Positions 1 to 64,000 of a DNA stretch of 64,000 nucleotides are shown piece after piece. Origin of the DNA: Nakazawaea peltata (Eukaryota > Ascomycota > Pichiomycetes > Alaninales > Pachysolenaceae); the NCBI GenBank assembly GCA_001599355.1, contig BCGQ01000001.1, positions 1,119,135-1,183,134 of the forward strand, in the 5' to 3' direction. Each line of letters begins with the position of its first letter. The stretch's first letter is position 1. Both the position numbers and the translations under genes were made by a program. Under the pieces are notes generated by a model, which had not been told where the DNA came from, did no database searches, and was given only the letters and a program-made list of their open reading frames with translations.

Positions 1-200
1 GATAGAAAGAGTAGAGAGGATAGAGAGAGGGTAATAAGAGGGTGTTTAGAATAAGCTAGACGATAGCTAGACGATAGTAGACGGTAGTAGAGGCTAGTTT
101 ACGGCACTTTACAATAGTTAGTGAAATCTGGTATCCCATTAATATACACCATACTTAATAAATAATAAATAAATCTTAGATCACTTCAGTATCTACTTCA

Positions 201-1496
201 CTACTTCACATTAGAATGATCAGGCACCTTCCCCCTTCCATACCCATCTTTACCATAATAATCCATAGGATAATAATTACTCTCCCATTTACGATCTTGA
301 TCTAACATAACCATAGTTTCATAGGGGGTTAGAAGGGGTTTATTGAAGGCATATCCCCAATCTATACTTAATCTTGGACAAGCAACTTGAACAAATGCAT
401 CGATATCGTCAAACATTGATAACTTCTGAGGGAAGATCTCCGATAAAATGATCTTAACAACAATACGACCCGATTCCGAAAGTCGTTTCTCCAAATTCAG
501 TAAAGTTGCACTACTACCTTGTCTTCCTAAGGCACCTAAGATCAAACCCACTTTTTTCAGCTTGGAGGCAACATTGATAGCTTCTTCTCTGATTTGTAAT
601 AATTGTTCTTGGTCATAATACTCACGAGTAAACTTCCTAGAATATGGATCATATCTATACAGTGGGATCTCTGGGTTATGGATCATGGAGCTCTCTAAAT
701 GGAAACGACCATCTCCTATATAAATCATGGCATTAATCTGGGTCTTGTCTAATCTTTGAGATGTACATCCTAGCACCTCACCTTTGGAAAGCGGCATTAT
801 TTGGGGTGGAATCACATATATAAGTTTATCAGTATCTGGATCCTCCAATTTCTTCTTAATACTATGGATAGCAGGGTTAAATTGGATAGTTCCAAAGACC
901 AGAAGTTGGTCTCCTTGGTTGAAATTACGTTTTATAGTATTTACAAGGTGTGTCTCGTCCATTGTAATGGTAACAAACACATACAATACCTTAATTAAGG
1001 TGATATCAATCGGAACCAAACAAGAATGAGCATAATGTACAATGAAATCACAGTCTAACGATCTGGCAGTGTAGTCATCGATACAACAGGCACCGTAAGA
1101 CACATCTCCCATCACAATGGTTTCACACTCGCAGAATTGTTCCAAAATATCGCTGATAATAAGTGAATATATCAATAACCCTTCAGGCATTTGAAGCAGT
1201 ACCCTCTTAGCGTTTTGCTTACGAATATTCCATACGGTTTTATGGATCTCAAAGTTATAATTAGAGGGGAGTAATTTGATCAGTTCGTTGAGATCCTTGT
1301 CATGAAGGATATCGTCCGGAATTTGGTGTATGATTCTTCCCAATCTTGGGCGTGATTTCTTCACGATAGATGTTCCTTCCAGGGCATTTGCCTTTGAAGA
1401 GTCGGTGGAGTCGAGGGGGGAAGTATTGGGGGTGGTTTCGGATTCTTTTTTGGTTTTTCTACCAACGAATCTTCTTCTGGGTTCTTCTAATGTCAT
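201..1496 (-). CDS. DPH1: Diphthamide synthesis subunit Dph1
   Basis: 431 residues, close to the roughly 425 of yeast Dph1. With Dph2 this iron-sulphur, non-classical radical-SAM enzyme transfers a 3-amino-3-carboxypropyl group from SAM to the histidine of elongation factor 2, the first step of diphthamide. Seen: a variable basic N-terminus, then the three-repeat Dph1/Dph2 fold with cysteines in GDVSYGACCIDDY (about residue 130), HYAHSCLVP and VACPRLSIDWG, which in the family ligate the cluster. The ATG is followed by a basic tail typical of the family. It is divergent to SHQ1 across a 379-bp promoter, and both are translation or ribosome genes. Identification is secure from the conserved blocks. 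Confidence 0.95.
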   Translation of the reverse strand: MTLEEPRRRFVGRKTKKESETTPNTSPLDSTDSSKANALEGTSIVKKSRPRLGRIIHQIPDDILHDKDLNELIKLLPSNYNFEIHKTVWNIRKQNAKRVLLQMPEGLLIYSLIISDILEQFCECETIVMGDVSYGACCIDDYTARSLDCDFIVHYAHSCLVPIDITLIKVLYVFVTITMDETHLVNTIKRNFNQGDQLLVFGTIQFNPAIHSIKKKLEDPDTDKLIYVIPPQIMPLSKGEVLGCTSQRLDKTQINAMIYIGDGRFHLESSMIHNPEIPLYRYDPYSRKFTREYYDQEQLLQIREEAINVASKLKKVGLILGALGRQGSSATLLNLEKRLSESGRIVVKIILSEIFPQKLSMFDDIDAFVQVACPRLSIDWGYAFNKPLLTPYETMVMLDQDRKWESNYYPMDYYGKDGYGRGKVPDHSNVK

Positions 1497-1875
1497 GGGG
1501 TGAGTGAGTTGTTGAGTAGATGAGTAGAAGTGACTCGGCGGGTGGTGTGGTGAGAGGGAGATTTTAGCGGTGAGATAAAAATTTTAGCAAAGGCTAAAAT
1601 TTTTCTGCCCTAAAGGGCAAGGAAGAGAAGATATGGGAGCAAAATACGATAAAAGTAGAGGAAAGAGCATGAGAATTGAGCCAAAAATAAATTAGACAGG
1701 GCAAGCAGAGCAAAATACACAAAAACAAGAGAAGAGAAAGAGAAAGAAGGGCAGATTAGGCAGCTCAACTAGGCCCAACTGGGGCAGAATTCACACTGAA
1801 AAATTTCACCCCCGAGACCAAGAAGAGCTGAGAAGAGATTAAACACCCAACTATAACACCCAAATAACACCTAAA
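1497..1875. promoter_or_regulatory. Divergent DPH1-SHQ1 promoter
   Basis: This 379-bp spacer between divergent starts holds two adjacent inverted repeats (1577-1604 and 1606-1619), and a GAAAAATTTC-like element near 1798. No small gene is visible in it. Confidence 0.6.
1577..1604. promoter_or_regulatory. Inverted repeat with AAAATTTT (RRPE-like) arms
   Basis: Arm AAAAATTTTAGC (1577-1588), loop aaag, perfect complementary arm GCTAAAATTTTT (1593-1604). Each arm contains the AAAATTTT core of the ribosome-biogenesis RRPE element. A second short hairpin, TGCCC-taaa-GGGCA, follows at 1606-1619. It lies in the promoter shared by two ribosome/translation genes. Confidence 0.6.
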
Positions 1876-3420
1876 ATGATCACTCCAAGATTCAATATCG
1901 ATCAAGATGATGAATTCGTGATCATAGACATCAAAATTACTCATGCCCGCTTCAATTCCGCCAATGTTGAGATGGTAGTAGAAGATAACTTGTTCATCTT
2001 CTCTTTGGCTCCATACTATTTGAGATTGAGGTTACCTAAAAGTCTTGTGGATGACGAAAGAAGTAGTGCTAAGATGAACGCAGCCACTGAAGAGATCAAT
2101 ATTAAGATTCCTAAGTTGAATAAAGGTGAGTTTTTCGAGGATTTAGATATTCATGCCAAGTTGTTACTGAGGATTGGGGATGTGACAGGGCAAGAAGCCA
2201 GGGAGGTGAGTGGAGGTTCTGAATTAGGCTTAGGTTCAGGTCCAGCAGTTTCTAAGCGCCCATTAATAGAAGAAGTCCTGTTAGACGCCAGCACCATCGA
2301 TGCTCAAATTAATAGTCTTGCCTTAGATCAAGGTGAGCTGTTTGATTGGGAGATCCCTCAAGAGGAAGAGAAAGAGGTGAGCACAACGGGTCTTGGGGAT
2401 TCCCAGCTCCAACCTAATTTCAAATATGGATTCAATGACCTGTATTCTGTCATCGTTGGAAGTTCTATCGCAAATGGTAATGATATCAATGAGTTAGCTG
2501 ACCCTGAACATACCTCTCCAGAGCAAAGAATAATGGAAAGATTAATCAAAGAGAATATCAAATTTGACCATGAATATTATGCTGCCGACTATATAATGCA
2601 GACTTATCCTCTGGAAGATGACGATAAACAGTTCTCCGAGTTGTTAAAGTGGGTGAGCCCGACTACTAAACTCTACCAGAAATTTAAAGCCAGTAACCCC
2701 TCTGGAGCCAATTTCCCTCCAATTGAATTCACCAAGGAGGAACAAGATCGAATGGTCCAGCTTCCTAAAAGACACTTCCTCGTAGACCATCCAGTTTATT
2801 GGCATAGTAGTATTGTAGCCATATTGTTTGCTTATTGTTTTGAGGTGAGACAGAATATGGGAGAAGATGAGTTGACCGTAGAAAGCGCTTGGACCGTAGG
2901 TAAATTAGTTCCTCAAATTGCAATGTTGGATAGTAGGATTATGAGTAAAGAACAGACTACCGAGTCATCCAATATCATGGACCTGCTCGTCCTCACTTGT
3001 ACTCGTCGTCTGCTTCTGTACCCTCTTCATCGTAGTTTCCCTCTTACTGTCAAAGTATGGGACGATGTATATCATTTATTACGTTGTGGGAAACGTCATG
3101 TTCTCCGGGCTCTTTTGCTGTGTCGTGAATTGTTCCGTTACCATGATGTGTATTATGTGTATTGTAAGATTTTGTTTGATGATTTGATCTCATGGTTTGT
3201 TCATGATGTTGGAGAGAATCTGGTGAGACTGATACTGCATGAATTACATAGACTGAGTAGGGGAATCACTAAGAGGAGTGTAGTATTTGAGAAGGTGATT
3301 AAGGAAGGGGAAGGTGAGGGACAAGGAGAAGGAGAAGACGAAGACGAAGACGAAGAAATGGTCCTGCTCGATTTACAAGAAATCGAAGAAATGACTGAAG
3401 AAATGTATAGAAATATCTAA
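1876..3420 (+). CDS. SHQ1: Shq1, box H/ACA snoRNP assembly chaperone
   Basis: 514 residues (yeast Shq1 is about 507). Shq1 holds the pseudouridine synthase Cbf5 (dyskerin) as an RNA mimic before H/ACA RNP assembly, acting in the nucleoplasm and cytoplasm. Seen: an N-terminal CS/p23-like domain (about residues 1-95, starting MITPRFNIDQDDEFVIIDI), an acidic linker, then the helical SHQ1-specific domain (about 210-460) with HPVYWHSS, CTRRLLLYPLHRS and ALLLCRELFRYHDVYY. The C-terminus is a low-complexity Glu/Asp/Gly tract. The start ATG is the first in frame after the divergent promoter. The 3' end is 47 bp from the converging gene at 3468. Confidence 0.93.
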   Translation: MITPRFNIDQDDEFVIIDIKITHARFNSANVEMVVEDNLFIFSLAPYYLRLRLPKSLVDDERSSAKMNAATEEINIKIPKLNKGEFFEDLDIHAKLLLRIGDVTGQEAREVSGGSELGLGSGPAVSKRPLIEEVLLDASTIDAQINSLALDQGELFDWEIPQEEEKEVSTTGLGDSQLQPNFKYGFNDLYSVIVGSSIANGNDINELADPEHTSPEQRIMERLIKENIKFDHEYYAADYIMQTYPLEDDDKQFSELLKWVSPTTKLYQKFKASNPSGANFPPIEFTKEEQDRMVQLPKRHFLVDHPVYWHSSIVAILFAYCFEVRQNMGEDELTVESAWTVGKLVPQIAMLDSRIMSKEQTTESSNIMDLLVLTCTRRLLLYPLHRSFPLTVKVWDDVYHLLRCGKRHVLRALLLCRELFRYHDVYYVYCKILFDDLISWFVHDVGENLVRLILHELHRLSRGITKRSVVFEKVIKEGEGEGQGEGEDEDEDEEMVLLDLQEIEEMTEEMYRNI

Positions 3421-3467
3421 CCTATTAATCAGAATGACATTATATTATATACTCGTACAGAAATTAC

Positions 3468-5210
3468 TTATCCAAGGATATTGGGATACTTGGTCTTCTC
3501 TTCAATTTTCAGCCCGGAAACAGCTTCAGAAACCTCTATAGATATGCCTTGAGCAGCGCTACTTTCGGATCTAGTCCTATTATGAGAAGTTATGAATTTT
3601 CTACGATCATCTGAGCTGGAAGTTGGTGCGGAAGGGCCTGTTGCCGAGGTTGTGGCTGTCTCTGATCCACTGATCTCATCACTAGATGATCTTCTACGTT
3701 TATGTGTAGGTGTGACATCATCAGCAGGAGTCCAATGATGAAATTGGATCAATTGGTGTTGAAGAATCACTGGTTGTGACAGAGCCAGTGAAGTTGACAG
3801 AGATCTACTATGTCCAGCATCTATGGCATTTTGCATACTTTGCATAGATTTGGCTACATTGGTCGAGACAGATGGCATAGGTGGTGGTTTTGGGGCCGTT
3901 GGTTCTTCTTGATGGAAAGAAACAGCCGATTGTTCAGGAATAGAGACCTTTGGAGGGAGAGATGAATGTCTCAGATGTCCATGGACTGAAGGAGACCCCC
4001 CGGAAGAGTGGTGGAGTGGTCTTCCCATAAACCTTGGATTCAAAGAAGCTACAGCCAGAGCACCAAGTTTCAGAGGAGATAATTGACGTTGATGTCTCTG
4101 TTGTTGTTGAAGAGGGATATGCAATTGACTCATTGGAGGTTGTGACAGGGCCAGAAGTTTTTGGTTCAAGCTGCGAGGAGGTGTAGAAACAGCAGCTGGA
4201 GACGCAATGTATGGCTGTTGAGGTTGGTTTATGAAATGAGGGGGATTCAGACGAGCACTTTGAGGTGATGTGATTTCGGGACCTGAAGGTGGGCCCGAAG
4301 GATGACCAGAAGGATGACCTGAAGGTTGACCGGGAGTCTCAGGTTTAGCAGAGTCTCCACCGAATCTGAAATTTGTAGGCATTGGCGGTGTAGAGAAGTC
4401 ATCCTGCTGTGGCTTTTGATATTGATATCTAGGCAGATTGAAAGGTTGCTGCTGTTGGAATTCCGAAGGGGTCAGAAGAGTCAGGCTACGACTATGAATG
4501 AACGGACTTCTACCAAGAGTATTAGGTTTGGAGATATTATCGGGAGTTTCCGGGGGTTGTTGTGGATGTCTTGGGATCAGTTGCATGAAGAGTTGGTTTT
4601 TAGGTTGGTTGACATTGTGTTGTTGTGGTGGTTGGGGGTGTTGATGTTGGAGTTGGTGCTGCTGCTGCTGCTGCTGTTGCTGCCTATACTCCTCAAATAT
4701 AGTACTAATTTGTTCTTGACTCATACTTGGACCGGCAAAAACCACAGGTATCAAATCTGGTGGAATTTGCAGTCTCATCAGATGTTTAAGTAACTCTAAA
4801 GACCTAGTCAAATTCTCAAGTTTGTAATATTCTTGCTTGGTCTTCTCTTGTTCCGCCTTAAGATTGATCAGATGCACTAAAGAAGTCTCTGTGAAGGGCC
4901 AATCAGCAAATTGAGGACCTAGAAGATCCACCATTTTCGATTTCTTGGAAGATGGAGACCCTGTCAGAGTAGTCTCACTTTTCTTGGAACCGCTCCTCTC
5001 GAGTTTCAGCGAAGACCCGCCTGTTGTTGCAGCAGATGCAGAAGAAGAGGCCGATTTTTCGTCGAGATCCATCTGGTTCTGCTGGTTAATTGTATGATTA
5101 TCGGGCAATTCTCTTGCCAGCAGTGCTAATTCAGAAACAGCTCTGATGCGTTCGGATTTAGATTGAATCGCGAGTCCCGTCGATGTCGAGGTTGATCTCA
5201 GCACCATCAT
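3468..5210 (-). CDS. Unrecognised Ser/Pro/Gln-rich protein
   Basis: I do not recognise this 580-residue protein. Only the block near residues 95-170 looks folded: it begins LLGPQFADWPF and continues as a helical LXXL-rich segment (NLTRSLELLKHLMRLQIPPDL), followed by a poly-Gln/His run at about 180-205. The rest is Pro/Ser/Gln-rich with several basic-Ser sites, a short QFHHWTP motif, a KRRRSSSDE potential nuclear signal or kinase site, and a C-terminal KYPNILG. Such composition suggests a nuclear or cortical regulatory protein, but that is inference. Two adjacent ATGs are possible starts. A long 790-bp upstream region suggests complex control. Confidence 0.75.
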   Translation of the reverse strand: MMVLRSTSTSTGLAIQSKSERIRAVSELALLARELPDNHTINQQNQMDLDEKSASSSASAATTGGSSLKLERSGSKKSETTLTGSPSSKKSKMVDLLGPQFADWPFTETSLVHLINLKAEQEKTKQEYYKLENLTRSLELLKHLMRLQIPPDLIPVVFAGPSMSQEQISTIFEEYRQQQQQQQQHQLQHQHPQPPQQHNVNQPKNQLFMQLIPRHPQQPPETPDNISKPNTLGRSPFIHSRSLTLLTPSEFQQQQPFNLPRYQYQKPQQDDFSTPPMPTNFRFGGDSAKPETPGQPSGHPSGHPSGPPSGPEITSPQSARLNPPHFINQPQQPYIASPAAVSTPPRSLNQKLLALSQPPMSQLHIPLQQQQRHQRQLSPLKLGALAVASLNPRFMGRPLHHSSGGSPSVHGHLRHSSLPPKVSIPEQSAVSFHQEEPTAPKPPPMPSVSTNVAKSMQSMQNAIDAGHSRSLSTSLALSQPVILQHQLIQFHHWTPADDVTPTHKRRRSSSDEISGSETATTSATGPSAPTSSSDDRRKFITSHNRTRSESSAAQGISIEVSEAVSGLKIEEKTKYPNILG

Positions 5211-6000
5211 CTTTTTACACCTTTTTAAACTGGTTTTTTCTTAGTTTGGGAAGGGGTTTCCGTTTTGGGTAAAATTCGTCCTAATTTGGCAGTACACGTC
5301 AGGGGAGTGATGGGCAGTGAGTGGGAGCGAGGTGGTGGGAGTGAGCTGGTGAGAGCGAGCTTGGTGTTATGATGTTAAGCAGATGTTGAGTGGATGACTA
5401 GATCTGATTATTGACTTGGATGATCAGACAGTTGGATTGGACAATCGAGTTCGGTCTGCAGGCTCACTGGTTTAATCAGACTATCTCTTCAATAAATCTC
5501 TCTATTCTTATCAGTAGCACTTTATCAATTTGATAGATCTATTATTAGTGTGCTTCTTTTGCGTTCGCTGCGCTCTATCAAAGTTCTGTTATGGGGCTTT
5601 TATTCCTTTGAGGGTTTGACCTATACTTTGAATGGAGAAATAAACTAAACCTTTGAGTTGATTCAGATCATATCTACTGACATGTTCATTTTATATTTCC
5701 AACGTTAATCCCTTCACAATTCCCACTTGTGACATATCTGAGATCTGTCTGTCTTTTGTTTGTGACTTGCCTAAAATGGAAATCACCATAGAGAAAAATT
5801 ACCCCCTTTGAGCGGTCATTTGGTAACCCCTTTGGGGGTTAGTCATGTGAATACGAGGTGATACAGACGAATGGCACAGACGAATGGCACAGACAAATAG
5901 CACATGCTTTCTGTAAGCAGAATATACAGAATTTTGTCATATTCGACTCAAACTACTCCGCATAACCAAATTTTCTTAATATTTATTATACATAATTCAT
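5211..6000. other. Gene-free spacer, upstream of the Ser/Pro/Gln-rich gene
   Basis: 790 bp holding the promoter of the gene ending at 5210 and the 3' flank of the permease. It contains a short tandem repeat of a 12-mer (cgaatggcacaga and variants) near 5869-5900 and CCCCTTTG runs near 5806-5835. No supported gene was found. Confidence 0.5.
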
Positions 6001-7710
6001 TTATGAAATCCAAAGCCAGATTTTATGCCAAATAGACAGATCCAGACCCAATTCTCCATTCTCATCGTCAAGCCAAATCGAACTTTCTACTCTCTTTCTA
6101 TCACTATCAATATCAACCTCCTCAATTGGGATAATGAATCTCTTTTCTCTGTAATAGATTTGGAAGACAATCCATAAAATAGCAAAAATGATCAAAGAAA
6201 CGTACAGGGTAAAGAATCCAGATGCTGTGAAATCGAAGAAAACATCATATCCTTGAACGAAAGTGATCAAAATGATGAAAAATGCAGTATAGTAGTCTCC
6301 GTATTTTAAGAATTTCCCCTTGAATGGTAATGAGTCTCTTGTGTTTCCTTGAAGTGTTAAAGCTTGTACAAATCTGATATGACAAAGTGGAATAAAAGAC
6401 CAAGCAATCAACCCAGCTACTGTAGAGATGTTAACAAGCCAGTTAAACAGTGTGGTACCACTAGTAGAAACCGAAAGGTACAGCAAAGCTCCAAATAACA
6501 GAGTTGTGAGAACACTGATATAAGGAACACCACCTTTAGTACATTTTTGGAAGATTTTAGGAGCAATTCCCAGCTCTGAAAGCCCATAAAGAACTCTTGA
6601 TCCTAAATAAATATCAGAGTTAGCTGCACTGATAACAGTAACCAAAATGACAGCATTGAAAATATGAGGTAAGATTGGGGTTCCAGAGTTAACAATTGCA
6701 ATAACAAATGGAGAACTAGAAGTATATGAAGCGTCACTGCTTAACAGGGAGTCATTATATGGGACAAGTAAACCAATGAAGAATAAAGAAGTGATGTAGA
6801 AAAATAAGATTCTGAAAAGAACCTTCTTGATCAGTTCAGGAATAGTCTTTTGAGGGTTAGCACATTCTCCCGATGCAATGGACAGAGTCTCACAACCTTG
6901 GAAAGTGAACAGAGCATTAATTAAAGATGATACCCAACCGAGGAATCTGTCTGTATTTAAATTCAGTACTAAACCAACTCCATCACCAACAACACCAGGA
7001 TTTCTCCAATATCTGAAACCTATAGCTCCTTGATCACCAGCACCACAAACCATACAAAGAGCAAAGATCAACCATCCCAGAATAGCCAAGATCTTGACAC
7101 CCAGAATCCAGAACTCTGTTTCACCGTAAACTTTGACACTACACAAATTAGACAGAGTCACAAGGATCCAGAAAATGGTGATCCAAACCAGAACTGGAAC
7201 ACTATCGGTCCAAAGATTGATCAAACTAGGAATGACTGATAATTCAACAGACAAAGTGATACTCCAGTTATAGAATGTCATATAACCGTTCAGAGCACCC
7301 AAAGGTCTTGAAAGGAATCTGGTACAATACACAGTGTAAGATCCAGCAACTGGAATATATGTTGACATCTCTCCCAAAGCTTGGACAATAATATAAACTA
7401 AAGAACCCATAAAAAGATACAGGACCAAAGAATTGACTGGTCCAGCATCTTGTAATGGAGTCAGAATACCAATGAACAAACCAGTACCAATGGTACCACC
7501 CAACAGAATCATACTCAAATGACGAGCTTTTAATCCACGTTTAACCTTAGTTTCCTCAACTTCACCATTGATATCTTCAGCTTCTAAGCTGGAAGAACTC
7601 TTCAATGTGGTTGATCTCAAATTATAATCATTTGGAGAAGCCTTGCTGAAACCTGTAGAAGCAGATGTCGATGCAAGAACATCAAGTTCTATCCCTTGTT
7701 CCCTGCTCAT
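6001..7710 (-). CDS. Plasma-membrane basic amino-acid permease (CAN1/LYP1/ALP1 type)
   Basis: 569 residues, APC superfamily, yeast amino-acid transporter group. It is a proton-coupled importer, probably of Lys/Arg. Seen: a hydrophilic N-terminus with KRGLKARH just before TM1, the signature GGTIGTGLFIG, then GPVNSLVLYLFMGSL, GEMSTYIPVAGSYTVY, GFRYWRNPG, SSLINA-x-FTFQG, GLLVPYND, SPFVIAIVNSG and KGGVPYISVL, spread over about 12 membrane segments. The order and wording match Can1/Lyp1/Alp1 closely, but the substrate within that trio cannot be assigned. One CTG (6910-6912) sits where Can1 has INAAFTFQG, so it reads Ala. It is divergent to ASF1. Confidence 0.88.
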   Translation of the reverse strand: MSREQGIELDVLASTSASTGFSKASPNDYNLRSTTLKSSSSLEAEDINGEVEETKVKRGLKARHLSMILLGGTIGTGLFIGILTPLQDAGPVNSLVLYLFMGSLVYIIVQALGEMSTYIPVAGSYTVYCTRFLSRPLGALNGYMTFYNWSITLSVELSVIPSLINLWTDSVPVLVWITIFWILVTLSNLCSVKVYGETEFWILGVKILAILGWLIFALCMVCGAGDQGAIGFRYWRNPGVVGDGVGLVLNLNTDRFLGWVSSLINALFTFQGCETLSIASGECANPQKTIPELIKKVLFRILFFYITSLFFIGLLVPYNDSLLSSDASYTSSSPFVIAIVNSGTPILPHIFNAVILVTVISAANSDIYLGSRVLYGLSELGIAPKIFQKCTKGGVPYISVLTTLLFGALLYLSVSTSGTTLFNWLVNISTVAGLIAWSFIPLCHIRFVQALTLQGNTRDSLPFKGKFLKYGDYYTAFFIILITFVQGYDVFFDFTASGFFTLYVSLIIFAILWIVFQIYYREKRFIIPIEEVDIDSDRKRVESSIWLDDENGELGLDLSIWHKIWLWIS

Positions 7711-8080
7711 GTTTTATTTTTCAAACTTAAAAACATGACAAATATACTACGGGGGTGAGATGAGGTTGGTAAATATATTAAAAATTTTCTAGATGATACT
7801 ACAAATTTTTAACGATATGCATGCAAGTGAAATCGCCGGTTCAGCTCCGGACCAGCATATCCAGCATCACCTGAATTCAATATGATCCCAATGGCAGTGT
7901 AAAACTTGTACCCAAATAGGTTACGAAAGAGACCGCGAGGCAATATGGGGGGTTAGTACTCTGTGAGTTTCCCGCAAGAGCGTTTTTTTTTTTCATTATG
8001 CAGGAGCTGGGAGCAGTTTCTTTTTTTTTACTTAACGCCTTTTGACAGATTTGTGCTGTGAATGACAACTGTGAGCGAGA

Positions 8081-8088
8081 TCACGTGA
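8081..8088. promoter_or_regulatory. CACGTG palindrome (Cbf1/bHLH-type site)
   Basis: The perfect palindrome TCACGTGA, a canonical E-box of the Cbf1 type, lies about 370 bp upstream of the permease start and 590 bp from ASF1. Which gene it serves is unknown. Confidence 0.4.
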
Positions 8089-8461
8089 TTACGGAGAGAT
8101 GAGTAGACGGTGAAAAAGGGGTGGAACTGGTCGATGAATAGATAGATAGAAGATGTATCTTGTGTAGATGGTTTGAGGAATTGAGTCATTGGAATGAGTT
8201 AGATACACCTAGGGATTTTTATAGAATACACACGATGTTTTACGATTATGATACCATTACTAAATGATATGGTTGAGATCCCATCCTAATAGTAAACTCG
8301 CACAAAAAATCAACCTATCATGAACATATCTCTCAGTTAACACCAAACTAACGTCTTCCCATTCTCCACTTCTCACCCACTTAACCCCTAACTCACCCCC
8401 TCCATATCTCCCTCTCCTCATCCCCAGATAAAAGTAGTGTATTATTCACCAAAAAATCAAG

Positions 8462-8467
8462 ACGCGT
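8462..8467. promoter_or_regulatory. MCB box (ACGCGT) upstream of ASF1
   Basis: ACGCGT inside the 12-bp palindrome AAGACGCGTCTT, 211 bp before the ASF1 ATG. It is the binding motif of MBF (Mbp1-Swi6), which drives G1/S genes, consistent with S-phase need for a histone chaperone. Confidence 0.55.
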
Positions 8468-8677
8468 CTTTTCAAGATCCTCTTTGAAATTCTTCAGCTT
8501 GTCAATCGAAATAGTCAAGTGAAGAAGGAGTTATCTATCAGAAACATCACTATCTAATCTCATTGATACCTGTCATTGACTTCTCGAGTATTGATTACCC
8601 GGAAAGATCACTAAAACCCATTTGATCCTTAGCATTTCATAGAGCGCCCTTCAGAACATCCCATCCCCAATTACACC

Positions 8678-9493
8678 ATGAGTATTGTGTCTCTTTTAGG
8701 TATTAACGTGTTAAACAATCCTGCGAGATTCACGGATCCATATGAATTTGAAATCACTTTCGAGTGTCTTGAGCAATTGAAGGAAGATTTGGAGTGGAAA
8801 TTAACCTATGTGGGCTCGTCTAGATCTTTAGATCACGATCAGGAATTGGATTCGATTTTGGTAGGTCCAATCCCAGTTGGTGTTAACAAATTTCTTTTCA
8901 AACTGGACCCACCTTCTCCTGAATTGATTCCACTGAATGAATTGGTATCTGTGACCGTCATACTATTGTCTTGTTCTTATAATGACCGTGAATTTGTCCG
9001 TGTGGGTTATTATGTGAACAATGAATATGACACGGAAGAGTTACGTGAGAATCCTCCTTCCAAAGTTCAAGTGGAGCATGTGGTAAGAAACATTTTGGCC
9101 GAGAAACCAAGAGTGACAAGGTTTAACATTGTCTGGGATAACGAAGATGGTGAAGGAGATGGTGCCGATGGCGTAGGATATCCTGTTGAAGAAGAAGGAG
9201 TCGATGAATTAGAAGACGATGAAGAAGAGTACGGAAAAGATGAAGAAGAAGAGGAAGAAGAGGAAGAAGAAGATAGTACATTGACAGCTCCAGTAACAGG
9301 AAAACGTGCACGTGAAGACGATGATGAAGAAGACGAGGAAGAAGAGATCGGAGAGGATGATGAAGAAGATATCGGAGATGAAGAAGAAGATATAGAAGAG
9401 GAAGAAGAAGACGAAGAAATTGGTGAAGAAGAAGACATCGAAGAAGAGGAAGAGGATGAAGAAGAAGCCGAGGCTCCAACGCCGAAGGATTAG
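8678..9493 (+). CDS. ASF1: Histone H3-H4 chaperone Asf1
   Basis: 271 residues. The conserved immunoglobulin-like core occupies about residues 1-155 ([87 protein letters not shown]). It is followed by about 115 residues of almost pure Asp/Glu with a short KRAREDDD basic break. The core binds an H3-H4 dimer and partners such as HIR and Rtt109; the acidic tail is typical of yeast Asf1. An MCB box 211 bp upstream suggests G1/S expression. The tail is encoded by a GAA/GAT/GAG-rich tract whose complement gives long spurious poly-Ser frames. The 3' end is 28 bp from the converging gene. Confidence 0.97.
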
Positions 9494-9521
9494 TTTATTG
9501 AAATGCCCTATTAAGTTTGTT

Positions 9522-10457
9522 TTATATAGTCTTAGATTCCCAATACTTGTTTATTAGTTGAAACACCACCGTAATTTTAGAGCTCAAATCTGGGTCCTGC
9601 TCTGTTAAGTTCATTCTTTTATTCATATTATCGGGATGCCACCTGATTCTTTCTTGTTTCCATACCGATAGATCTTGTCCGAAGAACCCAGCAAGATTTA
9701 TTTCATCAATTTCATTAAAGTCGTTAGATTTAGATGGCCATATCATATCTGAAGAGGAAGCGATGGTCTTTACATTGGCCCATTTTTCTTTATATTCTTC
9801 TAGTGACATGTGGTCTGATTTAGGGTGATTTGGAATGTGATTTGACTTTCTCCCAGTTTTCCACAGTTCATATGCTTCTAACGAGCTATATCTATCAATT
9901 ATTGGTTGCTTACTTTTTACAGATGGGGTACTGATTGGAATATCAGACCCAAATGCACTATGGACTCCAGCAAGGTCTTGATTTATCATTGTTTCACCCA
10001 GTAACATACGATATCCATTGATATATGGGCCAGTTTCTGTAGAATCTGCCATTTTGTGATGATTAGTTCTTGATTTTGAATCATCTCCTCGCACTGATCT
10101 GACATTTTTATCAGCGTTTGTTCTAACATTTGTACCAACGTTTGTGGCAGGACTGACTCCAAGATTATCACCTGGTGAACTAGAGACCAGCTCTAAATTC
10201 CCAACAGTTATACCAATTGAATCCTTCTGACTCCATTTCTGTTTAGTATTTTGAGTCATTTTCTTCTTAAATAACGACTTTCTCCCGCCCTTTGACTTCT
10301 TCTCTACTCCTCTTCCCTTCTCATCACCAGAAACAGAACCCTCAGCTCTAGATTTAGGGGCAACTATATTGCTGTTCTGCCGTGTATTCGATTTATTATC
10401 CGCTCTAACATCCTTCACAGTCCTCTTCAAGTTTCGAATATCAACTATCTCATCCAT
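9522..10457 (-). CDS. NFKBIL1-like protein with J-like RWHPD motif
   Basis: 311 residues. The N-terminal 150 are Lys/Ser/Asn-rich and probably disordered. The C-terminal part (about 185-311) has LEAYELWKTGRK, SLEEYKEKW, IWPSK, then a helical block with QERIRWHPDNMNKR and a terminal helix FQLINKYWESK. The spacing and the RWHPD signature match the C-terminal domain of NFKBIL1 (IkappaBL) proteins of fungi and animals, a family linked to splicing and nuclear speckles in animals. No ankyrin repeats are visible, so the relation rests on this one domain. Tail-to-tail with ASF1. Confidence 0.6.
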   Translation of the reverse strand: MDEIVDIRNLKRTVKDVRADNKSNTRQNSNIVAPKSRAEGSVSGDEKGRGVEKKSKGGRKSLFKKKMTQNTKQKWSQKDSIGITVGNLELVSSSPGDNLGVSPATNVGTNVRTNADKNVRSVRGDDSKSRTNHHKMADSTETGPYINGYRMLLGETMINQDLAGVHSAFGSDIPISTPSVKSKQPIIDRYSSLEAYELWKTGRKSNHIPNHPKSDHMSLEEYKEKWANVKTIASSSDMIWPSKSNDFNEIDEINLAGFFGQDLSVWKQERIRWHPDNMNKRMNLTEQDPDLSSKITVVFQLINKYWESKTI

Positions 10458-10590
10458 AATACAGCCCTACCCTCTTTTCGCCTACCTCTCTCATTCCTCT
10501 TATTCCTCTCCTAACTAGAAGAACTCCCAAGGTCATCTGCTTACATAATCATTAATAAACTGCTCATTCTGAAAATCGTAATTAGCTCTG

Positions 10591-10601
10591 GAAAATTTTT
10601 C
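10591..10601. promoter_or_regulatory. RRPE-like element upstream of RSM22
   Basis: GAAAATTTTTC, 83 bp before the RSM22 ATG and followed by a TATATAAAA box at about 10607. It is one of a recurring set of such elements before growth genes here. Confidence 0.6.
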
Positions 10602-10684
10602 TCCCTATATAAAATTTAACCTGCAAACGATTAAGAAGAGAGGCAAAAGTGACAGGAAACAGGGTATTAAGATATATTAGGGCC

Positions 10685-12928
10685 ATGTATTCTATGTTAG
10701 GACGAACTAAAGTGGTGAAAGAGCTGGGCGGGTTGTGTAGGAGTGGTCTTTGCTTTGGAAAGTTAACTATCAAAACCCCCTATATCATCTCATCTAGCTC
10801 ATCTGCGCCTTATAAAGTGAATCAGGGATTTCAAATATTGCAGAGAAGGGGATATTCGATTGAAAATGGGGCTTCTGAGTCTAAAAATGAGGAAAGTACC
10901 AAGATACTGACAGATGATTACGATTTCACAAATTCTTTCAAGACTCTTACTATCCCCACAGAGCCCCTTGTGAGTGATCATTCTATGCCTCATTCTTATA
11001 TTATGGGGTCGGAAACATATGGTCAAATAGTGAGAGATTTTGATTACGGCGAAGGTTTAAATCAAGAGGGTAAGAAAGTGAGGGTCATAAGTTTTGAGGA
11101 TCAGAATAAGAATATGAAGCAAGGATTAGAGCATGAGATAAATGACCCTTCAAAGCCAGAGGAGGCACTCGATGAAGAGATGCTGAATCTTACAGGTCAA
11201 GAGAAGAAGATATCACCGGAAGTACTCCAACTGCGTGTAAATAGACGTCAAATCAAGGTTCCAAAGATCATTTCAGATACTATCAATAACAAAATGCTCC
11301 GTTTTCATGACCCCAAGAAATTGAAAATGAAACTGTCACAAATTTATGTTAATTTGAGTGAGACAGGGATTCAAGAGCCAAGTAAAGACTCTTCATTGGA
11401 TGTAGATGCAAATATCGCTCTGTTGTTCGTTCAGAATTATGCAGAAGTATACCAAGTCTTGCATGAGCTCCAAAAGCGTGTAGGTATTGACGAGTTCAAG
11501 CCCTCAAGAGTGTTAGATGTATCCTATGGTCCTAGTACTGGAATGTTACTGTTAAATGAGTTAATTGGTGATGATTATACGGCATCTGTGAAACATTCTT
11601 TTGTTTTAGGGTCTTATGAGATGCAAAAGAGACTGAAAGTGTTGTTAAGTCGTCAATTATGTGAATATAATGGCATTAATCTGGAGAGATCCACCCCTCC
11701 ACCATTTGAAGAACTGGAATCTGAGAAAATGGCATATTTTGATGACGGTTCAAGTCATGAAATCGATACAAAGAAGATCAAAATCAAAACCAAACTCTTG
11801 TCATACGTTCCCGAGACAGCTCAATATGATTTGATCATCTTATCTCATCAACTTTTGACCTCTTTCGATAAATTCCCTCTCGAGATCGATGAAGTTCTTG
11901 ATGAATATCTTTGTAAATTGGCTCCTAATGGTCATTTAGTAATTGTAGAACGTGGATCTCCATTGGGATTCGAAAGTGTTCTGAGACTGAGACAAGTACT
12001 GATTAGACCAGAGAATCAGCTTACCTCAGCTCTGAAATCCCCAAGGTATCCCCAATTATATATCCGAGGATCTAAATTCAAACCTAAAAATGATCTTTCC
12101 TTAGATAAGCCAGACTTCTATCTCCAAGTGGTGGCTCCTTGTTCTCATCATGGTGAATGTCCATTGCAATTGAAAGATCTCGAACCTTATTCTTTCGGTG
12201 GGAAGATCAAAAGTAGATTACAATGGTGTCATTATGGAGCAGCAGTTGAGAGACCAAAATTCTTACAAGAATTGAAGCGTGGTAAATTGACTGGAGCTCA
12301 ATGGGACGATGAAAATTGGGGGATCCTGCCCAAACATACTTCTTCTGGTGGGAGAGGTAGATCCTTTGCTAACGATTATGAGAATGTCTCTTATAGTTAT
12401 TTAATTATACGTAGAACTGCTCTGGATTCCAATACTATAACTGCTATAGAGAATGGTGAATACCAAGATTCGGAGTCTCTGCTTCCAAGAGTAATGAGAA
12501 CCCCTCTTAAACAGAAAGGTATGGTGATAGCAGAAGTATGTGCCCCAGAATCTGGATTACTCGAGAAATGGATAATGCCTAAATCTATGGGCAAACAGAT
12601 CTATCGTGATCTGAGGAAGCTTAAACTGGGAGATTTATGGCCATCGGGACTGAAGACCAAACTTGAGAGTTCGAGAAATGCTTCGAAATTGATAGAACGT
12701 ATCGAGACAAAGAAGAAGAATATCAAATTGAAGGAAGCAGAACTTCGTAAACTGGCTAAACTGAATCTTAAAAGAATTGCCGAGGAGAAGAGACTGGCTT
12801 TACAAGATGTCGAACCAACTGAAGAGAATTTGGAAGACAGAATTGAATCGATGGGATTAGATTTGGAATTGAGATTACAAAGTGATCCAAAGGTTCAAAA
12901 AGTATTGAAGAGAAAGTATAAGTACTGA
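10685..12928 (+). CDS. RSM22: Mitoribosome assembly methyltransferase-like Rsm22
   Basis: 747 residues from the ATG at 10685 (MYSMLGRTKVV); upstream in-frame sequence has no ATG, only GTG at 10649. Rsm22 is a mitochondrial small-subunit assembly factor related to METTL17. Seen: a basic, Ser-rich presequence-like N-terminus (residues 1-50), a Rossmann SAM-binding half (VLDVSYGPSTGMLLLNEL, YDLIILSHQLL, GHLVIVERGSPLGFE) and the cysteine motif region CSHHGECPL with LQWCHYG, matching four cysteines that bind an Fe-S cluster in the family. The C-terminus is a basic coiled coil (KKKNIKLKEAELRKLAK). Expected location: mitochondrial matrix. Confidence 0.92.
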   Translation: MYSMLGRTKVVKELGGLCRSGLCFGKLTIKTPYIISSSSSAPYKVNQGFQILQRRGYSIENGASESKNEESTKILTDDYDFTNSFKTLTIPTEPLVSDHSMPHSYIMGSETYGQIVRDFDYGEGLNQEGKKVRVISFEDQNKNMKQGLEHEINDPSKPEEALDEEMLNLTGQEKKISPEVLQLRVNRRQIKVPKIISDTINNKMLRFHDPKKLKMKLSQIYVNLSETGIQEPSKDSSLDVDANIALLFVQNYAEVYQVLHELQKRVGIDEFKPSRVLDVSYGPSTGMLLLNELIGDDYTASVKHSFVLGSYEMQKRLKVLLSRQLCEYNGINLERSTPPPFEELESEKMAYFDDGSSHEIDTKKIKIKTKLLSYVPETAQYDLIILSHQLLTSFDKFPLEIDEVLDEYLCKLAPNGHLVIVERGSPLGFESVLRLRQVLIRPENQLTSALKSPRYPQLYIRGSKFKPKNDLSLDKPDFYLQVVAPCSHHGECPLQLKDLEPYSFGGKIKSRLQWCHYGAAVERPKFLQELKRGKLTGAQWDDENWGILPKHTSSGGRGRSFANDYENVSYSYLIIRRTALDSNTITAIENGEYQDSESLLPRVMRTPLKQKGMVIAEVCAPESGLLEKWIMPKSMGKQIYRDLRKLKLGDLWPSGLKTKLESSRNASKLIERIETKKKNIKLKEAELRKLAKLNLKRIAEEKRLALQDVEPTEENLEDRIESMGLDLELRLQSDPKVQKVLKRKYKY

Positions 12929-13093
12929 ATCATCGATACTACACCTGTATATACTGTACATAGACTTACATTATTTATAAGATAAATTTTCATTTAATAA
13001 GATTAAGCTCTATATAGAGAACAAAGCGAATGCCCAAAACTGAAGCGAACAGTTGAGTCCTTCGAAAACAATGCACATGGAAGTAGGCTTAAC

Positions 13094-14129
13094 TTACAAA
13101 TCGGCATCATCTTCATCAGGCAATGGCAATGCAGTGGCTTGCTCCATCTCCTGTTGGTATTTCTCCATCAAAGCGGCATCGACTTGGACTTCTGGAGGAG
13201 CCAAAGCTGGAGAGGCAACAAACTCCAATTGAGAGTTACCGACAACCTTTCTGGCCAACCATAAGAATGGCTTCTCAAAGTTGTAGTTGGATTTGGCGGA
13301 AATGTCAAAGTATTGCAAGTTCTTCTTTCTGTGGAAAGTAATAGTCTTGGCCTTAACCTTTCTCTCCTTAACATCGACCTTGTTACCACACAAGACGATT
13401 GGGATGTTTTCACAAACTCTGACCAAATCTCTGTGCCAGTTTGGAACGTTCTTGTAGGTGATTCTGGAGGTGACATCGAACATAATGATACCACATTGAC
13501 CGTTAATGTAGTAACCGTCTCTTAAACCACCGAACTTTTCTTGACCGGCAGTGTCCCAGACATCGAATTTAATTTCACCGTAGTTAGTGTGGAAAGCCAA
13601 TGGGTGGACTTCGACACCCAGAGTGGCGTAATATTTCTTCTCGAATTCACCAGTTAAATGTCTCTTGACGAAAGTGGTCTATAATGATTAGTTAGTATGT
13701 ATATTTTGATAGGAAGAGGTGTGAAATGGGGTGAATCGATGGAGTTGTTGACTAAATCAAGATCTAATGAAAATATCTCATCGATATCACAGTTACACCA
13801 CTGGTAATTGATCAATTAACACTAAATTCTTTAATTGATCCACGCTGATCAACTCATCGACTAATGATTTGGTATCCAATCCATTGAAAATCTGACCTAA
13901 ACAAAGCGCAAATATCTTCCGGGACATCGACAACACCAATCCGATACTTGATTACCAATATTTGATCGAAATTCTCAACATCGCCACCAAAACATTAACC
14001 GCTCTTCGATCCCCCCTTAAAGCGCCGATACTTCGCCACTATTCCACTTTAAACACAGTTTTTACTTACCTTACCGGTACCACCGTCACCGACCAAGACT
14101 AACTTGAAAGTTGGAACTTCTTGAGCCAT
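13094..14129 (-). CDS. GSP1: Ran GTPase Gsp1 (two exons)
   Basis: Exon 1 is 14070-14129 (20 codons, [20 protein letters not shown]) and exon 2 is 13094-13678, giving 214 residues. The 391-bp intron has donor GTAAGT, branch TACTAAC (13691-13697) and acceptor ATAG, and splits the P-loop between K20 and T21. Ran drives nuclear transport through importins and exportins. Seen: P-loop GDGGTGKTT, switch II DTAGQE at 62-67, [15 protein letters not shown] and the acidic tail DEDDADL, all Ran hallmarks. No CAAX box is present, as expected. Exon 2 alone has no ATG; it is open through the 5' coding part only because of splicing. Confidence 0.97.
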
Positions 14130-14559
14130 TTTGCTAATTTGATTCAATACTATTAATGAGGTTAAATCTCAATTCAATTAGACAAGTATTAAAAGAGGCC
14201 AGTTACAATTTCAAAACAAAATCGATCAAAATTTTATTTTGCTTTTTTTCTGGAAAAAATTTTCTCATGGCGTTTGAATGCCGTATTGGGGATTACTTAA
14301 TTGGGGATTACTGGTTATGGAAGGGGTGGGTAGTGTCCGGGTAACCAAAGGCGAGGTAGGAAGGGACAGGAAGAGCAGGACAGGAAGGGGATGAGGTGGT
14401 ACAGATCTGGAGATGGGTGCTGGGATACAAGTACTCAAAGGTACTGGTATACACAGAGTCTTCTACCCTCTTTACTTTGTCTTTAATTTGCTTACCAATT
14501 GTCTTCAGTTACCCCAATTTCACATATTCTACAAACATTCATCACTAATATACATTAAA
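14130..14559. promoter_or_regulatory. GSP1 promoter and YHC1 3' flank
   Basis: 430 bp upstream of GSP1. It holds two AAAATTTT elements (14228-14235 and GAAAAAATTTTC at 14253-14264), about 100-135 bp before the GSP1 ATG. An open frame in it (about 14156-14344, plus) has no recognisable content. Confidence 0.55.
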
Positions 14560-15195
14560 TTATTCATTCATCTCTTTAAGTAAATCAATAGATTTCAGTT
14601 TCAATTCCTTAAAATCATAATGATAGACCGAAGGTGGTGGGTTGGGTAAGTTCGGTAACGTAGGAGGTGGAGGTAGTACTCCATGTTTGATAATCAAATT
14701 TGAAGATGCAGATTCAGTTTCATTGGATCCCGTAGCACCTTCTGCCATCATCTCAATCTGTTCTAAATCTCTAGGGTCATCCCAATCTTTAATCTTGGTG
14801 GAATGTGGGATACCTTGAGTCAAATGACCAAAGTCTATACTATATGGGAGATCGGATTGCTCCCAAACATTTTGCAGTTTTGCCTTTTCTTCATAATAAT
14901 CACAGTAATATTTAAGATGGTTCTTTCCCACAAGATGTGACTTTCGTACACTCTTAGAGTCGTGTGTTAAATACGCTAGAATAGTTAGTATGAGCCGAAT
15001 AGGTGGGAGTGAGAAAAATAACAAAAAAGGTGATTAAAAGATATTGAAATTCAATAATTTGATACAAATGATCGTTCAATGATAATGATCATCACCTCAA
15101 TCTCATCTCAATCTCTTCTTCTTCTTTGTTAAATTCTCTTTTCAAGCTTAAGATTTGTACTTACATCGACAATATTCACAATAATATTTGGGCAT
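14560..15195 (-). CDS. YHC1: U1 snRNP protein U1-C (two exons)
   Basis: Exon 1 is 15165-15195 (31 nt) and exon 2 is 14560-14975, giving 148 residues. The 189-bp intron has donor GTAAGT, branch TACTAAC at 14984-14990 and acceptor CTAG only 9 nt from the branch A. The joined start MPKYYCEYCRSYLTHDSKSV restores the U1-C zinc finger with Cys6, Cys9, His24 and His30 exactly spaced as in the family. U1-C stabilises the U1 snRNA-5' splice site duplex. The conserved KSHLVGKNH follows; the C-terminal half is Pro-rich (LPPPPTLPNLPNPPP). Divergent to ATP14, itself intron-containing. Confidence 0.93.
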
Positions 15196-15558
15196 GATGA
15201 AAAGATGAGTTTAAAGACACTTCAATATGAAATATTCCATCCAAATCTTGGTCCTGATCACAAACTTCTCTCTCTTCACTTCACCCTTTAACCTCCCATC
15301 TCTTCTCTACAATTTTCTAACTCAAACAGTCTATTATTGATCGTAAATACACTACCTTAACAACCAATCAGATCCTTCGCACAGTACTCCTTATTATAGT
15401 CGTGCACCATATCCCAAATTATTTCCGTGCAATCACAAAGAGGGAAAATTGTTGAATTTTTTTCTTCAAAATTCAAAGCGACAAAACAGCGCTTTACTTT
15501 AAAGCTATAGCTTAAGTGTTTCGACTAGATTCAAATACAGAAATATAGTATAGCAACA
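15196..15558. promoter_or_regulatory. Divergent YHC1-ATP14 promoter
   Basis: 363 bp. It holds ACCAATCA at 15363-15370, matching the HAP-complex consensus ACCAATNA, and a perfect 12-bp palindrome AAGCTATAGCTT at 15502-15513. Confidence 0.6.
15363..15370 (+). promoter_or_regulatory. HAP2/3/4/5-type CCAAT box before ATP14
   Basis: ACCAATCA, 189 bp before the ATP14 ATG, fits the CCAAT consensus of the HAP complex, which activates respiratory genes in yeasts. Confidence 0.5.
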
Positions 15559-16220
15559 ATGTTCTCTATTGTCAGATCTTCGGTATGTATATGTATTGGA
15601 ATGGGGAAATGATACGATTGATGATGGATGGGGTTTGAATTATGTTATGATCAAGTGGGCAGATTTTGGAAAAATAAATACCACGGGGTGAGGAAGTTGA
15701 TGGAGTGTATGAGCATTGAGGGGGAGAATTGGATTTGACTGATATATTGAGATGGGTCAGTATAGCGAAAGGTTTCAAATAGATGCATTTTAGCGGCTCA
15801 TATTAAGTTTGACCCGAAATATCACAACGATAATACCGTTTAAAGATCTCAATCATCACAATATCATTGTAATTTGTTCAAATACTAACAATTTTATAGC
15901 GTGTATTGGCCCAAAGAGTCAACACCAGAGCCTTCACTGTCTCTGCTTCCCGTGCTAACTTGATCACCGATTTGTATGTCAAGGAATTGAAGGCTTTCAA
16001 GCCAACTCCATTGTCTGCCGCCGATGCTGAAGGTAACACCAAGAAATGGGCTGCTCCAGCTGCCCCAGCTGCCCCAGCTGTTGAAGGTACTGCCGAGGAC
16101 TTAGCTGCTTACGAAGCCTCTGAGATCTCCACCGAGGCTCCTCTGGCTGCCGAAGAAGGTGCTCCAGCTGTTGAAGAGGACTGGTTCGTCTTCCCAGAAG
16201 AAGAAGACCACCACCATTAA
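15559..16220 (+). CDS. ATP14: ATP synthase subunit h (two exons)
   Basis: Exon 1 is 15559-15582 (MFSIVRSS) and exon 2 is 15900-16220, giving 114 residues. The 317-bp intron has donor GTATGT, branch TACTAAC at 15883-15889 and acceptor ATAG. Subunit h is a peripheral-stalk component of the mitochondrial F1Fo ATP synthase. Seen: a short arginine/serine-rich presequence (MFSIVRSSRVLAQRVNTRAF), then NLITDLYVKELKAFKPTP, the family's diagnostic block, an Ala/Pro stretch and an acidic C-terminus EEDWFVFPEEEDHHH. Highly biased codon use (GCC, TCC, AAG) indicates strong expression. A HAP box lies upstream. Confidence 0.93.
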
Positions 16221-16639
16221 ACAATAAAAGATTAATTTCAAACCATAACGCCCCATGACTATTCGCCATTTTATTACGATAACAACGAATCAAGCGGTTT
16301 TAGTTAGATCACGATAAAGAATACAATATTCCGTCAAATAGTGTAGTAATGTATAGACGTAGGGTGTATGCAGGGTTCATTTGGACAGAGATTGGGCCTG
16401 TGACCTCTAATCGGTCCTGCCTTGTATGTGGTTGTTTACTCTGGCTTCTCTGCTTGCCCTGCCCTGCCTGCCCTACCCCCTCTATGCTCAAACTCCTCCC
16501 CTTCTGCCCTCCATACTAAAGCCTTTAGAAAGGTCGTGCATATTGTACAAAACGCGTTCCTATTAACACGCCTTAGGCGCTTCTTTACTTAAAGATTAAG
16601 TGATCAGATTGAGTGATCAGACCGACTGTTGAAAATACT
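16221..16639. promoter_or_regulatory. Spacer upstream of the ADIP-like gene
   Basis: 419 bp between ATP14 and the next start. It contains ACGCGT at 16552-16557, 82 bp before the ATG, and CCCTGCC-rich short repeats near 16455-16500. No gene is visible. Confidence 0.5.
16552..16557. promoter_or_regulatory. MCB box (ACGCGT)
   Basis: ACGCGT 82 bp before the ADIP-like ATG. A second copy of the motif seen before ASF1; it suggests cell-cycle expression. Confidence 0.4.
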
Positions 16640-17893
16640 ATGGACCAGATCAGAGATGGAGCTAGGCTCGTGAATGAGCTCCTTCATGACAAGGGATACT
16701 TCAACGATATCAAAGAGGACCGGTTATTATTTCTGACCATTGATTTGAATGAATTGTTAGAGAGAGAGCGCGATGAGATTGGGGGTGACGGTGATGACGG
16801 GGAGATTGGTGAGAATGATGAGAATTCCGAGACAAGAAAACAATTCTCTCCAATTGAGATCACAAAGACCATCCTAAGAAATGATAGAAATACCATTAAC
16901 GTGATTTATGAGCTTTTGGATACCCTTGACCGTAATAAGAAACTAAAAGAACAAGGACTAGCCCAGCATATGGACCATCAACATGAAGTTTCTAGGTTGA
17001 AGCGACAGATTCAGACTTTGAAATCCACTGTAGAATCGCAGAAATCTCAATTGAGATCAAAAGAAATCGATATAATAAATCTTAACCAACAACTAAAAGA
17101 CTCTCTGTTAGAGAAACTGTTCATTAAGAGGGAGAGAAATCAACTACGACAGGTACAAGAAGGTATTAAAGAGAAACATAAGATGGAATTAAGACGGAAA
17201 TTGATTGAAATTGATGAGTTGAAAGATAAGTTGATCTCAAAGATGGGAACTAATGGGATTAATGAGACCTCATTACCTGCTGAGAAAATGCCTATTCAAA
17301 TCCGAGAACTCATCGATGGACAAACTCAAAGTCTTTTGGAAAGCTCATCGAATCTCATTTATGAATTGATTTTATCGAATGAATTGAATCTGACATTCCT
17401 CAAAGAATTGATCAGATATTTTGAGGGTCTTAATGACAAATTGACCCTTCTGCATAGAGGATCCACCTCTGATGATACTAATATACTTCATCAGATAATG
17501 GTACCGTTGAATATTCATCAGTTTGTACTGGATTTAAAGAAGATTGACAGCCGTAGTGTCTCAACTAAGATGGAACAGAAACAGCAACTGGATCAAGGCA
17601 CCAATATCGACTCACTGTTAAGTAATATCTCCAATTTTGGTGAAATGAAAAGTCGGTTCATCTCAAGTGTTCAAAAATTCGATCAAATTATTGATGAAAC
17701 TATACTGAAAAATGGTTCAAAGTCTCTCAATACTCAATATACATCACAACCAGATCCTTCTCATACCAATGATGGATCACTTTCGATCGCTGAATTACAA
17801 CTGCAAATCTCCCTCTTGAAACAGAATTGGGCCAAACTGAATGAAAATGCCGAGAAATGGAAACAACTCTATCAAGCCCGAGTCCCTTCATGA
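16640..17893 (+). CDS. Coiled-coil protein, ADIP/SSX2IP (Msd1) family
   Basis: 417 residues from the ATG at 16640 (MDQIRDGARLVNELL); upstream in frame there is only GTG. The N-terminus resembles the ADIP start (a short helix NELLHDKGYF), then an acidic loop, then TINVIYELLDTLDRNKKLKEQ, and a long coiled coil (about 115-215) with KRQIQTLKSTVESQKSQLRSKEIDI, RNQLRQ and ELRRKLIEIDELKDKL. This order matches SSX2IP/Msd1 proteins, which anchor microtubule minus ends at spindle poles. A spindle-pole role is inference. An ACGCGT box at 16552 suggests G1/S control. Tail-to-tail with the next gene, 19 bp apart. Confidence 0.6.
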   Translation: MDQIRDGARLVNELLHDKGYFNDIKEDRLLFLTIDLNELLERERDEIGGDGDDGEIGENDENSETRKQFSPIEITKTILRNDRNTINVIYELLDTLDRNKKLKEQGLAQHMDHQHEVSRLKRQIQTLKSTVESQKSQLRSKEIDIINLNQQLKDSLLEKLFIKRERNQLRQVQEGIKEKHKMELRRKLIEIDELKDKLISKMGTNGINETSLPAEKMPIQIRELIDGQTQSLLESSSNLIYELILSNELNLTFLKELIRYFEGLNDKLTLLHRGSTSDDTNILHQIMVPLNIHQFVLDLKKIDSRSVSTKMEQKQQLDQGTNIDSLLSNISNFGEMKSRFISSVQKFDQIIDETILKNGSKSLNTQYTSQPDPSHTNDGSLSIAELQLQISLLKQNWAKLNENAEKWKQLYQARVPS

Positions 17894-17912
17894 TATCCTA
17901 CACTGTATAATA

Positions 17913-18266
17913 TTAATGACCATTATCAATTTTAGCTTTATTGAGCTCAAACAATACATCGAAACCTTCGACACTACCTCTTTTTTGGATATTTTCGACC
18001 GAAGTCTTTCTAGTAGCAGTGACACTACTCCATTGATTGCTGACATAAGGCTTGTAGACCTGTTTCTTAGTCAGTCCCGATGAGACAGAAGCGTAGCGCT
18101 CACTCAAAAATGAGGAAACCTTCGATCTTTCGAACCCGTTGACCGGCGTGTATTTAGTAGTGGTTGGAGGGTTTGGAGCGGCAGTTGGGGCTGGGGTTGA
18201 TGAATTGGATGATTGAGGGGATTTTTGTTTCCCCACTACTGCTGACCATTTCTGAGGTTTTGACAT
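17913..18266 (-). CDS. Small hydrophilic protein, unrecognised
   Basis: 117 residues, MSKPQKWSAVVGKQK start. I do not recognise it. It has no membrane segment or signal peptide; the N-terminal half is Ser/Thr/Pro/Ala-rich, and the C-terminal half has SKVSSFLSERYASVSSGL and two basophilic kinase sites (RKTSVE, KRGSVE) fitting PKA-type consensus. Its coherent start, stop 19 bp from the convergent gene and protein-like composition make it probably real. A phosphoregulated small protein is inference. Confidence 0.6.
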   Translation of the reverse strand: MSKPQKWSAVVGKQKSPQSSNSSTPAPTAAPNPPTTTKYTPVNGFERSKVSSFLSERYASVSSGLTKKQVYKPYVSNQWSSVTATRKTSVENIQKRGSVEGFDVLFELNKAKIDNGH

Positions 18267-18623
18267 GATGGAGGGGAGTAGTTTGGGTAGTTGGCTTAGA
18301 TGGAATAGTTTGAATGGGATAGTTGAAGGGGAAGTGATCGTTTAACTAAGAGAAGGAGGAGAAAAGAACGCAAGGAAAACCAGAGCGAAAAATGAAACTC
18401 GAAAGGGAAGGAAAAGGAAAGGAGGACGAGACCGTGCTGAATTTAATTTCCATTTACGGAATTACCATATAAGGAAATTTATTTCTCTAACCCCCAAAAT
18501 TGGGGGGTTTCAATTCTACATTCATCATTTAAAATAGTAAATAGATTATAATGTATAGATAAAAAACTCAAAAAACAGAAATAAAAGTATAATCGAATTT
18601 AAAGGTCAAATAAAAAATGGAAT
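18267..18623. other. Gene-free spacer
   Basis: 357 bp: promoter of the small gene ending at 18266 and the DUR3 3' flank. Only A/T-rich sequence with a CCCCCAAAATTGGGGGG inverted repeat at 18491-18507, a possible terminator-like hairpin between the tail of DUR3 and the small gene's promoter. Confidence 0.45.
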
Positions 18624-20756
18624 TTACTCCTTCTTCTCAGACTCACTGATAACATCATTGATGTTGTTAGTCTCTTCACCATTGTAAATCTCGGCAGAGA
18701 TTTGAGATCTGACAGCGTGCAATTTCTCTGGGTTCTCCTCTTGCCATTGCTTAACCTTGTAACCTTGACCAGTCAAGTCCCAGTACATACCACGGAAAGT
18801 GGTGTAGATACCGTAGTAACTCTCGTACAATGGGTATACAACGATCATCATAGTAGTCAAGAAGATCCAAATAATGGAGACAATGACCCATCCGGTGAAG
18901 AATCCCTTAGAGAAGATGTATCCGGTACCGTACATTGGCATTGGCCATAAGATAACCAAAGCAAGAGTTAATACAATAACAAGAATACCAGAGATCTTTT
19001 GCAGCTTCTTCAAAGTGGCCTCATCCAGCTCAAGAAGCTCAGCTTTTTGAGTAACGGCAATTTCATGAGCAATAGACAAAGTTTGAGACTTGACCAGACT
19101 CAAAGCAGCTGGAGATTCTGGGTCTTCTGTAACAATGTGTTCCAGTTTCAAGATCTCTTCAGTCTCATCAACTCTGGTGATGGTCTTATAATTCTCCCAG
19201 TCAAAGTCTTGAGTACCAAAGATATAAGTGATCAGAGGACTGAAGATCAATGGAGACAAAAGCAGGACAACGTTACCGATCAACATTGGATCGTCGGCGA
19301 AAGTGGTGTCGACATTGACGGAACCCTCCAATTTATAGGTGGAAACCAACCAAGACAAGATCAGGAAGAAAGTACCAAGAACTGGAGAAAGACAAAGAGC
19401 CAACTTACTTTGTTTGCTCCATAAAATAGCGAAAGCCATTGGAAGAACAGCAGCAGAGATAATAATACCCATTAATTCGTACAAGTAACCCATGGAAATA
19501 CCAGCGTAGAACAAACCAGTAGCAAAGGCAGACATAATGAAACCGAACAGAGCAACGGACAGATGGGAAATGGTGATCAAAGTCTTACCACTCAGTTCTG
19601 GGTTAATGTAGGTTCTGTAGATATCATAGGTGACAATGGAAGAAACGGCAACCAACTCAGCAGACATAGCAGAAGTACAAGCCATGAAGACAACCAACAA
19701 AGACAGAACAGCACCACCCTTACCCAACAACAGGTACAGAGCATTTGGCAAGGACAAACCAGCATTGATTTCCAGAGTAGTCATAGGGTTAGGGTAGGTT
19801 GGGAACAGAGGGGTGTCTTCCAAAGTGATACAAGCCAATCCCATAGTAGTAGCCATGGTCCATGGGATAGCGAACCAGGACAAACCACCAGCAACGTATC
19901 CACTCAAGACACTGCTTGGAGAACACAGCATAATCTTAGCAAAGTAACCGTTATCCAAGAAGACGGTACCGAAGTTACCAACAATGTTGATAACAAAGAA
20001 GATGAAACCACTCTTGGATCTCAAAGTGACGTACTCACCACCAGCATTACCATCGACTGGGCTCTTGGCAGCGATTTCACGTAATCTGTCGTAAACAGCA
20101 GCTGGGCTTCCCAAAGTCTCATTAGTAGTGAAAGTGGAGAACCAGAAGACCATGATGACGACAAGGATAATGATGGTGTGGAGATAATCAGTGATGAAAG
20201 TAGCCTTCAAACCACCGAAGATGGTATACAAAATGACACCAGTTGGCAAGAGGAAACAAGCGGCAACAGAGTGCATTCCGGTCATATCGTTAACGACGGC
20301 AGAGGTACCGGTAAGTAACATGGCAGTGACAAGGACGTTGGTCAGAAGGGCAAAGAAGATGTAAATACCGTGACCCAGAGAACCGTAACGAGTCTTGATC
20401 AATTCCAAGTAAGTATGCAGAGATGGAGCCTTCAATTTCAGGGAAATACCAAGGTAAGCAAACAAGATAATTTGAACAGTGGCACCACACAGGTAGGTGA
20501 AAGCACCAGCGACACCCTTGGTACGAACTTGAGTGGTAGAAGTCAATAAAGTCAGGGCCCAAGTCCAAGAGGAACAAATAGAAGACAGCATCAAACCGGT
20601 CTTAACTGTACGACCAGCGGTAGCGAATTCTTCAGCAGTGATAATTTCTTTTTGGTAACGTCTCAACATGGAGGTGATCAACATCATGATAAGGGCAAAG
20701 ACGAAACCCAAACCGACGACGACGGCATAACCCAGACCTTGTGGTAATGGAATCAT
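18624..20756 (-). CDS. DUR3: Urea/polyamine active transporter Dur3
   Basis: 710 residues (yeast Dur3 is 735). A plasma-membrane sodium:solute-symporter-family protein that imports urea, and in yeast also polyamines, under nitrogen limitation. Seen: about 15 membrane segments, the N-terminal LPQGLGYAVVVGLGFVFA, YQKEIITAEEFATAGRTVKTGL, SSICSSWTWALTLLTSTTQV, GATVQIILFAYLGI, and PNALYLLLGKGGAVLSLLVVFMACTSAMSAEL, all Dur3 signatures. The C-terminus is hydrophilic (ISESEKKE). Codon bias is strong. The upstream region carries paired GATAAG/CTTATC sites in a perfect inverted repeat, in line with control by nitrogen GATA factors (Gln3/Gat1). Confidence 0.94.
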   Translation of the reverse strand: MIPLPQGLGYAVVVGLGFVFALIMMLITSMLRRYQKEIITAEEFATAGRTVKTGLMLSSICSSWTWALTLLTSTTQVRTKGVAGAFTYLCGATVQIILFAYLGISLKLKAPSLHTYLELIKTRYGSLGHGIYIFFALLTNVLVTAMLLTGTSAVVNDMTGMHSVAACFLLPTGVILYTIFGGLKATFITDYLHTIIILVVIMVFWFSTFTTNETLGSPAAVYDRLREIAAKSPVDGNAGGEYVTLRSKSGFIFFVINIVGNFGTVFLDNGYFAKIMLCSPSSVLSGYVAGGLSWFAIPWTMATTMGLACITLEDTPLFPTYPNPMTTLEINAGLSLPNALYLLLGKGGAVLSLLVVFMACTSAMSAELVAVSSIVTYDIYRTYINPELSGKTLITISHLSVALFGFIMSAFATGLFYAGISMGYLYELMGIIISAAVLPMAFAILWSKQSKLALCLSPVLGTFFLILSWLVSTYKLEGSVNVDTTFADDPMLIGNVVLLLSPLIFSPLITYIFGTQDFDWENYKTITRVDETEEILKLEHIVTEDPESPAALSLVKSQTLSIAHEIAVTQKAELLELDEATLKKLQKISGILVIVLTLALVILWPMPMYGTGYIFSKGFFTGWVIVSIIWIFLTTMMIVVYPLYESYYGIYTTFRGMYWDLTGQGYKVKQWQEENPEKLHAVRSQISAEIYNGEETNNINDVISESEKKE

Positions 20757-22264
20757 TTTGAATCTAACTTGAACTAATTAATTGAGAAGGTCAATGGCAA
20801 TTGAGTATCAATTGAATTGTTAGTTGTTCGAGTTGTAGATGAGAAAGTGATTGCAGATGAGATGAGCGAGGTACCCAAGTATATTTATATGCAGTTAATA
20901 CTCGGATGAAAGATGGAGATGATGAAAATTTTTCACCTCTTGTTTAAGATGTTAATGATTACAGAATTATCAAGGCCAAGTACAGCCGATATAAACAAAG
21001 ACGCATGATGATGTTCCATACTAAGAAAACGTCTCGTGTAATAAGACAAGAAATCGGTGTCATCACAAGAAAAATTTTCCTCATGCAACCTTAAAAGTAC
21101 CCTAGTAATAGTGTGATTAGCTTCAGGGCCTATCAGCATGGGTGACTAGATGGCTGCTGCAGCAGGGGGAGAATAAATTCCAGGCTTAATGCAGAGATAT
21201 ATCGGCGCGATGTTTCTCGCCAGAAGCTTCTAAACCTTAACTTGATAGTGAATCTGCAGCCAAACGCAACTGCATCGGTCTAAAAAAGTTAAAATGCCTG
21301 GCACTGATAAGAAAAAAGTTTTTTTGTGCTTATCAGTGCGTTTCCTAATCGGGATATCAGTACCTAACAAAAAATGCACTGAAGCTCTTGTGAGTGCTGT
21401 CAGAATTAAGAGAAGCGAGTAAATACAGCATAAAAAATAACGAGCGCAAATGTCGGCGTAAAAGGTCGCCGGTGTAGGGGTCAGCGATGAGAATAAAAAT
21501 GGCACATAACGTTGATTTAAAGATAGGTATTTGTGTATTTAGCTATGAGATGACGCTTATCTTATTTTGGTAACAGCAACCTTATCTATTGTATCTACCC
21601 CTCTAGCCGTGCTCCACTTGCTTTGTATCCTTTTAGGCTCGAATACCCGGGCCTTATTACTTACCAGCCATCTGATTACCTAATCAAAGTACCTGATTCC
21701 CCTGTTTCGCTCTCTTATTGGCCCCATAATTTTTTTTCTTTCTCGCTAATGCCACAGAGTGCGCTTCTTATTACCTATTTGCTCTTTGTTTATGTTTTTC
21801 TTTCATTTTGGTTGGGCCTCAGCTTTGATTTTCACGCCGAAGTTTCGGCGCGCGCGCTTTGAGTGCTTTTCTTCTTATCTGTTCTAGAAGCTGCACATAA
21901 TGCGGTCATCACTAGAGCATTGCAACTGTGATGCTACAAGGAAGATGAGGACTCAAGTACCCGCCTTGTCACATGTGAATGACTCTTTGGCGATCCATCC
22001 CCCAGTGCTTATCGACCTTTTCCGGACTCCCCAGTTATAGACTCTCCTATTGTGTACCCCTTTCATCTCGCCGACCATGCGCATTCCACACTATCTAAAT
22101 CTCCGGGTTCCCAAAACAGGTATTGGGATAATATACACTACTTGTTTTTTAAACCCCCAATTTCACAAAGATAAACCTTTTACATAACCCCTAATTTACA
22201 CAAAGTACATCTAAAATTAATTAATTAACCTAACATAGTAACTCCAATAAAAATATCAATAGTC
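20757..22264. promoter_or_regulatory. Long DUR3 upstream region
   Basis: 1508 bp without a supportable gene. It holds TGAAAATTTTTCA (20922-20934), the GATA inverted repeat at 21301-21339, further CTTATC sites at 21556, 21581, 21874 and 22008, a GCGATGAG (PAC-like) at 21484 and an alternating CG run at 21848-21857. The 3' end is the tail flank of the next permease. Confidence 0.6.
21301..21339. promoter_or_regulatory. Inverted pair of GATAAG sites upstream of DUR3
   Basis: GCACTGATAAG (21301-21311) and its perfect complement CTTATCAGTGC (21329-21339) flank a 17-bp A-run/T-run spacer. Each arm contains GATAAG, the target of fungal GATA factors that mediate nitrogen catabolite repression. It lies 545 bp upstream of the DUR3 ATG. 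Confidence 0.65.
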
Positions 22265-23815
22265 TCAAATAAGAATCGCATCTAGGTAAAATGTCTTCCG
22301 ACCCCACAGGTACCAAGTAATAAAAATGTACACAAAACATCCCAGATATACCACAGTAACATAATTCATGTTTGACAGAGTAGCCGGTATGTCGTAAGGT
22401 AAGCTGAAGAAAATGAGACAGAACAGAACCCAGAAGCAAGTAAGGTAATTACAGACTAATCCGAATTTTCCCATCCAGAAAGGACCAGGGGTAACATTCT
22501 TCCTCTTCTTCACCAGTAATAAGCAAATAGTCGGGATCACATAAGAGAAATACAAAATCTCGATACTCAGAGTGATAATTGAGTTGTACAGCGTTGAGGA
22601 TCCGAGATACACTAAATTAAAGCACATCCCAACCATACAGCTGAAAAGATGAGCCTTGATCGGTAAGCCACCATCATAAGATTGGTCCATATTCATCTCC
22701 ACCGAAGCAGAATCAGCAGAATCGTCGGAGTAACGTTCATTTTTCAACAGGAATCTCTTATCTGGAGTCTCGGTTGATATATCTCTCCACCATTTACTAC
22801 CTATAATTCCATTGTCTCTGGAGAAAGACCAGCAGATTCTCAGCAGCCACGTATGAGCACTAATATTACAGAAGAACAGAACTATGACAACTAACAGCTC
22901 TAGACTAATCAGTCCCAGCTTTGAGTATCCCACCAGTTGATAAAATATCTCTAAAATTGGTAACGTCAGATTAGCTACCAGATCCTGATCCTTGATGCAG
23001 AAAAACATCAGGACAGAAAATACAAACAGTGTTCCGGTTCCAATAAAAATAGTAAGTATGATCAGTTTCGGGATAGTAACACGGGGATTAGGTAACTCTT
23101 CTGCCATATGAGTAGCCAGATCCAACCCCAGTAATGCCCAAGTTGGCAGAGTCAACATCACAAGATAAGTTATGCCTATCATTGATTCATCATCAGTGAA
23201 GATTTCTGCAAAGACAAATTTCAGAGATTGAAGATCATTACGGCTAACAATTAAACATGTCACGATTGACACTAAGAACATGATCAAACTTGTAAGAAAC
23301 AGCAATGTAGTAATAATAGGTAAAGGTTTCTGGAATAAATTACCAATTGCGGCTAACCCCAGGAATGCCATACTACAAGCAACAACATCATATCTATTGG
23401 TCTTATAATCCGGGTGCATCAACTCATAACTGGCAACAATCAGCTGGGATGTGGTAAGCGATACCGAACTACAAGTGAAGACGGCACCTAACCATCCAAG
23501 ATTTCCTGCCATATAACTCAATAAACGGTTACCATTACTTAACTGATAAGTCCAGTAATATTGACCACCTGAGTTTGGGTACATCGATACCATCTCTCCT
23601 AAAGTTATACCGACTGGAAGCACAAAAACACTCAGTGTTAATATCCCATAAACGACCATGAAGGGACCTCCACTGGAGATACTATCACCCATGGCCCCTG
23701 CAATGCCAAGCCAAGAATTAGTTAAACCAAACAGTACCCCAAGTAAAGACAAGAGGTTGAAATTACGACTTAATTCGGGTTTGTACCCGGTGTCGACCAA
23801 GAAAGAGTTGTCCAT
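22265..23815 (-). CDS. APC-family permease, HNM1/UGA4 (choline/GABA) type
   Basis: 516 residues from the ATG at 23815 (MDNSFLVDTGYKPEL); an upstream in-frame GTG at 23857 adds 14 codons but is not a likely start. About 12 membrane segments. Conserved blocks LSLLGVLFGLTNSWLGI, SSGGPFMVVYGI, GEMVSMYPNSGGQYYW, MAGNLGWLGAVFTCSS, and AEELPNPRVTIPK are characteristic of the amino acid/choline transporter group containing Hnm1, Uga4 and Bio5. Substrate is not decidable; choline, GABA or polyamine are candidates. The protein ends 530-like in size, normal for the family. Confidence 0.8.
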   Translation of the reverse strand: MDNSFLVDTGYKPELSRNFNLLSLLGVLFGLTNSWLGIAGAMGDSISSGGPFMVVYGILTLSVFVLPVGITLGEMVSMYPNSGGQYYWTYQLSNGNRLLSYMAGNLGWLGAVFTCSSVSLTTSQLIVASYELMHPDYKTNRYDVVACSMAFLGLAAIGNLFQKPLPIITTLLFLTSLIMFLVSIVTCLIVSRNDLQSLKFVFAEIFTDDESMIGITYLVMLTLPTWALLGLDLATHMAEELPNPRVTIPKLIILTIFIGTGTLFVFSVLMFFCIKDQDLVANLTLPILEIFYQLVGYSKLGLISLELLVVIVLFFCNISAHTWLLRICWSFSRDNGIIGSKWWRDISTETPDKRFLLKNERYSDDSADSASVEMNMDQSYDGGLPIKAHLFSCMVGMCFNLVYLGSSTLYNSIITLSIEILYFSYVIPTICLLLVKKRKNVTPGPFWMGKFGLVCNYLTCFWVLFCLIFFSLPYDIPATLSNMNYVTVVYLGCFVYIFITWYLWGRKTFYLDAILI

Positions 23816-25738
23816 GTCAGTTCTAACCGTCCACAACTGTAAATCAACAGGACTCACCCTGATTTAATATAAAACTGCTGCTCTTCAGATGCCGCTGCGG
23901 CTGTACGCAAAAAGCCGCAAAAACGGTTGTAAAGCGGAGAAGGGAGAATCAGCAAATGGCAGTCGCGAGACTAACTAATTGGTATTTTGCTGAGGGGTCG
24001 GTGGTGTAATGATGCATGCTACAGCGAAAAATTACATTTAGTTACCGAGGAAATAGTCAGGAGGTGCGATAATAGGGAACCATATGCCGCGAAAAGCCTG
24101 GTGACCCAAGCGGGCTGTGATTTGTTGAGGTTAATTGGCGTTGATATGAGGTTTCTACGGCACGAAGTGATTTGTTTGAAGTGGGAATCAAATGTTTGCC
24201 CTAGTTGAGATCAATTTTAAGTAAGAGATTTAGGGTAATGGAGAAGAAGAGTAAAAAAATGTCACTGTCAAACGCCCCCAATTGCAAAACTCCCCATATG
24301 TTATAGAACCTAGTCAGTAGACAGTTGACTGCTGCAACAAATGAATATTTACCTGTTTCAGATCAGATCGAAAGAAGTGAAATTTAAGGAGGGGAATCGA
24401 GAAGAAAAAGAAATATTTTTCATCTAGTTCGGGGCAAAAGGGCAAGTTATAGAGTGACACAGTCTTTTTTTGGTGCTATGAGAGAGGAATAAGGAAACTC
24501 GAATACAAGAGTGTTCGAGTGCATTATGAACAGAGCATAGAGCAGTCACAACAAAGTCTCTCAAATATCATAGTCGTTGCAAATTGGTGAAAAATTGCTC
24601 TTGTCGAAGATCCTCCGGAAAACTTGCCCTTCCACCTCCCTGTGCCCCCTTGCGCTACTATAGAAACACAACATGTGCTCGTATCCCTTTGCAAGGCTTT
24701 TTTCCCAGAGAAAAGGCAGATTGTAAATAACAGGGATGTCGAATTCATGCGCATAGTGGGAGGGGACAATAGCAAGGAAGAATAGAGAGGCATACAGATC
24801 TCTGTATTAGAAGGACTAGAACCTGGACGTTGACGATGTGATGAAAAATTTTGTGTTTGCCCTCAAAATGAAATGCCCTTGATCCACATCACAACCTCGA
24901 GGACAATACACTCGAATCAGTTTCCTTTTTAACTACATTTGGTGGAGTATGAGACAATTACCCCAATTTGAATAAGTCTTAAAATTATTAAGAGCTTAAA
25001 AGATGCTCGAAAAAGGGCAAAAAATCATGGTGAGTCAAAATTCTATTTGTGTTTTTTTCTTTCCCTAATTAAAAATATCGTGCTATGTAGTAGGTGGGTA
25101 CTATTAGTGTAAAGAATAAATATGTAGAAAAAGATAGGGGGAATAGTACCCTGTGTTTCGACGATCCCTCAAAAGGATCCCTGATTCTCGTTCAGATATA
25201 GGCACCGATTTCCCAGCACCGTAGAGTACCCCAAGATATTTGTGCCCGGCCCATCTCCCATCAACAAATACCCATAACACCATGTCTTGTTGTTACTTGT
25301 CTTGGCCCTGCCGCCCTCCCCGTCAAGCCCTCAAAACTGATGTCATGTAATTTATCGGTAACAAAAATAGAAAAAGAGGCAAATTTCGAGACCAAAATTG
25401 GAAGCAGATCGAATTCGCCCGTGTCCAAAAATAGTAAAAAATTGCTTTTTTCTCGCCTCTTGCCTTTTGTCCTGGTACTTAATTGGGGCACGTCGCGAAA
25501 GTATATAAGAAGTTGATTCGCAGCAACGTCCAAGGATTGCCAGGATTAGTTAGTTTTTTAACGTTTTTGGGAGCAGGGATTCGATATTTTACTTGATCTG
25601 GATTAAGTAAGAGTGAGTCTTCCCAACGAATATATAAGGAACTGATCAACCATTCTTTTTGGCTTATATCATCGAACAAATCATCACTCGCTGAGCTTTG
25701 TATTTCTTTGATCGTTGTCAGTGATATTAGAATACACC
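23816..25738. promoter_or_regulatory. Long divergent region between permease and HAC1
   Basis: 1923 bp with no supported gene. A GAAAAATTTTG element lies near 24843, poly-A/T tracts are scattered, and TATATAA (25501, 25634) is present near the HAC1 start. Open frames here (for example about 24524-24793, 25261-25533, 25479-25748, minus strand) have no recognisable protein content. Its length suggests an extended HAC1 promoter and leader. Confidence 0.5.
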
Positions 25739-27220
25739 ATGTCTTCAAATACAGAACTTCTTGCCCTGAAACCTGTCACCTCCTTACCTCCACGTAAGAG
25801 AGCCAAGACCGAGGAGGAGAAAGAGCAACGTCGCATTGAAAGAATTCTTCGAAACAGAAGAGCCGCCCACCTGTCGCGTGAAAAGAAGAGAAGACATGTC
25901 GAGTTATTGGAGACTCACGTTTCCGAGTTGGATCAAATGATCTCTATCCTTAAGTCTAGAGAGCAACAATTAGTCGATGCTTTGAAGGGCGCTAAGATTG
26001 ATTTTGACGTTTCTTCATTGCCAGGCTTGAATAAGTTGACTTTGGAGACTCTGGATTTATTGGAGACCAACAAAAGATCTAATAGAAAAGTCAAACTGAC
26101 TCCAAAACCAAGACCAATCGTTCTTAAGAGACGTATGAGTGAAAGTGAGGAGCCACTGGATCAAGACTTTGAAAACGATGATTACTCCAGTGATGAAGAT
26201 ATGGATATGGATTCACGTCAAAACAGTATGCCAGAAATCATCATTAAAAAGGAACATGGAAGTGGGTCTATGCCAGTGAATATGGGTGATCTCGATCTGG
26301 ATCTTTTGAGATCTCAAGAGACCATTAACAAAGTGTATTTGTCTCCACCTATTTCTAACTTGGACTCTAACTCTCCTCACTCCATGGGGGATGATTCATC
26401 TCCTTCTGCATCGGTTGTCAGATCGATTCATACTGACGACCTGTTCATGGCCGAGCCACTCTTTGATGACTTGGACAAGAACGATAACTTGTTTAGCACA
26501 AATTTACAGATCAAGCATGAGGATGAAGACGAAGATCTTTTACTCACAAACTTGCCTGATCACTTATTTGTGCAAGACACCCCAAAAACTCAACAAACAG
26601 AATTCACAACGAAAACTGATATTTTGGGAGCCGGCGGTGCCGGTTCTGTTGTCGACTCTATTCACAATGACAACAGCCTTAAGTGCGATGTAACACTCGC
26701 AGGATTATCTGAGCAATCGGGTGATCACGACGATAGTAGTAAGAATGGATTTAAATTGATGCATCATCCAGCAGTGATGATGAAGCTGAGAAGAAGAATC
26801 GATCAATTTTACAATTGTACCGTTTCTCAAATAGTTGCCTCCATTGATCTGAAGGTTTTATTCGGTAATGGACCTGTGACGCGCGGATGTGGTCAAGTAA
26901 CGAGCAGAATTCGACGGCCTTACTTCAGTTGTATGTTCTTCAAGAGAATTGAAAGTCAGATGACTTTGTTTTCCTGATGGATGTACACCTGGAGTAAAGT
27001 AGTCTCCACTCCTTGACATCCTCACATCTGCTTGCAGGCGCGGTCCCCCTTTCAAGATATATTACAATGTTGAAGGAAACTCATTTTGAAGAACCAATTG
27101 TCTTTTTAGTTTTTCGTATTCAAATATCTCTCAAGCTAACGGTCTGCAGCACCATTTAATGCCACCCCTACTACTACGTCGTCATTCGATTTCTACGATT
27201 TCGTCCTTGTGGACGAGTAA
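25739..27220 (+). CDS. HAC1: Hac1 bZIP factor of the unfolded-protein response, with Ire1-type intron
   Basis: Hac1 activates ER chaperone and lipid genes after Ire1 removes an unconventional intron from its mRNA. ATG at 25739. The bZIP is at residues 31-83 (basic region RRIERILRNRRAAHLSREKK, then a zipper with VELLETHVSELDQMISIL). Unspliced, the frame ends at 26977 (412 residues). Two loops of Ire1 type bound an intron at 26772-27146: CAG|CAGT on a perfect 7-bp stem, and CTG|CAGC. Joining leaves 344 codons plus one base and continues in frame for 24 residues ending SFDFYDFVLVDE at stop 27218-27220, total 368 residues. The acidic-aromatic tail looks like an activation domain, as in other Hac1 proteins. 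Confidence 0.9.
26762..26782 (+). promoter_or_regulatory. HAC1 5' Ire1 stem-loop
   Basis: 7-bp stem 26762-26768 with 26776-26782 (CATCATC / GATGATG) closing the seven-base loop CAGCAGT. This is the Ire1 consensus loop CNG|CNGN; cleavage is predicted after 26771. Confidence 0.85.
26772..27146 (+). other. HAC1 non-spliceosomal intron (375 nt)
   Basis: Lies between the two predicted Ire1 cleavage sites. It lacks GT...AG and TACTAAC signals. Its length (375 nt) is of the order of the 252-nt S. cerevisiae intron. The unspliced message stops inside it at 26975. Confidence 0.8.
27141..27153 (+). promoter_or_regulatory. HAC1 3' Ire1 stem-loop
   Basis: Loop CTGCAGC (27144-27150) closed by GGT/ACC, with further A-T pairs past one mismatch. 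Cleavage is predicted after 27146. The stem is weaker than the 5' one. Confidence 0.7.
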
Positions 27221-28141
27221 ATGATAATCTTTCCTGATGTTAACATCGCCGCGAAATACGTGGCGCGCCAATTTTTAATCAATTATGACAAATCGATCAA
27301 GACACTGATCAATATCTTATGGTTGTTTTTTTATGTTAATCTTGTCTCTTTTACCCCACAGAAAATACCCTCAAAAAGACCAAAAAAAATTGAAAAACTC
27401 TAAAAATGTCAAAAAAAAAAAAGAAAGAACAGAGTGATCCAATGGAAGAGAGATCCATTCTCTTCACCAACAGCGTGAAGCGTTTGAGTTTTGAGGGATT
27501 TTAACAAATGGTTAAGTGAGATAGGACTAACAGAAGAACAAGCTACTTGATTACGATTTGTATATTTGATTTTGGCTGCGACTGGTTTCTGCGCATACTT
27601 TAGGCTGGCTCGTTTATAGTGAATCTGAAAACGACACAGTCCCCTTTGACAGTTTGTCGATTGCTCAAATGGCTAGTCCATAGGGCTTTCGACTAGTTGC
27701 AAAGGTCTCATATAGGGTAATTTTTTGCATTATGTATGTGATCTAGGTGTACATCTGTTCAATAGATACCTTCAATTCTGATAATCTAAATGTAGGAAAG
27801 TAATTATGTTTCTGATGATAATGTTTGATTAGCATCGATCTCCTCTGATAGATCTTTGTCTGTTTGGCTGTGCTTCTTGCTCATCTCATCCCTTTAGGTT
27901 GATCTTCTGCTTGTTCAAGACAGCCCCTGTTTTCTTGTGACTGTGAAATTTTCTCACCGTAGTTATCCCAAATAGGAAATATTTCGTCAACTCCAAAATC
28001 CTTCCCCAAAATTGATATTTCCACAGCATCGCAAATTTTTCAGGCCTACACTGCGACTGGAAAATTTTTTACTTTTCATATAGATAATTGAATTTTGAAG
28101 ATTTGTATAGAAGGTGATAGTCTAACCAAAACAGATCGAAA
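27221..28141. promoter_or_regulatory. HAC1 3' flank and RPL9 promoter
   Basis: 921 bp. It has a poly-A run near 27413-27424, GCAAATTTTTC at 28031-28041 and GAAAATTTTTT at 28060-28070, the last 72 bp before RPL9. A CTGATGA-like word near 27812 hinted at a C/D snoRNA but no D box or guide could be supported. Confidence 0.5.
28060..28070. promoter_or_regulatory. RRPE-like element upstream of RPL9
   Basis: GAAAATTTTTT ending 71 bp before the RPL9 ATG; a second GCAAATTTTTC lies 20 bp further upstream at 28031-28041. Confidence 0.55.
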
Positions 28142-28717
28142 ATGAAGTACATTCAAACCGACCAAATCTTGGAGATCCCAGAAGGTGTCTCTGTCAACAT
28201 CAAGGCCAGAATCATCAAGGTCACCGGTCCAAGAGGTGAGTTGACCAAGAACTTGAGACACATCGATGTCACTTTCTCTAAGGTCAGCGACAAGGCCATC
28301 AAGATCACCGTCCACAACGGTGACAGAAAGCACGTTGCTGCTTTGAGAACTGTCAAGTCTTTGATTGCTAACTTGATCACCGGTGTTACCGTTGGTTACA
28401 AGTACAAGATGAGATTGGTTTATGCGCATTTCCCAATCAACGTTAACTTCATTGAGAAGGACGGTGACAAGTACGTTGAGATCAGAAACTTCTTGGGTGA
28501 CAAGAAGGTCAGATTAGTCAAGATCCGTGAGGGTGTTACCCCAGAGATCTCTTCTCTGCAAAAGGATGAGTTGATCTTCTCCGGTAACTCTTTGGAGGAT
28601 GTTTCTCAAACTTGTGCTGACGTTCAACAAATCTGTAGAGTCAGAAACAAGGATATCAGAAAGTTCTTGGATGGTATCTACGTTTCCGAGCGTGGTAACA
28701 TTGTTGAGGAGGCCTAA
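28142..28717 (+). CDS. RPL9: 60S ribosomal protein L9 (uL6)
   Basis: 191 residues, exactly the size of yeast Rpl9. Cytosolic large-subunit protein of the uL6 family near the sarcin-ricin region. Seen: [18 protein letters not shown], the two uL6 repeats, [42 protein letters not shown] and the C-terminal signature [20 protein letters not shown]. No intron. Codon use is very biased. The single CTG (28556-28558, residue 139) falls in the stretch where mammalian L9 has AQKDEL, consistent with CTG coding Ala even in a highly expressed gene. Confidence 0.97.
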
Positions 28718-30839
28718 GTTATTTACTTAGATTGACGAAAACTACTTAATCATTTAATATAAAAATTGATATAACAATTGAGTATCTGGATTAAGCTGGA
28801 TACGATGTAGAGAGTAGAGAAAGGTGCATGTAGTTAGGTAATTGGTAGAGATCAGTCACATACTAATTAACCTCTTTTCCCCTATTTCCACTCAAGATGG
28901 CGGTCAGTCTTGAAGGTCATGATTAAATATTTCCATATATAGTATGTGAGTAGTGTTACTTTATTAGGCAATCAAAATTGTTCTGTGTAAGTGTCGTGCT
29001 CTTGGGAAATTCTCCTACCTCAAATTGAAAACGATAAAAAAAGGGGGTTGGAGGGGGTTGAAGCAACTCTTTGAACGGATTCATATGTAATCATATTCAA
29101 TGCAAATTTCAGAGACGTATGGAATAAGTGTAGTTGTAGGTCCTGGATAAGTATTCAGCTTTTGGAGCTTTGCATCCTATTTTTTCAATATATAAAAGGG
29201 GATATTATAGTATCATGCTCTGCAGTATTTAGTCTTGTGATTGGTGGATTGAATGTTGAATTGCAGTATAATCAAATACAATGCATAATTTCTAGAAACA
29301 TGTAACAGTTGAGTCCATTGTTGGAGGTCTAAATTATTGTGGTGTGGAGAGATGCATTTTATTTTGTTTATGTGTAAATGGCAGTTCAATTGCAAAATAT
29401 GTTAGATTCTTAGTCTGGAGCAGCGGTATGGTGGTTTTTGAGTTATCTCATAATGAAATACAATGCAACCTACAGAAAGGTTGTAAATACATACATTGGT
29501 GGCTCTAAAATCAATATATAGTGTTTCCCAAAGATGCATTCTATTTGGTTCTATAAGCGACCCAAATGTAATACTGGGTTTAGGGTAATCTGGTTAGGCT
29601 CTCAAAAGGTGAGAGTGGAGAATTCATTTATGAGATATCGACAATTGGAACGTACAATTTGAGGTAGTGGCTGAGAGTAATCTAGTCTTTTCTATTTATA
29701 TAGTATATACATGATTAATTGAGGAAGTTGTTAGCGAAGAAATGACTGCTAGTTTAGGTGCGTCGTCTAGAATAAGAGTTTAATAAGAGTTTAATAAGAG
29801 TTTAATATCTTGTTTTCAAGTTATATTTGACAAATGAAACCAGCCAACGATTTTCTGATCGACAGTACTTTTAAGCAGAGTATTGAATGTAACTGAGTTT
29901 CTAAGAGACTTTGCAGAGTGTATTTTGGAGTTTCTGGCATCCAAAGCTTCAATTTCTTTCAGCCAATTCTGCTTTTCTATAGTAATTTTTTCCTCACCTT
30001 AAAGGCGCACAGAAAATAGCACCAACTAAGCTTGTGTTCCCTTTTCTTAGTAAAGATTTTCTGAGTTCTTTTTTCGTTTTTCTCTTTTCGCTCTGCGTTT
30101 GTGCCCTAAGAGGGGAGGGACTGGGGGGTTAGTATTTAGTGTGTAACGAACATATTCTTCTAAATTAGATGCTAAAAATAACTTTACAATTGGGAGAAAT
30201 ATTATACAGCAGGATATAGATTTTGGTTGCAGCAACAGTTGTCTGAACTCATTACCAACTCGACTCTTCAATGTAGTTCATCCCCACGTTTAGTCCCACT
30301 CTCATGATGGTCAGTACATTATCCCTCCTATTATCCCTTTTAGTACCCTTTCAGAGAGCTTAGCTAAGCCTCGAAAGCCTTGAAAAAAACTCCTCGGTTT
30401 TCATCGTTCCTCTCGCATATACTTTACTTATTCAACCCTCTTCAAAATAAATATTCCACCTCGTAGTCATCTCCGTAATTATCGGTAAATTCCATCCCCC
30501 ATTCATCCCCTATTCATCCCCTATTCATATGCAACCTCCTGGTCATTTTCCTCCCCTGCTCAGCCCACCTTTGTTACCCATCGATTTTCTGCCCCTGTTC
30601 ATGCTTGTTTCGCAGCGCCAACGCTGCGCGACCCGATCTCAATCTCCCAATCGGGTAATTGTTTCTAAAAAAAAATTACGTGCCCTCGCCCTAACCAAAA
30701 TAAAAAAATATCACGGCGAGATCATTCTCAACGAGGCGCGTACGTATCAAAGAGATCATATACTTGGGGGTAAGACCGCACTTTTCAGCGTGATTTGGAA
30801 CGACAGTAGTGTTAAGGTCGACTATCTGATAGTATCACC
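28718..30839. other. 2.1-kb gene-free region between RPL9 and the chitin synthase
   Basis: No protein with recognisable content on either strand. It holds TATA-like boxes facing both ways (ATATATAAAAGGG at 29188-29200 on plus; TATATAAATAG on minus within 29692-29703), a near-double copy of a G-rich 10-mer (29043-29062), three tandem copies of AATAAGAGTTT (29771-29803), and a 104-codon open frame (30529-30843) that overlaps the chitin synthase start. It could carry a non-coding RNA, but none was identified. Confidence 0.5.
29771..29803. repeat. Three tandem copies of an 11-mer
   Basis: AATAAGAGTTT repeated exactly three times, then a partial copy. Confidence 0.8.
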
Positions 30840-33800
30840 ATGAGTTATCCCAACCAAAACTCATACAATGGTTACGGCGGTAACGCTAACACTAACCGCG
30901 ATCAATACTATGCTAATCAGAACGCGAACAATGAACATTCACCTCAAAGAGCTCAAGTACCCGGTCTGAACTCAGGCCAGTACAATGGACAATATCAAGG
31001 ACAATATCATACCCAGCAGACCACCAGATACACTCCTTCTTCTTCACCAGAGAGACGTCAACCATACCTGAATCAGACTCAATATCAAGGACTGTATTCT
31101 GTACCACAAGCACCGTTATCACAGGGTGTGAATAATCAGCAATCGGCTCGTTTAAGTGATCCGTTTGCTAATCCTGTACCTCCTGCTGCTTCTTATCAAG
31201 CTCCATCATTCAGCAATCATAATTCACCTATGGCGTCACCTATGGGATCACCTTCTCGCCAATATGGAAGTTCGATGCCCCAGCAGCAGCAGCATACTCA
31301 AAATTCTTATTATTCAGGTCAAGGACAAGATTATTTCCCACCTCAGTCGACTGCCCTGGCTGATCCCTTCCAAGCCCCACCACGTCATCCTTCTCAAGCT
31401 CAAGGCCAGCATAGCCCAAGAAATTCTTATGTACCGTCTATTGAAGTTCATGAGGATCCAATACAGAACCCATTCCAAGGAGGATCTAATCGTAACTCGG
31501 CCGTTCAGTACCCAGCTGATACCTCCTACCTCAATACCTATGAGATGAACAATATGAATGGGAATGTAAGTAATACTAATATTCCGTTCATGGGAGGAAA
31601 CTCCACTAGTTATGGTGGAGCTCTGCCTCAACCAGTAGGACCCACAGACAATTACGCAGGAGGATACTACGACAACTTATTCGAGCCTTATCCTCTCGAA
31701 GATGTAGACCCAATCGATAACGATTTCACTCCATTCCCAGTCACTGGAGATGCCTATGAAATCAACGCATACAATGATGAGCCAAGTTTTGACGATGATG
31801 ATGAGAGTAAGATCACTGACGAAACTGATCTCTCGTCCGTTTTACCTGAATATTATGAGACACCACGATTCGGAGACCCAGCTGAGGCCGAGGCTGAGGC
31901 CGCTGCCGCCGCTGCTGAGGACCATCCTCGTAGAAATAAAGGTATCAAGGTCAAAATGATCGATGGAAATTTGATCTTGGATTGTGAGGTATCTCAACAA
32001 TTATTACTGAAGTATCCTAACCCAGTAACATCTCAAGATAGAGAGTTCCGGTACATGAGATACCAGCTGCTGACCTGTGATCCCGATGATTTCGGTAGAC
32101 TGAAGTTCAGTTTGAGACAACTTTGTTATTATCAACCTCGTCAGACCGAGATCATGATCGTCGTTACAATGTACAATGAAGACGATGTGTTATTACTGAG
32201 AACTTTACAAGGTGTGTTCAAGAATATCAAATATATGTGTTCCAAGACCAATAGTGATACTTGGGGTAAAGATCTGTGGAAGAAGATCGTTGTATGTATC
32301 GTTAGTGATGGACGTACGAAGATCAATCCACGTTCGCAGCTGTTATTACTGCTGTTGGGAGTTTATCAAGAGGGATTCCTGAAGAATATGGTCAATGAGA
32401 AACCGGTAGTAGGTCATATCTATGAATATACCACTATGGTGGATATTAGTAAGGTTAAAGATGGAGCTGTTAAATTGACAACCCAAAAGACGGTACCTGT
32501 ACAACTTTTATTCTGTCTTAAAGAAAAGAACCAAAAGAAAATCAACTCTCATAGATGGTGTTTCCAACTGTTTGCTCCAATGTTACAACCAAATGTCGTA
32601 GTTTTACTTGACGCTGGTACTCAACCGCTGGGAGACTCGATTTATCAACTTTGGAAACTGTTCGATCGTGATCCAAGTGTAGCTGGTGCTTGTGGAGAGA
32701 TCAAACTGATGCTTAATCCTGTATGGTATAAACTTATGTGGGATATGATCCGTAAACCTATTGTTTACCTGCAAAATTTCGAGTATAAAACGTCCAACAT
32801 TTTGGATAAACCCATGGAGAGCGTATTTGGATTTGTTACTGTGTTACCGGGAGCGTTCAGTGCTTATCGTTATGTACTGCTTCAGAATGATGTCAATGGT
32901 GTAGGTCCACTTCTGTCTTATTTCAAGGGAGAAACATTACATAGTGGTGAAGCGGCAGGAGAATCGGGACTTTTCACTCTGAACATGTACCTTGCTGAAG
33001 ATCGTATCTTATGTTTCGAATTAGTGGCCAAACAAGGCTGTAACTGGCTTCTTAAATATGTCAAGAGTGCTAGTGCAAAGACAGATGTTCCAGAGCAACT
33101 TCCAGAGTTCATTTTACAACGTAGACGTTGGTTAAATGGATCGTTCTTTGCTGCGATTTACTCTCTTGTCCATTTCTTCAAGATTTGGAGAACTTCTCAT
33201 TCCATTCCAAGACTTGTCCTGTTCCATGTCCAATTTCTTTATCAGTTGATCAATTTGTTGGTGTCATGGTTCTCATTGCTGAGTTATTTCCTTGTCTTCC
33301 GTATCTTGACAGTCAATTTATCTGATGACTCATTACATATGGCTACAGTGGGGAATGTTCTTTCGGTGTTATTCCTTTGGTTATATCTTCTGTGTATTGT
33401 TACGACTTTCGTGTTGGCCTTTGGTAACAAACCGAAGGGTACCAAAAGATTTTATGTGGTAATTGTTTGGTTCTTTGCCGTTTTGATGGCTTATATGATC
33501 TTCGCAGCTGTTTATATGCTGGTTTATCTGGTTAAAGACATCATATCTGATAACGGTGGCACCTTGACCTTCTCTTTAGTATGGAGTTCTTCAAGATTCC
33601 GTGATTTGATCATCCTGACCGGGTCTACTTATCTGTTGTATTTCCTTGGTCTGTTCCTCTTCTTTGATCCATGGCATATGTTCACCAGTTTCATCCAGTA
33701 TATTTTGTTATCTCCACTGTATATCAATGTTCTTAATATCTATGCATTCTGCAATTTACATGATATTTCATGGGGTACTAAAGGTGACACTGGAGTTAAA

Positions 33801-34217
33801 TTAGATTTAGGTGTACTGAAACAGTCCAAATCCGAGGGTAAACTTTTCATTGAGATCCCAACCACCAATCAGGAAGTCGATGAACTGTATACTCGTCAAA
33901 TCAACATCTTGTTGAATCCTGAACCAGAGAAGGAATCGGCTCCTGATCCTGAAGAGAAGGAGAAAGATTATTATGCTTTTATCCGGTCTATGACGGTTCT
34001 CTTTTGGATGGTATCCAACTTTGTGATCATCGCCTTGGTCTTAGAAACTGGAGGTGTCAATCAATTGGGATCCACTAGTAGTACCACCAGTGACTCTGTG
34101 CTCTCAAGTAACTCACAAGTATTCCTTACAGTGATCTTATGGATCGTGCTGTTCATGGCATTGTTCCGCTTTGTAGGGTGTGTGTTATACTTACTCTTAC
34201 GTTTAATAGGTAAATAG
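30840..34217 (+). CDS. Chitin synthase, class I type (Chs1-like)
   Basis: 1125 residues, near the 1131 of yeast Chs1. It polymerises N-acetylglucosamine from UDP-GlcNAc at the plasma membrane. Residues 1-330 are Gln/Asn/Ser/Tyr-rich and disordered; the family-2 glycosyltransferase follows (EIMIVVTMYNEDDVL, KKIVVCIVSDGR, SNILDKPMESVFGFVTVLPG, MYLAEDRIL) with the catalytic QRRRW at 760-764, then six or seven membrane segments. CTG codons match family Ala: the one at 32877-32879 gives YRYV-A-LQND, and others give WK-A-F and R-T-preceding A. The class is inferred from the KYM-x-TWG-x-WKKIV block and length; class II (Chs2) is less likely. Confidence 0.9.
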   Translation: MSYPNQNSYNGYGGNANTNRDQYYANQNANNEHSPQRAQVPGLNSGQYNGQYQGQYHTQQTTRYTPSSSPERRQPYLNQTQYQGLYSVPQAPLSQGVNNQQSARLSDPFANPVPPAASYQAPSFSNHNSPMASPMGSPSRQYGSSMPQQQQHTQNSYYSGQGQDYFPPQSTALADPFQAPPRHPSQAQGQHSPRNSYVPSIEVHEDPIQNPFQGGSNRNSAVQYPADTSYLNTYEMNNMNGNVSNTNIPFMGGNSTSYGGALPQPVGPTDNYAGGYYDNLFEPYPLEDVDPIDNDFTPFPVTGDAYEINAYNDEPSFDDDDESKITDETDLSSVLPEYYETPRFGDPAEAEAEAAAAAAEDHPRRNKGIKVKMIDGNLILDCEVSQQLLLKYPNPVTSQDREFRYMRYQLLTCDPDDFGRLKFSLRQLCYYQPRQTEIMIVVTMYNEDDVLLLRTLQGVFKNIKYMCSKTNSDTWGKDLWKKIVVCIVSDGRTKINPRSQLLLLLLGVYQEGFLKNMVNEKPVVGHIYEYTTMVDISKVKDGAVKLTTQKTVPVQLLFCLKEKNQKKINSHRWCFQLFAPMLQPNVVVLLDAGTQPLGDSIYQLWKLFDRDPSVAGACGEIKLMLNPVWYKLMWDMIRKPIVYLQNFEYKTSNILDKPMESVFGFVTVLPGAFSAYRYVLLQNDVNGVGPLLSYFKGETLHSGEAAGESGLFTLNMYLAEDRILCFELVAKQGCNWLLKYVKSASAKTDVPEQLPEFILQRRRWLNGSFFAAIYSLVHFFKIWRTSHSIPRLVLFHVQFLYQLINLLVSWFSLLSYFLVFRILTVNLSDDSLHMATVGNVLSVLFLWLYLLCIVTTFVLAFGNKPKGTKRFYVVIVWFFAVLMAYMIFAAVYMLVYLVKDIISDNGGTLTFSLVWSSSRFRDLIILTGSTYLLYFLGLFLFFDPWHMFTSFIQYILLSPLYINVLNIYAFCNLHDISWGTKGDTGVKLDLGVLKQSKSEGKLFIEIPTTNQEVDELYTRQINILLNPEPEKESAPDPEEKEKDYYAFIRSMTVLFWMVSNFVIIALVLETGGVNQLGSTSSTTSDSVLSSNSQVFLTVILWIVLFMALFRFVGCVLYLLLRLIGK

Positions 34218-34271
34218 AAATAGTCATTATAATATTACGAGCATCAAATTAATGTAGTATCCATCTGGCCT

Positions 34272-34820
34272 CTATTCGTCATAATCATTTACAGGTGGTT
34301 TCAGGTGATCGGATCTCATATACAAATCGATCAGGGTCGAGAACAGGGCGAAACCGGCACACCCTACAAGCAGCAGTTGAGGTCCACCACTGATGGCAAG
34401 ACCACCTCCTGTGATACAACCAGCAACTACCCCATTATAGATATCATTTTTCAGTCTCAAACTCTCGACACAACATTCTACACCACTGAAAATCAGTCCA
34501 ATGAATCCGAAATTCTTAGCACTTGACCATGATCTTCTTCCCATGTCAGAAAATTGTAATTTCATCTGCTGTTTGAGGGGAAGATCAGATATATGTTTGA
34601 CAGCACCTCCTGCAACTCCCCCAGCACCTCCTGTAGCTGCTCCTACCGGTACATCATACAGCATCGATGCCATGAATAACCCAAAGAATCCTCCTAACAG
34701 GAAACCACTGACTCCACTCATCGCTGTTTTACCTGGACAGGACTGCATGAAGTTGATCATCAGTTGCAGTCCCAGCTCTCCCTGCTCTTCGGCAGTCATT
34801 TCACTGAATGGTTTGGACAT
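34272..34820 (-). CDS. TIM22: Mitochondrial carrier translocase Tim22
   Basis: 182 residues, usual for Tim22 (207 in yeast). The channel subunit of the TIM22 complex inserts carrier proteins into the inner mitochondrial membrane. Seen: N-terminal CPGKTAMSGVSGFLLGGFFGLFM, then a Gly/Ala-rich loop, a conserved MGRRSWSSAKNFGFIGLIFSGVECC block and two more Gly-rich membrane segments (YNGVVAGCITGGGLAISGGP). Cysteines of the twin positions (CPGK and GVECC) that form the Tim22 disulphide are present. Tail-to-tail with the chitin synthase; divergent to SNU23. Confidence 0.94.
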   Translation of the reverse strand: MSKPFSEMTAEEQGELGLQLMINFMQSCPGKTAMSGVSGFLLGGFFGLFMASMLYDVPVGAATGGAGGVAGGAVKHISDLPLKQQMKLQFSDMGRRSWSSAKNFGFIGLIFSGVECCVESLRLKNDIYNGVVAGCITGGGLAISGGPQLLLVGCAGFALFSTLIDLYMRSDHLKPPVNDYDE

Positions 34821-35217
34821 AATGTGATGTAGTGGTTATTTGACTGGTGGTAGGTTGAATCTTAGGGGCGATCTGGCTGAAAAATTTTGTATGAAGATGG
34901 GGTCGTGTGAGAAATGCAAATAATTGGAATGGATGGCAGGGGCTCTGGGAGAAGAAAATTGAGGAAAAAGCTCAGGCAGAGCGCAGGCAGAGCGCAGGCA
35001 GAAAGCTGAGAGAGATTTGGCTCAGCTCTGCGCAGAGGCTCAGGAACAAGTTGAAAGGTTTAAAGAGGCGAATGACTAAAGTGATGGAGATTGAAGGGGG
35101 TCAATAAATGAAGAGATATTGATGATCTAAACCTCTCATAACACTTGTTACATTCCAATATCGATAATTTGTCATTATTAGCCCATTGTTACCCCATTTC
35201 ACCACACATTCATCACA
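34821..35217. promoter_or_regulatory. Divergent TIM22-SNU23 promoter
   Basis: 397 bp. TGAAAAATTTTG at 34879-34890 lies 59 bp before TIM22. Tandem copies of CAGGCAGAGCG follow at 34973-35002. An in-frame stretch of 66 codons here begins at GTG and has no protein-like content. Confidence 0.55.
34973..35002. repeat. Tandem 11-mer CAGGCAGAGCG
   Basis: Two perfect copies and a third partial copy, inside the TIM22-SNU23 promoter. Confidence 0.7.
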
Positions 35218-35847
35218 ATGAGTAACGGTTCTTTTGGAAGAAGAACTTGGGATAGAGAAGAATATGCTCGTCGACTGAAGGAGTCACGGGAATCGAAAGA
35301 AGAGACAAAAGACCAACCTAAAACCTCAACTTCACGTCATGATCTTCATAAATCACGTTTGGAACAGTTAGATGCTATAGCTTCTGACTCTGGGTCGTCA
35401 TTCCTCATCTCCCAAGATCAAGCTGCTAGGACAGGAAAGCGTGGACGTGGGATTGGTTTTTACTGTGAAGCGTGTGATTTGACATTCAAAGATGACTATG
35501 AATTGGTGAGTCATTTGAATTCCAAACAGCATTTCCAGAATGCCGGGGTTGAATATGTTGACACGAGAGATATTACCCTTGAGATGATCCAGAGTCGAGT
35601 AGAACTGCTACTGCTGAAGAGGCTGGCTGCACAAGAACTGCTGCTGAGAGAAAGTGGAGAACCAATGTATAATATTGAGAAGAGGATTCAACAGCGAAGG
35701 GAATTCCAACAACGACTTGCTCTGAAGAAGAAACAGAAACGGTTGGCCAAACAACTGCAGAAGCTGACTGAACCTGTCGATCATCCTCAAGATGAGCAGC
35801 TAATGCTGGCCATGGGATTCGCTGGTTTCGGGTCTACAAAATCATAG
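35218..35847 (+). CDS. SNU23: U4/U6.U5 tri-snRNP zinc-finger protein Snu23
   Basis: 209 residues (yeast Snu23 is 194). A spliceosomal protein of the B complex that helps position the U6 ACAGA/5' splice site helix. Seen: the diagnostic start SFGRRTWDREEYARRLKE, a single C2H2 finger GFYCEACDLTFKDDYELVSHLNSKQH (about residues 80-105) and a long basic helix IEKRIQQRREFQQRLALKKKQKR. The C-terminus has MGFAGFGSTKS, matching the family's MGFSNFATSKK ending. Very good match to ZMAT2/Snu23. Confidence 0.93.
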   Translation: MSNGSFGRRTWDREEYARRLKESRESKEETKDQPKTSTSRHDLHKSRLEQLDAIASDSGSSFLISQDQAARTGKRGRGIGFYCEACDLTFKDDYELVSHLNSKQHFQNAGVEYVDTRDITLEMIQSRVELLLLKRLAAQELLLRESGEPMYNIEKRIQQRREFQQRLALKKKQKRLAKQLQKLTEPVDHPQDEQLMLAMGFAGFGSTKS

Positions 35848-36086
35848 TCATTAGTGTATAGTATATATTGAAGTTATTACGATCTAGTCGTTATCATCCT
35901 ATCATCCTATTATCTCGTCATCATCCCGTCACCCCACCACCTCATCATCTCATCATCTCATCATCTCATATAAAGGTAGTGTATATTTTACCAAATCGAG
36001 TCCACCTCCATTATATAGAGAAATTATCCCACCTAAATTGAGCCACTTTATCTACCAATCCCTACAACAATCACTATCAAATCGAA

Positions 36087-36254
36087 ATGACAAGAGGTAA
36101 CCAAAGAGAGTTGGCTAGACTGAAAAATCTGCTGAAGGAGAAGAAAGGTGGTAAGAAGATGGAAGGAGATCCAAAGAAGCGTTTGGAAGAACAAGCCAAG
36201 CTGTTACAAGAGAAGATTGCCAAAAAGAAGCTGGCTGCTGAGCTGGCTAAATAA
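36087..36254 (+). CDS. SERF/4F5-family small protein
   Basis: 55 residues, below the usual gene-calling cut-off. The start TRGNQRELAR followed by KN, KK and GDPKKRLEEQAK matches the 4F5/SERF (MOAG-4) family: MARGNQRDLAR in the yeast homologue YDL085C-A and the GDPKKRMES motif. These small, highly charged proteins modify amyloid aggregation and bind RNA or ribosomes in animals. Six of its 55 codons are CTG; as Ala the sequence becomes an Ala/Lys/Glu helix (KIAKKKAAAEAAK), more typical of the family than the Leu version. Followed by a short 3' flank and a GA/GG-rich repeat. Confidence 0.85.
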   Translation: MTRGNQRELARLKNLLKEKKGGKKMEGDPKKRLEEQAKLLQEKIAKKKLAAELAK

Positions 36255-36666
36255 TTAGAAACTATAATGAATTGAATGCTATAAAAGACTTTTAAATGTA
36301 GTTGTGAGTGTTTGGGTGAATTTCAGCTATTTCCTACAAACTTTAATCCACCTTCACATGCTCTCTATTCCCCTTTATCTTTGTCTTTCTTGGTCCTTTT
36401 CATCGTCTCAATGAGCACATGGAGACTGCGCACAAAATGCTTCTATGGAAGATTCTATGGAAGCGGTGAGCGGAACATCATTACACCAAGGGAGTAAGGT
36501 GGAGGGTGAAGGGGTGGTGAGTAAGGTGGAGAGGTGGAGAGGTGGAGAGGTGAAGAGGTGGAGGGGCGAAGAGGTGGACAGCCGGTTGATGACAGCCGGT
36601 GTAGATCGCTACTGTGTAATTTACCTTATTTCTTAATGTGCACTTTATTACTCTTTATATACCAAC
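36255..36666. other. Spacer with GGTGGAGA-type repeat
   Basis: 412 bp between the tails of the SERF gene and TIF34. An octamer-like GAGGTGGA repeat runs from about 36489 to 36576, then AGCCGGTTGATGACAGCCGGTG (direct AGCCGGT repeat at 36580 and 36594). No gene. Confidence 0.5.
36489..36576. repeat. Imperfect GAGGTGGA tandem repeat
   Basis: About nine to ten imperfect copies of an eight-base purine-rich unit (GAGGTGGA, GAGGTGAA, GAGGCGAA variants). Confidence 0.6.
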
Positions 36667-37725
36667 TCAAGCAGAAGAAGCAGCTGTGGCAGTAGCAGTA
36701 GCAGTAGCAGCAGCAGTCTTCTCAACATCATACTTGAAGTCGAAGTAAGATTTGTCAAAAGTATGAAGTCTGATATAACCATCTTCACCTCCCGACAGGT
36801 ACATAGTTCCCTTTGGATGAATAGCAACACAATTTAATGGACCGAAATGACCCTTTACTCTACCGATTTCGTCTTCGAAAATCTTATGGTAGAATCTAGC
36901 CTCGAATTTACCTTGTTGAGACGAGGTAGTTGTAACTTCTCTGGCTTCTTGACCTCCTCCCAAAATGACAAAGTCTTTAAGTGGGGTAATACAAGCAGTG
37001 TTCATTTGGACATCCAGCTCATATACCTTAAGAACATCAAGGTTATCCACATCACAGATCTTGGCAGTCTTGTCCTTAGAAGCAGTGATGAAGTAAGTCT
37101 TATCCTCACTCATTTGAATGTCGGTAATATTAAGCTCGTGTAAACTCTTGGAGGTAATAAGCTCACCAGTAGCAGCATCGTATTTTGAGAGACTTCCATC
37201 TTGGTGACCAGCAATGATGTATTTGCCCAGGTAAGACCAAGAGGCACATGTAACCTTAGGAGAAGTCTTTTCGATTTGAATACGGAGGATAGGTTCATCC
37301 GGTTGTACGACAGAAGCATCAGTAGCTTGCAGTCTGTCAAATGAATAGATAGAGATAGCACCTGGCAATCCCATTACCTGATCAGTGACAATCAAGAACT
37401 TGTCACTGGCATCTCCAGGTACGAATTCAGCCCATCTGGCTGGGGTGTCGGTCTTCCAAGTCTTGTAACACTCACCGTTAGACAGTCTCCATAACTTGAC
37501 ACTGAAATCAGCACTCAGAGTTACAACGAACTCGGTCTCACGGTCGACATCTAAGGACCAAATGGTACCAATGTGGCCATCAAAAGTCCCAATACGCTCT
37601 CCGTTGGATGAGTACCAAACCGACAGAGTCTTATCCTTGGCGACACTGAACAATAAGTCACCTTCACGGTTGAATTTCACCTGTGTCAACGATCTCTCGT
37701 GTCCCTTCAACAAAAGAGGTCTCAT
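36667..37725 (-). CDS. TIF34: eIF3 subunit i (Tif34)
   Basis: 352 residues (yeast Tif34 is 347). A seven-bladed WD40 propeller of eIF3, bound to subunit b, required for initiation. Seen: MRPLLLKGHERSLTQVKFN, the DKTLSVWYSSNGER blade, GHIGTIWSLDVD, SADFSVKLW, GQHQDGSLSKYDA-like blade, ITASKDKTAKI, and GHFGPLNCVAIHPKGTMYLSGGEDGYIRLHTFD. The C-terminal 15-20 residues are an Ala/Thr repeat (TATATATAAS) made by a GCAGTA/GCAGCA microsatellite, unlike other Tif34 proteins. Two AAAATTTT elements lie upstream. Confidence 0.95.
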   Translation of the reverse strand: MRPLLLKGHERSLTQVKFNREGDLLFSVAKDKTLSVWYSSNGERIGTFDGHIGTIWSLDVDRETEFVVTLSADFSVKLWRLSNGECYKTWKTDTPARWAEFVPGDASDKFLIVTDQVMGLPGAISIYSFDRLQATDASVVQPDEPILRIQIEKTSPKVTCASWSYLGKYIIAGHQDGSLSKYDAATGELITSKSLHELNITDIQMSEDKTYFITASKDKTAKICDVDNLDVLKVYELDVQMNTACITPLKDFVILGGGQEAREVTTTSSQQGKFEARFYHKIFEDEIGRVKGHFGPLNCVAIHPKGTMYLSGGEDGYIRLHTFDKSYFDFKYDVEKTAAATATATATAASSA

Positions 37726-37828
37726 TATTACTTTCCTTGATCGATTTACGGGGGTATAAGATCCTCTATTCTTAGTCGTGATGGCGCTTAATAAAAGTTT
37801 CGATCTCTGCTCAAATTTTTTGGCAGTT

Positions 37829-37839
37829 GAAAATTTTTC
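37829..37839. promoter_or_regulatory. RRPE-like element upstream of TIF34
   Basis: GAAAATTTTTC ending about 104 bp before the ATG, with CAAATTTTTTG about 20 bp away and GAATTTTTC at 37859. Confidence 0.6.
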
Positions 37840-37947
37840 GTGGTCGTGTATGGAAGGTGAATTTTTCAGGGGATATGACGCGAAGTGGTTAGGGGGTGGG
37901 AGGAGAGATTGGTGGGAAGGAGGGGTGCGCGGGCGGAGGATGGGCAG

Positions 37948-37983
37948 AGATTTGGGCGGAGATTTGGGCGGAGATTTGGGCGG
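37948..37983. repeat. Three copies of AGATTTGGGCGG
   Basis: Perfect 12-bp tandem repeat, three copies, followed by related GGAGGTTAGGC words. Confidence 0.8.
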
Positions 37984-38243
37984 AGGTTAGGCGGAGGTTA
38001 AGATGGAAATACGGTCGGAGCAGATCTGAACATACTTATTCACAACTTCACCAATATCCCCATTTTATCTCTACAAACTCCAGTTAGACATCTACATCCT
38101 CAGTGCTTACTCCCACAATACTCCAGAAGCCATTCCTCTTACAAATTCTCACATTTATCCTTCATCCACTACTCACTCTACTATATATTTATCCTCCTCA
38201 CTAATAATCTTCAATGTATTATTATATCTCACTACCCAATGCA

Positions 38244-39382
38244 TTATATTTCCACAATAGGTCCAGCCACTACACTTCTCCATCCACGCATATCCACTTG
38301 CCAATCACGCCATCTCAAAAGTCTGTCTCTGAGATCAGCCAGAGATCCCTCATCTCCGGTAAGATCGAGATCGTGGAAGTTTTGGAACGATGGAGTCTGA
38401 ACGAACAGGCGAGGCTCTACCCCACCTGTAGGTTGAGGACTCACGGAAAATTCACTATTATAATCACTATGGTAAGCTGGTTGATCTACCTTACGCATAT
38501 TAAGCTTTCCGTTCAATCTTTTGACGGTCAGTTCCAAAGTTTCGATCTTCTCCATCAAATCATATTTCTCCATCTTCAATTCAGTGGTTTCTTCTTGTAA
38601 GAGTTTTATCTGGGTTGCTTGTCTCAGGATAATCAGTTGAAGAGATTCTGGATCAGATTCTTCGGTAGATTTTGTTTCAGGAGCCGGAGAGTTAGTCGAT
38701 ACAATCAGAGGTTGAGAAACTGGTTCAGGTTCTGTGGACGGTTGTTGAATCTCTTCAAGCCAAGAACCGTTAGCAGTGGATTCATCTTTCAACCAATCAG
38801 GCTGAGATTCCAGTGGTTTATCCAGAGAATCTTCTTTAGTAGTTTCAGTTGGATCTTGGTCTTCCAGTTCGATCTTATTTTCAGATGTTTTTGGTTCTTT
38901 CTCAGTAGTGACATTGGATACTTCTTCTACTTCAGGTTCCTTTGATTCGCTCAGATCCACTTCAGATTGTTCTACTTTGGCTTTCAGATCTGCCTCAGTT
39001 TCCTTTGCTTCCTCTTCCTTTACCACTTCCTCCTTCACTTCCTCTTCCTTTGTTTCATTTACTTCGTCTTCCTTCTCCTTCTCTTCTTCTACCTCAGCTT
39101 CTTTCTCTTCCTCTTCCTTCACTTCCTCTTCCGTCACTTCCTCTTTCTTCACTTCCTCTTCCTTCACTTCCTCTTCCTTCTCTTCAGGCTCAGGTGTCAG
39201 ACTGGCAGCCTTTTTCTTCTTGTTCTTTTTCTTTTTCTTATTCTTCTCCTTCAATTCCTCAAACTACTCCATCGTTAGTACCACTCTCATCAACTCATCC
39301 CTCACTTAATACTCACCTTCTTCTTAGCAGCCTCTAACCGCTCCTCCTTCGTCATTTTAACTTCTTCTTCCGAATCAGACAT
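38244..39382 (-). CDS. BUG1: Bug1-like cis-Golgi protein, partner of the GRASP homologue (two exons)
   Basis: Exon 1 is 39317-39382 (MSDSEEEVKMTKEERLEAAKKK) and exon 2 is 38244-39263, giving 361 residues. The 53-bp intron has donor GTGAGT, branch TACTAAC (39274-39280) and acceptor GTAG. Joined, the start reads ...AAKKKFEELKEKNKKKKKNKKKK, close to yeast Bug1. A Glu/Lys low-complexity region (about 45-110) precedes a coiled coil (IILRQATQIKLLQEETTELKMEKYDLMEKIETLELTVKR in parts) and a C-terminus with WQVDMRGWRSVVAGPIVEI, the Bug1/GM130-type GRASP-binding tail. Expected to tether COPII vesicles at the cis-Golgi. Repeats make the middle uninformative. Confidence 0.8.
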
Positions 39383-39837
39383 CTTTCAAGCTATCTCAAT
39401 GGTCTGGATATATCTCAAATCTTGAATCACAATCCTTCAATTGCCGCCCTTGGTCTTCAAATCTGCCCTCCATTCATCCAAAATCGCTGTCGGATTTTGT
39501 CCATTTTTGGCTTTGTTGTCATTTGATATTCGTATTTTGCTCGGGTGTACCCCCAATTTATATGGGGGTTAGTGAGGGATGTTGGAGGGTGGTTCGGGGA
39601 AGGGAGAGCAGGTCCTGGAAGGGTAGCCCGAGGTCGGAGAGGTAAGAGAGTATTCAGAATCACTGTGATAGTTACGGTTTTCAGATTTTGGGATTGACTT
39701 AGAATTTCAATCGTATTGCCGGTAGTTTACTATGTGTCTACCATGTATCTAGTTCTTTAGTACACTAAGAAGGGTGCATTTGGATGGTGAGCCTATCGGA
39801 ATTACATAATTATATCGTGATGAAGAAATGATTCTGT
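39383..39837. other. Gene-free spacer (BUG1 promoter, TPP1 3' flank)
   Basis: 455 bp. A short run of CCCCCAATTTATATGGGGGTT-type inverted sequence near 39550-39569 is the only structure seen; no gene. Confidence 0.45.
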
Positions 39838-40776
39838 CTACTCTTCCTTGAACAACTCCTCCGGAGTGTGGAATATAAGTCCTGTTTTAGATGCAAATTC
39901 CTTATCACTATCACTGAAATCAGACTTCCTTCCAGCCGCGTCTCCACAAAAGAAGCTTTTGTCGAAATCTATTTTACTCTCCTCGAGACTCAGATGTTTA
40001 AGGAACAGTTTCCACATACCAGCATTGGGTTTGCGATACTCTGAATGTTCTTCAACACTAGATATTTCAAATCCCACATTCTTACCGCTTGGTCGTTTTG
40101 TTGACGCAAATACCCATAAGAGATCGCCCACTGAAGAGATCAAACTCCGTTCACAACGACCTACAAAATTACTATACGATTTCTGTCCTATACGAGCTAC
40201 GACTCCACCTTGATTGGTAAATACTACTAATAAATAACCTTGCTTATGAAGGTCGAGTAATTTCGGCACCACAAAGGGGTTAATCCATTTCCAGTCGTCT
40301 GGTCCCATCGCGAATTTCCGAGATTCGATTTTGGGCTTTATAAGGGTTCCATCGAGATCAAACAGGGCAATTTTGACTTTATTTGGATTTCCAGGCGTGG
40401 TCGTCTCGTCATTAGTTTCATTGGTCAACGATTGAGCCAGCTGATTTCTATTACTCGGTAATCTGTACACAAGATGAGTCTTCACTATAGTCCAATCACT
40501 TGACGTGGCGGTGGTAGAGGCAAGGGACAGCTTCAGCCGTTTCAGAACGGTCGATACTGTGGCCTTGGCAGGTTTCAGAACCTTGAAAAAGTCGTCCAAT
40601 TTAGCCATGGTGATACTGTTTTTGAACGAGATAATCAGTCTCAAGGCGCGTCTTTTCGATTTGGGCGGATCGCGGGCGGAAGTTCCTGCGGGGGGACTTT
40701 TTTCAGGCAGAGACTCGGCGGAACTACTTGTAAAAAGCCTACAGTTGTACAGTTTTAAGTTGATAAATTTGATCAT
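39838..40776 (-). CDS. TPP1: Polynucleotide 3'-phosphatase (Tpp1/PNKP phosphatase)
   Basis: 312 residues from the first ATG, or 256 from the ATG at 40608. A nuclear HAD phosphatase that removes 3'-phosphates at DNA strand breaks. Seen: catalytic ALFDLDGTLIKPK, FTNQGGVV, YRKPNAGMW, FFCGDAAGRKSDFSDSD, near-identical to the PNKP phosphatase. No kinase domain follows, as in yeast Tpp1. The long N-terminus (1-56, Arg/Ser/Ala-rich) looks like a mitochondrial presequence, whereas the second ATG opens MAKLDDFFKV, close to the PIP peptide of FEN1. The 49-bp gap to MRPS8 leaves little promoter for the long form, so the short start is favoured. Confidence 0.88.
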   Translation of the reverse strand: MIKFINLKLYNCRLFTSSSAESLPEKSPPAGTSARDPPKSKRRALRLIISFKNSITMAKLDDFFKVLKPAKATVSTVLKRLKLSLASTTATSSDWTIVKTHLVYRLPSNRNQLAQSLTNETNDETTTPGNPNKVKIALFDLDGTLIKPKIESRKFAMGPDDWKWINPFVVPKLLDLHKQGYLLVVFTNQGGVVARIGQKSYSNFVGRCERSLISSVGDLLWVFASTKRPSGKNVGFEISSVEEHSEYRKPNAGMWKLFLKHLSLEESKIDFDKSFFCGDAAGRKSDFSDSDKEFASKTGLIFHTPEELFKEE

Positions 40777-40825
40777 GTTTGTCTATATACAAAATTGAGC
40801 CACCAAAGGCAACTCATTCATTCCC

Positions 40826-41296
40826 TTACCTGGCTCTACAAAGAACCTCACCTTTCAATCCTCTACGAGCGGCATCTTGCAACTCCACCACCTCATTATC
40901 GGAGGTTCTTACAAACATCACTTCTCCTGGTTGTAATGGCTCGATTAACCTCACTTTCAATCCCGAGGCCAAGTGTCTAATCTGCTCTTGGTCCAAATAT
41001 AATCTTCTGTTTGGTTTAGAAACCAATGACATCTGTCTTAAAACCGACTTGGAGTCTTTATATTTCAATCCCAACCACAATCTTCTAGTCGCGATATTGT
41101 CTGGGGTGACTTCCGTTGGGACTTCATCTGGACCCAGAATCGATCCACGTTGAATCGACGACACAAATCCATGTTTGTATAAACCTAAGGAGACTTGTAA
41201 ATGCAATCTGGTGAGAGGAACATGAGCTAATGGCAAGTTAACTCTGGTGCAGTTCTGCATATGACTGCAAAAATTGGCTAATTTGACAAGAGACAT
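40826..41296 (-). CDS. MRPS8: Mitochondrial ribosomal protein S8 (uS8m)
   Basis: 156 residues from the ATG at 41296 (MSLVKLANFCSHMQNC), with in-frame GTG upstream not used. Yeast Mrps8 starts MSLVKLANTCSHLQNC and is 155 residues. Component of the mitochondrial small subunit. Seen: RLWLGLKYKDSKSVL, LVSKPNRRLYL, PLQPGEVMFVR and the C-terminal KGEVLCRAR, colinear with the yeast protein. GAAAATTTTTC at 41426-41436 lies in its promoter. Confidence 0.94.
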   Translation of the reverse strand: MSLVKLANFCSHMQNCTRVNLPLAHVPLTRLHLQVSLGLYKHGFVSSIQRGSILGPDEVPTEVTPDNIATRRLWLGLKYKDSKSVLRQMSLVSKPNRRLYLDQEQIRHLASGLKVRLIEPLQPGEVMFVRTSDNEVVELQDAARRGLKGEVLCRAR

Positions 41297-41612
41297 CGTT
41301 TCAAACACCTGTGGAACAGTATAATCCTCGAATCAATCAATGCAATACCTTCTTCAGCTGGTCTCGTTCACCTTCTGCTCATCAATCGGCGCTTAATCGA
41401 TCGTCGCTATGAATTTTTCGAGAACGAAAATTTTTCTTCATAAATTGCTGATGGAGCTGATTAGAGGTGAGCTTGGTATGGGCAGAGACTTGGGCCAGGA
41501 GTCGGGCTGGGAAAAAGTGGTTTCAAGCTGGTGGTCCGGGCAGAACTTTAAGAGTGGGACGGGTTTTGAAGCGTTGGATAATTAGATATAGAGGTGGAAA
41601 AGACACGTGGAA
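41297..41612. promoter_or_regulatory. Divergent MRPS8-AIM36 promoter
   Basis: 316 bp. Two AATTTTTC elements (41411-41420 and GAAAATTTTTC at 41426-41436) sit 115-140 bp from the MRPS8 ATG. The starts are only 316 bp apart, and both genes are mitochondrial. Confidence 0.6.
41426..41436. promoter_or_regulatory. RRPE-like element upstream of MRPS8/AIM36
   Basis: GAAAATTTTTC in the shared promoter. Confidence 0.6.
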
Positions 41613-42356
41613 ATGATGAGAAGTTTGAGGGTTTTGCGCGGATCAGTCGCCGCTGCTAACTTCAGAGCTAGATCGAGTATTGTAGGCTCCCGCTTGCCTT
41701 ATAGTACGTCTTCTTTTGGGGGTAAGAAAGACTCGGGCTTCAATATGATGAACTTCGTCGTCGTCCTGTTGGTGGGTACTGGTATCTTCGGTGTGGTTGT
41801 ACATAAAGTGGACAGTCAGGATGAAACCAAATCGATGATGAAACGTAAGAACTCGTATTCCGACCTGGAATGGGAACTGTACATGAACAGTATTAAACGT
41901 AAGGTGCTTTTATTCAATGCCAATGATCTGGATTTGTATTTGGTGCCAGACTATTCAAAGGACGAGCTGAAAGGGAAGAAAGTTGTTGACCAGCTTGCTC
42001 TGAAACATGTCATCGATTTGAATGAAGTTATCAGAGATGAGATTAACTCTCACCCAGAACGTTATGGTACTCTTTTGAAGACTCATCTTGTTGATGAAGA
42101 AAAGCTTCAATTTGATGGTCATTTGGCTCCTGGAATTTTCACTAAATTGATGAGATTGAAATTAGAACAATTCAAGAGTACAGATTCCGAGTCCAAACAT
42201 ACCTTTGCCCTCCTCAACTTCCCCCCTAATATTAAAGAAGCTATTAAATTTGAGTCAGATGTTGCCGTAGTCAAACAATTGGTCAAGTTCGACTCCAAAT
42301 CTAACGATATCGCTGATTACTTCGCTACTGTTGACAAAGTCAAGGTGGTAGAATAA
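41613..42356 (+). CDS. AIM36: Aim36, mitochondrial inner-membrane protein
   Basis: 247 residues from the ATG at 41613 (MMRSLRVLRG); a GTG two codons earlier is not needed. Aim36 (Fmp39) is a mitochondrial protein of unknown function whose loss affects mtDNA inheritance. Seen: an Arg-rich presequence ending near RLPYSTSS, one membrane segment (NMMNFVVVLLVGTGIFGVVVH, residues about 45-65), then the domain with ELYMNSIKRKVLLFNANDLDLYLVPDYS, YGTLLKTH, LAPGIFTKLMR and FALLNFPPNIKEAIKFESDVAVV. Yeast Aim36 shares VVNFPHSIADATRFENEVSIV and the spacing. Tail-to-tail with GET3. Confidence 0.85.
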   Translation: MMRSLRVLRGSVAAANFRARSSIVGSRLPYSTSSFGGKKDSGFNMMNFVVVLLVGTGIFGVVVHKVDSQDETKSMMKRKNSYSDLEWELYMNSIKRKVLLFNANDLDLYLVPDYSKDELKGKKVVDQLALKHVIDLNEVIRDEINSHPERYGTLLKTHLVDEEKLQFDGHLAPGIFTKLMRLKLEQFKSTDSESKHTFALLNFPPNIKEAIKFESDVAVVKQLVKFDSKSNDIADYFATVDKVKVVE

Positions 42357-42412
42357 ATATTTATCATCATCCTGTATATATTATAATTTGAATCGATCTA
42401 TTTCCTATCAAT

Positions 42413-43462
42413 CTATTTCTCTTCAAGCGAGAATACCACATCTTTATCGGTCAGCGGATTATATTCTTGGAGAAGGAACTTGGAGAATTTCTTCAAGTTG
42501 TCCAAACCTCTTACTTCCATTCCTAACAAAGGCATCTTAACCAAGTGGTAATCTTCGTATAACTCATCCATTTGAGATAAGTATTTCTTTTGCATCAGCC
42601 ATCTGGCCTTACACCTCTTACATTCATCGTCACCTTCAGCGAACAATAATTGGTTAACGACAATGGAGTTGACGTCCATGTTGTATGAGATCAACTCCTG
42701 GATCAAACGTTCGGTCTCATAAAGAGACAAGAACTCAGAAATACATACACAAATGAAAGTAGTGAGCTCTGGATCTTGGAATTGGACATTTACCTCGGCA
42801 ACTTGTTCTTGGATCTCCTTCAATTTTCCAAACATATCTTGTTGTTGATTGGCTCCTCCCATCAATGATCCCAACATTGGTCCCAATTTACCGGTCAATT
42901 CACTGAACTTACCCAATAATTTCTCAAGAGTAGTTGGCAATTGCAAGAATCTCAAAGTATGACCAGTTGGTGCGGTATCGAAGATAATGGTGTCGTACTT
43001 GATAGCGGTGGAATTCTCGTCAGTTTGGGACTTGATATGCTTCAATACCTCCATGAAAGACAACAGCTCATCGATACCTGGGATACTCAGAGTCATATCT
43101 CCCATCATCGACTTTAATGGATCATTTGGATCGGCGTTGGCCAACAATTGCGAGTTGCTAGCGCTGTTTTGTAACTCCTCCATCGCCAGATTTGGATCGA
43201 TCTCCATACAACTCAAATTGGACAATCCCTCCACTGGACGAGCATCTTTACCGAACTTCTGACAGAACAGATCGGACAAATTGTGTGCAGGATCAGTAGA
43301 GATCAACAAATAGTTTTTCTTTGGGTTCAGCAACAGTAACTGGATCGACACCGAACAAGACGTGGTAGTCTTACCTACACCACCCTTTCCTCCGACGAAG
43401 ATCCACTTCAAGGAGTCGTGTGATACGATAGATTTGAGATTAGGGTCTAATTGGAAGTCCAT
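42413..43462 (-). CDS. GET3: Tail-anchored protein targeting ATPase Get3
   Basis: 349 residues (yeast 354). Get3 captures tail-anchored proteins from Sgt2 and delivers them to Get1/Get2 at the ER. Seen: deviant Walker [10 protein letters not shown] at 24-32, DPAHNLSD then CTG (43268-43270) then [16 protein letters not shown] then CTG (43064-43066) then [21 protein letters not shown] and the zinc motif CKRC. Both quoted CTGs fall on residues invariantly Ala in Get3 (SDAF, GIDEALSF), strong evidence for a CUG-Ala code. Gene is in a cluster of secretory-pathway genes. Identification is secure. Confidence 0.97.
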
Positions 43463-43719
43463 TTTTTATACTGATATGACTGAAATAGCTGGTTATGATA
43501 TGTTCGAGATCCCAGTCACAGCTTTGATCCCTCTTTAAAGTGGCCAAGGGGGGCGGCGCTGGCGCTTTTTTGTTCATGCAAATTCGTATATTGCTCGGCG
43601 ATGATCTAGAAGGTTCGACGAGATGAGAAGAGGGGGGTCGAGTATAAGAGGAGGTGGAGTACACGAGGTGGCGGAGTACAAGAGGAGGTATGGTAGGTAA
43701 ATTAAGGTTTATATATGCA

Positions 43720-44304
43720 TTAGAGTCCATCTTGGTACGTCCAACCATGAGTTAGAAGTTCCGGGTCCAGTTCCGGTTTGGAGACTAATTTCAAATATAT
43801 GTACATAACTGGCACTATGTAAGATTTAGAGGGTTCTACAACACCCAATTCCTTTAAATGTTCCAAAGTGAAAGGTTCATCATCACCTAAAGGTCCAAGT
43901 GGAGTGTCCTTTGTTTCATTTTCCTGGTTTTTATGTTTATAGTTTGGGTTGACTGTTGTCACCACACTACTAACTTTATTATATTGCACGAAAAAGTCGC
44001 TCTTTTGGAATTGGATATGGTCACCTTTAGCGTTGATCAGGACCTGTTCATTGTTGGAAATTTTCAGTTTTAATAATTCCACTATAGCGAGCAACTTCTG
44101 GAGAGAAGATGACCCCGAAGACGCCACCAATAACACTCCAGATTCCTCTCTATTCTCCGTTCCTATTAGCTGTACCACCTGGTTGAGTCTTCTCTTTATA
44201 TTGTCATTTTTGCGTACTACCACGACCTGGCTCGAGTTAAAATTCAACTTTTCGAACAGCGAACTCTTCAACTCATCTTTTAATTCTTCTGGTAAGTGAT
44301 TCAT
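43720..44304 (-). CDS. POP6: RNase P/MRP protein Pop6-like (Alba-like)
   Basis: 194 residues from the ATG at 44304; upstream in frame there is no ATG for 60 codons. Pop6 with Pop7 binds the P3 domain of RNase P and MRP RNAs. Seen: VVVRKNDNIKRRLNQVVQLIG near residues 35-55 and LLVASSGSSSLQKLLAIVELLKLKI; yeast Pop6 has KNDNIKKSVNKL and a SYGPHIQKMLSILEIFKKG block with similar spacing. The C-terminal SYIVPVMYIYLKLV corresponds to the yeast KVPILVTLVS. The yeast protein is 158 residues. Overall identity is low, so the call rests on these blocks. Confidence 0.65.
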   Translation of the reverse strand: MNHLPEELKDELKSSLFEKLNFNSSQVVVVRKNDNIKRRLNQVVQLIGTENREESGVLLVASSGSSSLQKLLAIVELLKLKISNNEQVLINAKGDHIQFQKSDFFVQYNKVSSVVTTVNPNYKHKNQENETKDTPLGPLGDDEPFTLEHLKELGVVEPSKSYIVPVMYIYLKLVSKPELDPELLTHGWTYQDGL

Positions 44305-44520
44305 ATTTCGTTGTAGCCACTTTATCTCCTCCTTAATTGACCTCTCGTTAAATCTTTCTATCGCGATCTGGCTCGAGAATACACTATAAAATTTCTCTGT
44401 ATATAATTGATATTTTGCTACGAACACAAACAGAGATTGGGGGTGATATTGGGGGCGATTTTGTAAAGTTAGAGTTATTATGAGCAAGGTCGCACTGAAA
44501 TCGGTGCACTCTTTTCAATT

Positions 44521-45129
44521 ATGTGCGATCTGTCAAGCTTGAGAAGTTGTTATTATGCTTACAAAACTAGCAATTTCGAAAGCTTATTTGCTGTTGAGGA
44601 GGAATCCTTCGATGAGAACCAGTTGATTTCATTTATGAGTCTGAGCTCGGATGAGAATTATTGCTTAGATTTGACTGAGAATAATTGGTTTCAAGAAGAC
44701 AAAGGGTACTCTGATTTGTCTAAAGTTAGTACTAGTGTTACTCGCTCTGTCAAATCAAGACTTTCTATTTCACATTTTTTCTCAGAACTCTTAAGTGCTT
44801 CATCGTTATTCTCTCTGAAGTCAAGTACCACAGAAGGTTCTTCAGTTGAGAAATTCTCGCCGAGTTCTAGTTTTGAAAACTCACCTAGAAAGAGAAAACG
44901 ACGGAAAACAATAATACATCCCCATGACATAGCAACTAACTCGATTCTCAAAACAAAACTTAATCAGAACTTTGAGTTGGAGAAATTCAGGGTCAAATGC
45001 TGTGACGACACTGACTTGAAGCAGTTTTTAGAACAGTTTGAACTCAATCAACAATTAAGAGCCGTTCAAGAACCAGAACTAAGCCGTCTTCGCATGCAGC
45101 AATTGGAAAAATATTATTCCTGCCGCTAA
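44521..45129 (+). CDS. Unrecognised serine-rich protein
   Basis: 202 residues. I do not recognise it. The N-terminal half is Ser/Glu/Asp-rich (YCLDLTENNWFQ, HFFSELLSASSLFSLKSS). A basic nuclear-localisation-like SPRKRKRRKTI (about residue 120) precedes a helical C-terminus (FRVKCCDDTDLKQFLEQFELNQQLR, SRLRMQQLEKYYSCR). A nuclear regulator is plausible but inferred. Divergent to POP6 with 216 bp between the ATGs, converging on the CAND1 homologue. Confidence 0.6.
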   Translation: MCDLSSLRSCYYAYKTSNFESLFAVEEESFDENQLISFMSLSSDENYCLDLTENNWFQEDKGYSDLSKVSTSVTRSVKSRLSISHFFSELLSASSLFSLKSSTTEGSSVEKFSPSSSFENSPRKRKRRKTIIHPHDIATNSILKTKLNQNFELEKFRVKCCDDTDLKQFLEQFELNQQLRAVQEPELSRLRMQQLEKYYSCR

Positions 45130-45182
45130 TAGAAACTCTACATGTTGGTATAAAAGATTAAAGGCCTGATTTTTAGGTAATG

Positions 45183-48100
45183 CTAATGTTCACCGTTGAC
45201 AAATACAAACTGTCTCCAACTCTCTGCCTCTTCCGTAGCTAAAATTTCCTTATTTATCAGCTTGTCGACATTAGAGACCAAATTCCTAATACATTTTGCA
45301 GATTCCTTCTGTTTTTCAACCACTTGTTTGGTATCTGTTTCCTTGGATTTTTTGTTAATGATCTTCATACAACGTTCTTTGAAACTGGTGAGTAATTCCG
45401 GGTCCTGGAACAACGAATCTGGTTTCAAGTTGACAATTTTTACAATAATAATAGAACTGAGTTGTACCACGTCATTGTCATCCTTCAATCCCTTCTCGAT
45501 ACAAACCTTAAGAATTGACATATGGTTTAAATTTTGTTGAACCAATGTAGTCTTCAAATTGACGCTGTTCTCAATGGTATTCAACAAGGTATAAATGACC
45601 TCGTAAATGGATTTACGCAAGTCCAAAGCATTGTCGATTTTGTGCTTAAATGGACCAATCTGAATAGTTTCTATGTACTCTTTACGGATCACCAATTCCT
45701 TCTCCATCATAGTCGACAATAATTGTGAGATAATAGGGAGAGTGATCAATGATTTATTATGTAATGAACTAATTAACAGCTGTACGGCGATTTGTTTCAA
45801 CTGTAAATTATCGTTAAATATCAACAACGAACTCTTCTCCAATAATTTTCCGAAACTCTTGTCAAATGAATCATTATTTCCAATTGAAAGAACTGAAGAG
45901 TAATTGAGGAAGTATTTAATCGTAGACACGATGGTGTATTTCAATGATATCGAAGTCGTAGACTCGATGGAGTCTATTAACTCTGTAATTTTACGAGGGG
46001 ATTGAAGCACTGCAATGAAAGTGAGACATTCGGCCACAGAATTGAAGTCTTGATAATCTTTTACATCTCCATGCTCGGCAATACCCAAAAGAAGACTCCA
46101 AACTTGTTCATAATAGGTACTTGATATTCCTGGAACAACAGGAACCACACGACCATTGGAGATTTTGATCTCCAAAATCTTACGGAGAGACAAGATTAAG
46201 GTATATTCGGGGCCTGGCAGCAGTTGAAGCAGCTGAATAATCTTTGGTAATGTGGAATTAATGTCATGGATTCCAATATACCCGATAGTTTCAGCAATTG
46301 AGCTTCTTAATGAGCCATCAACAGAGCTTGAGTCAATAAGTAACTGCAAAAATGGTTCGATACCACATTCCAATGCTGTTTGTTGTCCAATGACACCCAA
46401 GAAATTAATATGGAAGGCAAGTAGATCCTTAGAAACCGAATTCAGTCCAGTCGATGAAGTCTCGAGCATGAACTGTTCCGATTGCTTGATCTTGTCGTGT
46501 CTTTTAAGAGCGACAGCAATGGAGGCCAATATAGCAGGCAGAGTTTTTTGGGAAATTTTTGTGGTAAATTTCAGAGAAGCCATTTCATATGTTTCAAAAA
46601 GATTCGAATCAGTACTATCTCCTGCAACGTTCAAAGCAAGAACATAGACAAATCTCAAGAAAATCGAAGTATCCATGGAATTCGTCTTTGGAACAACGAT
46701 TTGAACAAGAGTCATGAAATCTTCGGTATTGAAGACTTGAGATATCGAAGGAATAACACTGGTCAAAATTACCAATAAACTTACAAATTGTTTAATTGGT
46801 AAGTGAGGGTCGGACTTGAGGAGATTAGTCAATTTGGCCACCAATTGCAACTGACATTGGTTATCTACAGCAATAACAGGAGCAGCTGAGGTGATTACAA
46901 CAAGACATTCAAGTACCGAGTTTCTCAATTCTGTTGTTCTCAAATCGAGCAACAGCATTAATCTACTCACTATGGAAGTAAAATCCTGGCTAATGACCAA
47001 ATGAGGTACGATCTGAGTCAATTCCCCTAAAGAACTCTCTATCAACTGCTCATAATCCAAACTATGTGAATAAACCTCGATAAAAGATGACAATTCCTCT
47101 GGACTAGTAAACGAATTATAACTAATAAGTAATTGAGCAAGAGTTTCAAGACATTTCATCTTAGTCTCATTAGCAAAATCCTTAGAAGTGGCTCTGAACA
47201 GAATTATCCCGGCAAGTTCGATAATTTGTGAATGAGACGGAGAAATATCTTTTAACTTATCAGAACCCATCAGCTGGAACAAATCTTGAGCCGTACTAAG
47301 ACCCTCCAAAGACAACTCATAGTTGGAACTATCAGCTGAGCAATTTATAATTATCCTAATAAGACTATCGAGCTGGTCACCAAATTTGGATAGTTTGTTG
47401 GTGCGAATTAACTGAGCATATAATCTCAAAGTATCTACCGAATCGTTCAACTTGAGCTCCAGATTATTTTTTCTCAACAGCAGCACTATCAAATAGGCAT
47501 AATTTTCTGGTAAACCCCCCTCTAAAATGAGGGTGAGTTGGGAAATCAATTGGAAAATGGAGCCAAACCGGGACATATTCCGTTCGGTAAGAAGACCATT
47601 CACAATTTTATGACAAATATCAGGGCTATATCTATATAAAGTGTAATAAGGGTCCGAATCGACCCCAGACATGGAATCTTCACCATCTTGGGCCATTTCT
47701 TCGCTACCTCTTCTTTTCTTCAAATTCGAGGTGATCAGATCGTAAAAAGTGATCGTGTAATAAGAACCAGATCTAGAAGTGGCTGCAATGATTTTAGTCA
47801 ACGTATTGATCAGTTCATTAGAGACATTTGTAGACGAGTCTAAGAGACTTTGTACTAATACTGAGAAGACAGGCGATTCATAAACTTGTTTTAAAGTCAA
47901 TGGCAGTTGCTCGACTAATTTGCCCATCAATTTAGCACTGTTTTTTCTCAATGACCAAGAGAAATCGTAGTCATTGGTATCTTCATCTTCCGGCTCGAAA
48001 TCGAAATCGTCATTGTCTGAGAGTGAGAAGGAATCGTCGTCACCATCGACATCATCGGCATCCATTTCGTTATCTCCATCGGAATTCGAGTACGGGTTGT

Positions 48101-49247
48101 ATCTCATTAATTCTTCTACAATAGATAAAATTTGCAGGCTATACGGAGAGATAGTCTCGAATCCCACACTTTGAACTATCAGTTCTAAACATACAAGTGC
48201 ATCATCTCTGATTTGGTCGATTTTAAAACGTTGATCGAAATCTTCATCGTCGTAGTCTTGGTCATTGGATTTCATTTGCATATTACTAAGACAATCGAAT
48301 ACAATCATTAAGACTTGAGGTAAGATATTTCCTCCGATATGGGTGGTATCATTTTTGAAGATAGTGGTGAAAATTGAGAATCTGAGCGTGTAGATATGAT
48401 AATGCAGTTCGTCATCACCAGCTAAGGCCGATGAGTTGACTCCAGAGGTATTAATAGTACCTGATTTTGGATGTTTAGATAATTGAAGTTCAAATTGTTC
48501 ATTAGTTAAACTCAAAATCACCAGTAATTGTCTCTCATCGGTATATTTGACCAATTTTCCAACTCCTTGTACTGACAGTTTGCTTATAGTGTTCTCAGCA
48601 GTGAAAACTAATGGTATCAATTGAGTAAATATGTCAGTTACTTGCTGATGAGTAAGATATTTGCCTAAATATTCAATTAAATGATTCAAAATCTCGATGA
48701 CATCGATTTTAGATCTCAATACCTCGATATTCAACACATTTCCGAGCAAAGGTTCAAGGAAATAAGCCAGTTGGGTGTCGTCTTTGAGTCTTAAATTCTC
48801 AATGATCAGTTTGATCAGCATAGTATAGACTGAGGAGACAATGAGCGATGCTGATGTATGTGTAGATATCGAAGAACGACTATATGCTCCATAAGCTCCC
48901 GTTGAACTTGAAGCGCTATCTAAATCAATTCCACTAACACTTCCTTCACCACCCATCAATCTCAAAACCATCTTCAAGATATCGTCGATGCGTAACATTG
49001 GCAGTAGCAGTACGAAACATTTGACCAGCTGATTCTGGATCTCTGAATGCAGGTCATCAAGCAGCTGCATCACAAGCTCCGCATATGCCAACGTGGTCTT
49101 GCCATAGTGGGGGAAGTTGTCTGGAGACTCGGTGACTATTTTATCCAAGTCATTAAGAGCCATAAATCTCAAGTCATGATCGGTGTCTTTGGCAGCATCG
49201 AACAATTTGTAGATTTGATTCACGGTATAGGGGGAAGACGAGTACAT
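45183..49247 (-). CDS. CAND1/TIP120-like cullin exchange factor
   Basis: 1354 residues from the ATG at 49247 (MYSSSPYTVNQIYKLF); an upstream GTG start would only add a 35-residue non-family extension. All-helical HEAT-repeat solenoid. The N-terminus fits CAND1 (KDTDHDLRFMALNDL), there is an acidic insert (about 420-460, DGDDDSFSLSDNDDFDFEP), and the C-terminal TIP120 domain contains VRKEYIETIQIGPFKHK-IDNALDLRKSIYEVIYTLLNT, matching animal CAND1 [30 protein letters not shown]. CAND1 binds cullin-Rbx1 and exchanges F-box receptors. S. cerevisiae keeps only the divergent Lag2, so this full-size form is notable. Confidence 0.85.
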   Translation of the reverse strand: MYSSSPYTVNQIYKLFDAAKDTDHDLRFMALNDLDKIVTESPDNFPHYGKTTLAYAELVMQLLDDLHSEIQNQLVKCFVLLLPMLRIDDILKMVLRLMGGEGSVSGIDLDSASSSTGAYGAYSRSSISTHTSASLIVSSVYTMLIKLIIENLRLKDDTQLAYFLEPLLGNVLNIEVLRSKIDVIEILNHLIEYLGKYLTHQQVTDIFTQLIPLVFTAENTISKLSVQGVGKLVKYTDERQLLVILSLTNEQFELQLSKHPKSGTINTSGVNSSALAGDDELHYHIYTLRFSIFTTIFKNDTTHIGGNILPQVLMIVFDCLSNMQMKSNDQDYDDEDFDQRFKIDQIRDDALVCLELIVQSVGFETISPYSLQILSIVEELMRYNPYSNSDGDNEMDADDVDGDDDSFSLSDNDDFDFEPEDEDTNDYDFSWSLRKNSAKLMGKLVEQLPLTLKQVYESPVFSVLVQSLLDSSTNVSNELINTLTKIIAATSRSGSYYTITFYDLITSNLKKRRGSEEMAQDGEDSMSGVDSDPYYTLYRYSPDICHKIVNGLLTERNMSRFGSIFQLISQLTLILEGGLPENYAYLIVLLLRKNNLELKLNDSVDTLRLYAQLIRTNKLSKFGDQLDSLIRIIINCSADSSNYELSLEGLSTAQDLFQLMGSDKLKDISPSHSQIIELAGIILFRATSKDFANETKMKCLETLAQLLISYNSFTSPEELSSFIEVYSHSLDYEQLIESSLGELTQIVPHLVISQDFTSIVSRLMLLLDLRTTELRNSVLECLVVITSAAPVIAVDNQCQLQLVAKLTNLLKSDPHLPIKQFVSLLVILTSVIPSISQVFNTEDFMTLVQIVVPKTNSMDTSIFLRFVYVLALNVAGDSTDSNLFETYEMASLKFTTKISQKTLPAILASIAVALKRHDKIKQSEQFMLETSSTGLNSVSKDLLAFHINFLGVIGQQTALECGIEPFLQLLIDSSSVDGSLRSSIAETIGYIGIHDINSTLPKIIQLLQLLPGPEYTLILSLRKILEIKISNGRVVPVVPGISSTYYEQVWSLLLGIAEHGDVKDYQDFNSVAECLTFIAVLQSPRKITELIDSIESTTSISLKYTIVSTIKYFLNYSSVLSIGNNDSFDKSFGKLLEKSSLLIFNDNLQLKQIAVQLLISSLHNKSLITLPIISQLLSTMMEKELVIRKEYIETIQIGPFKHKIDNALDLRKSIYEVIYTLLNTIENSVNLKTTLVQQNLNHMSILKVCIEKGLKDDNDVVQLSSIIIVKIVNLKPDSLFQDPELLTSFKERCMKIINKKSKETDTKQVVEKQKESAKCIRNLVSNVDKLINKEILATEEAESWRQFVFVNGEH

Positions 49248-49457
49248 TTTGACCGTCAATTGGTGTTTTGACCGAGTTGTTAGTCTTCTTAAATGTCTGG
49301 TGATAAGTAGAAATGGGATGGAGGTTAAGTATGTGATTGGGAGGTAGTGCACGACCTATTGAGATTTTGCTAGGTAGTTGTTTAAATTACCTATTTAAGT
49401 AATTACTGAAATTAGAAATTATCAAATCTATTCATGCTAATGGTAATATACAAGGCA

Positions 49458-50414
49458 TCAACTGGACTTGTCCTTGGCCAGTTTCAGTTGCAATTTCTTC
49501 TCTTTCTTCTCCAGCTTGGCCAGTATCAGTTTCAGTTTCTTTTCCTTCTTTTTCAGTTTTTTCAGCCGTTTCTTCAGTTCTGCAGCGTCGGTATTCTCGA
49601 CAGCTGTAGAATTATCAGAAGGTACTGGAGCAGGAGTATCTTTATAATCTTCCTCAGTGACGAAATCGGTGACTTCAACTTCTTCGATGACCAAATTGGA
49701 TCTTGGAGTTTCAGAGTCCTCGATAGGTTGAGCTTTTGGTTCCTCTGCTTCCTCTGGTGCTTCTGGAACCTCTGCCTCCTCCGGAGTATCAATACCCTTC
49801 AATATAATTCTCTCACCAGTCATAGCTTCAATCAAAGTTCTAGCTCTAACAACATGATCATGCTCAGGAGTATCCTTCTTTTCTTCCTCTTCTTTCTTTT
49901 TATCTTCCTCTGTTTGTTCGGTGACACCTTCTTCTAATCTCTTCTGGATCTTCAGTTCCAACTCCTCAGCAATCTTATTCCACTTCTCTACAAGTTCCTT
50001 CAACTGTTCTACTAATCTATCCTTAGAAGCCCCCTGCATTCCACTCAAATAATGCAGCAAATGTTGGCCATACTTCAGCTCATCGATCTCATAAATATTC
50101 TTCAAGATCCAGTTCTGTTTCGACTTGGAGAACTTCCAGTTCTCTTTATCCTCGGAATATTGTCTCAAGTAAACCAACTGATCTTTTTCAGGAGGAGGTG
50201 GTCTTTGATCTTTCGGAAGTTTTTGTCTCTTTGGTTCTTTCTTCGTCGCATCGGCGGTTACCTCATCTTCCTGATGAAGCTTTCTCTTCAATTTCTTCAG
50301 CAGTTTGGCCGACAACTGGTCCAGTTCCACCGTAGTGGTGATCAGAAGTGGATCTTCACTTAGTTCCTTCCTTACGGCTAACCCAATACGTTTCCAAGCA
50401 GGTACATGCGACAT
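49458..50414 (-). CDS. WKF-domain (C7orf50/DUF2373-like) protein
   Basis: 318 residues. It carries the WKF domain: DQLVYLRQYSEDKENWKFSKSKQNWILKNIYEIDEL followed by HLLHYLSGMQGASKDRLVEQ, matching the human C7orf50 signature (ENWKFQKTRQTWLL..MYD). The flanks are Lys/Glu-rich and the C-terminus a long basic coiled coil (LKKRLKKLKKKEKKLKLILAKLEKKEKK in parts). Family members locate to nucleoli and are thought to act in ribosome biogenesis; that is inference. GAAAAATTTTC at 50497-50507 lies 83 bp upstream, fitting the ribosome-biogenesis set. Confidence 0.8.
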   Translation of the reverse strand: MSHVPAWKRIGLAVRKELSEDPLLITTTVELDQLSAKLLKKLKRKLHQEDEVTADATKKEPKRQKLPKDQRPPPPEKDQLVYLRQYSEDKENWKFSKSKQNWILKNIYEIDELKYGQHLLHYLSGMQGASKDRLVEQLKELVEKWNKIAEELELKIQKRLEEGVTEQTEEDKKKEEEEKKDTPEHDHVVRARTLIEAMTGERIILKGIDTPEEAEVPEAPEEAEEPKAQPIEDSETPRSNLVIEEVEVTDFVTEEDYKDTPAPVPSDNSTAVENTDAAELKKRLKKLKKKEKKLKLILAKLEKKEKKLQLKLAKDKSS

Positions 50415-51015
50415 CTTTCCCTTCTCTTCTTCAACCTCTTCGCTCTGCTCCCACTAAAAAATTTATTTCTACAAGATCTTTTTTTCCCGCCTATATGAAA
50501 AATTTTCCCTATTAAAAATTCTCAATTATAAATTTGACCGGGTAGGTAAAGGGGTTGATGGGGAGGGAGTGAGAAGAGAGATGAGAGATGAGGAGGGGAT
50601 GATAAGATGGGGAGATTTGCGTTTCGGTGCTTTGTTGAATGTATCTGAGACGCTGGATTTCTTATACTTTGAGTCCCTTTCTGTATTCTCTCTCCCTCCA
50701 ATCTACCCCCTTAACCACCCTTAGACGTAGTGATGATTTTATATTGATGGATCAAGTATTGTTACATAACCATTTTTATAGAATTGTGATTACTTTTGTA
50801 TTATTGCAAATTTCGCATGGCTGTCAAAGACGAGTTCCTTCGATGGCCATTGATATTCATTTAACCTATCATTTTGCTATATAAAACCAACCCCCCGTTG
50901 TTTGAGTCATCTGACGAGCTTTATTTACTTGCAGAAGATATAGAAATACGGGGACAATTGTAAATCAATTAGACTTATTTAAATTGCGCAGTTCTCACTT
51001 CTCACTTCTCACTTC
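50415..51015. promoter_or_regulatory. Spacer: WKF gene promoter and M20 gene tail
   Basis: 601 bp. GAAAAATTTTC (50497-50507) upstream of the WKF gene. CTCACTT is repeated four times at 50994-51021 and runs into the peptidase stop codon. No gene. Confidence 0.5.
50497..50507. promoter_or_regulatory. RRPE-like element upstream of the WKF gene
   Basis: GAAAAATTTTC, 83 bp from the ATG at 50414. Confidence 0.6.
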
Positions 51016-51021
51016 TCACTT
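50994..51021. repeat. Four copies of CTCACTT
   Basis: Perfect 7-mer tandem repeat overlapping the stop codon (51016-51018) of the M20 gene. Confidence 0.8.
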
Positions 51022-52158
51022 CTTAAGGCAGTGCGCGATCAACTTCTTTATATCGTCAAGTCCTTGTAAGAGACTGTCTACTTCGATGTACTCATCGGCA
51101 GCATGGGCTTGCAAGATAGATCCAGGACCGTAAAGATATCTCTTGGTTTGTGGACCTACTTTCAAATAGCCAATGTCTGTACCGTAGCTGAACAGCTTAG
51201 TAGCGAATCCTTCGACATCATAGTCAAGATATTGAGGAGGAGATCCCACCTGGTCGACAGTAATGTATTGAGAAAACCCAGTATCCTCTATGATTTGAGA
51301 AATTGTAGCTGTGATGTTGTCATAATCTTGAGCTACTCTGATTGACAACCTCAGTTCCAGATAATCGGAGATCACATTTGCCAGGACTCCACCGCTGATT
51401 TTACCAATGTTAACAGTCGATTTACCAAGCAATTCATTCACTGGGTAATTGGCATGTTCAATCAGGTGCATTATATCGATGAGAATCGCATTACTGTCCC
51501 TACCTAACTCTGGGTAAGCTGAATGCAGCGAAATTCCTTGAACGGAGATCTTCAGCCCCCAAGCACCTTTGTGACCTAAGGCAAGGTAATTGTCAGTTGG
51601 CTCCGAGAAAATGACCGACTCCCATTTCTGTAAGACCCCATCGGCAGTGAAGATTTCGTTGGCCGTTTGCATTCCAATGGCTGAACTTTCCTCTCCAACC
51701 ACGATCAACAACAGCACATCTCCCTCAGAGAGGTCCATCTCTAATACCAGAAGTACTTGAGCGGCAATCGACAGTTTCAGGTCTGAAGTTCCACGTCCAT
51801 AAATCTTGTTACCTTCCCGACGGTATGGCTTGTAAGGTGGTACTGTGTCCATGTGAGTAGTAACTAAGACCTTAGTTTCTCTGACATCTCCATAGTACAG
51901 GAACACATTTGGAGACCTATCACCTCTATTGGTCTCCTGCAATTCTACTGTCATACCATTGGATTCTAAGAAATCCTTCAAAAAGTAAGCCAAAGTATGT
52001 TCGGTTTCAGAAGTGGAATCGATATCTATTAAACTTTTATGGAATTCTACCAAGTCATATTTTGGCAGGTCCAATTCAAGCTTCAATTGTGGGACAACAG
52101 ATGCCATAGCGAACGACAAAGACACTAAAATATATCCTAATACTGATGATAATAACAT
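51016..52158 (-). CDS. Secreted or vacuolar M20 metallopeptidase
   Basis: 380 residues with an N-terminal signal peptide (MLLSSVLGYILVSLSFAMAS). M20 family (ArgE/DapE/ACY1/CPG2), a two-zinc exopeptidase or deacylase. Seen: TTHMDTVPPYKPYR with its metal-binding His and Asp, IYGRGTSD, GEESSAIGM with the catalytic Glu, FSEPTDNYLALGHKGAWGLK and SLHSAYPELGRDSN of the lid domain, and LYGPGSILQAHAADEYIE near the end. Two CTGs at 51772-51780 give the family motif GTSDAKASIAAQ when read as Ala. Substrate unknown; by family a carboxypeptidase S- or acetylornithinase-like activity is possible. Confidence 0.85.
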   Translation of the reverse strand: MLLSSVLGYILVSLSFAMASVVPQLKLELDLPKYDLVEFHKSLIDIDSTSETEHTLAYFLKDFLESNGMTVELQETNRGDRSPNVFLYYGDVRETKVLVTTHMDTVPPYKPYRREGNKIYGRGTSDLKLSIAAQVLLVLEMDLSEGDVLLLIVVGEESSAIGMQTANEIFTADGVLQKWESVIFSEPTDNYLALGHKGAWGLKISVQGISLHSAYPELGRDSNAILIDIMHLIEHANYPVNELLGKSTVNIGKISGGVLANVISDYLELRLSIRVAQDYDNITATISQIIEDTGFSQYITVDQVGSPPQYLDYDVEGFATKLFSYGTDIGYLKVGPQTKRYLYGPGSILQAHAADEYIEVDSLLQGLDDIKKLIAHCLKK

Positions 52159-53192
52159 TTTAATATCAATTTTTCAAAACTAATATCCAATGAATCTTCT
52201 GTCAATATCCCCACATTATATACGCCATCTTATTCCACCCCCAATTACAGTTTGCCTATCTGCAGTAAGGGACTGTGTCAATTCAGTAACGGCAGACGTT
52301 CTGCAGCTGTCCAAAAACGGAAGTTACAAAAGGTCGTGTATCACACCCCATTTCTCAACATTAAATTACCCTACCTACCACAAACTCACTAAACCACAGA
52401 CGATGGGAAAATTTTTCAGTTTTAGGAAAAAATATAAAAGGGGGGAAATCCCCTGGATAGTTAAATTTTGTTAACAACAGTAGAAGAGTAAAAAGATTCG
52501 ATATCATGAGAGGGATTCATATTAGTGAATAGCTTTCGAGATGTTGATATCATTCGAATGAGGTCATTCGTATCATTTAATTTCTATATTGGAGATCAAA
52601 TTATACTCAGTCTCTTTTGCAATCATTTTTGTTTATATGACGATAGAAACGCTGTGCACCAGTCTGACTATGGAGAAAATGTACTCTCTCCAGTCTCTGA
52701 GGACCAAGTATACCCAAATTTCTGATCAAACAAAATTATTGATTGCTTAAGATTAAGCTATAACAGATCTTTTATATATAAATTAGGTGATTTGTAAATC
52801 TAGACTTTTCTTGTAATGTTATCTTGTAATATCATCCTATAGTGTATAATATCATCGCTCGTAAGCGCAATTTGCTTCTAGAAGAGTTTACCGGCGCGAA
52901 AATTTACGCTGTAGAGTTATAAGGAGGTGCTGCTCACGTTATGGAACCTGATCTGCAATGCAGCCAGGGCTAATAGTCAATTTTCCCTCCCCTATAAGGT
53001 GGTAAAAAATGGGCTGGTTGTGTATAAGATGCGAAAACAAGGGGTGTAGTTAAGCAGCGGTGCATCGACATTATAATTTGAGACGGTCATCAATATAGGT
53101 AAAAGATAAATATACATATAAAATCTAGATATAATCTGTATATAAATTAGAGACGCGAGGAATTGGTCAATTTAACTTTTTGAACCCCCCTA
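52159..53192. other. Gene-free spacer
   Basis: 1034 bp. M20 promoter side has GAAAATTTTTC (52407-52417, 250 bp upstream). The stretch around 52525-52725 has a 66-codon frame beginning GTG-like with no recognisable content. No gene or RNA could be supported. Confidence 0.45.
52407..52417. promoter_or_regulatory. AAAATTTT element upstream of the M20 gene
   Basis: GAAAATTTTTC about 249 bp upstream of the ATG at 52158; distance is larger than in the ribosomal set. Confidence 0.4.
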
Positions 53193-53819
53193 ATGATGGC
53201 CAGAACTGAAAGTCGTTCTAAAAATGTTAAGAGGCCAGTGAGCTGGAGACTCAGAAAAGCACGTCACAGAAATGAAAGCAGGAGCACATTAGATCTTCTG
53301 GAAACTGTTCCAAGGTCTAGTTCTGCAGAGACAAAAGATGACGAGCAGTCGGAGGAACAAGTTTTAATTGCCCAAGTCATCGATACAAATCCTGTGGAAA
53401 CGCTAATGAATAATCAGATCGATGAGCAAAAAGATGCGGCATTGTCAACAACATTAGGTAAACTTGACTCGGATAATGGTAAATTAGGACCTCCAAGGAT
53501 TCCATTACCACCATTGCCAAAGGTTCTTCCTGGAGAAGAATCTACTGAGCTCATGAGTGAAGAATGGGTACTTTCTGTGTTGAACCCCTCTGCAGAAATA
53601 GTGGGATCGATATATACAGGCATTAAGAAGAGAGGGAGTGTTAATCTGGGATTAAGTGATATTATCATGGGAGAGATGGAATTGGTGGATTGGCAGAAGA
53701 ATGAGGAGATCAAACAAGAAGCATTAAAACGTCATTCAAAACTGATCAGCGTTTTATCGAGTTGCGACTCATCGAGAAGAAGTTCTGTTCTTAGCAAAGA
53801 GAAGGAAAATCATGTATAG
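53193..53819 (+). CDS. Unrecognised basic/phospho-site protein
   Basis: 208 residues, MMARTESRSKNVKRPVSWRLRK start. I do not recognise it. No membrane segment. The N-terminus is Arg/Lys-rich with HRNES and RSST sites, the centre proline-rich (PPRIPLPPLPKVLPG, an SH3-type ligand), then SEEWVLSVLNPSAEIVGSIY and MGEMELVDWQKNEE, ending in SRRSSVLSKEKEN. The SH3-binding-like segment and phospho sites suggest a cortical or cytoskeletal adaptor, which is inference only. The two ATGs at the start differ by one codon. Confidence 0.6.
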   Translation: MMARTESRSKNVKRPVSWRLRKARHRNESRSTLDLLETVPRSSSAETKDDEQSEEQVLIAQVIDTNPVETLMNNQIDEQKDAALSTTLGKLDSDNGKLGPPRIPLPPLPKVLPGEESTELMSEEWVLSVLNPSAEIVGSIYTGIKKRGSVNLGLSDIIMGEMELVDWQKNEEIKQEALKRHSKLISVLSSCDSSRRSSVLSKEKENHV

Positions 53820-54948
53820 GATGATAATGAATGAATATGAAAGTGATTTAATTTTGTATTGCGGATTGTGTATTTGAGCAGAGTGCTACGAACTGAGGGT
53901 ATAGATTAGTGACATGAATGACGGACATGGGAAAGAAGGTACGATAAAATATATCTGATATAAACTATGAGTGGTGGAGATGACGGAGATCTGCGCATTA
54001 GTTGAGAATGTTAAGACACTCACTAAAAATAGGTGACAATCTACAAAGATAGACGAATTTAATAAGAAAAGAAGAGCTTTACAACCATAGAACCTTGTTG
54101 ATACGGCGCATTCAATAGTCACTTGATTCCTATACTTAGTAAGAATTCAAACCTGTTTTGTTATTTTTAGTTTTCGATTTCTACAGATATGCACTAGAAA
54201 AAGAAGATACACAAAAAATATAAATCAGTGATTTGCTCAAGAGAAGAAACTCAGAGACAACTCTCGTAAAATTAGTAAAAAATAATATGCAAACAGGTGA
54301 GGTACCAAAGACGATCCTATTCTTATGATAATAAACACTGAGAGTGCATTCATATCCTCCATTGAAATGTAGAGTGTTGAGTAACTGTATGACCATTTGA
54401 AGCTGGCTCATCACACTCAAGATACTTCTATTTTAGGCAGTCAAATGGACCACATGAAAAATTGTGCCCTGAATTTGAACGCGCGTGCATTACAATAGAC
54501 GTGTAATATTGCCGAATTGGGATATTTGTTTTTGTCTCCGATGAGAGAACAATTCCAAGAATAGAGCATCCGACTAAAGACAATCACCGCAGAGAGCAAG
54601 CACATGGGGATGTGATTATGGGGATGCGATATACGATAAGGGAATTTTGGGCCGAACTTCTCCCAGTTTCTCCTCATTAGTAGTCTTCTTTTTCTCCCGT
54701 CTGATATCCCACTTATCCCCCCCTCTGACCAGATCCTATCCATCCACCTCTTCCGTCCTTTCCTTCTTCTCTTCTCTCTTTTTCCCCCCTCGCTTCTGCA
54801 TAAAGTAAAATTTTTCTCCTACAAAACCAAAATTTTGCGCGTCTTCCAAAGACAAAAATTTCACTCTTTATAAATTTGATCGGGATTTCGATTTAAAAAA
54901 AGTTGTAATTGACAAGTCAGCGCTAAAGCCGGTTGTGGTCGAGATACG
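53820..54948. promoter_or_regulatory. CHS3 promoter region
   Basis: 1129 bp without a supported gene. TAAAATTTTTC at 54806-54816, CAAAATTTTG near 54829 and a TTTATAAATTTG box near 54867 precede the CHS3 ATG. Open frames here (for example 53886-54122 minus) have no recognisable content. Confidence 0.5.
54806..54816. promoter_or_regulatory. AAAATTTT element upstream of CHS3
   Basis: TAAAATTTTTC about 133 bp before the CHS3 ATG. Confidence 0.45.
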
Positions 54949-57900
54949 ATGTCAAAACGATTCTCGATGAACAGTGTCGACCCAGAGTCTGGGGTCAACA
55001 GGAAACGGTCTTTAGTAAGACCACAGCGTCATCCCTTTTCTTCCACCCCCATCACTTCCAACGGTGGTCCAGCGGCCGGAGCAGGAAATGCTATTCAATT
55101 GCAAGACATTTCCCCGGCTCGGGACTCTGCCGATTACGGTCAACCTGCTCTTGGAAAAGAGATCTATGGACTCAATGACGAGAGACCCAAGAGAAGTAAG
55201 AGTTTACGGAGTAAGAAGGGGAGAGAAGACAGATCTACCGCCTTGGATCTGGATGAAACAGAGAAGGCGTTACTTGGAGACAGTAGTGTCGGTATTGACA
55301 ACAGCGCAGCAGTTGCCTTGCTGAAAGCCAAAGCTCAGGCCAAAGCCAAAGCCGATAAATCGGAAGATAAAATGAGCGCCTGGCAATTTTATTGTTATGT
55401 GATCACTTTCTGGGCTCCAGGTCCAGTTCTTAAATTATTTGGATTCCCAACTCAATCCCGTCAGTTTGCTTGGCGTGAGAAGATCCTGTTAATCAGTATC
55501 ATTCTTTACATTGCTGCTATCGTGGCCTACATTACATTTGGTTTCACAGCTACTGTTTGTGATACCGAGATCACTAGACTTAGAAACAACCAGATCAGTT
55601 CTGGTTATCTTATCATTAATGGTAGAGCTTATGATTTGACCACCTCTACCCATCCTAAACTGCTGGGAATCAGTGCAGGTGCCAATATTTTGTACCCTCC
55701 TATTAATGCAGGGGGTAAAGACCTGAGTTTCTTATTCCAAAATGTCAATGGAAATTGTAAAGGTCTTATTAAGCCAAGAGATAACACTACAATCCCTACA
55801 GATGGAGAAGAATTGGCTTGGTATATGCCTTGTAACTTATTTGATCAAGACGGTTCATCTTCTCCTAATTTCTCCACCCCTTACTATAACGGTTGGGCCT
55901 GTCATACATCGTCTTCTCTGAGAGAACTGTACTATGGATTGGATGCTACTGGAGATGTGTTTTTCACTTGGGATGATATCAAGAATTCGTCGAGAAACTT
56001 GATAGTCTACTCTGGAGATGTCCTCGATATGGATTTGATAGACTGGTTGTTGACCGATGATTTGGAATATCCAGAGTTATTCGATATGTTGAGATACGAT
56101 GACATGATGCTGGGATATGATGTTTCCATGTTATTATCATCGAGTGAACAACGTCAACTGGCTCGTTGTCTTACCGAGATCGTCAAGGTGGGTGTTATCG
56201 ATTCGAGTACTTTGGGCTGTATCGCTTCTAAGATCGTTTTATATCTGTCTCTTATCTTTATTTTGGCCGTTGTATTTGCCAAATTCTTCATTGCTTGTTA
56301 TTTCAAGTGGGTCATGCTGAAAAGACAAGGTTATAACCAGTTAAGTGTCAAGGATATGCAACAAAGAGAACGTAAATTGGACTCGTGGTCTGAAAATCTG
56401 TTCACTTTGGGTCCTATCAAAGATGCTCCAAGCCGTAACAACGCCAATACTCATAAAAGAGTCACTAGTAGGATGAGTATGTTTGGCGGACCTCGTTCTA
56501 GACAATCTTTAGGAGGAGATAAGACTTTTGGGAGTCCATTTGAAGAGGAAATTGGTGCTAATGGTGCCGCTAATGGAACTATTGGTATTTCCAACTCGGT
56601 CTACCGTCCAAAATACATCACTATGGGTACTCAAACTCTGAAATATGCTCAAGAAATGGCCCAACAACAAGCTCAACCTAACCGTCGTTCTTTCTACGGA
56701 GTCGAAAGTAGTCTGGGCCACTCTCGTAACACTTCCATGATCTATGGTAACCCATTCGACAGTAACCATAGTTTACTCAATATTGGTGGAGCCGCAGGTT
56801 CTCCTGCTGGTGCAATTGACACTTTAGCTGTCGATATAATCCACCCAGATGTTGTTCCTCAACCTCCAATCGACTATGAACCGTTCAATTATCCTCTCGC
56901 CCACACTATATGTCTTGTTACATGTTATTCTGAGGATCTGGAAGGATTGAGAACCACTTTCGATTCCATCTCAACATCAGACTTCCCTAACTCCCATAAA
57001 CTTATCTTTGTAGTATGTGATGGGTTAATTAAAGGTCATGGTAATGATATGAGCACCCCTGATATTGCATTATCGATGATGGATGACTTTGTCACCCCTG
57101 TTGACGAAGTCCAACTGTATTCGTATGTATCGGTAGCTCAAGGTACTAAGAGACATAATATGGCTAAAGTTTACGCCGGTTTCTATAAGTATGACGATGC
57201 TACTGTTCCTGTAGAGAAACAACAAAGAGTTCCAATGGTTACTGTGGTCAAATGTGGTACCAGTGACGAGATGTCTAGCTCTTTGAAGCCAGGTAATAGA
57301 GGTAAACGTGACTCTCAAATCTTATTGATGTCTTTCTTACAAAAAGTAATGTTTGATGAGCGTATGACACTGTTAGAATTCGAATTACTCGCTAATATTT
57401 GGAAAGTCACAGGGCTCATGACCGATATGTATGAATTGGTGTTGATGGTGGATGCCGATACTCGTGTTTATAGCGACTCTTTGACTCACATGGTAGCTGA
57501 GATGGTGAAGGATCCAAACATTATGGGACTTTGTGGAGAAACCAAGATTCTGAATAAACTGCAATCGTGGGTTACTCTGATCCAAGTGTTTGAATATTAT
57601 ATTTCTCATCATCAACTGAAACTGTTTGAGACAGTATTTGGTTGTGTCACTTGTTTGCCAGGATGTTTCAGTATGTACAGAATCAAGTCTCCAAAGGGTC
57701 AGAGTGGGTACTGGGTTCCTATTTTGCTGAACCCAGATATCGTAGAGAAGTATAGTGAGAATGTTGTGGAGACATTACATCAGAAGAATCTTTTGTTATT
57801 GGGAGAAGATCGTTACTTATCATCGTTGATGTTAAGACATTTCCCTAAGAGAAAGCAAGTGTTTGTTCCTAAACTGTGTTGTAAAACTGTGGTACCTGAC

Positions 57901-58497
57901 ACTTTCAAGGTTCTTTTATCTCAGAGACGTCGTTGGATCAACTCGACGGTTCATAACTTATTTGAATTGGTTTTAGTTCAAGATTTATGTGGTACTTTCT
58001 GTTTCTCCATGCAATTTGTTATTGCCATTGAGTTGATTGGTACTTTAATTTTACCTGCTCTGATTCTGTTCACATTTTACGTCATCATTTTCCTGATCGT
58101 GTCGTCACCTACTCCAGTTTTGACCTTAATTCTTTTGGCCATCGTTTTAGGACTTCCTCTGGTACTTGTGGTTGTTACTGTCAGTAGTTTGAAGTATCTT
58201 TTCTGGATGCTTTGTTATTTGCTTCTGTTACCTATTTGGAATTTCGTATTACCACTGTATCTGTATTGGAAATTCGATGATTTCAGTTGGGGAGACACCA
58301 GAAAGACGTCTAGTGACGTCAAGGGCAAACTGCTGGGACATGATGATGCAGACGGAGAGTTTGACGGATCTAAAATCGTACAAAAGAGATGGGTTGATTT
58401 TGAGAGAGATAGAATTAATGGAGTTGGATCAAGTGATGGCCCATATGTAGCACCATATGCTACGGTACCAGCAGGTGTATGGGATCCTTCTAGATAA
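54949..58497 (+). CDS. CHS3: Chitin synthase 3 (class IV)
   Basis: 1182 residues (yeast Chs3 1165). It makes most cell-wall chitin, including the septal ring and lateral wall. Seen: two N-terminal membrane segments around FITFWAPGPVLK and LLISIILYIAAIVAYITFGF, a large lumenal loop (NPFQNVNGNC-type FLFQNVNGNCKGLI), ARCLTEIVKVGVIDSSTLGCIAS, and the catalytic domain HTICLVTCYSEDLEGLRTT, PGNRGKRDSQI, LVLMVDADTRVYSDSLTHMVAEM, LCGETKI, CLPGCFSMYRIKSPKG, QRRRW at 992-996 and the tail FDDFSWGDTR. At least eight CTGs coincide with Ala in yeast Chs3 (for example NKAQSWVTAIQVFEYY, HHQAKAFE, PVLANPD, PKAACK). The CHS1-type and this synthase are both in the window. Confidence 0.97.
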   Translation: MSKRFSMNSVDPESGVNRKRSLVRPQRHPFSSTPITSNGGPAAGAGNAIQLQDISPARDSADYGQPALGKEIYGLNDERPKRSKSLRSKKGREDRSTALDLDETEKALLGDSSVGIDNSAAVALLKAKAQAKAKADKSEDKMSAWQFYCYVITFWAPGPVLKLFGFPTQSRQFAWREKILLISIILYIAAIVAYITFGFTATVCDTEITRLRNNQISSGYLIINGRAYDLTTSTHPKLLGISAGANILYPPINAGGKDLSFLFQNVNGNCKGLIKPRDNTTIPTDGEELAWYMPCNLFDQDGSSSPNFSTPYYNGWACHTSSSLRELYYGLDATGDVFFTWDDIKNSSRNLIVYSGDVLDMDLIDWLLTDDLEYPELFDMLRYDDMMLGYDVSMLLSSSEQRQLARCLTEIVKVGVIDSSTLGCIASKIVLYLSLIFILAVVFAKFFIACYFKWVMLKRQGYNQLSVKDMQQRERKLDSWSENLFTLGPIKDAPSRNNANTHKRVTSRMSMFGGPRSRQSLGGDKTFGSPFEEEIGANGAANGTIGISNSVYRPKYITMGTQTLKYAQEMAQQQAQPNRRSFYGVESSLGHSRNTSMIYGNPFDSNHSLLNIGGAAGSPAGAIDTLAVDIIHPDVVPQPPIDYEPFNYPLAHTICLVTCYSEDLEGLRTTFDSISTSDFPNSHKLIFVVCDGLIKGHGNDMSTPDIALSMMDDFVTPVDEVQLYSYVSVAQGTKRHNMAKVYAGFYKYDDATVPVEKQQRVPMVTVVKCGTSDEMSSSLKPGNRGKRDSQILLMSFLQKVMFDERMTLLEFELLANIWKVTGLMTDMYELVLMVDADTRVYSDSLTHMVAEMVKDPNIMGLCGETKILNKLQSWVTLIQVFEYYISHHQLKLFETVFGCVTCLPGCFSMYRIKSPKGQSGYWVPILLNPDIVEKYSENVVETLHQKNLLLLGEDRYLSSLMLRHFPKRKQVFVPKLCCKTVVPDTFKVLLSQRRRWINSTVHNLFELVLVQDLCGTFCFSMQFVIAIELIGTLILPALILFTFYVIIFLIVSSPTPVLTLILLAIVLGLPLVLVVVTVSSLKYLFWMLCYLLLLPIWNFVLPLYLYWKFDDFSWGDTRKTSSDVKGKLLGHDDADGEFDGSKIVQKRWVDFERDRINGVGSSDGPYVAPYATVPAGVWDPSR

Positions 58498-58538
58498 TAT
58501 TTAATATTTAACATTGCATTTATTAGTTTATTGGTAGT

Positions 58539-61500
58539 TTATATCAGTTGAAGTATCTCGGTAATGATCTCTGCTAACCCCTCGGATTTGTGTCCATACT
58601 TTGCCAGATTGAGTAAAAGTTGGTGCACAAGAATGGAATTTTTGAGTTTTTCTTCGTCGCAATTGCTGACAAACCGGAGATACCCGGTGAGAATAGTGCT
58701 TAATTCCTGAGCAAATAATGAAGGAAGTGGCAGCTTGTTGATGATCTGATTAAGAACTAAGAAACGACGAAGGGTGACGGCTAAACGGATTTGGAGGATA
58801 CTCAGCAGTTTAGAAGGAACGATCTGCGCAAGATCGATTATTTTATCGAGGTTCATCCGACGAATATCAAGTCTAGTAGATGGCATCATTTGATAGTCAT
58901 TATCACATATAGAGAGGATAGTTTGATCGGAATTATTATCGATAAGGAGTCTATCGACATCACCCAATTGATGCCAGAAACTTGCTTCGAAAACAATATC
59001 GATGAAACGAGGAAGTAACAGATCCAATTCTGGTACTTGACGATTATCGATAATGAGGTTATGTAAGAGGTGTAAATATTTAAGATCCACTTCTTCAACC
59101 ACTGGGTCTTGAGTGTTGTAGTTGCTCAAAATCAGTACAAGTTCGATAACCAAGGTCCAGAATTGGTGTTTTTCTTTGGAATCGGTGAATTGGAGCAGCA
59201 GCTGGTTCAAATCGGTCAATATATCGAGCGATTGTATCCAAAGAGCCGATTTTGTGGGGATCCCGATCGCGCGCGCACCGATCGGTTCGAAAAGAGACCT
59301 ATAAATTTTGAAAAGAACTGGGGCCGAGACCGTACCGGAGGGGAGTTGTTTTAATTGTGACTGTAATAAATCAATGGTTTTATGAGCTACCGAAACGAAG
59401 GTCGGGATCTTGACGGCATTCAAGCTGCGTTCGAGTTTCTCACGGATTTTGTCACGGGTATGGAAGGGAAGTGTTACAATTGAGGTGAGCTCTTGTAAGA
59501 GGAGGGAAGTAGTTGGGGAGGTAATTTTTTCTCTGGAGCTGCGCAGATCAGTGTCTTCTGGAGTCTCTTTCTGAGTGTCCGAGCCCTCCAGATCATCCTG
59601 ACCATCACCCCCACTCAACAACACAAGATTTGCATAGACAGATTCTTGTAACCTTGTAGTTCTTAATTTATCACTCGATAAATGATCCGGTAATACAGGA
59701 TACTTAATACACGAATTCAATACCCCAAGAAGCTCTTTATACATCTCAACAGTGACGATGCCGTGAGTATTCCAAAGTGGGAATAGAAGTGGGAACAAGT
59801 CCATGAGCAGAGTGAGCATTTCTTGATATAAATTAGGGGATACAAGATTGTAAGTAATTTTCACGGAAGTAAAGAACTGATATAAATCTTGAAGAATAGG
59901 TAATAAATGTTGATGAGAGCCCAGTTGAGGTAAAACTGTAACCAATTCCTTAACTAAACCATACACTTTCAAACTTAACTCATCACTTCCCAACATGATT
60001 AATCTTCTACAAAATTCTACTAATCCTCGCCAATATCTCACTTTCTCGTCTCCATCAACATTTGAAAATGAGCTGGAATACAATCTTACGAAACCATTTA
60101 ATGTTAAGTAGTAACAATCGTGGAAATTGTTTTTAGTGTCCAGTTTATCTGCTCTTTCGGCCAGCAGCACTTCAAACAATTCATGTTCGAATATAATGTC
60201 ATAGATTGATGACCAATATTTAGGTTCCATGATACTGTTGGACTCGAGGATATTAAAGAAGGTCTGGATAGATCCGTTACGGACTTGTAAACGAGGATCT
60301 GAACGGATACTTTCTGAAAGAGAATAGAGGGAGTAAATATAGAGGAGTTGAGGATCACTTGAGGATGATACAAGATCAGTGAGCAGAGAAGAGGTGGATG
60401 CGATGGCGGAGCCAACTCCAGATGAGTCATGTTCGCCAGAAGAATCGGTTTCTGTGGTATCTGCACTCGCACTTCTCAAGTAATCACTGATCAACCAATA
60501 ATAACTGATAGAATTCAATGAGATATTCAAATCGACCTCCTGAGATATAAAATTAGAAATACAATCTATCAGAATCTTCAATTGAGATCTAGGTAACGAA
60601 GATAAAAACTCGTCCAAAATCATCTTTAACAGATCAAAAGAAGAGTTAATTACAGGGACTCTTCTTTTGAGTAAAGCCGTAGAAACTGTGGAAGCTGTTG
60701 GACTCTCAAATGAAGTGTTAATGATATTAAATACAAGATCCCAATGTTGGAACCGAACTCCATATTGATCTAAAAGAGATTTCAAAGTGTCTAAAATCAT
60801 AGATTGAATCTCAAGATCACAATTTAACACAAATAACAGATCTATACCATCACGAGACAGGATAAGTTGAGAGATAAGACGGTCGAGAGAACTCAAGACT
60901 TTGAATTCGGTCAGTCCTGAAAGCTGAGGCAGTTTTCCAGAAGCAGCAAATCCTTCGGATGCCATATTTTGTACTACCATCATAAGATCTTTAGCAAGAA
61001 CCAACCTGATTTCTTGACCCAATTTACGATTACTGATAAGTTTATAATAATCATCCCAAATCAAGACCCAATTTTCTTCTGGTTGGATCAAGAATTTGAC
61101 AGCATTGATACATGAGATTTCCCTGATTTTGACATTGAACAGGATTCGATTGTATCGGCTGGGGACGATCTGGAATTTATGAGGCTCATTCTTCTTACTG
61201 GAAGGAATGATTGGTTGTCTATAGAAAGTGCCAGCAGTCATCATTTCATCTGAGAGCTGGATCAAAGCTTTAAGAATCTCGGTATATACAGAGACGGAAT
61301 AAAAATTGATATTTTCATAGAGTTTTTTCACAGAATGAGCTACTTGAGCAATATCCGACTCCGAAAGTGATGGCAGAGGTGCTGAATGGAGATGAGCCGA
61401 ACTTTGATTAGATTTCGAAGGTGAATGATGAATACTGGTCTCGGTGTCATCCCCTTCTTCATCGTCATTAGAAGCTCCATTGACAAAATATTCCATCCAT

Positions 61501-63413
61501 TGAACAGTAATGAAAATTAATCTCCAATTATCCCTCTTCAAAATCGTTCCTAAAGAAATCAGTAAACTGATCAAGACTCGGAAACAGACGACATTACGTG
61601 GGTTGATATTACGTGGGTAAACATTATTTGACAGGATCAGCAGAGCCGGTTGGAGTGCAGAGGAATTCTGAGTCAACAGTTGGTTGATAGTATTGACAAT
61701 ACTCTCTCCAATCGAATACATGGAATTCTTATACTGGAAGCCGGACTTGCCCTCAAGGTTTAGCGTCAGTTTGATGAGCAAATTCAAGAACAAGTCACGT
61801 GACTCGGTCTGTCCTACGATCCCGCTCAGTTGGCAGAATTTTTGGTATGCGCGGATGAGTCTGTCGAATAGCTCCTGATCCATGGTGGAAAAAAGAAGTG
61901 TGGAGTAAATGTTGTAAAGGTGGAGATGATTTTGGGAGATGATTTTGAGGGCGGTCGTGTGGGAAGTCCCATTTTGCGATTCGGTAAGGTTTGCCGTATA
62001 GTTGTATAAACCTTCACTAAAAGAGACCAAAGTGGAGAAAATTAAGTATAATAGGTAGGTTTCATGGACTTGAGGGGGGTCCAGTTTATCTAAAAGATCT
62101 ATGAATTGGATCTTTGCGGAGGATTTTGATTGAAAGAGACCTGGGAGTTCAGATTCGGAAGCCATTGGGGTGGAATTCGTTCCATTTGTTCCATTGGTTC
62201 CAGAAATAGATCTGGCTCGAGGTGCCGATTGTAAAATCTCTCCAGTATTCAATAAATACTTATTATCATTGATTAACTCCCAACAATTACCCCAAAATTC
62301 TTGAAATATCTTAGATTTGGGTTCATCTTGGTAATCAAATTCCATGAAATACAGGTCGATGAGCTCGAAATCCATGCAAACGGCCCTGAAGATCTCCAAA
62401 GCTAAGATTTTCTTCCAGAATGGAGATGATGAGTCTTTAGTTAAGACATGATTAAGAAGAGACAATATGACTTGAGTTTCCAATTTCAAATTGACAAACT
62501 GTTCTTTAATTAAGAGAAGAATTAACCTGGACAGACGAACCAAATTTAAAAAATTCTTGGAAGAACTGAAACATCTCAATAAGATGGGCACGATCTTAGT
62601 ACGTAAAAGATAACCTAATTCTTGATGGGATAAGAAGATCTGTCTGTTAGTCTTGATACAACTTTCGAGGATTTCGAAACCGAAATTCTCATTTATGACG
62701 GCTCCTTTCAAATACGTTGGGGGTTGATGTTGTTGTGGCAGTTGTTGCTGTTGTTCTAAGATACTACAAAGATCCAGAAGGATACGTTGACCGTCATACA
62801 GATTCAACCCCACCTTCAAACTACCATCGTCATCTATTGGCACCGTATATGATCTATCCAGCTCCATCATCTGATTATTTTCTTCGTCGTTTATCTTCTC
62901 AAATACAATATTAATCAATTGAGATAACGTAGCTGAGGCCGTATTAACGACAATATTGGATTTGGAATTCTGTAGTACCGAGCAAATCGAGAGCAACTTG
63001 AACAAATTCTTATCATTGATGAAGATGGAATAGTTTTGGAATAAGAATGGAAGGCATTGTAAGATTTTGAGTTGGATTTCCGCAGCCAAATTCGATGATT
63101 CGATGAACAGATCAAGTAAAAGTTCCAATTTTGTAATGGGGATGGATTCCGATAAGATCAATTTATGAAAGCATGATATCGAGATTGAGATATATTTGGG
63201 GTTCCGCGTCTGACACGATAATAAAAATGGGGTAATGAAGTCACCATTCTTACTCAAGTTCTTTAAGAACAGAGACTCAGAGGTGATGGAGCTGTTGTAT
63301 TTCTTTAAAACTTCTAGGGATTTTTCAGACAGTTGCTTGATATCGGCGTTTCGACGCTTACTTTCCGACAGTAAGTTTGAAAGCTCGAAATTGAGCTGGT
63401 TAATGGTGTTCAT
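58539..63413 (-). CDS. MON2: Mon2, Golgi/endosome trafficking scaffold
   Basis: 1624 residues from the ATG at 63413 (MNTINQLNFEL); an in-frame GTG upstream adds 10 codons and is not favoured. Yeast Mon2 is 1636. Large HEAT-repeat peripheral protein related to the BIG/GBF Arf GEFs but without the Sec7 domain; with Dop1 and Neo1 it acts at the late Golgi and in vacuole sorting. Seen: the DCB-like N-terminus (LSNLLSESKRRNADIKQLSEKSLEVLKK, NTASATLSQLINIVFEK), the HUS region (LTKDSSSPFWKKILALEIFRAVC), then helical repeats to the end. The only odd feature is length-preserving low-complexity Ser/Thr/Gly tracts near 410-430 (GTNGTNGTNST). Confidence 0.9.
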   Translation of the reverse strand: MNTINQLNFELSNLLSESKRRNADIKQLSEKSLEVLKKYNSSITSESLFLKNLSKNGDFITPFLLSCQTRNPKYISISISCFHKLILSESIPITKLELLLDLFIESSNLAAEIQLKILQCLPFLFQNYSIFINDKNLFKLLSICSVLQNSKSNIVVNTASATLSQLINIVFEKINDEENNQMMELDRSYTVPIDDDGSLKVGLNLYDGQRILLDLCSILEQQQQLPQQHQPPTYLKGAVINENFGFEILESCIKTNRQIFLSHQELGYLLRTKIVPILLRCFSSSKNFLNLVRLSRLILLLIKEQFVNLKLETQVILSLLNHVLTKDSSSPFWKKILALEIFRAVCMDFELIDLYFMEFDYQDEPKSKIFQEFWGNCWELINDNKYLLNTGEILQSAPRARSISGTNGTNGTNSTPMASESELPGLFQSKSSAKIQFIDLLDKLDPPQVHETYLLYLIFSTLVSFSEGLYNYTANLTESQNGTSHTTALKIISQNHLHLYNIYSTLLFSTMDQELFDRLIRAYQKFCQLSGIVGQTESRDLFLNLLIKLTLNLEGKSGFQYKNSMYSIGESIVNTINQLLTQNSSALQPALLILSNNVYPRNINPRNVVCFRVLISLLISLGTILKRDNWRLIFITVQWMEYFVNGASNDDEEGDDTETSIHHSPSKSNQSSAHLHSAPLPSLSESDIAQVAHSVKKLYENINFYSVSVYTEILKALIQLSDEMMTAGTFYRQPIIPSSKKNEPHKFQIVPSRYNRILFNVKIREISCINAVKFLIQPEENWVLIWDDYYKLISNRKLGQEIRLVLAKDLMMVVQNMASEGFAASGKLPQLSGLTEFKVLSSLDRLISQLILSRDGIDLLFVLNCDLEIQSMILDTLKSLLDQYGVRFQHWDLVFNIINTSFESPTASTVSTALLKRRVPVINSSFDLLKMILDEFLSSLPRSQLKILIDCISNFISQEVDLNISLNSISYYWLISDYLRSASADTTETDSSGEHDSSGVGSAIASTSSLLTDLVSSSSDPQLLYIYSLYSLSESIRSDPRLQVRNGSIQTFFNILESNSIMEPKYWSSIYDIIFEHELFEVLLAERADKLDTKNNFHDCYYLTLNGFVRLYSSSFSNVDGDEKVRYWRGLVEFCRRLIMLGSDELSLKVYGLVKELVTVLPQLGSHQHLLPILQDLYQFFTSVKITYNLVSPNLYQEMLTLLMDLFPLLFPLWNTHGIVTVEMYKELLGVLNSCIKYPVLPDHLSSDKLRTTRLQESVYANLVLLSGGDGQDDLEGSDTQKETPEDTDLRSSREKITSPTTSLLLQELTSIVTLPFHTRDKIREKLERSLNAVKIPTFVSVAHKTIDLLQSQLKQLPSGTVSAPVLFKIYRSLFEPIGARAIGIPTKSALWIQSLDILTDLNQLLLQFTDSKEKHQFWTLVIELVLILSNYNTQDPVVEEVDLKYLHLLHNLIIDNRQVPELDLLLPRFIDIVFEASFWHQLGDVDRLLIDNNSDQTILSICDNDYQMMPSTRLDIRRMNLDKIIDLAQIVPSKLLSILQIRLAVTLRRFLVLNQIINKLPLPSLFAQELSTILTGYLRFVSNCDEEKLKNSILVHQLLLNLAKYGHKSEGLAEIITEILQLI

Positions 63414-64000
63414 GGTGACTATCTGACAACAATAGAGTACCACTCAATAATATGGGAAATGTATGACACGGTATCGTATGAAAATGTATGGTGAGGTATG
63501 GTAATTGGAGTTGATATAGGGCGATTGGGCAATGTGTGTGGAATACAAGCTCGTATCGATATCGGAAGTAGTCAGAAACCAATAAATACCACTATCTACA
63601 AATGAAGTAAATGGTACCTTATCGATTGGTGAAGTGTCTTTTTCTAGAGAGTAGTGTATGAAATGCTAAAACGTTCAAATAAACGGATTAATATGGAGAA
63701 ATACAGAGCTCGGATAGGCGTTAGCAATTTATTAAAATGATAGGGCCAGTGGGTAGAGCAGTGGATCACTAACCACCAAGACTGACTATTAGGACACACT
63801 ATTAAGACTCGTTGGAGCAACCACTGAGCCACCACTGACCCTCACTACGCCGCCATCTCATACTCCACACTACTACTCTTCTACTCCCCTCAATTAACAT
63901 AATACATTAACTATACACTAACTTCTAAACACATGCTTACATGATGAACATACATAGAATAAAATCATACTAGTATCCTTTCTACGCTGTTGACTCTGGA
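63414..64000. promoter_or_regulatory. MON2 promoter and window edge
   Basis: 587 bp upstream of MON2. It includes a stretch (63741-63840) rich in CAGTGG/CCACTG words with a tRNA-like A box but no valid cloverleaf. No gene was supported, and the next gene lies outside the window. Confidence 0.4.

Follow-up and report, generated by a model that had tools for sequence, protein, structure and literature searches.

Here we show that CTG stands at alanine sites in genes across the whole of a 64,000-nt window (the entire stretch of DNA analysed), and that a leucine meaning of the codon is undetectable. Based on alanine at CTG columns, summed Pfam scores, and CTG being the sole departure from the standard code, the window almost certainly belongs to a budding-yeast nuclear genome in which CUG encodes alanine (NCBI table 26); its most likely placement is in the order Alaninales, the CUG-Ala clade that comprises Pachysolen, Nakazawaea, and Peterozyma. 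The CUG-Ala code itself has already been described and is a rare genetic-code change; what is new here is that the captured codon is the most frequent alanine codon, at conserved sites as well.

CTG columns in alignments with solved homologues

Nine genes were aligned to solved (PDB) homologues: GET3 ATPase (42413..43462, minus strand; 349 aa, 8 CTG), CHS1-type chitin synthase (30840..34217, plus strand; 1125 aa, 35 CTG; aligned to 7stl and 7xs6), TIM22 (34272..34820, minus strand; 182 aa, 12 CTG), RSM22 (10649..12928, plus strand; 759 aa counted from a GTG, 23 CTG), an amino-acid permease (6001..7710, minus strand; 569 aa, 20 CTG), RPL9 (28142..28717, plus strand), TIF34 (eIF3i; 36667..37725, minus strand; 352 aa, 7 CTG), a SNU23/ZMAT2-like zinc-finger protein (35218..35847, plus strand; 209 aa, 12 CTG), and a DPH1-type diphthamide synthase (201..1496, minus strand; 431 aa, 7 CTG). 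As the alignments were made under the standard code, their bias runs against alanine.

Alanine was the leading residue, far above chance, occupying 45 of 106 CTG columns, followed by glycine (13) and serine (11). CTG was found neither at leucine sites, the expectation of the standard code (Leu 2/106), nor at serine sites, that of table 12 (Ser 11/106). The residue make-up of CTG columns was the same as that of ordinary alanine (GCN) codons (chi2 p=0.41), and unlike that of leucine (p=1.2e-48) or serine codons (p=3.8e-13). Where two homologues concurred (parts of GET3, CHS1, and TIM22), alanine held 11 of 18 columns and leucine none. In a leave-one-out profile control covering 47 codons, which left out ATG, TGG, TGT, and codons with <10 columns, 46 returned their standard residue, the sole exception being CTG; no further codon change was thus seen among these 47.

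Gene by gene, alanine scored above leucine in 9/9 and above serine in 8/9. Alanine led at CTG columns in GET3 (Ala 5, Lys 2, Gly 1; 80% identity to 3io3 outside CTG), CHS1 (30 columns against 7stl: Ala 12, Ser 8, Gly 4, others 6), TIM22 (against 6lo8: Ala 8, Met 2, Arg 1, Gly 1), RSM22 (17 columns against 8d8j: Ala 8, Gly 2, Ser 2, Thr 2, Lys 2, Glu 1), and the DPH1-type synthase (5 columns: Ala 3, Gly 1, Val 1). The zinc-finger protein had Ala 3, Lys 2, Leu 1, Val 1, and Met 1 in 8 columns against 5o9z, with 4 gaps, and the permease had Ala 4, Gly 3, and others 11 in 18 columns against LysP (9eyd). In TIF34, with alanine in 2/7 columns, alanine and serine were almost level (0.2 bit apart), and in RPL9 serine was ahead by 1.1 bit on a single column, its one CTG lying opposite threonine in the best homologue.

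All 14 codons cited in a preliminary description as CTG at alanine positions are indeed in-frame CTGs. Eight lie in the C-terminal part (57550..58263, plus strand) of a CHS3-type chitin synthase (54949..58497, plus strand; 1182 aa, 34 CTG), at 57550, 57559, 57577, 57616, 57622, 57727, 57874, and 58261; that part holds 14 in total, the others being at 58060, 58066, 58093, 58159, 58225, and 58255. The remaining cited codons are in GET3 (43268, 43064), the permease (6910), an M20 peptidase (51772, 51778), and CHS1 (32877). That alanine is the homologous residue at these sites was assessed at residue level for 4 of the 14: it held for two sites in GET3 (residues 65 and 133) and one in CHS1 (residue 680), each with alanine in both homologues, but not for permease residue 267, which lies opposite glycine in LysP. 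The eight CHS3 and two M20 codons were assessed through family scores alone; a PDB search with CHS3 gave solely distant chitin and hyaluronan synthases (best 50.4 bits), and a viral_contigs scan gave no Chs3 homologue.

Pfam scores under three readings of CTG

Summed over 26 Pfam families, reading CTG as alanine scored 206.1 bits above leucine and 80.2 bits above serine. The best reading was alanine in 19 families, serine in 4 (margins of 0.1-0.9 bit), and leucine in 2 (Ras in GSP1 and the WKF domain, 0.9 bit each), with one alanine-serine tie. Scores (Ala/Ser/Leu) favoured alanine for Chitin_synth_2 in CHS3 (916/903.7/879.2), Chitin_synth_1 in CHS1 (249.3/245.4/232.2), AA_permease in the aligned permease (437.2/429.3/418.9), Diphthamide_syn (379.1/375.3/373.3), and EIF3I in TIF34 (498.4/496/491.1). 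The same was true of AA_permease_2 in a second amino-acid permease (22265..23857, minus strand; 530 aa, 29 CTG; 168.2/165.7/154), SSF in a sodium:solute symporter family transporter (18624..20756, minus strand; 710 aa, 24 CTG; 54.9/51.5/40.3) which we take to resemble DUR3, and M20 and M20_dimer in the M20 peptidase (51016..52158, minus strand; 380 aa, 13 CTG; 71.1/65.7/63.3 and 69.8/60.6/60.1). In MON2 (58539..63443, minus strand; 43 CTG), the scores for DCB (149.8/149.9/143.5), HUS (116.3/117.2/110.7), and Mon2_C (32.7/31.6/31.4) disfavour leucine, and alanine and serine are indistinguishable. The protein at 41607-42356 had no Pfam match.

A counter-example to alanine is GSP1 (Ran; 13094..14129, minus strand; exons 14129-14070 and 13678-13094, intron 14069-13679), whose single CTG is codon 40 (13621-13619), a site presumably occupied by leucine in human Ran and isoleucine in yeast Gsp1. 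Here Ras (137.5/137/138.4), and outside the sums Roc (by 0.4 bit) and Arf (by 0.6 bit), scored best with leucine.

In the first Pfam run, 10 of 23 rows were kept out of the sums as weaker or second models of stretches already counted. Alanine was best in 21 of all 23 rows; the exceptions, both outside the sums, were Glyco_trans_2_3 in CHS3 and CHS1, where serine was ahead of alanine by 2.9 and 4.3 bits, respectively, leucine ranking second in CHS1, 2.7 bits above alanine. The second run kept out Roc, Arf, zf-met and bZIP_2 (serine best by 0.2 and 2.0), HEAT_GCN1_C (listed with alanine alone), and the remaining TIF34 beta-propeller models. Of the latter, 24 were listed with alanine, leucine scoring higher in 3 (PF25168, PF23409, and PF23389), and PF25171 and PF23798 were listed with leucine and absent with alanine.

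Competing readings and known codes

Ambiguous decoding, in which competing or mischarged tRNAs would insert mainly alanine with some serine or leucine, as in Ascoidea asiatica, is very improbable. A mixture fit for CTG gave shares of 0.91 for alanine, 0.09 for serine (95% interval 0-0.25), and 0.00 for leucine (0-0.04), so that up to 25% serine lies inside the interval, and GSP1 provides one presumed leucine/isoleucine site. However, the best fit contains 0% leucine with an upper limit of 4%, and the serine share at CTG (11/106) equals that at GCT (9/86). For Pachysolen, a passage of PMC8645108 cites a report of 10% leucine at CUG, judges it a mistake, and gives >99% alanine. CUG-Ser2 yeasts (Ascoidea, Saccharomycopsis), which have both serine and leucine tRNAs for CUG, share the affected codon with the window, in which a leucine component was undetectable (upper limit 4%).

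A serine reading of the kind used by Candida and its relatives (NCBI table 12) is the runner-up in both columns and Pfam scores, as expected given that serine swaps easily with alanine, and the four serine-preferring families speak for it by at most 0.9 bit. Among solved structures, GET3 matches 3io3 best and CHS1 matches 7stl best; we take these to come from Debaryomyces hansenii and Candida albicans, respectively, two species of Serinales. A 2014 phylogeny (PMC4986446) gave the serine code to Pachysolen before its alanine code was known. Alanine is nevertheless ahead by 79 bits in columns and 80 bits in Pfam sums, and CTG columns differ from those of serine codons but not from GCN; a serine reading is accordingly very improbable. 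The CUG-Ser1 code (table 12, Serinales) reassigns the same codon, and passages in PMC6701816 describe CUA as underused in these yeasts, as in the window; passages in PMC11540330 describe CTG as avoided there, whereas it is abundant here.

Retention of the standard leucine meaning, which the GSP1 site and the WKF domain favour by 0.9 bit each, can be dismissed, with leucine in 2/106 CTG columns against 191/305 for other leucine codons, and scores 315 (columns) and 206 bits (Pfam) below alanine. The earlier statement that neither leucine nor serine fits as well as alanine was borne out by the column counts, the Pfam scores, and the mixture fit.

The alanine reading matches the code of Pachysolen tannophilus (table 26), with CTG as alanine and the 46 other codons covered here standard. 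GET3 scored 573.6 bits to 3io3 against 482.6 for the next-listed GET3 chain, and CHS1 1024.5 bits to 7stl against 816.5 for the next-listed Chitin synthase 1 chain, in a compared set without Alaninales; we assume both next-listed chains to be from S. cerevisiae. This ranking of matches would fit a place in Pichiomycetes. The GC content of the window (40.2%) is near that of Nakazawaea ambrosiae (42.3%); P. tannophilus itself, with a GC content of ~30%, seems an improbable source.

CTG usage

In the gene models of the window (27 genes), CTG accounts for 408 of 14178 codons (28.8 per 1000) and is the most frequent alanine codon, making up 39% of alanine-type codons, which upholds the earlier view of CTG-alanine as established code use. 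Its share at conserved alanine sites is as high as elsewhere. This differs from the Discussion of Krassowski 2018 (PMC5951914), where CUG is relatively rare in code-changed clades.

The preliminary description also called CTG common even in RPL9, which misleads: RPL9 has one CTG in 191 codons, and CTG is scarce in RPL9 and GSP1, pooled at 2/25 against 406/1019 elsewhere (Fisher p=0.0007, the pair having been chosen post hoc, after the data were seen). These two CTG-poor genes are presumably highly expressed. Across all 27 genes, CTG share showed no significant link with codon bias (Spearman -0.18, p=0.38; -0.31, p=0.12).

tRNA and proposed mechanism

No tRNA gene was detected in the 64,000 nt by ARAGORN (bacterial code), nor by Rfam at gathering score, for which snR40 was the sole match. 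A B-box text scan gave 4 candidate places.

A tRNA-Ala(CAG) would be predicted for this genome. Alanyl-tRNA synthetase recognises the acceptor stem, G3-U70. Following the literature, a tRNA-Ala gene copy may have had its anticodon mutated to CAG, and its product would still be charged by alanyl-tRNA synthetase because the enzyme is independent of the anticodon. This tRNA-Ala(CAG) would have taken the place of a lost tRNA-Leu(CAG). Judged by its usage in the window, CUG is now a fully naturalised alanine codon. The clade and mechanism are treated in Krassowski et al. 2018 (PMC5951914), with which the earlier naming of Pachysolen, Nakazawaea, and Peterozyma as CUG-Ala taxa agrees.

Implications

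We lean slightly towards viewing the window as the end state of a sense-codon takeover, in which CUG is the top alanine codon, conserved sites included; CUA, the codon of tRNA-Leu(UAG), a potential CUG misreader, is nearly lost; and CUG avoidance is left only in strongly codon-biased genes. This would contradict CUG staying rare and marginal in code-changed yeasts.

The 408 CTGs (~2.9% of codons) would give a wrong residue in any proteome predicted under the standard code. Such mis-annotation may already occur: in the Nakazawaea ambrosiae genome paper, genes were predicted by AUGUSTUS with S. cerevisiae as reference, and its main text makes no mention of codon, genetic code, or CUG. With its heavy CTG use, this genome lends itself to studying the path from captured to preferred codon, and offers many conserved sites for mass spectrometry.

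Residues facing CTG codons

Nine window proteins, each aligned with its best solved homologue, were used to identify the residues facing in-frame CTG codons; translation followed the standard code, and any bias thus opposes the proposal of the preliminary description that CTG is read as alanine. The aligned stretches contained 111 CTG codons, of which 5 faced gaps and 106 faced residues: Ala 45, Gly 13, Ser 11, Lys 7, Thr 7, Val 6, Glu 4, Met 3, Leu 2, and others. By comparison, GCT faced its own residue in 42 of 86 columns (Ala), TTG in 75 of 113 (Leu), and TCT in 34 of 80 (Ser). In these nine-protein alignments the CTG columns were indistinguishable in make-up from those of the four standard alanine codons (GCN; p=0.41) and differed strongly from those of leucine and serine codons. 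With profiles built from other codons, and with columns taken as independent, alanine was favored at CTG columns over serine by 79 bits and over leucine by 315 bits, which bears out the claim that alanine fits better than either. Gene by gene, alanine outscored leucine in 9/9 and serine in 8/9, the sole exception being RPL9, with its single CTG, while in TIF34 alanine and serine were separated by just 0.2 bit. Where two homologues agreed (18 columns in parts of GET3, CHS1, and TIM22), the residue was Ala in 11, Gly in 2, Lys, Val, Glu, Thr, and Ser in one each, and Leu in none.

Identical leave-one-out inference was applied as a control to the 50 codons represented by 10 or more columns. The standard residue was recovered for 46 of the 47 codons having an independent profile, CTG being the lone departure; ATG, TGG, and TGT, which lack such a profile, were inferred as another residue.

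Pfam scores under alternative translations

Pfam matches were obtained for 19 of 20 submitted window proteins. Summed over 26 main domain families (the rows left out include some opposing alanine), scores were 4771.0 with CTG as Ala, 4690.8 as Ser, and 4564.9 as Leu; the margin of alanine over serine was 68.1 bits from the first ten proteins and 12.1 from the second ten. Alanine was the best reading in 19 families, serine in 4, with leads no larger than 0.9 bit, and leucine in 2, namely Ras (in GSP1) and WKF, each with a lead of 0.9 bit; in one family Ala and Ser tied. The CHS3-type chitin synthase (54949-58497) was omitted from the residue-level comparison, its solved homologues being only distant; its main Pfam family scored 916 (Ala), 903.7 (Ser), and 879.2 (Leu). 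Its C-terminal part (57550-58263) holds 14 in-frame CTG codons, eight of them previously named, and all 14 codons cited earlier across the window are present and in frame.

Completeness of the reassignment

A mixture fit described the CTG columns as 91% Ala-like, 9% Ser-like, and 0% Leu-like; the 95% intervals reach up to 4% for leucine and 25% for serine. A minority serine meaning alongside alanine is therefore compatible with the fit up to 25%; however, nothing points to CTG carrying an additional meaning, since Ser is no commoner at CTG (11/106) than at GCT (9/86). The alanine reading was thus correct by column counts, Pfam scores, and mixture fit alike.

CTG usage as an alanine codon

Across 27 gene models, which are simple ORFs (eight start at GTG or TTG, probably upstream of the true ATG, and the HAC1-like gene was entered unspliced, with 9 CTGs vs. 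7 when spliced), CTG accounts for 408 of 14178 codons (28.8 per 1000). This exceeds each of GCT (312), GCC (185), GCA (108), and GCG (31), and represents 39% of Ala-type codons, approximately the same share as at Ala columns of homologues (CTG 45 vs. GCN 72; 38%). Intergenic triplets, a rough yardstick, gave 11.8 CTG and 10.3 GCT per 1000; because its genic share is higher than this, CTG shows the genic enrichment of a normal alanine codon.

The remark that CTG is common even in RPL9 did not hold: RPL9 (28142-28717) contains a single CTG among its 191 codons, and the homologue has Thr at that position. GSP1 (Ran; 13094-14129, reverse strand) is split by a 391-nt intron (13679-14069) carrying the signals GTAAGT and TACTAAC; its single CTG, at codon 40, lies in a stretch where human Ran has Leu and yeast Gsp1 has Ile. 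Together, this pair, picked post hoc after data inspection, shuns CTG as an alanine codon (2/25 Ala-type codons vs. 406/1019 in other genes; Fisher p=0.0007); across all 27 genes, no significant trend of CTG share with codon bias was found. CTA is nearly missing from the gene models (29/14178 codons) and common in intergenic DNA (14.2 per 1000 triplets). LaBella 2019 (PMC6701816) describes CUA as underrepresented in CUG-Ser clades. In our reading, the scarcity of CTA here may arise if levels of tRNA-Leu(UAG), which can misread CUG through wobble pairing, are kept low.

Other features in the window

A HAC1-like bZIP gene (25739-27220, forward strand) carries a 375-nt intron (26772-27146), likely of the Ire1 type, whose removal yields a 368-aa product with the C-terminus SSFDFYDFVLVDE. 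Each cut site is a stretch of 7 bases of the form CNGCNGN, the Ire1-type cut-site consensus, and visual inspection allows each to be placed in a hairpin loop (5', CAGCAGT within CATCATC/GATGATG; 3', CTGCAGC within GGT/ACC). When the local fold was computed, the 5' stem formed, with one extra pair inside the loop, and the 3' hairpin did not. The sole Rfam match at gathering score in the window was the C/D box snoRNA snR40 (52633-52727, forward strand; 78 bits vs. RF01201).

Code identity and relation to the clade

The code of the window is NCBI table 26. No tRNA genes were found within the 64-kb window, and decoding would presumably proceed through a tRNA-Ala(CAG). Window GC content (40.2%) is far from that of Pachysolen tannophilus (roughly 30%). 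It is close, as a hint only, to that of Nakazawaea ambrosiae (42.3%; PMC10106607).

The CUG-Ala code itself is already known and not new: Krassowski et al. 2018 (PMC5951914) lists Pachysolen, Nakazawaea, and Peterozyma as users, and a Codetta screen of 462 yeasts including this clade gave the known distribution in 453 (PMC8629427). The Krassowski summary describes CUG as relatively rare in code-changed clades, in contrast to its abundance here. LaBella 2019 excluded five CUG-Alanine species; a 2024 G3 study (PMC11540330) included Alaninales, and its passages covered here describe CTG avoidance for no orders other than Serinales and Ascoideales. Our search of partly available literature, with the original Pachysolen papers and supplements outside its scope, returned no printed mention that CTG is the most used alanine codon, a point that may well be known already.

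The N. ambrosiae genome paper (PMC10106607) used S. cerevisiae as the AUGUSTUS reference, and none of the terms "codon", "genetic code", and "CUG" turned up when its main text was searched; published N. ambrosiae proteins may be mistranslated at CTG. In the window genes CTG is fully naturalised as the leading alanine codon, a quantitative point worth retaining.
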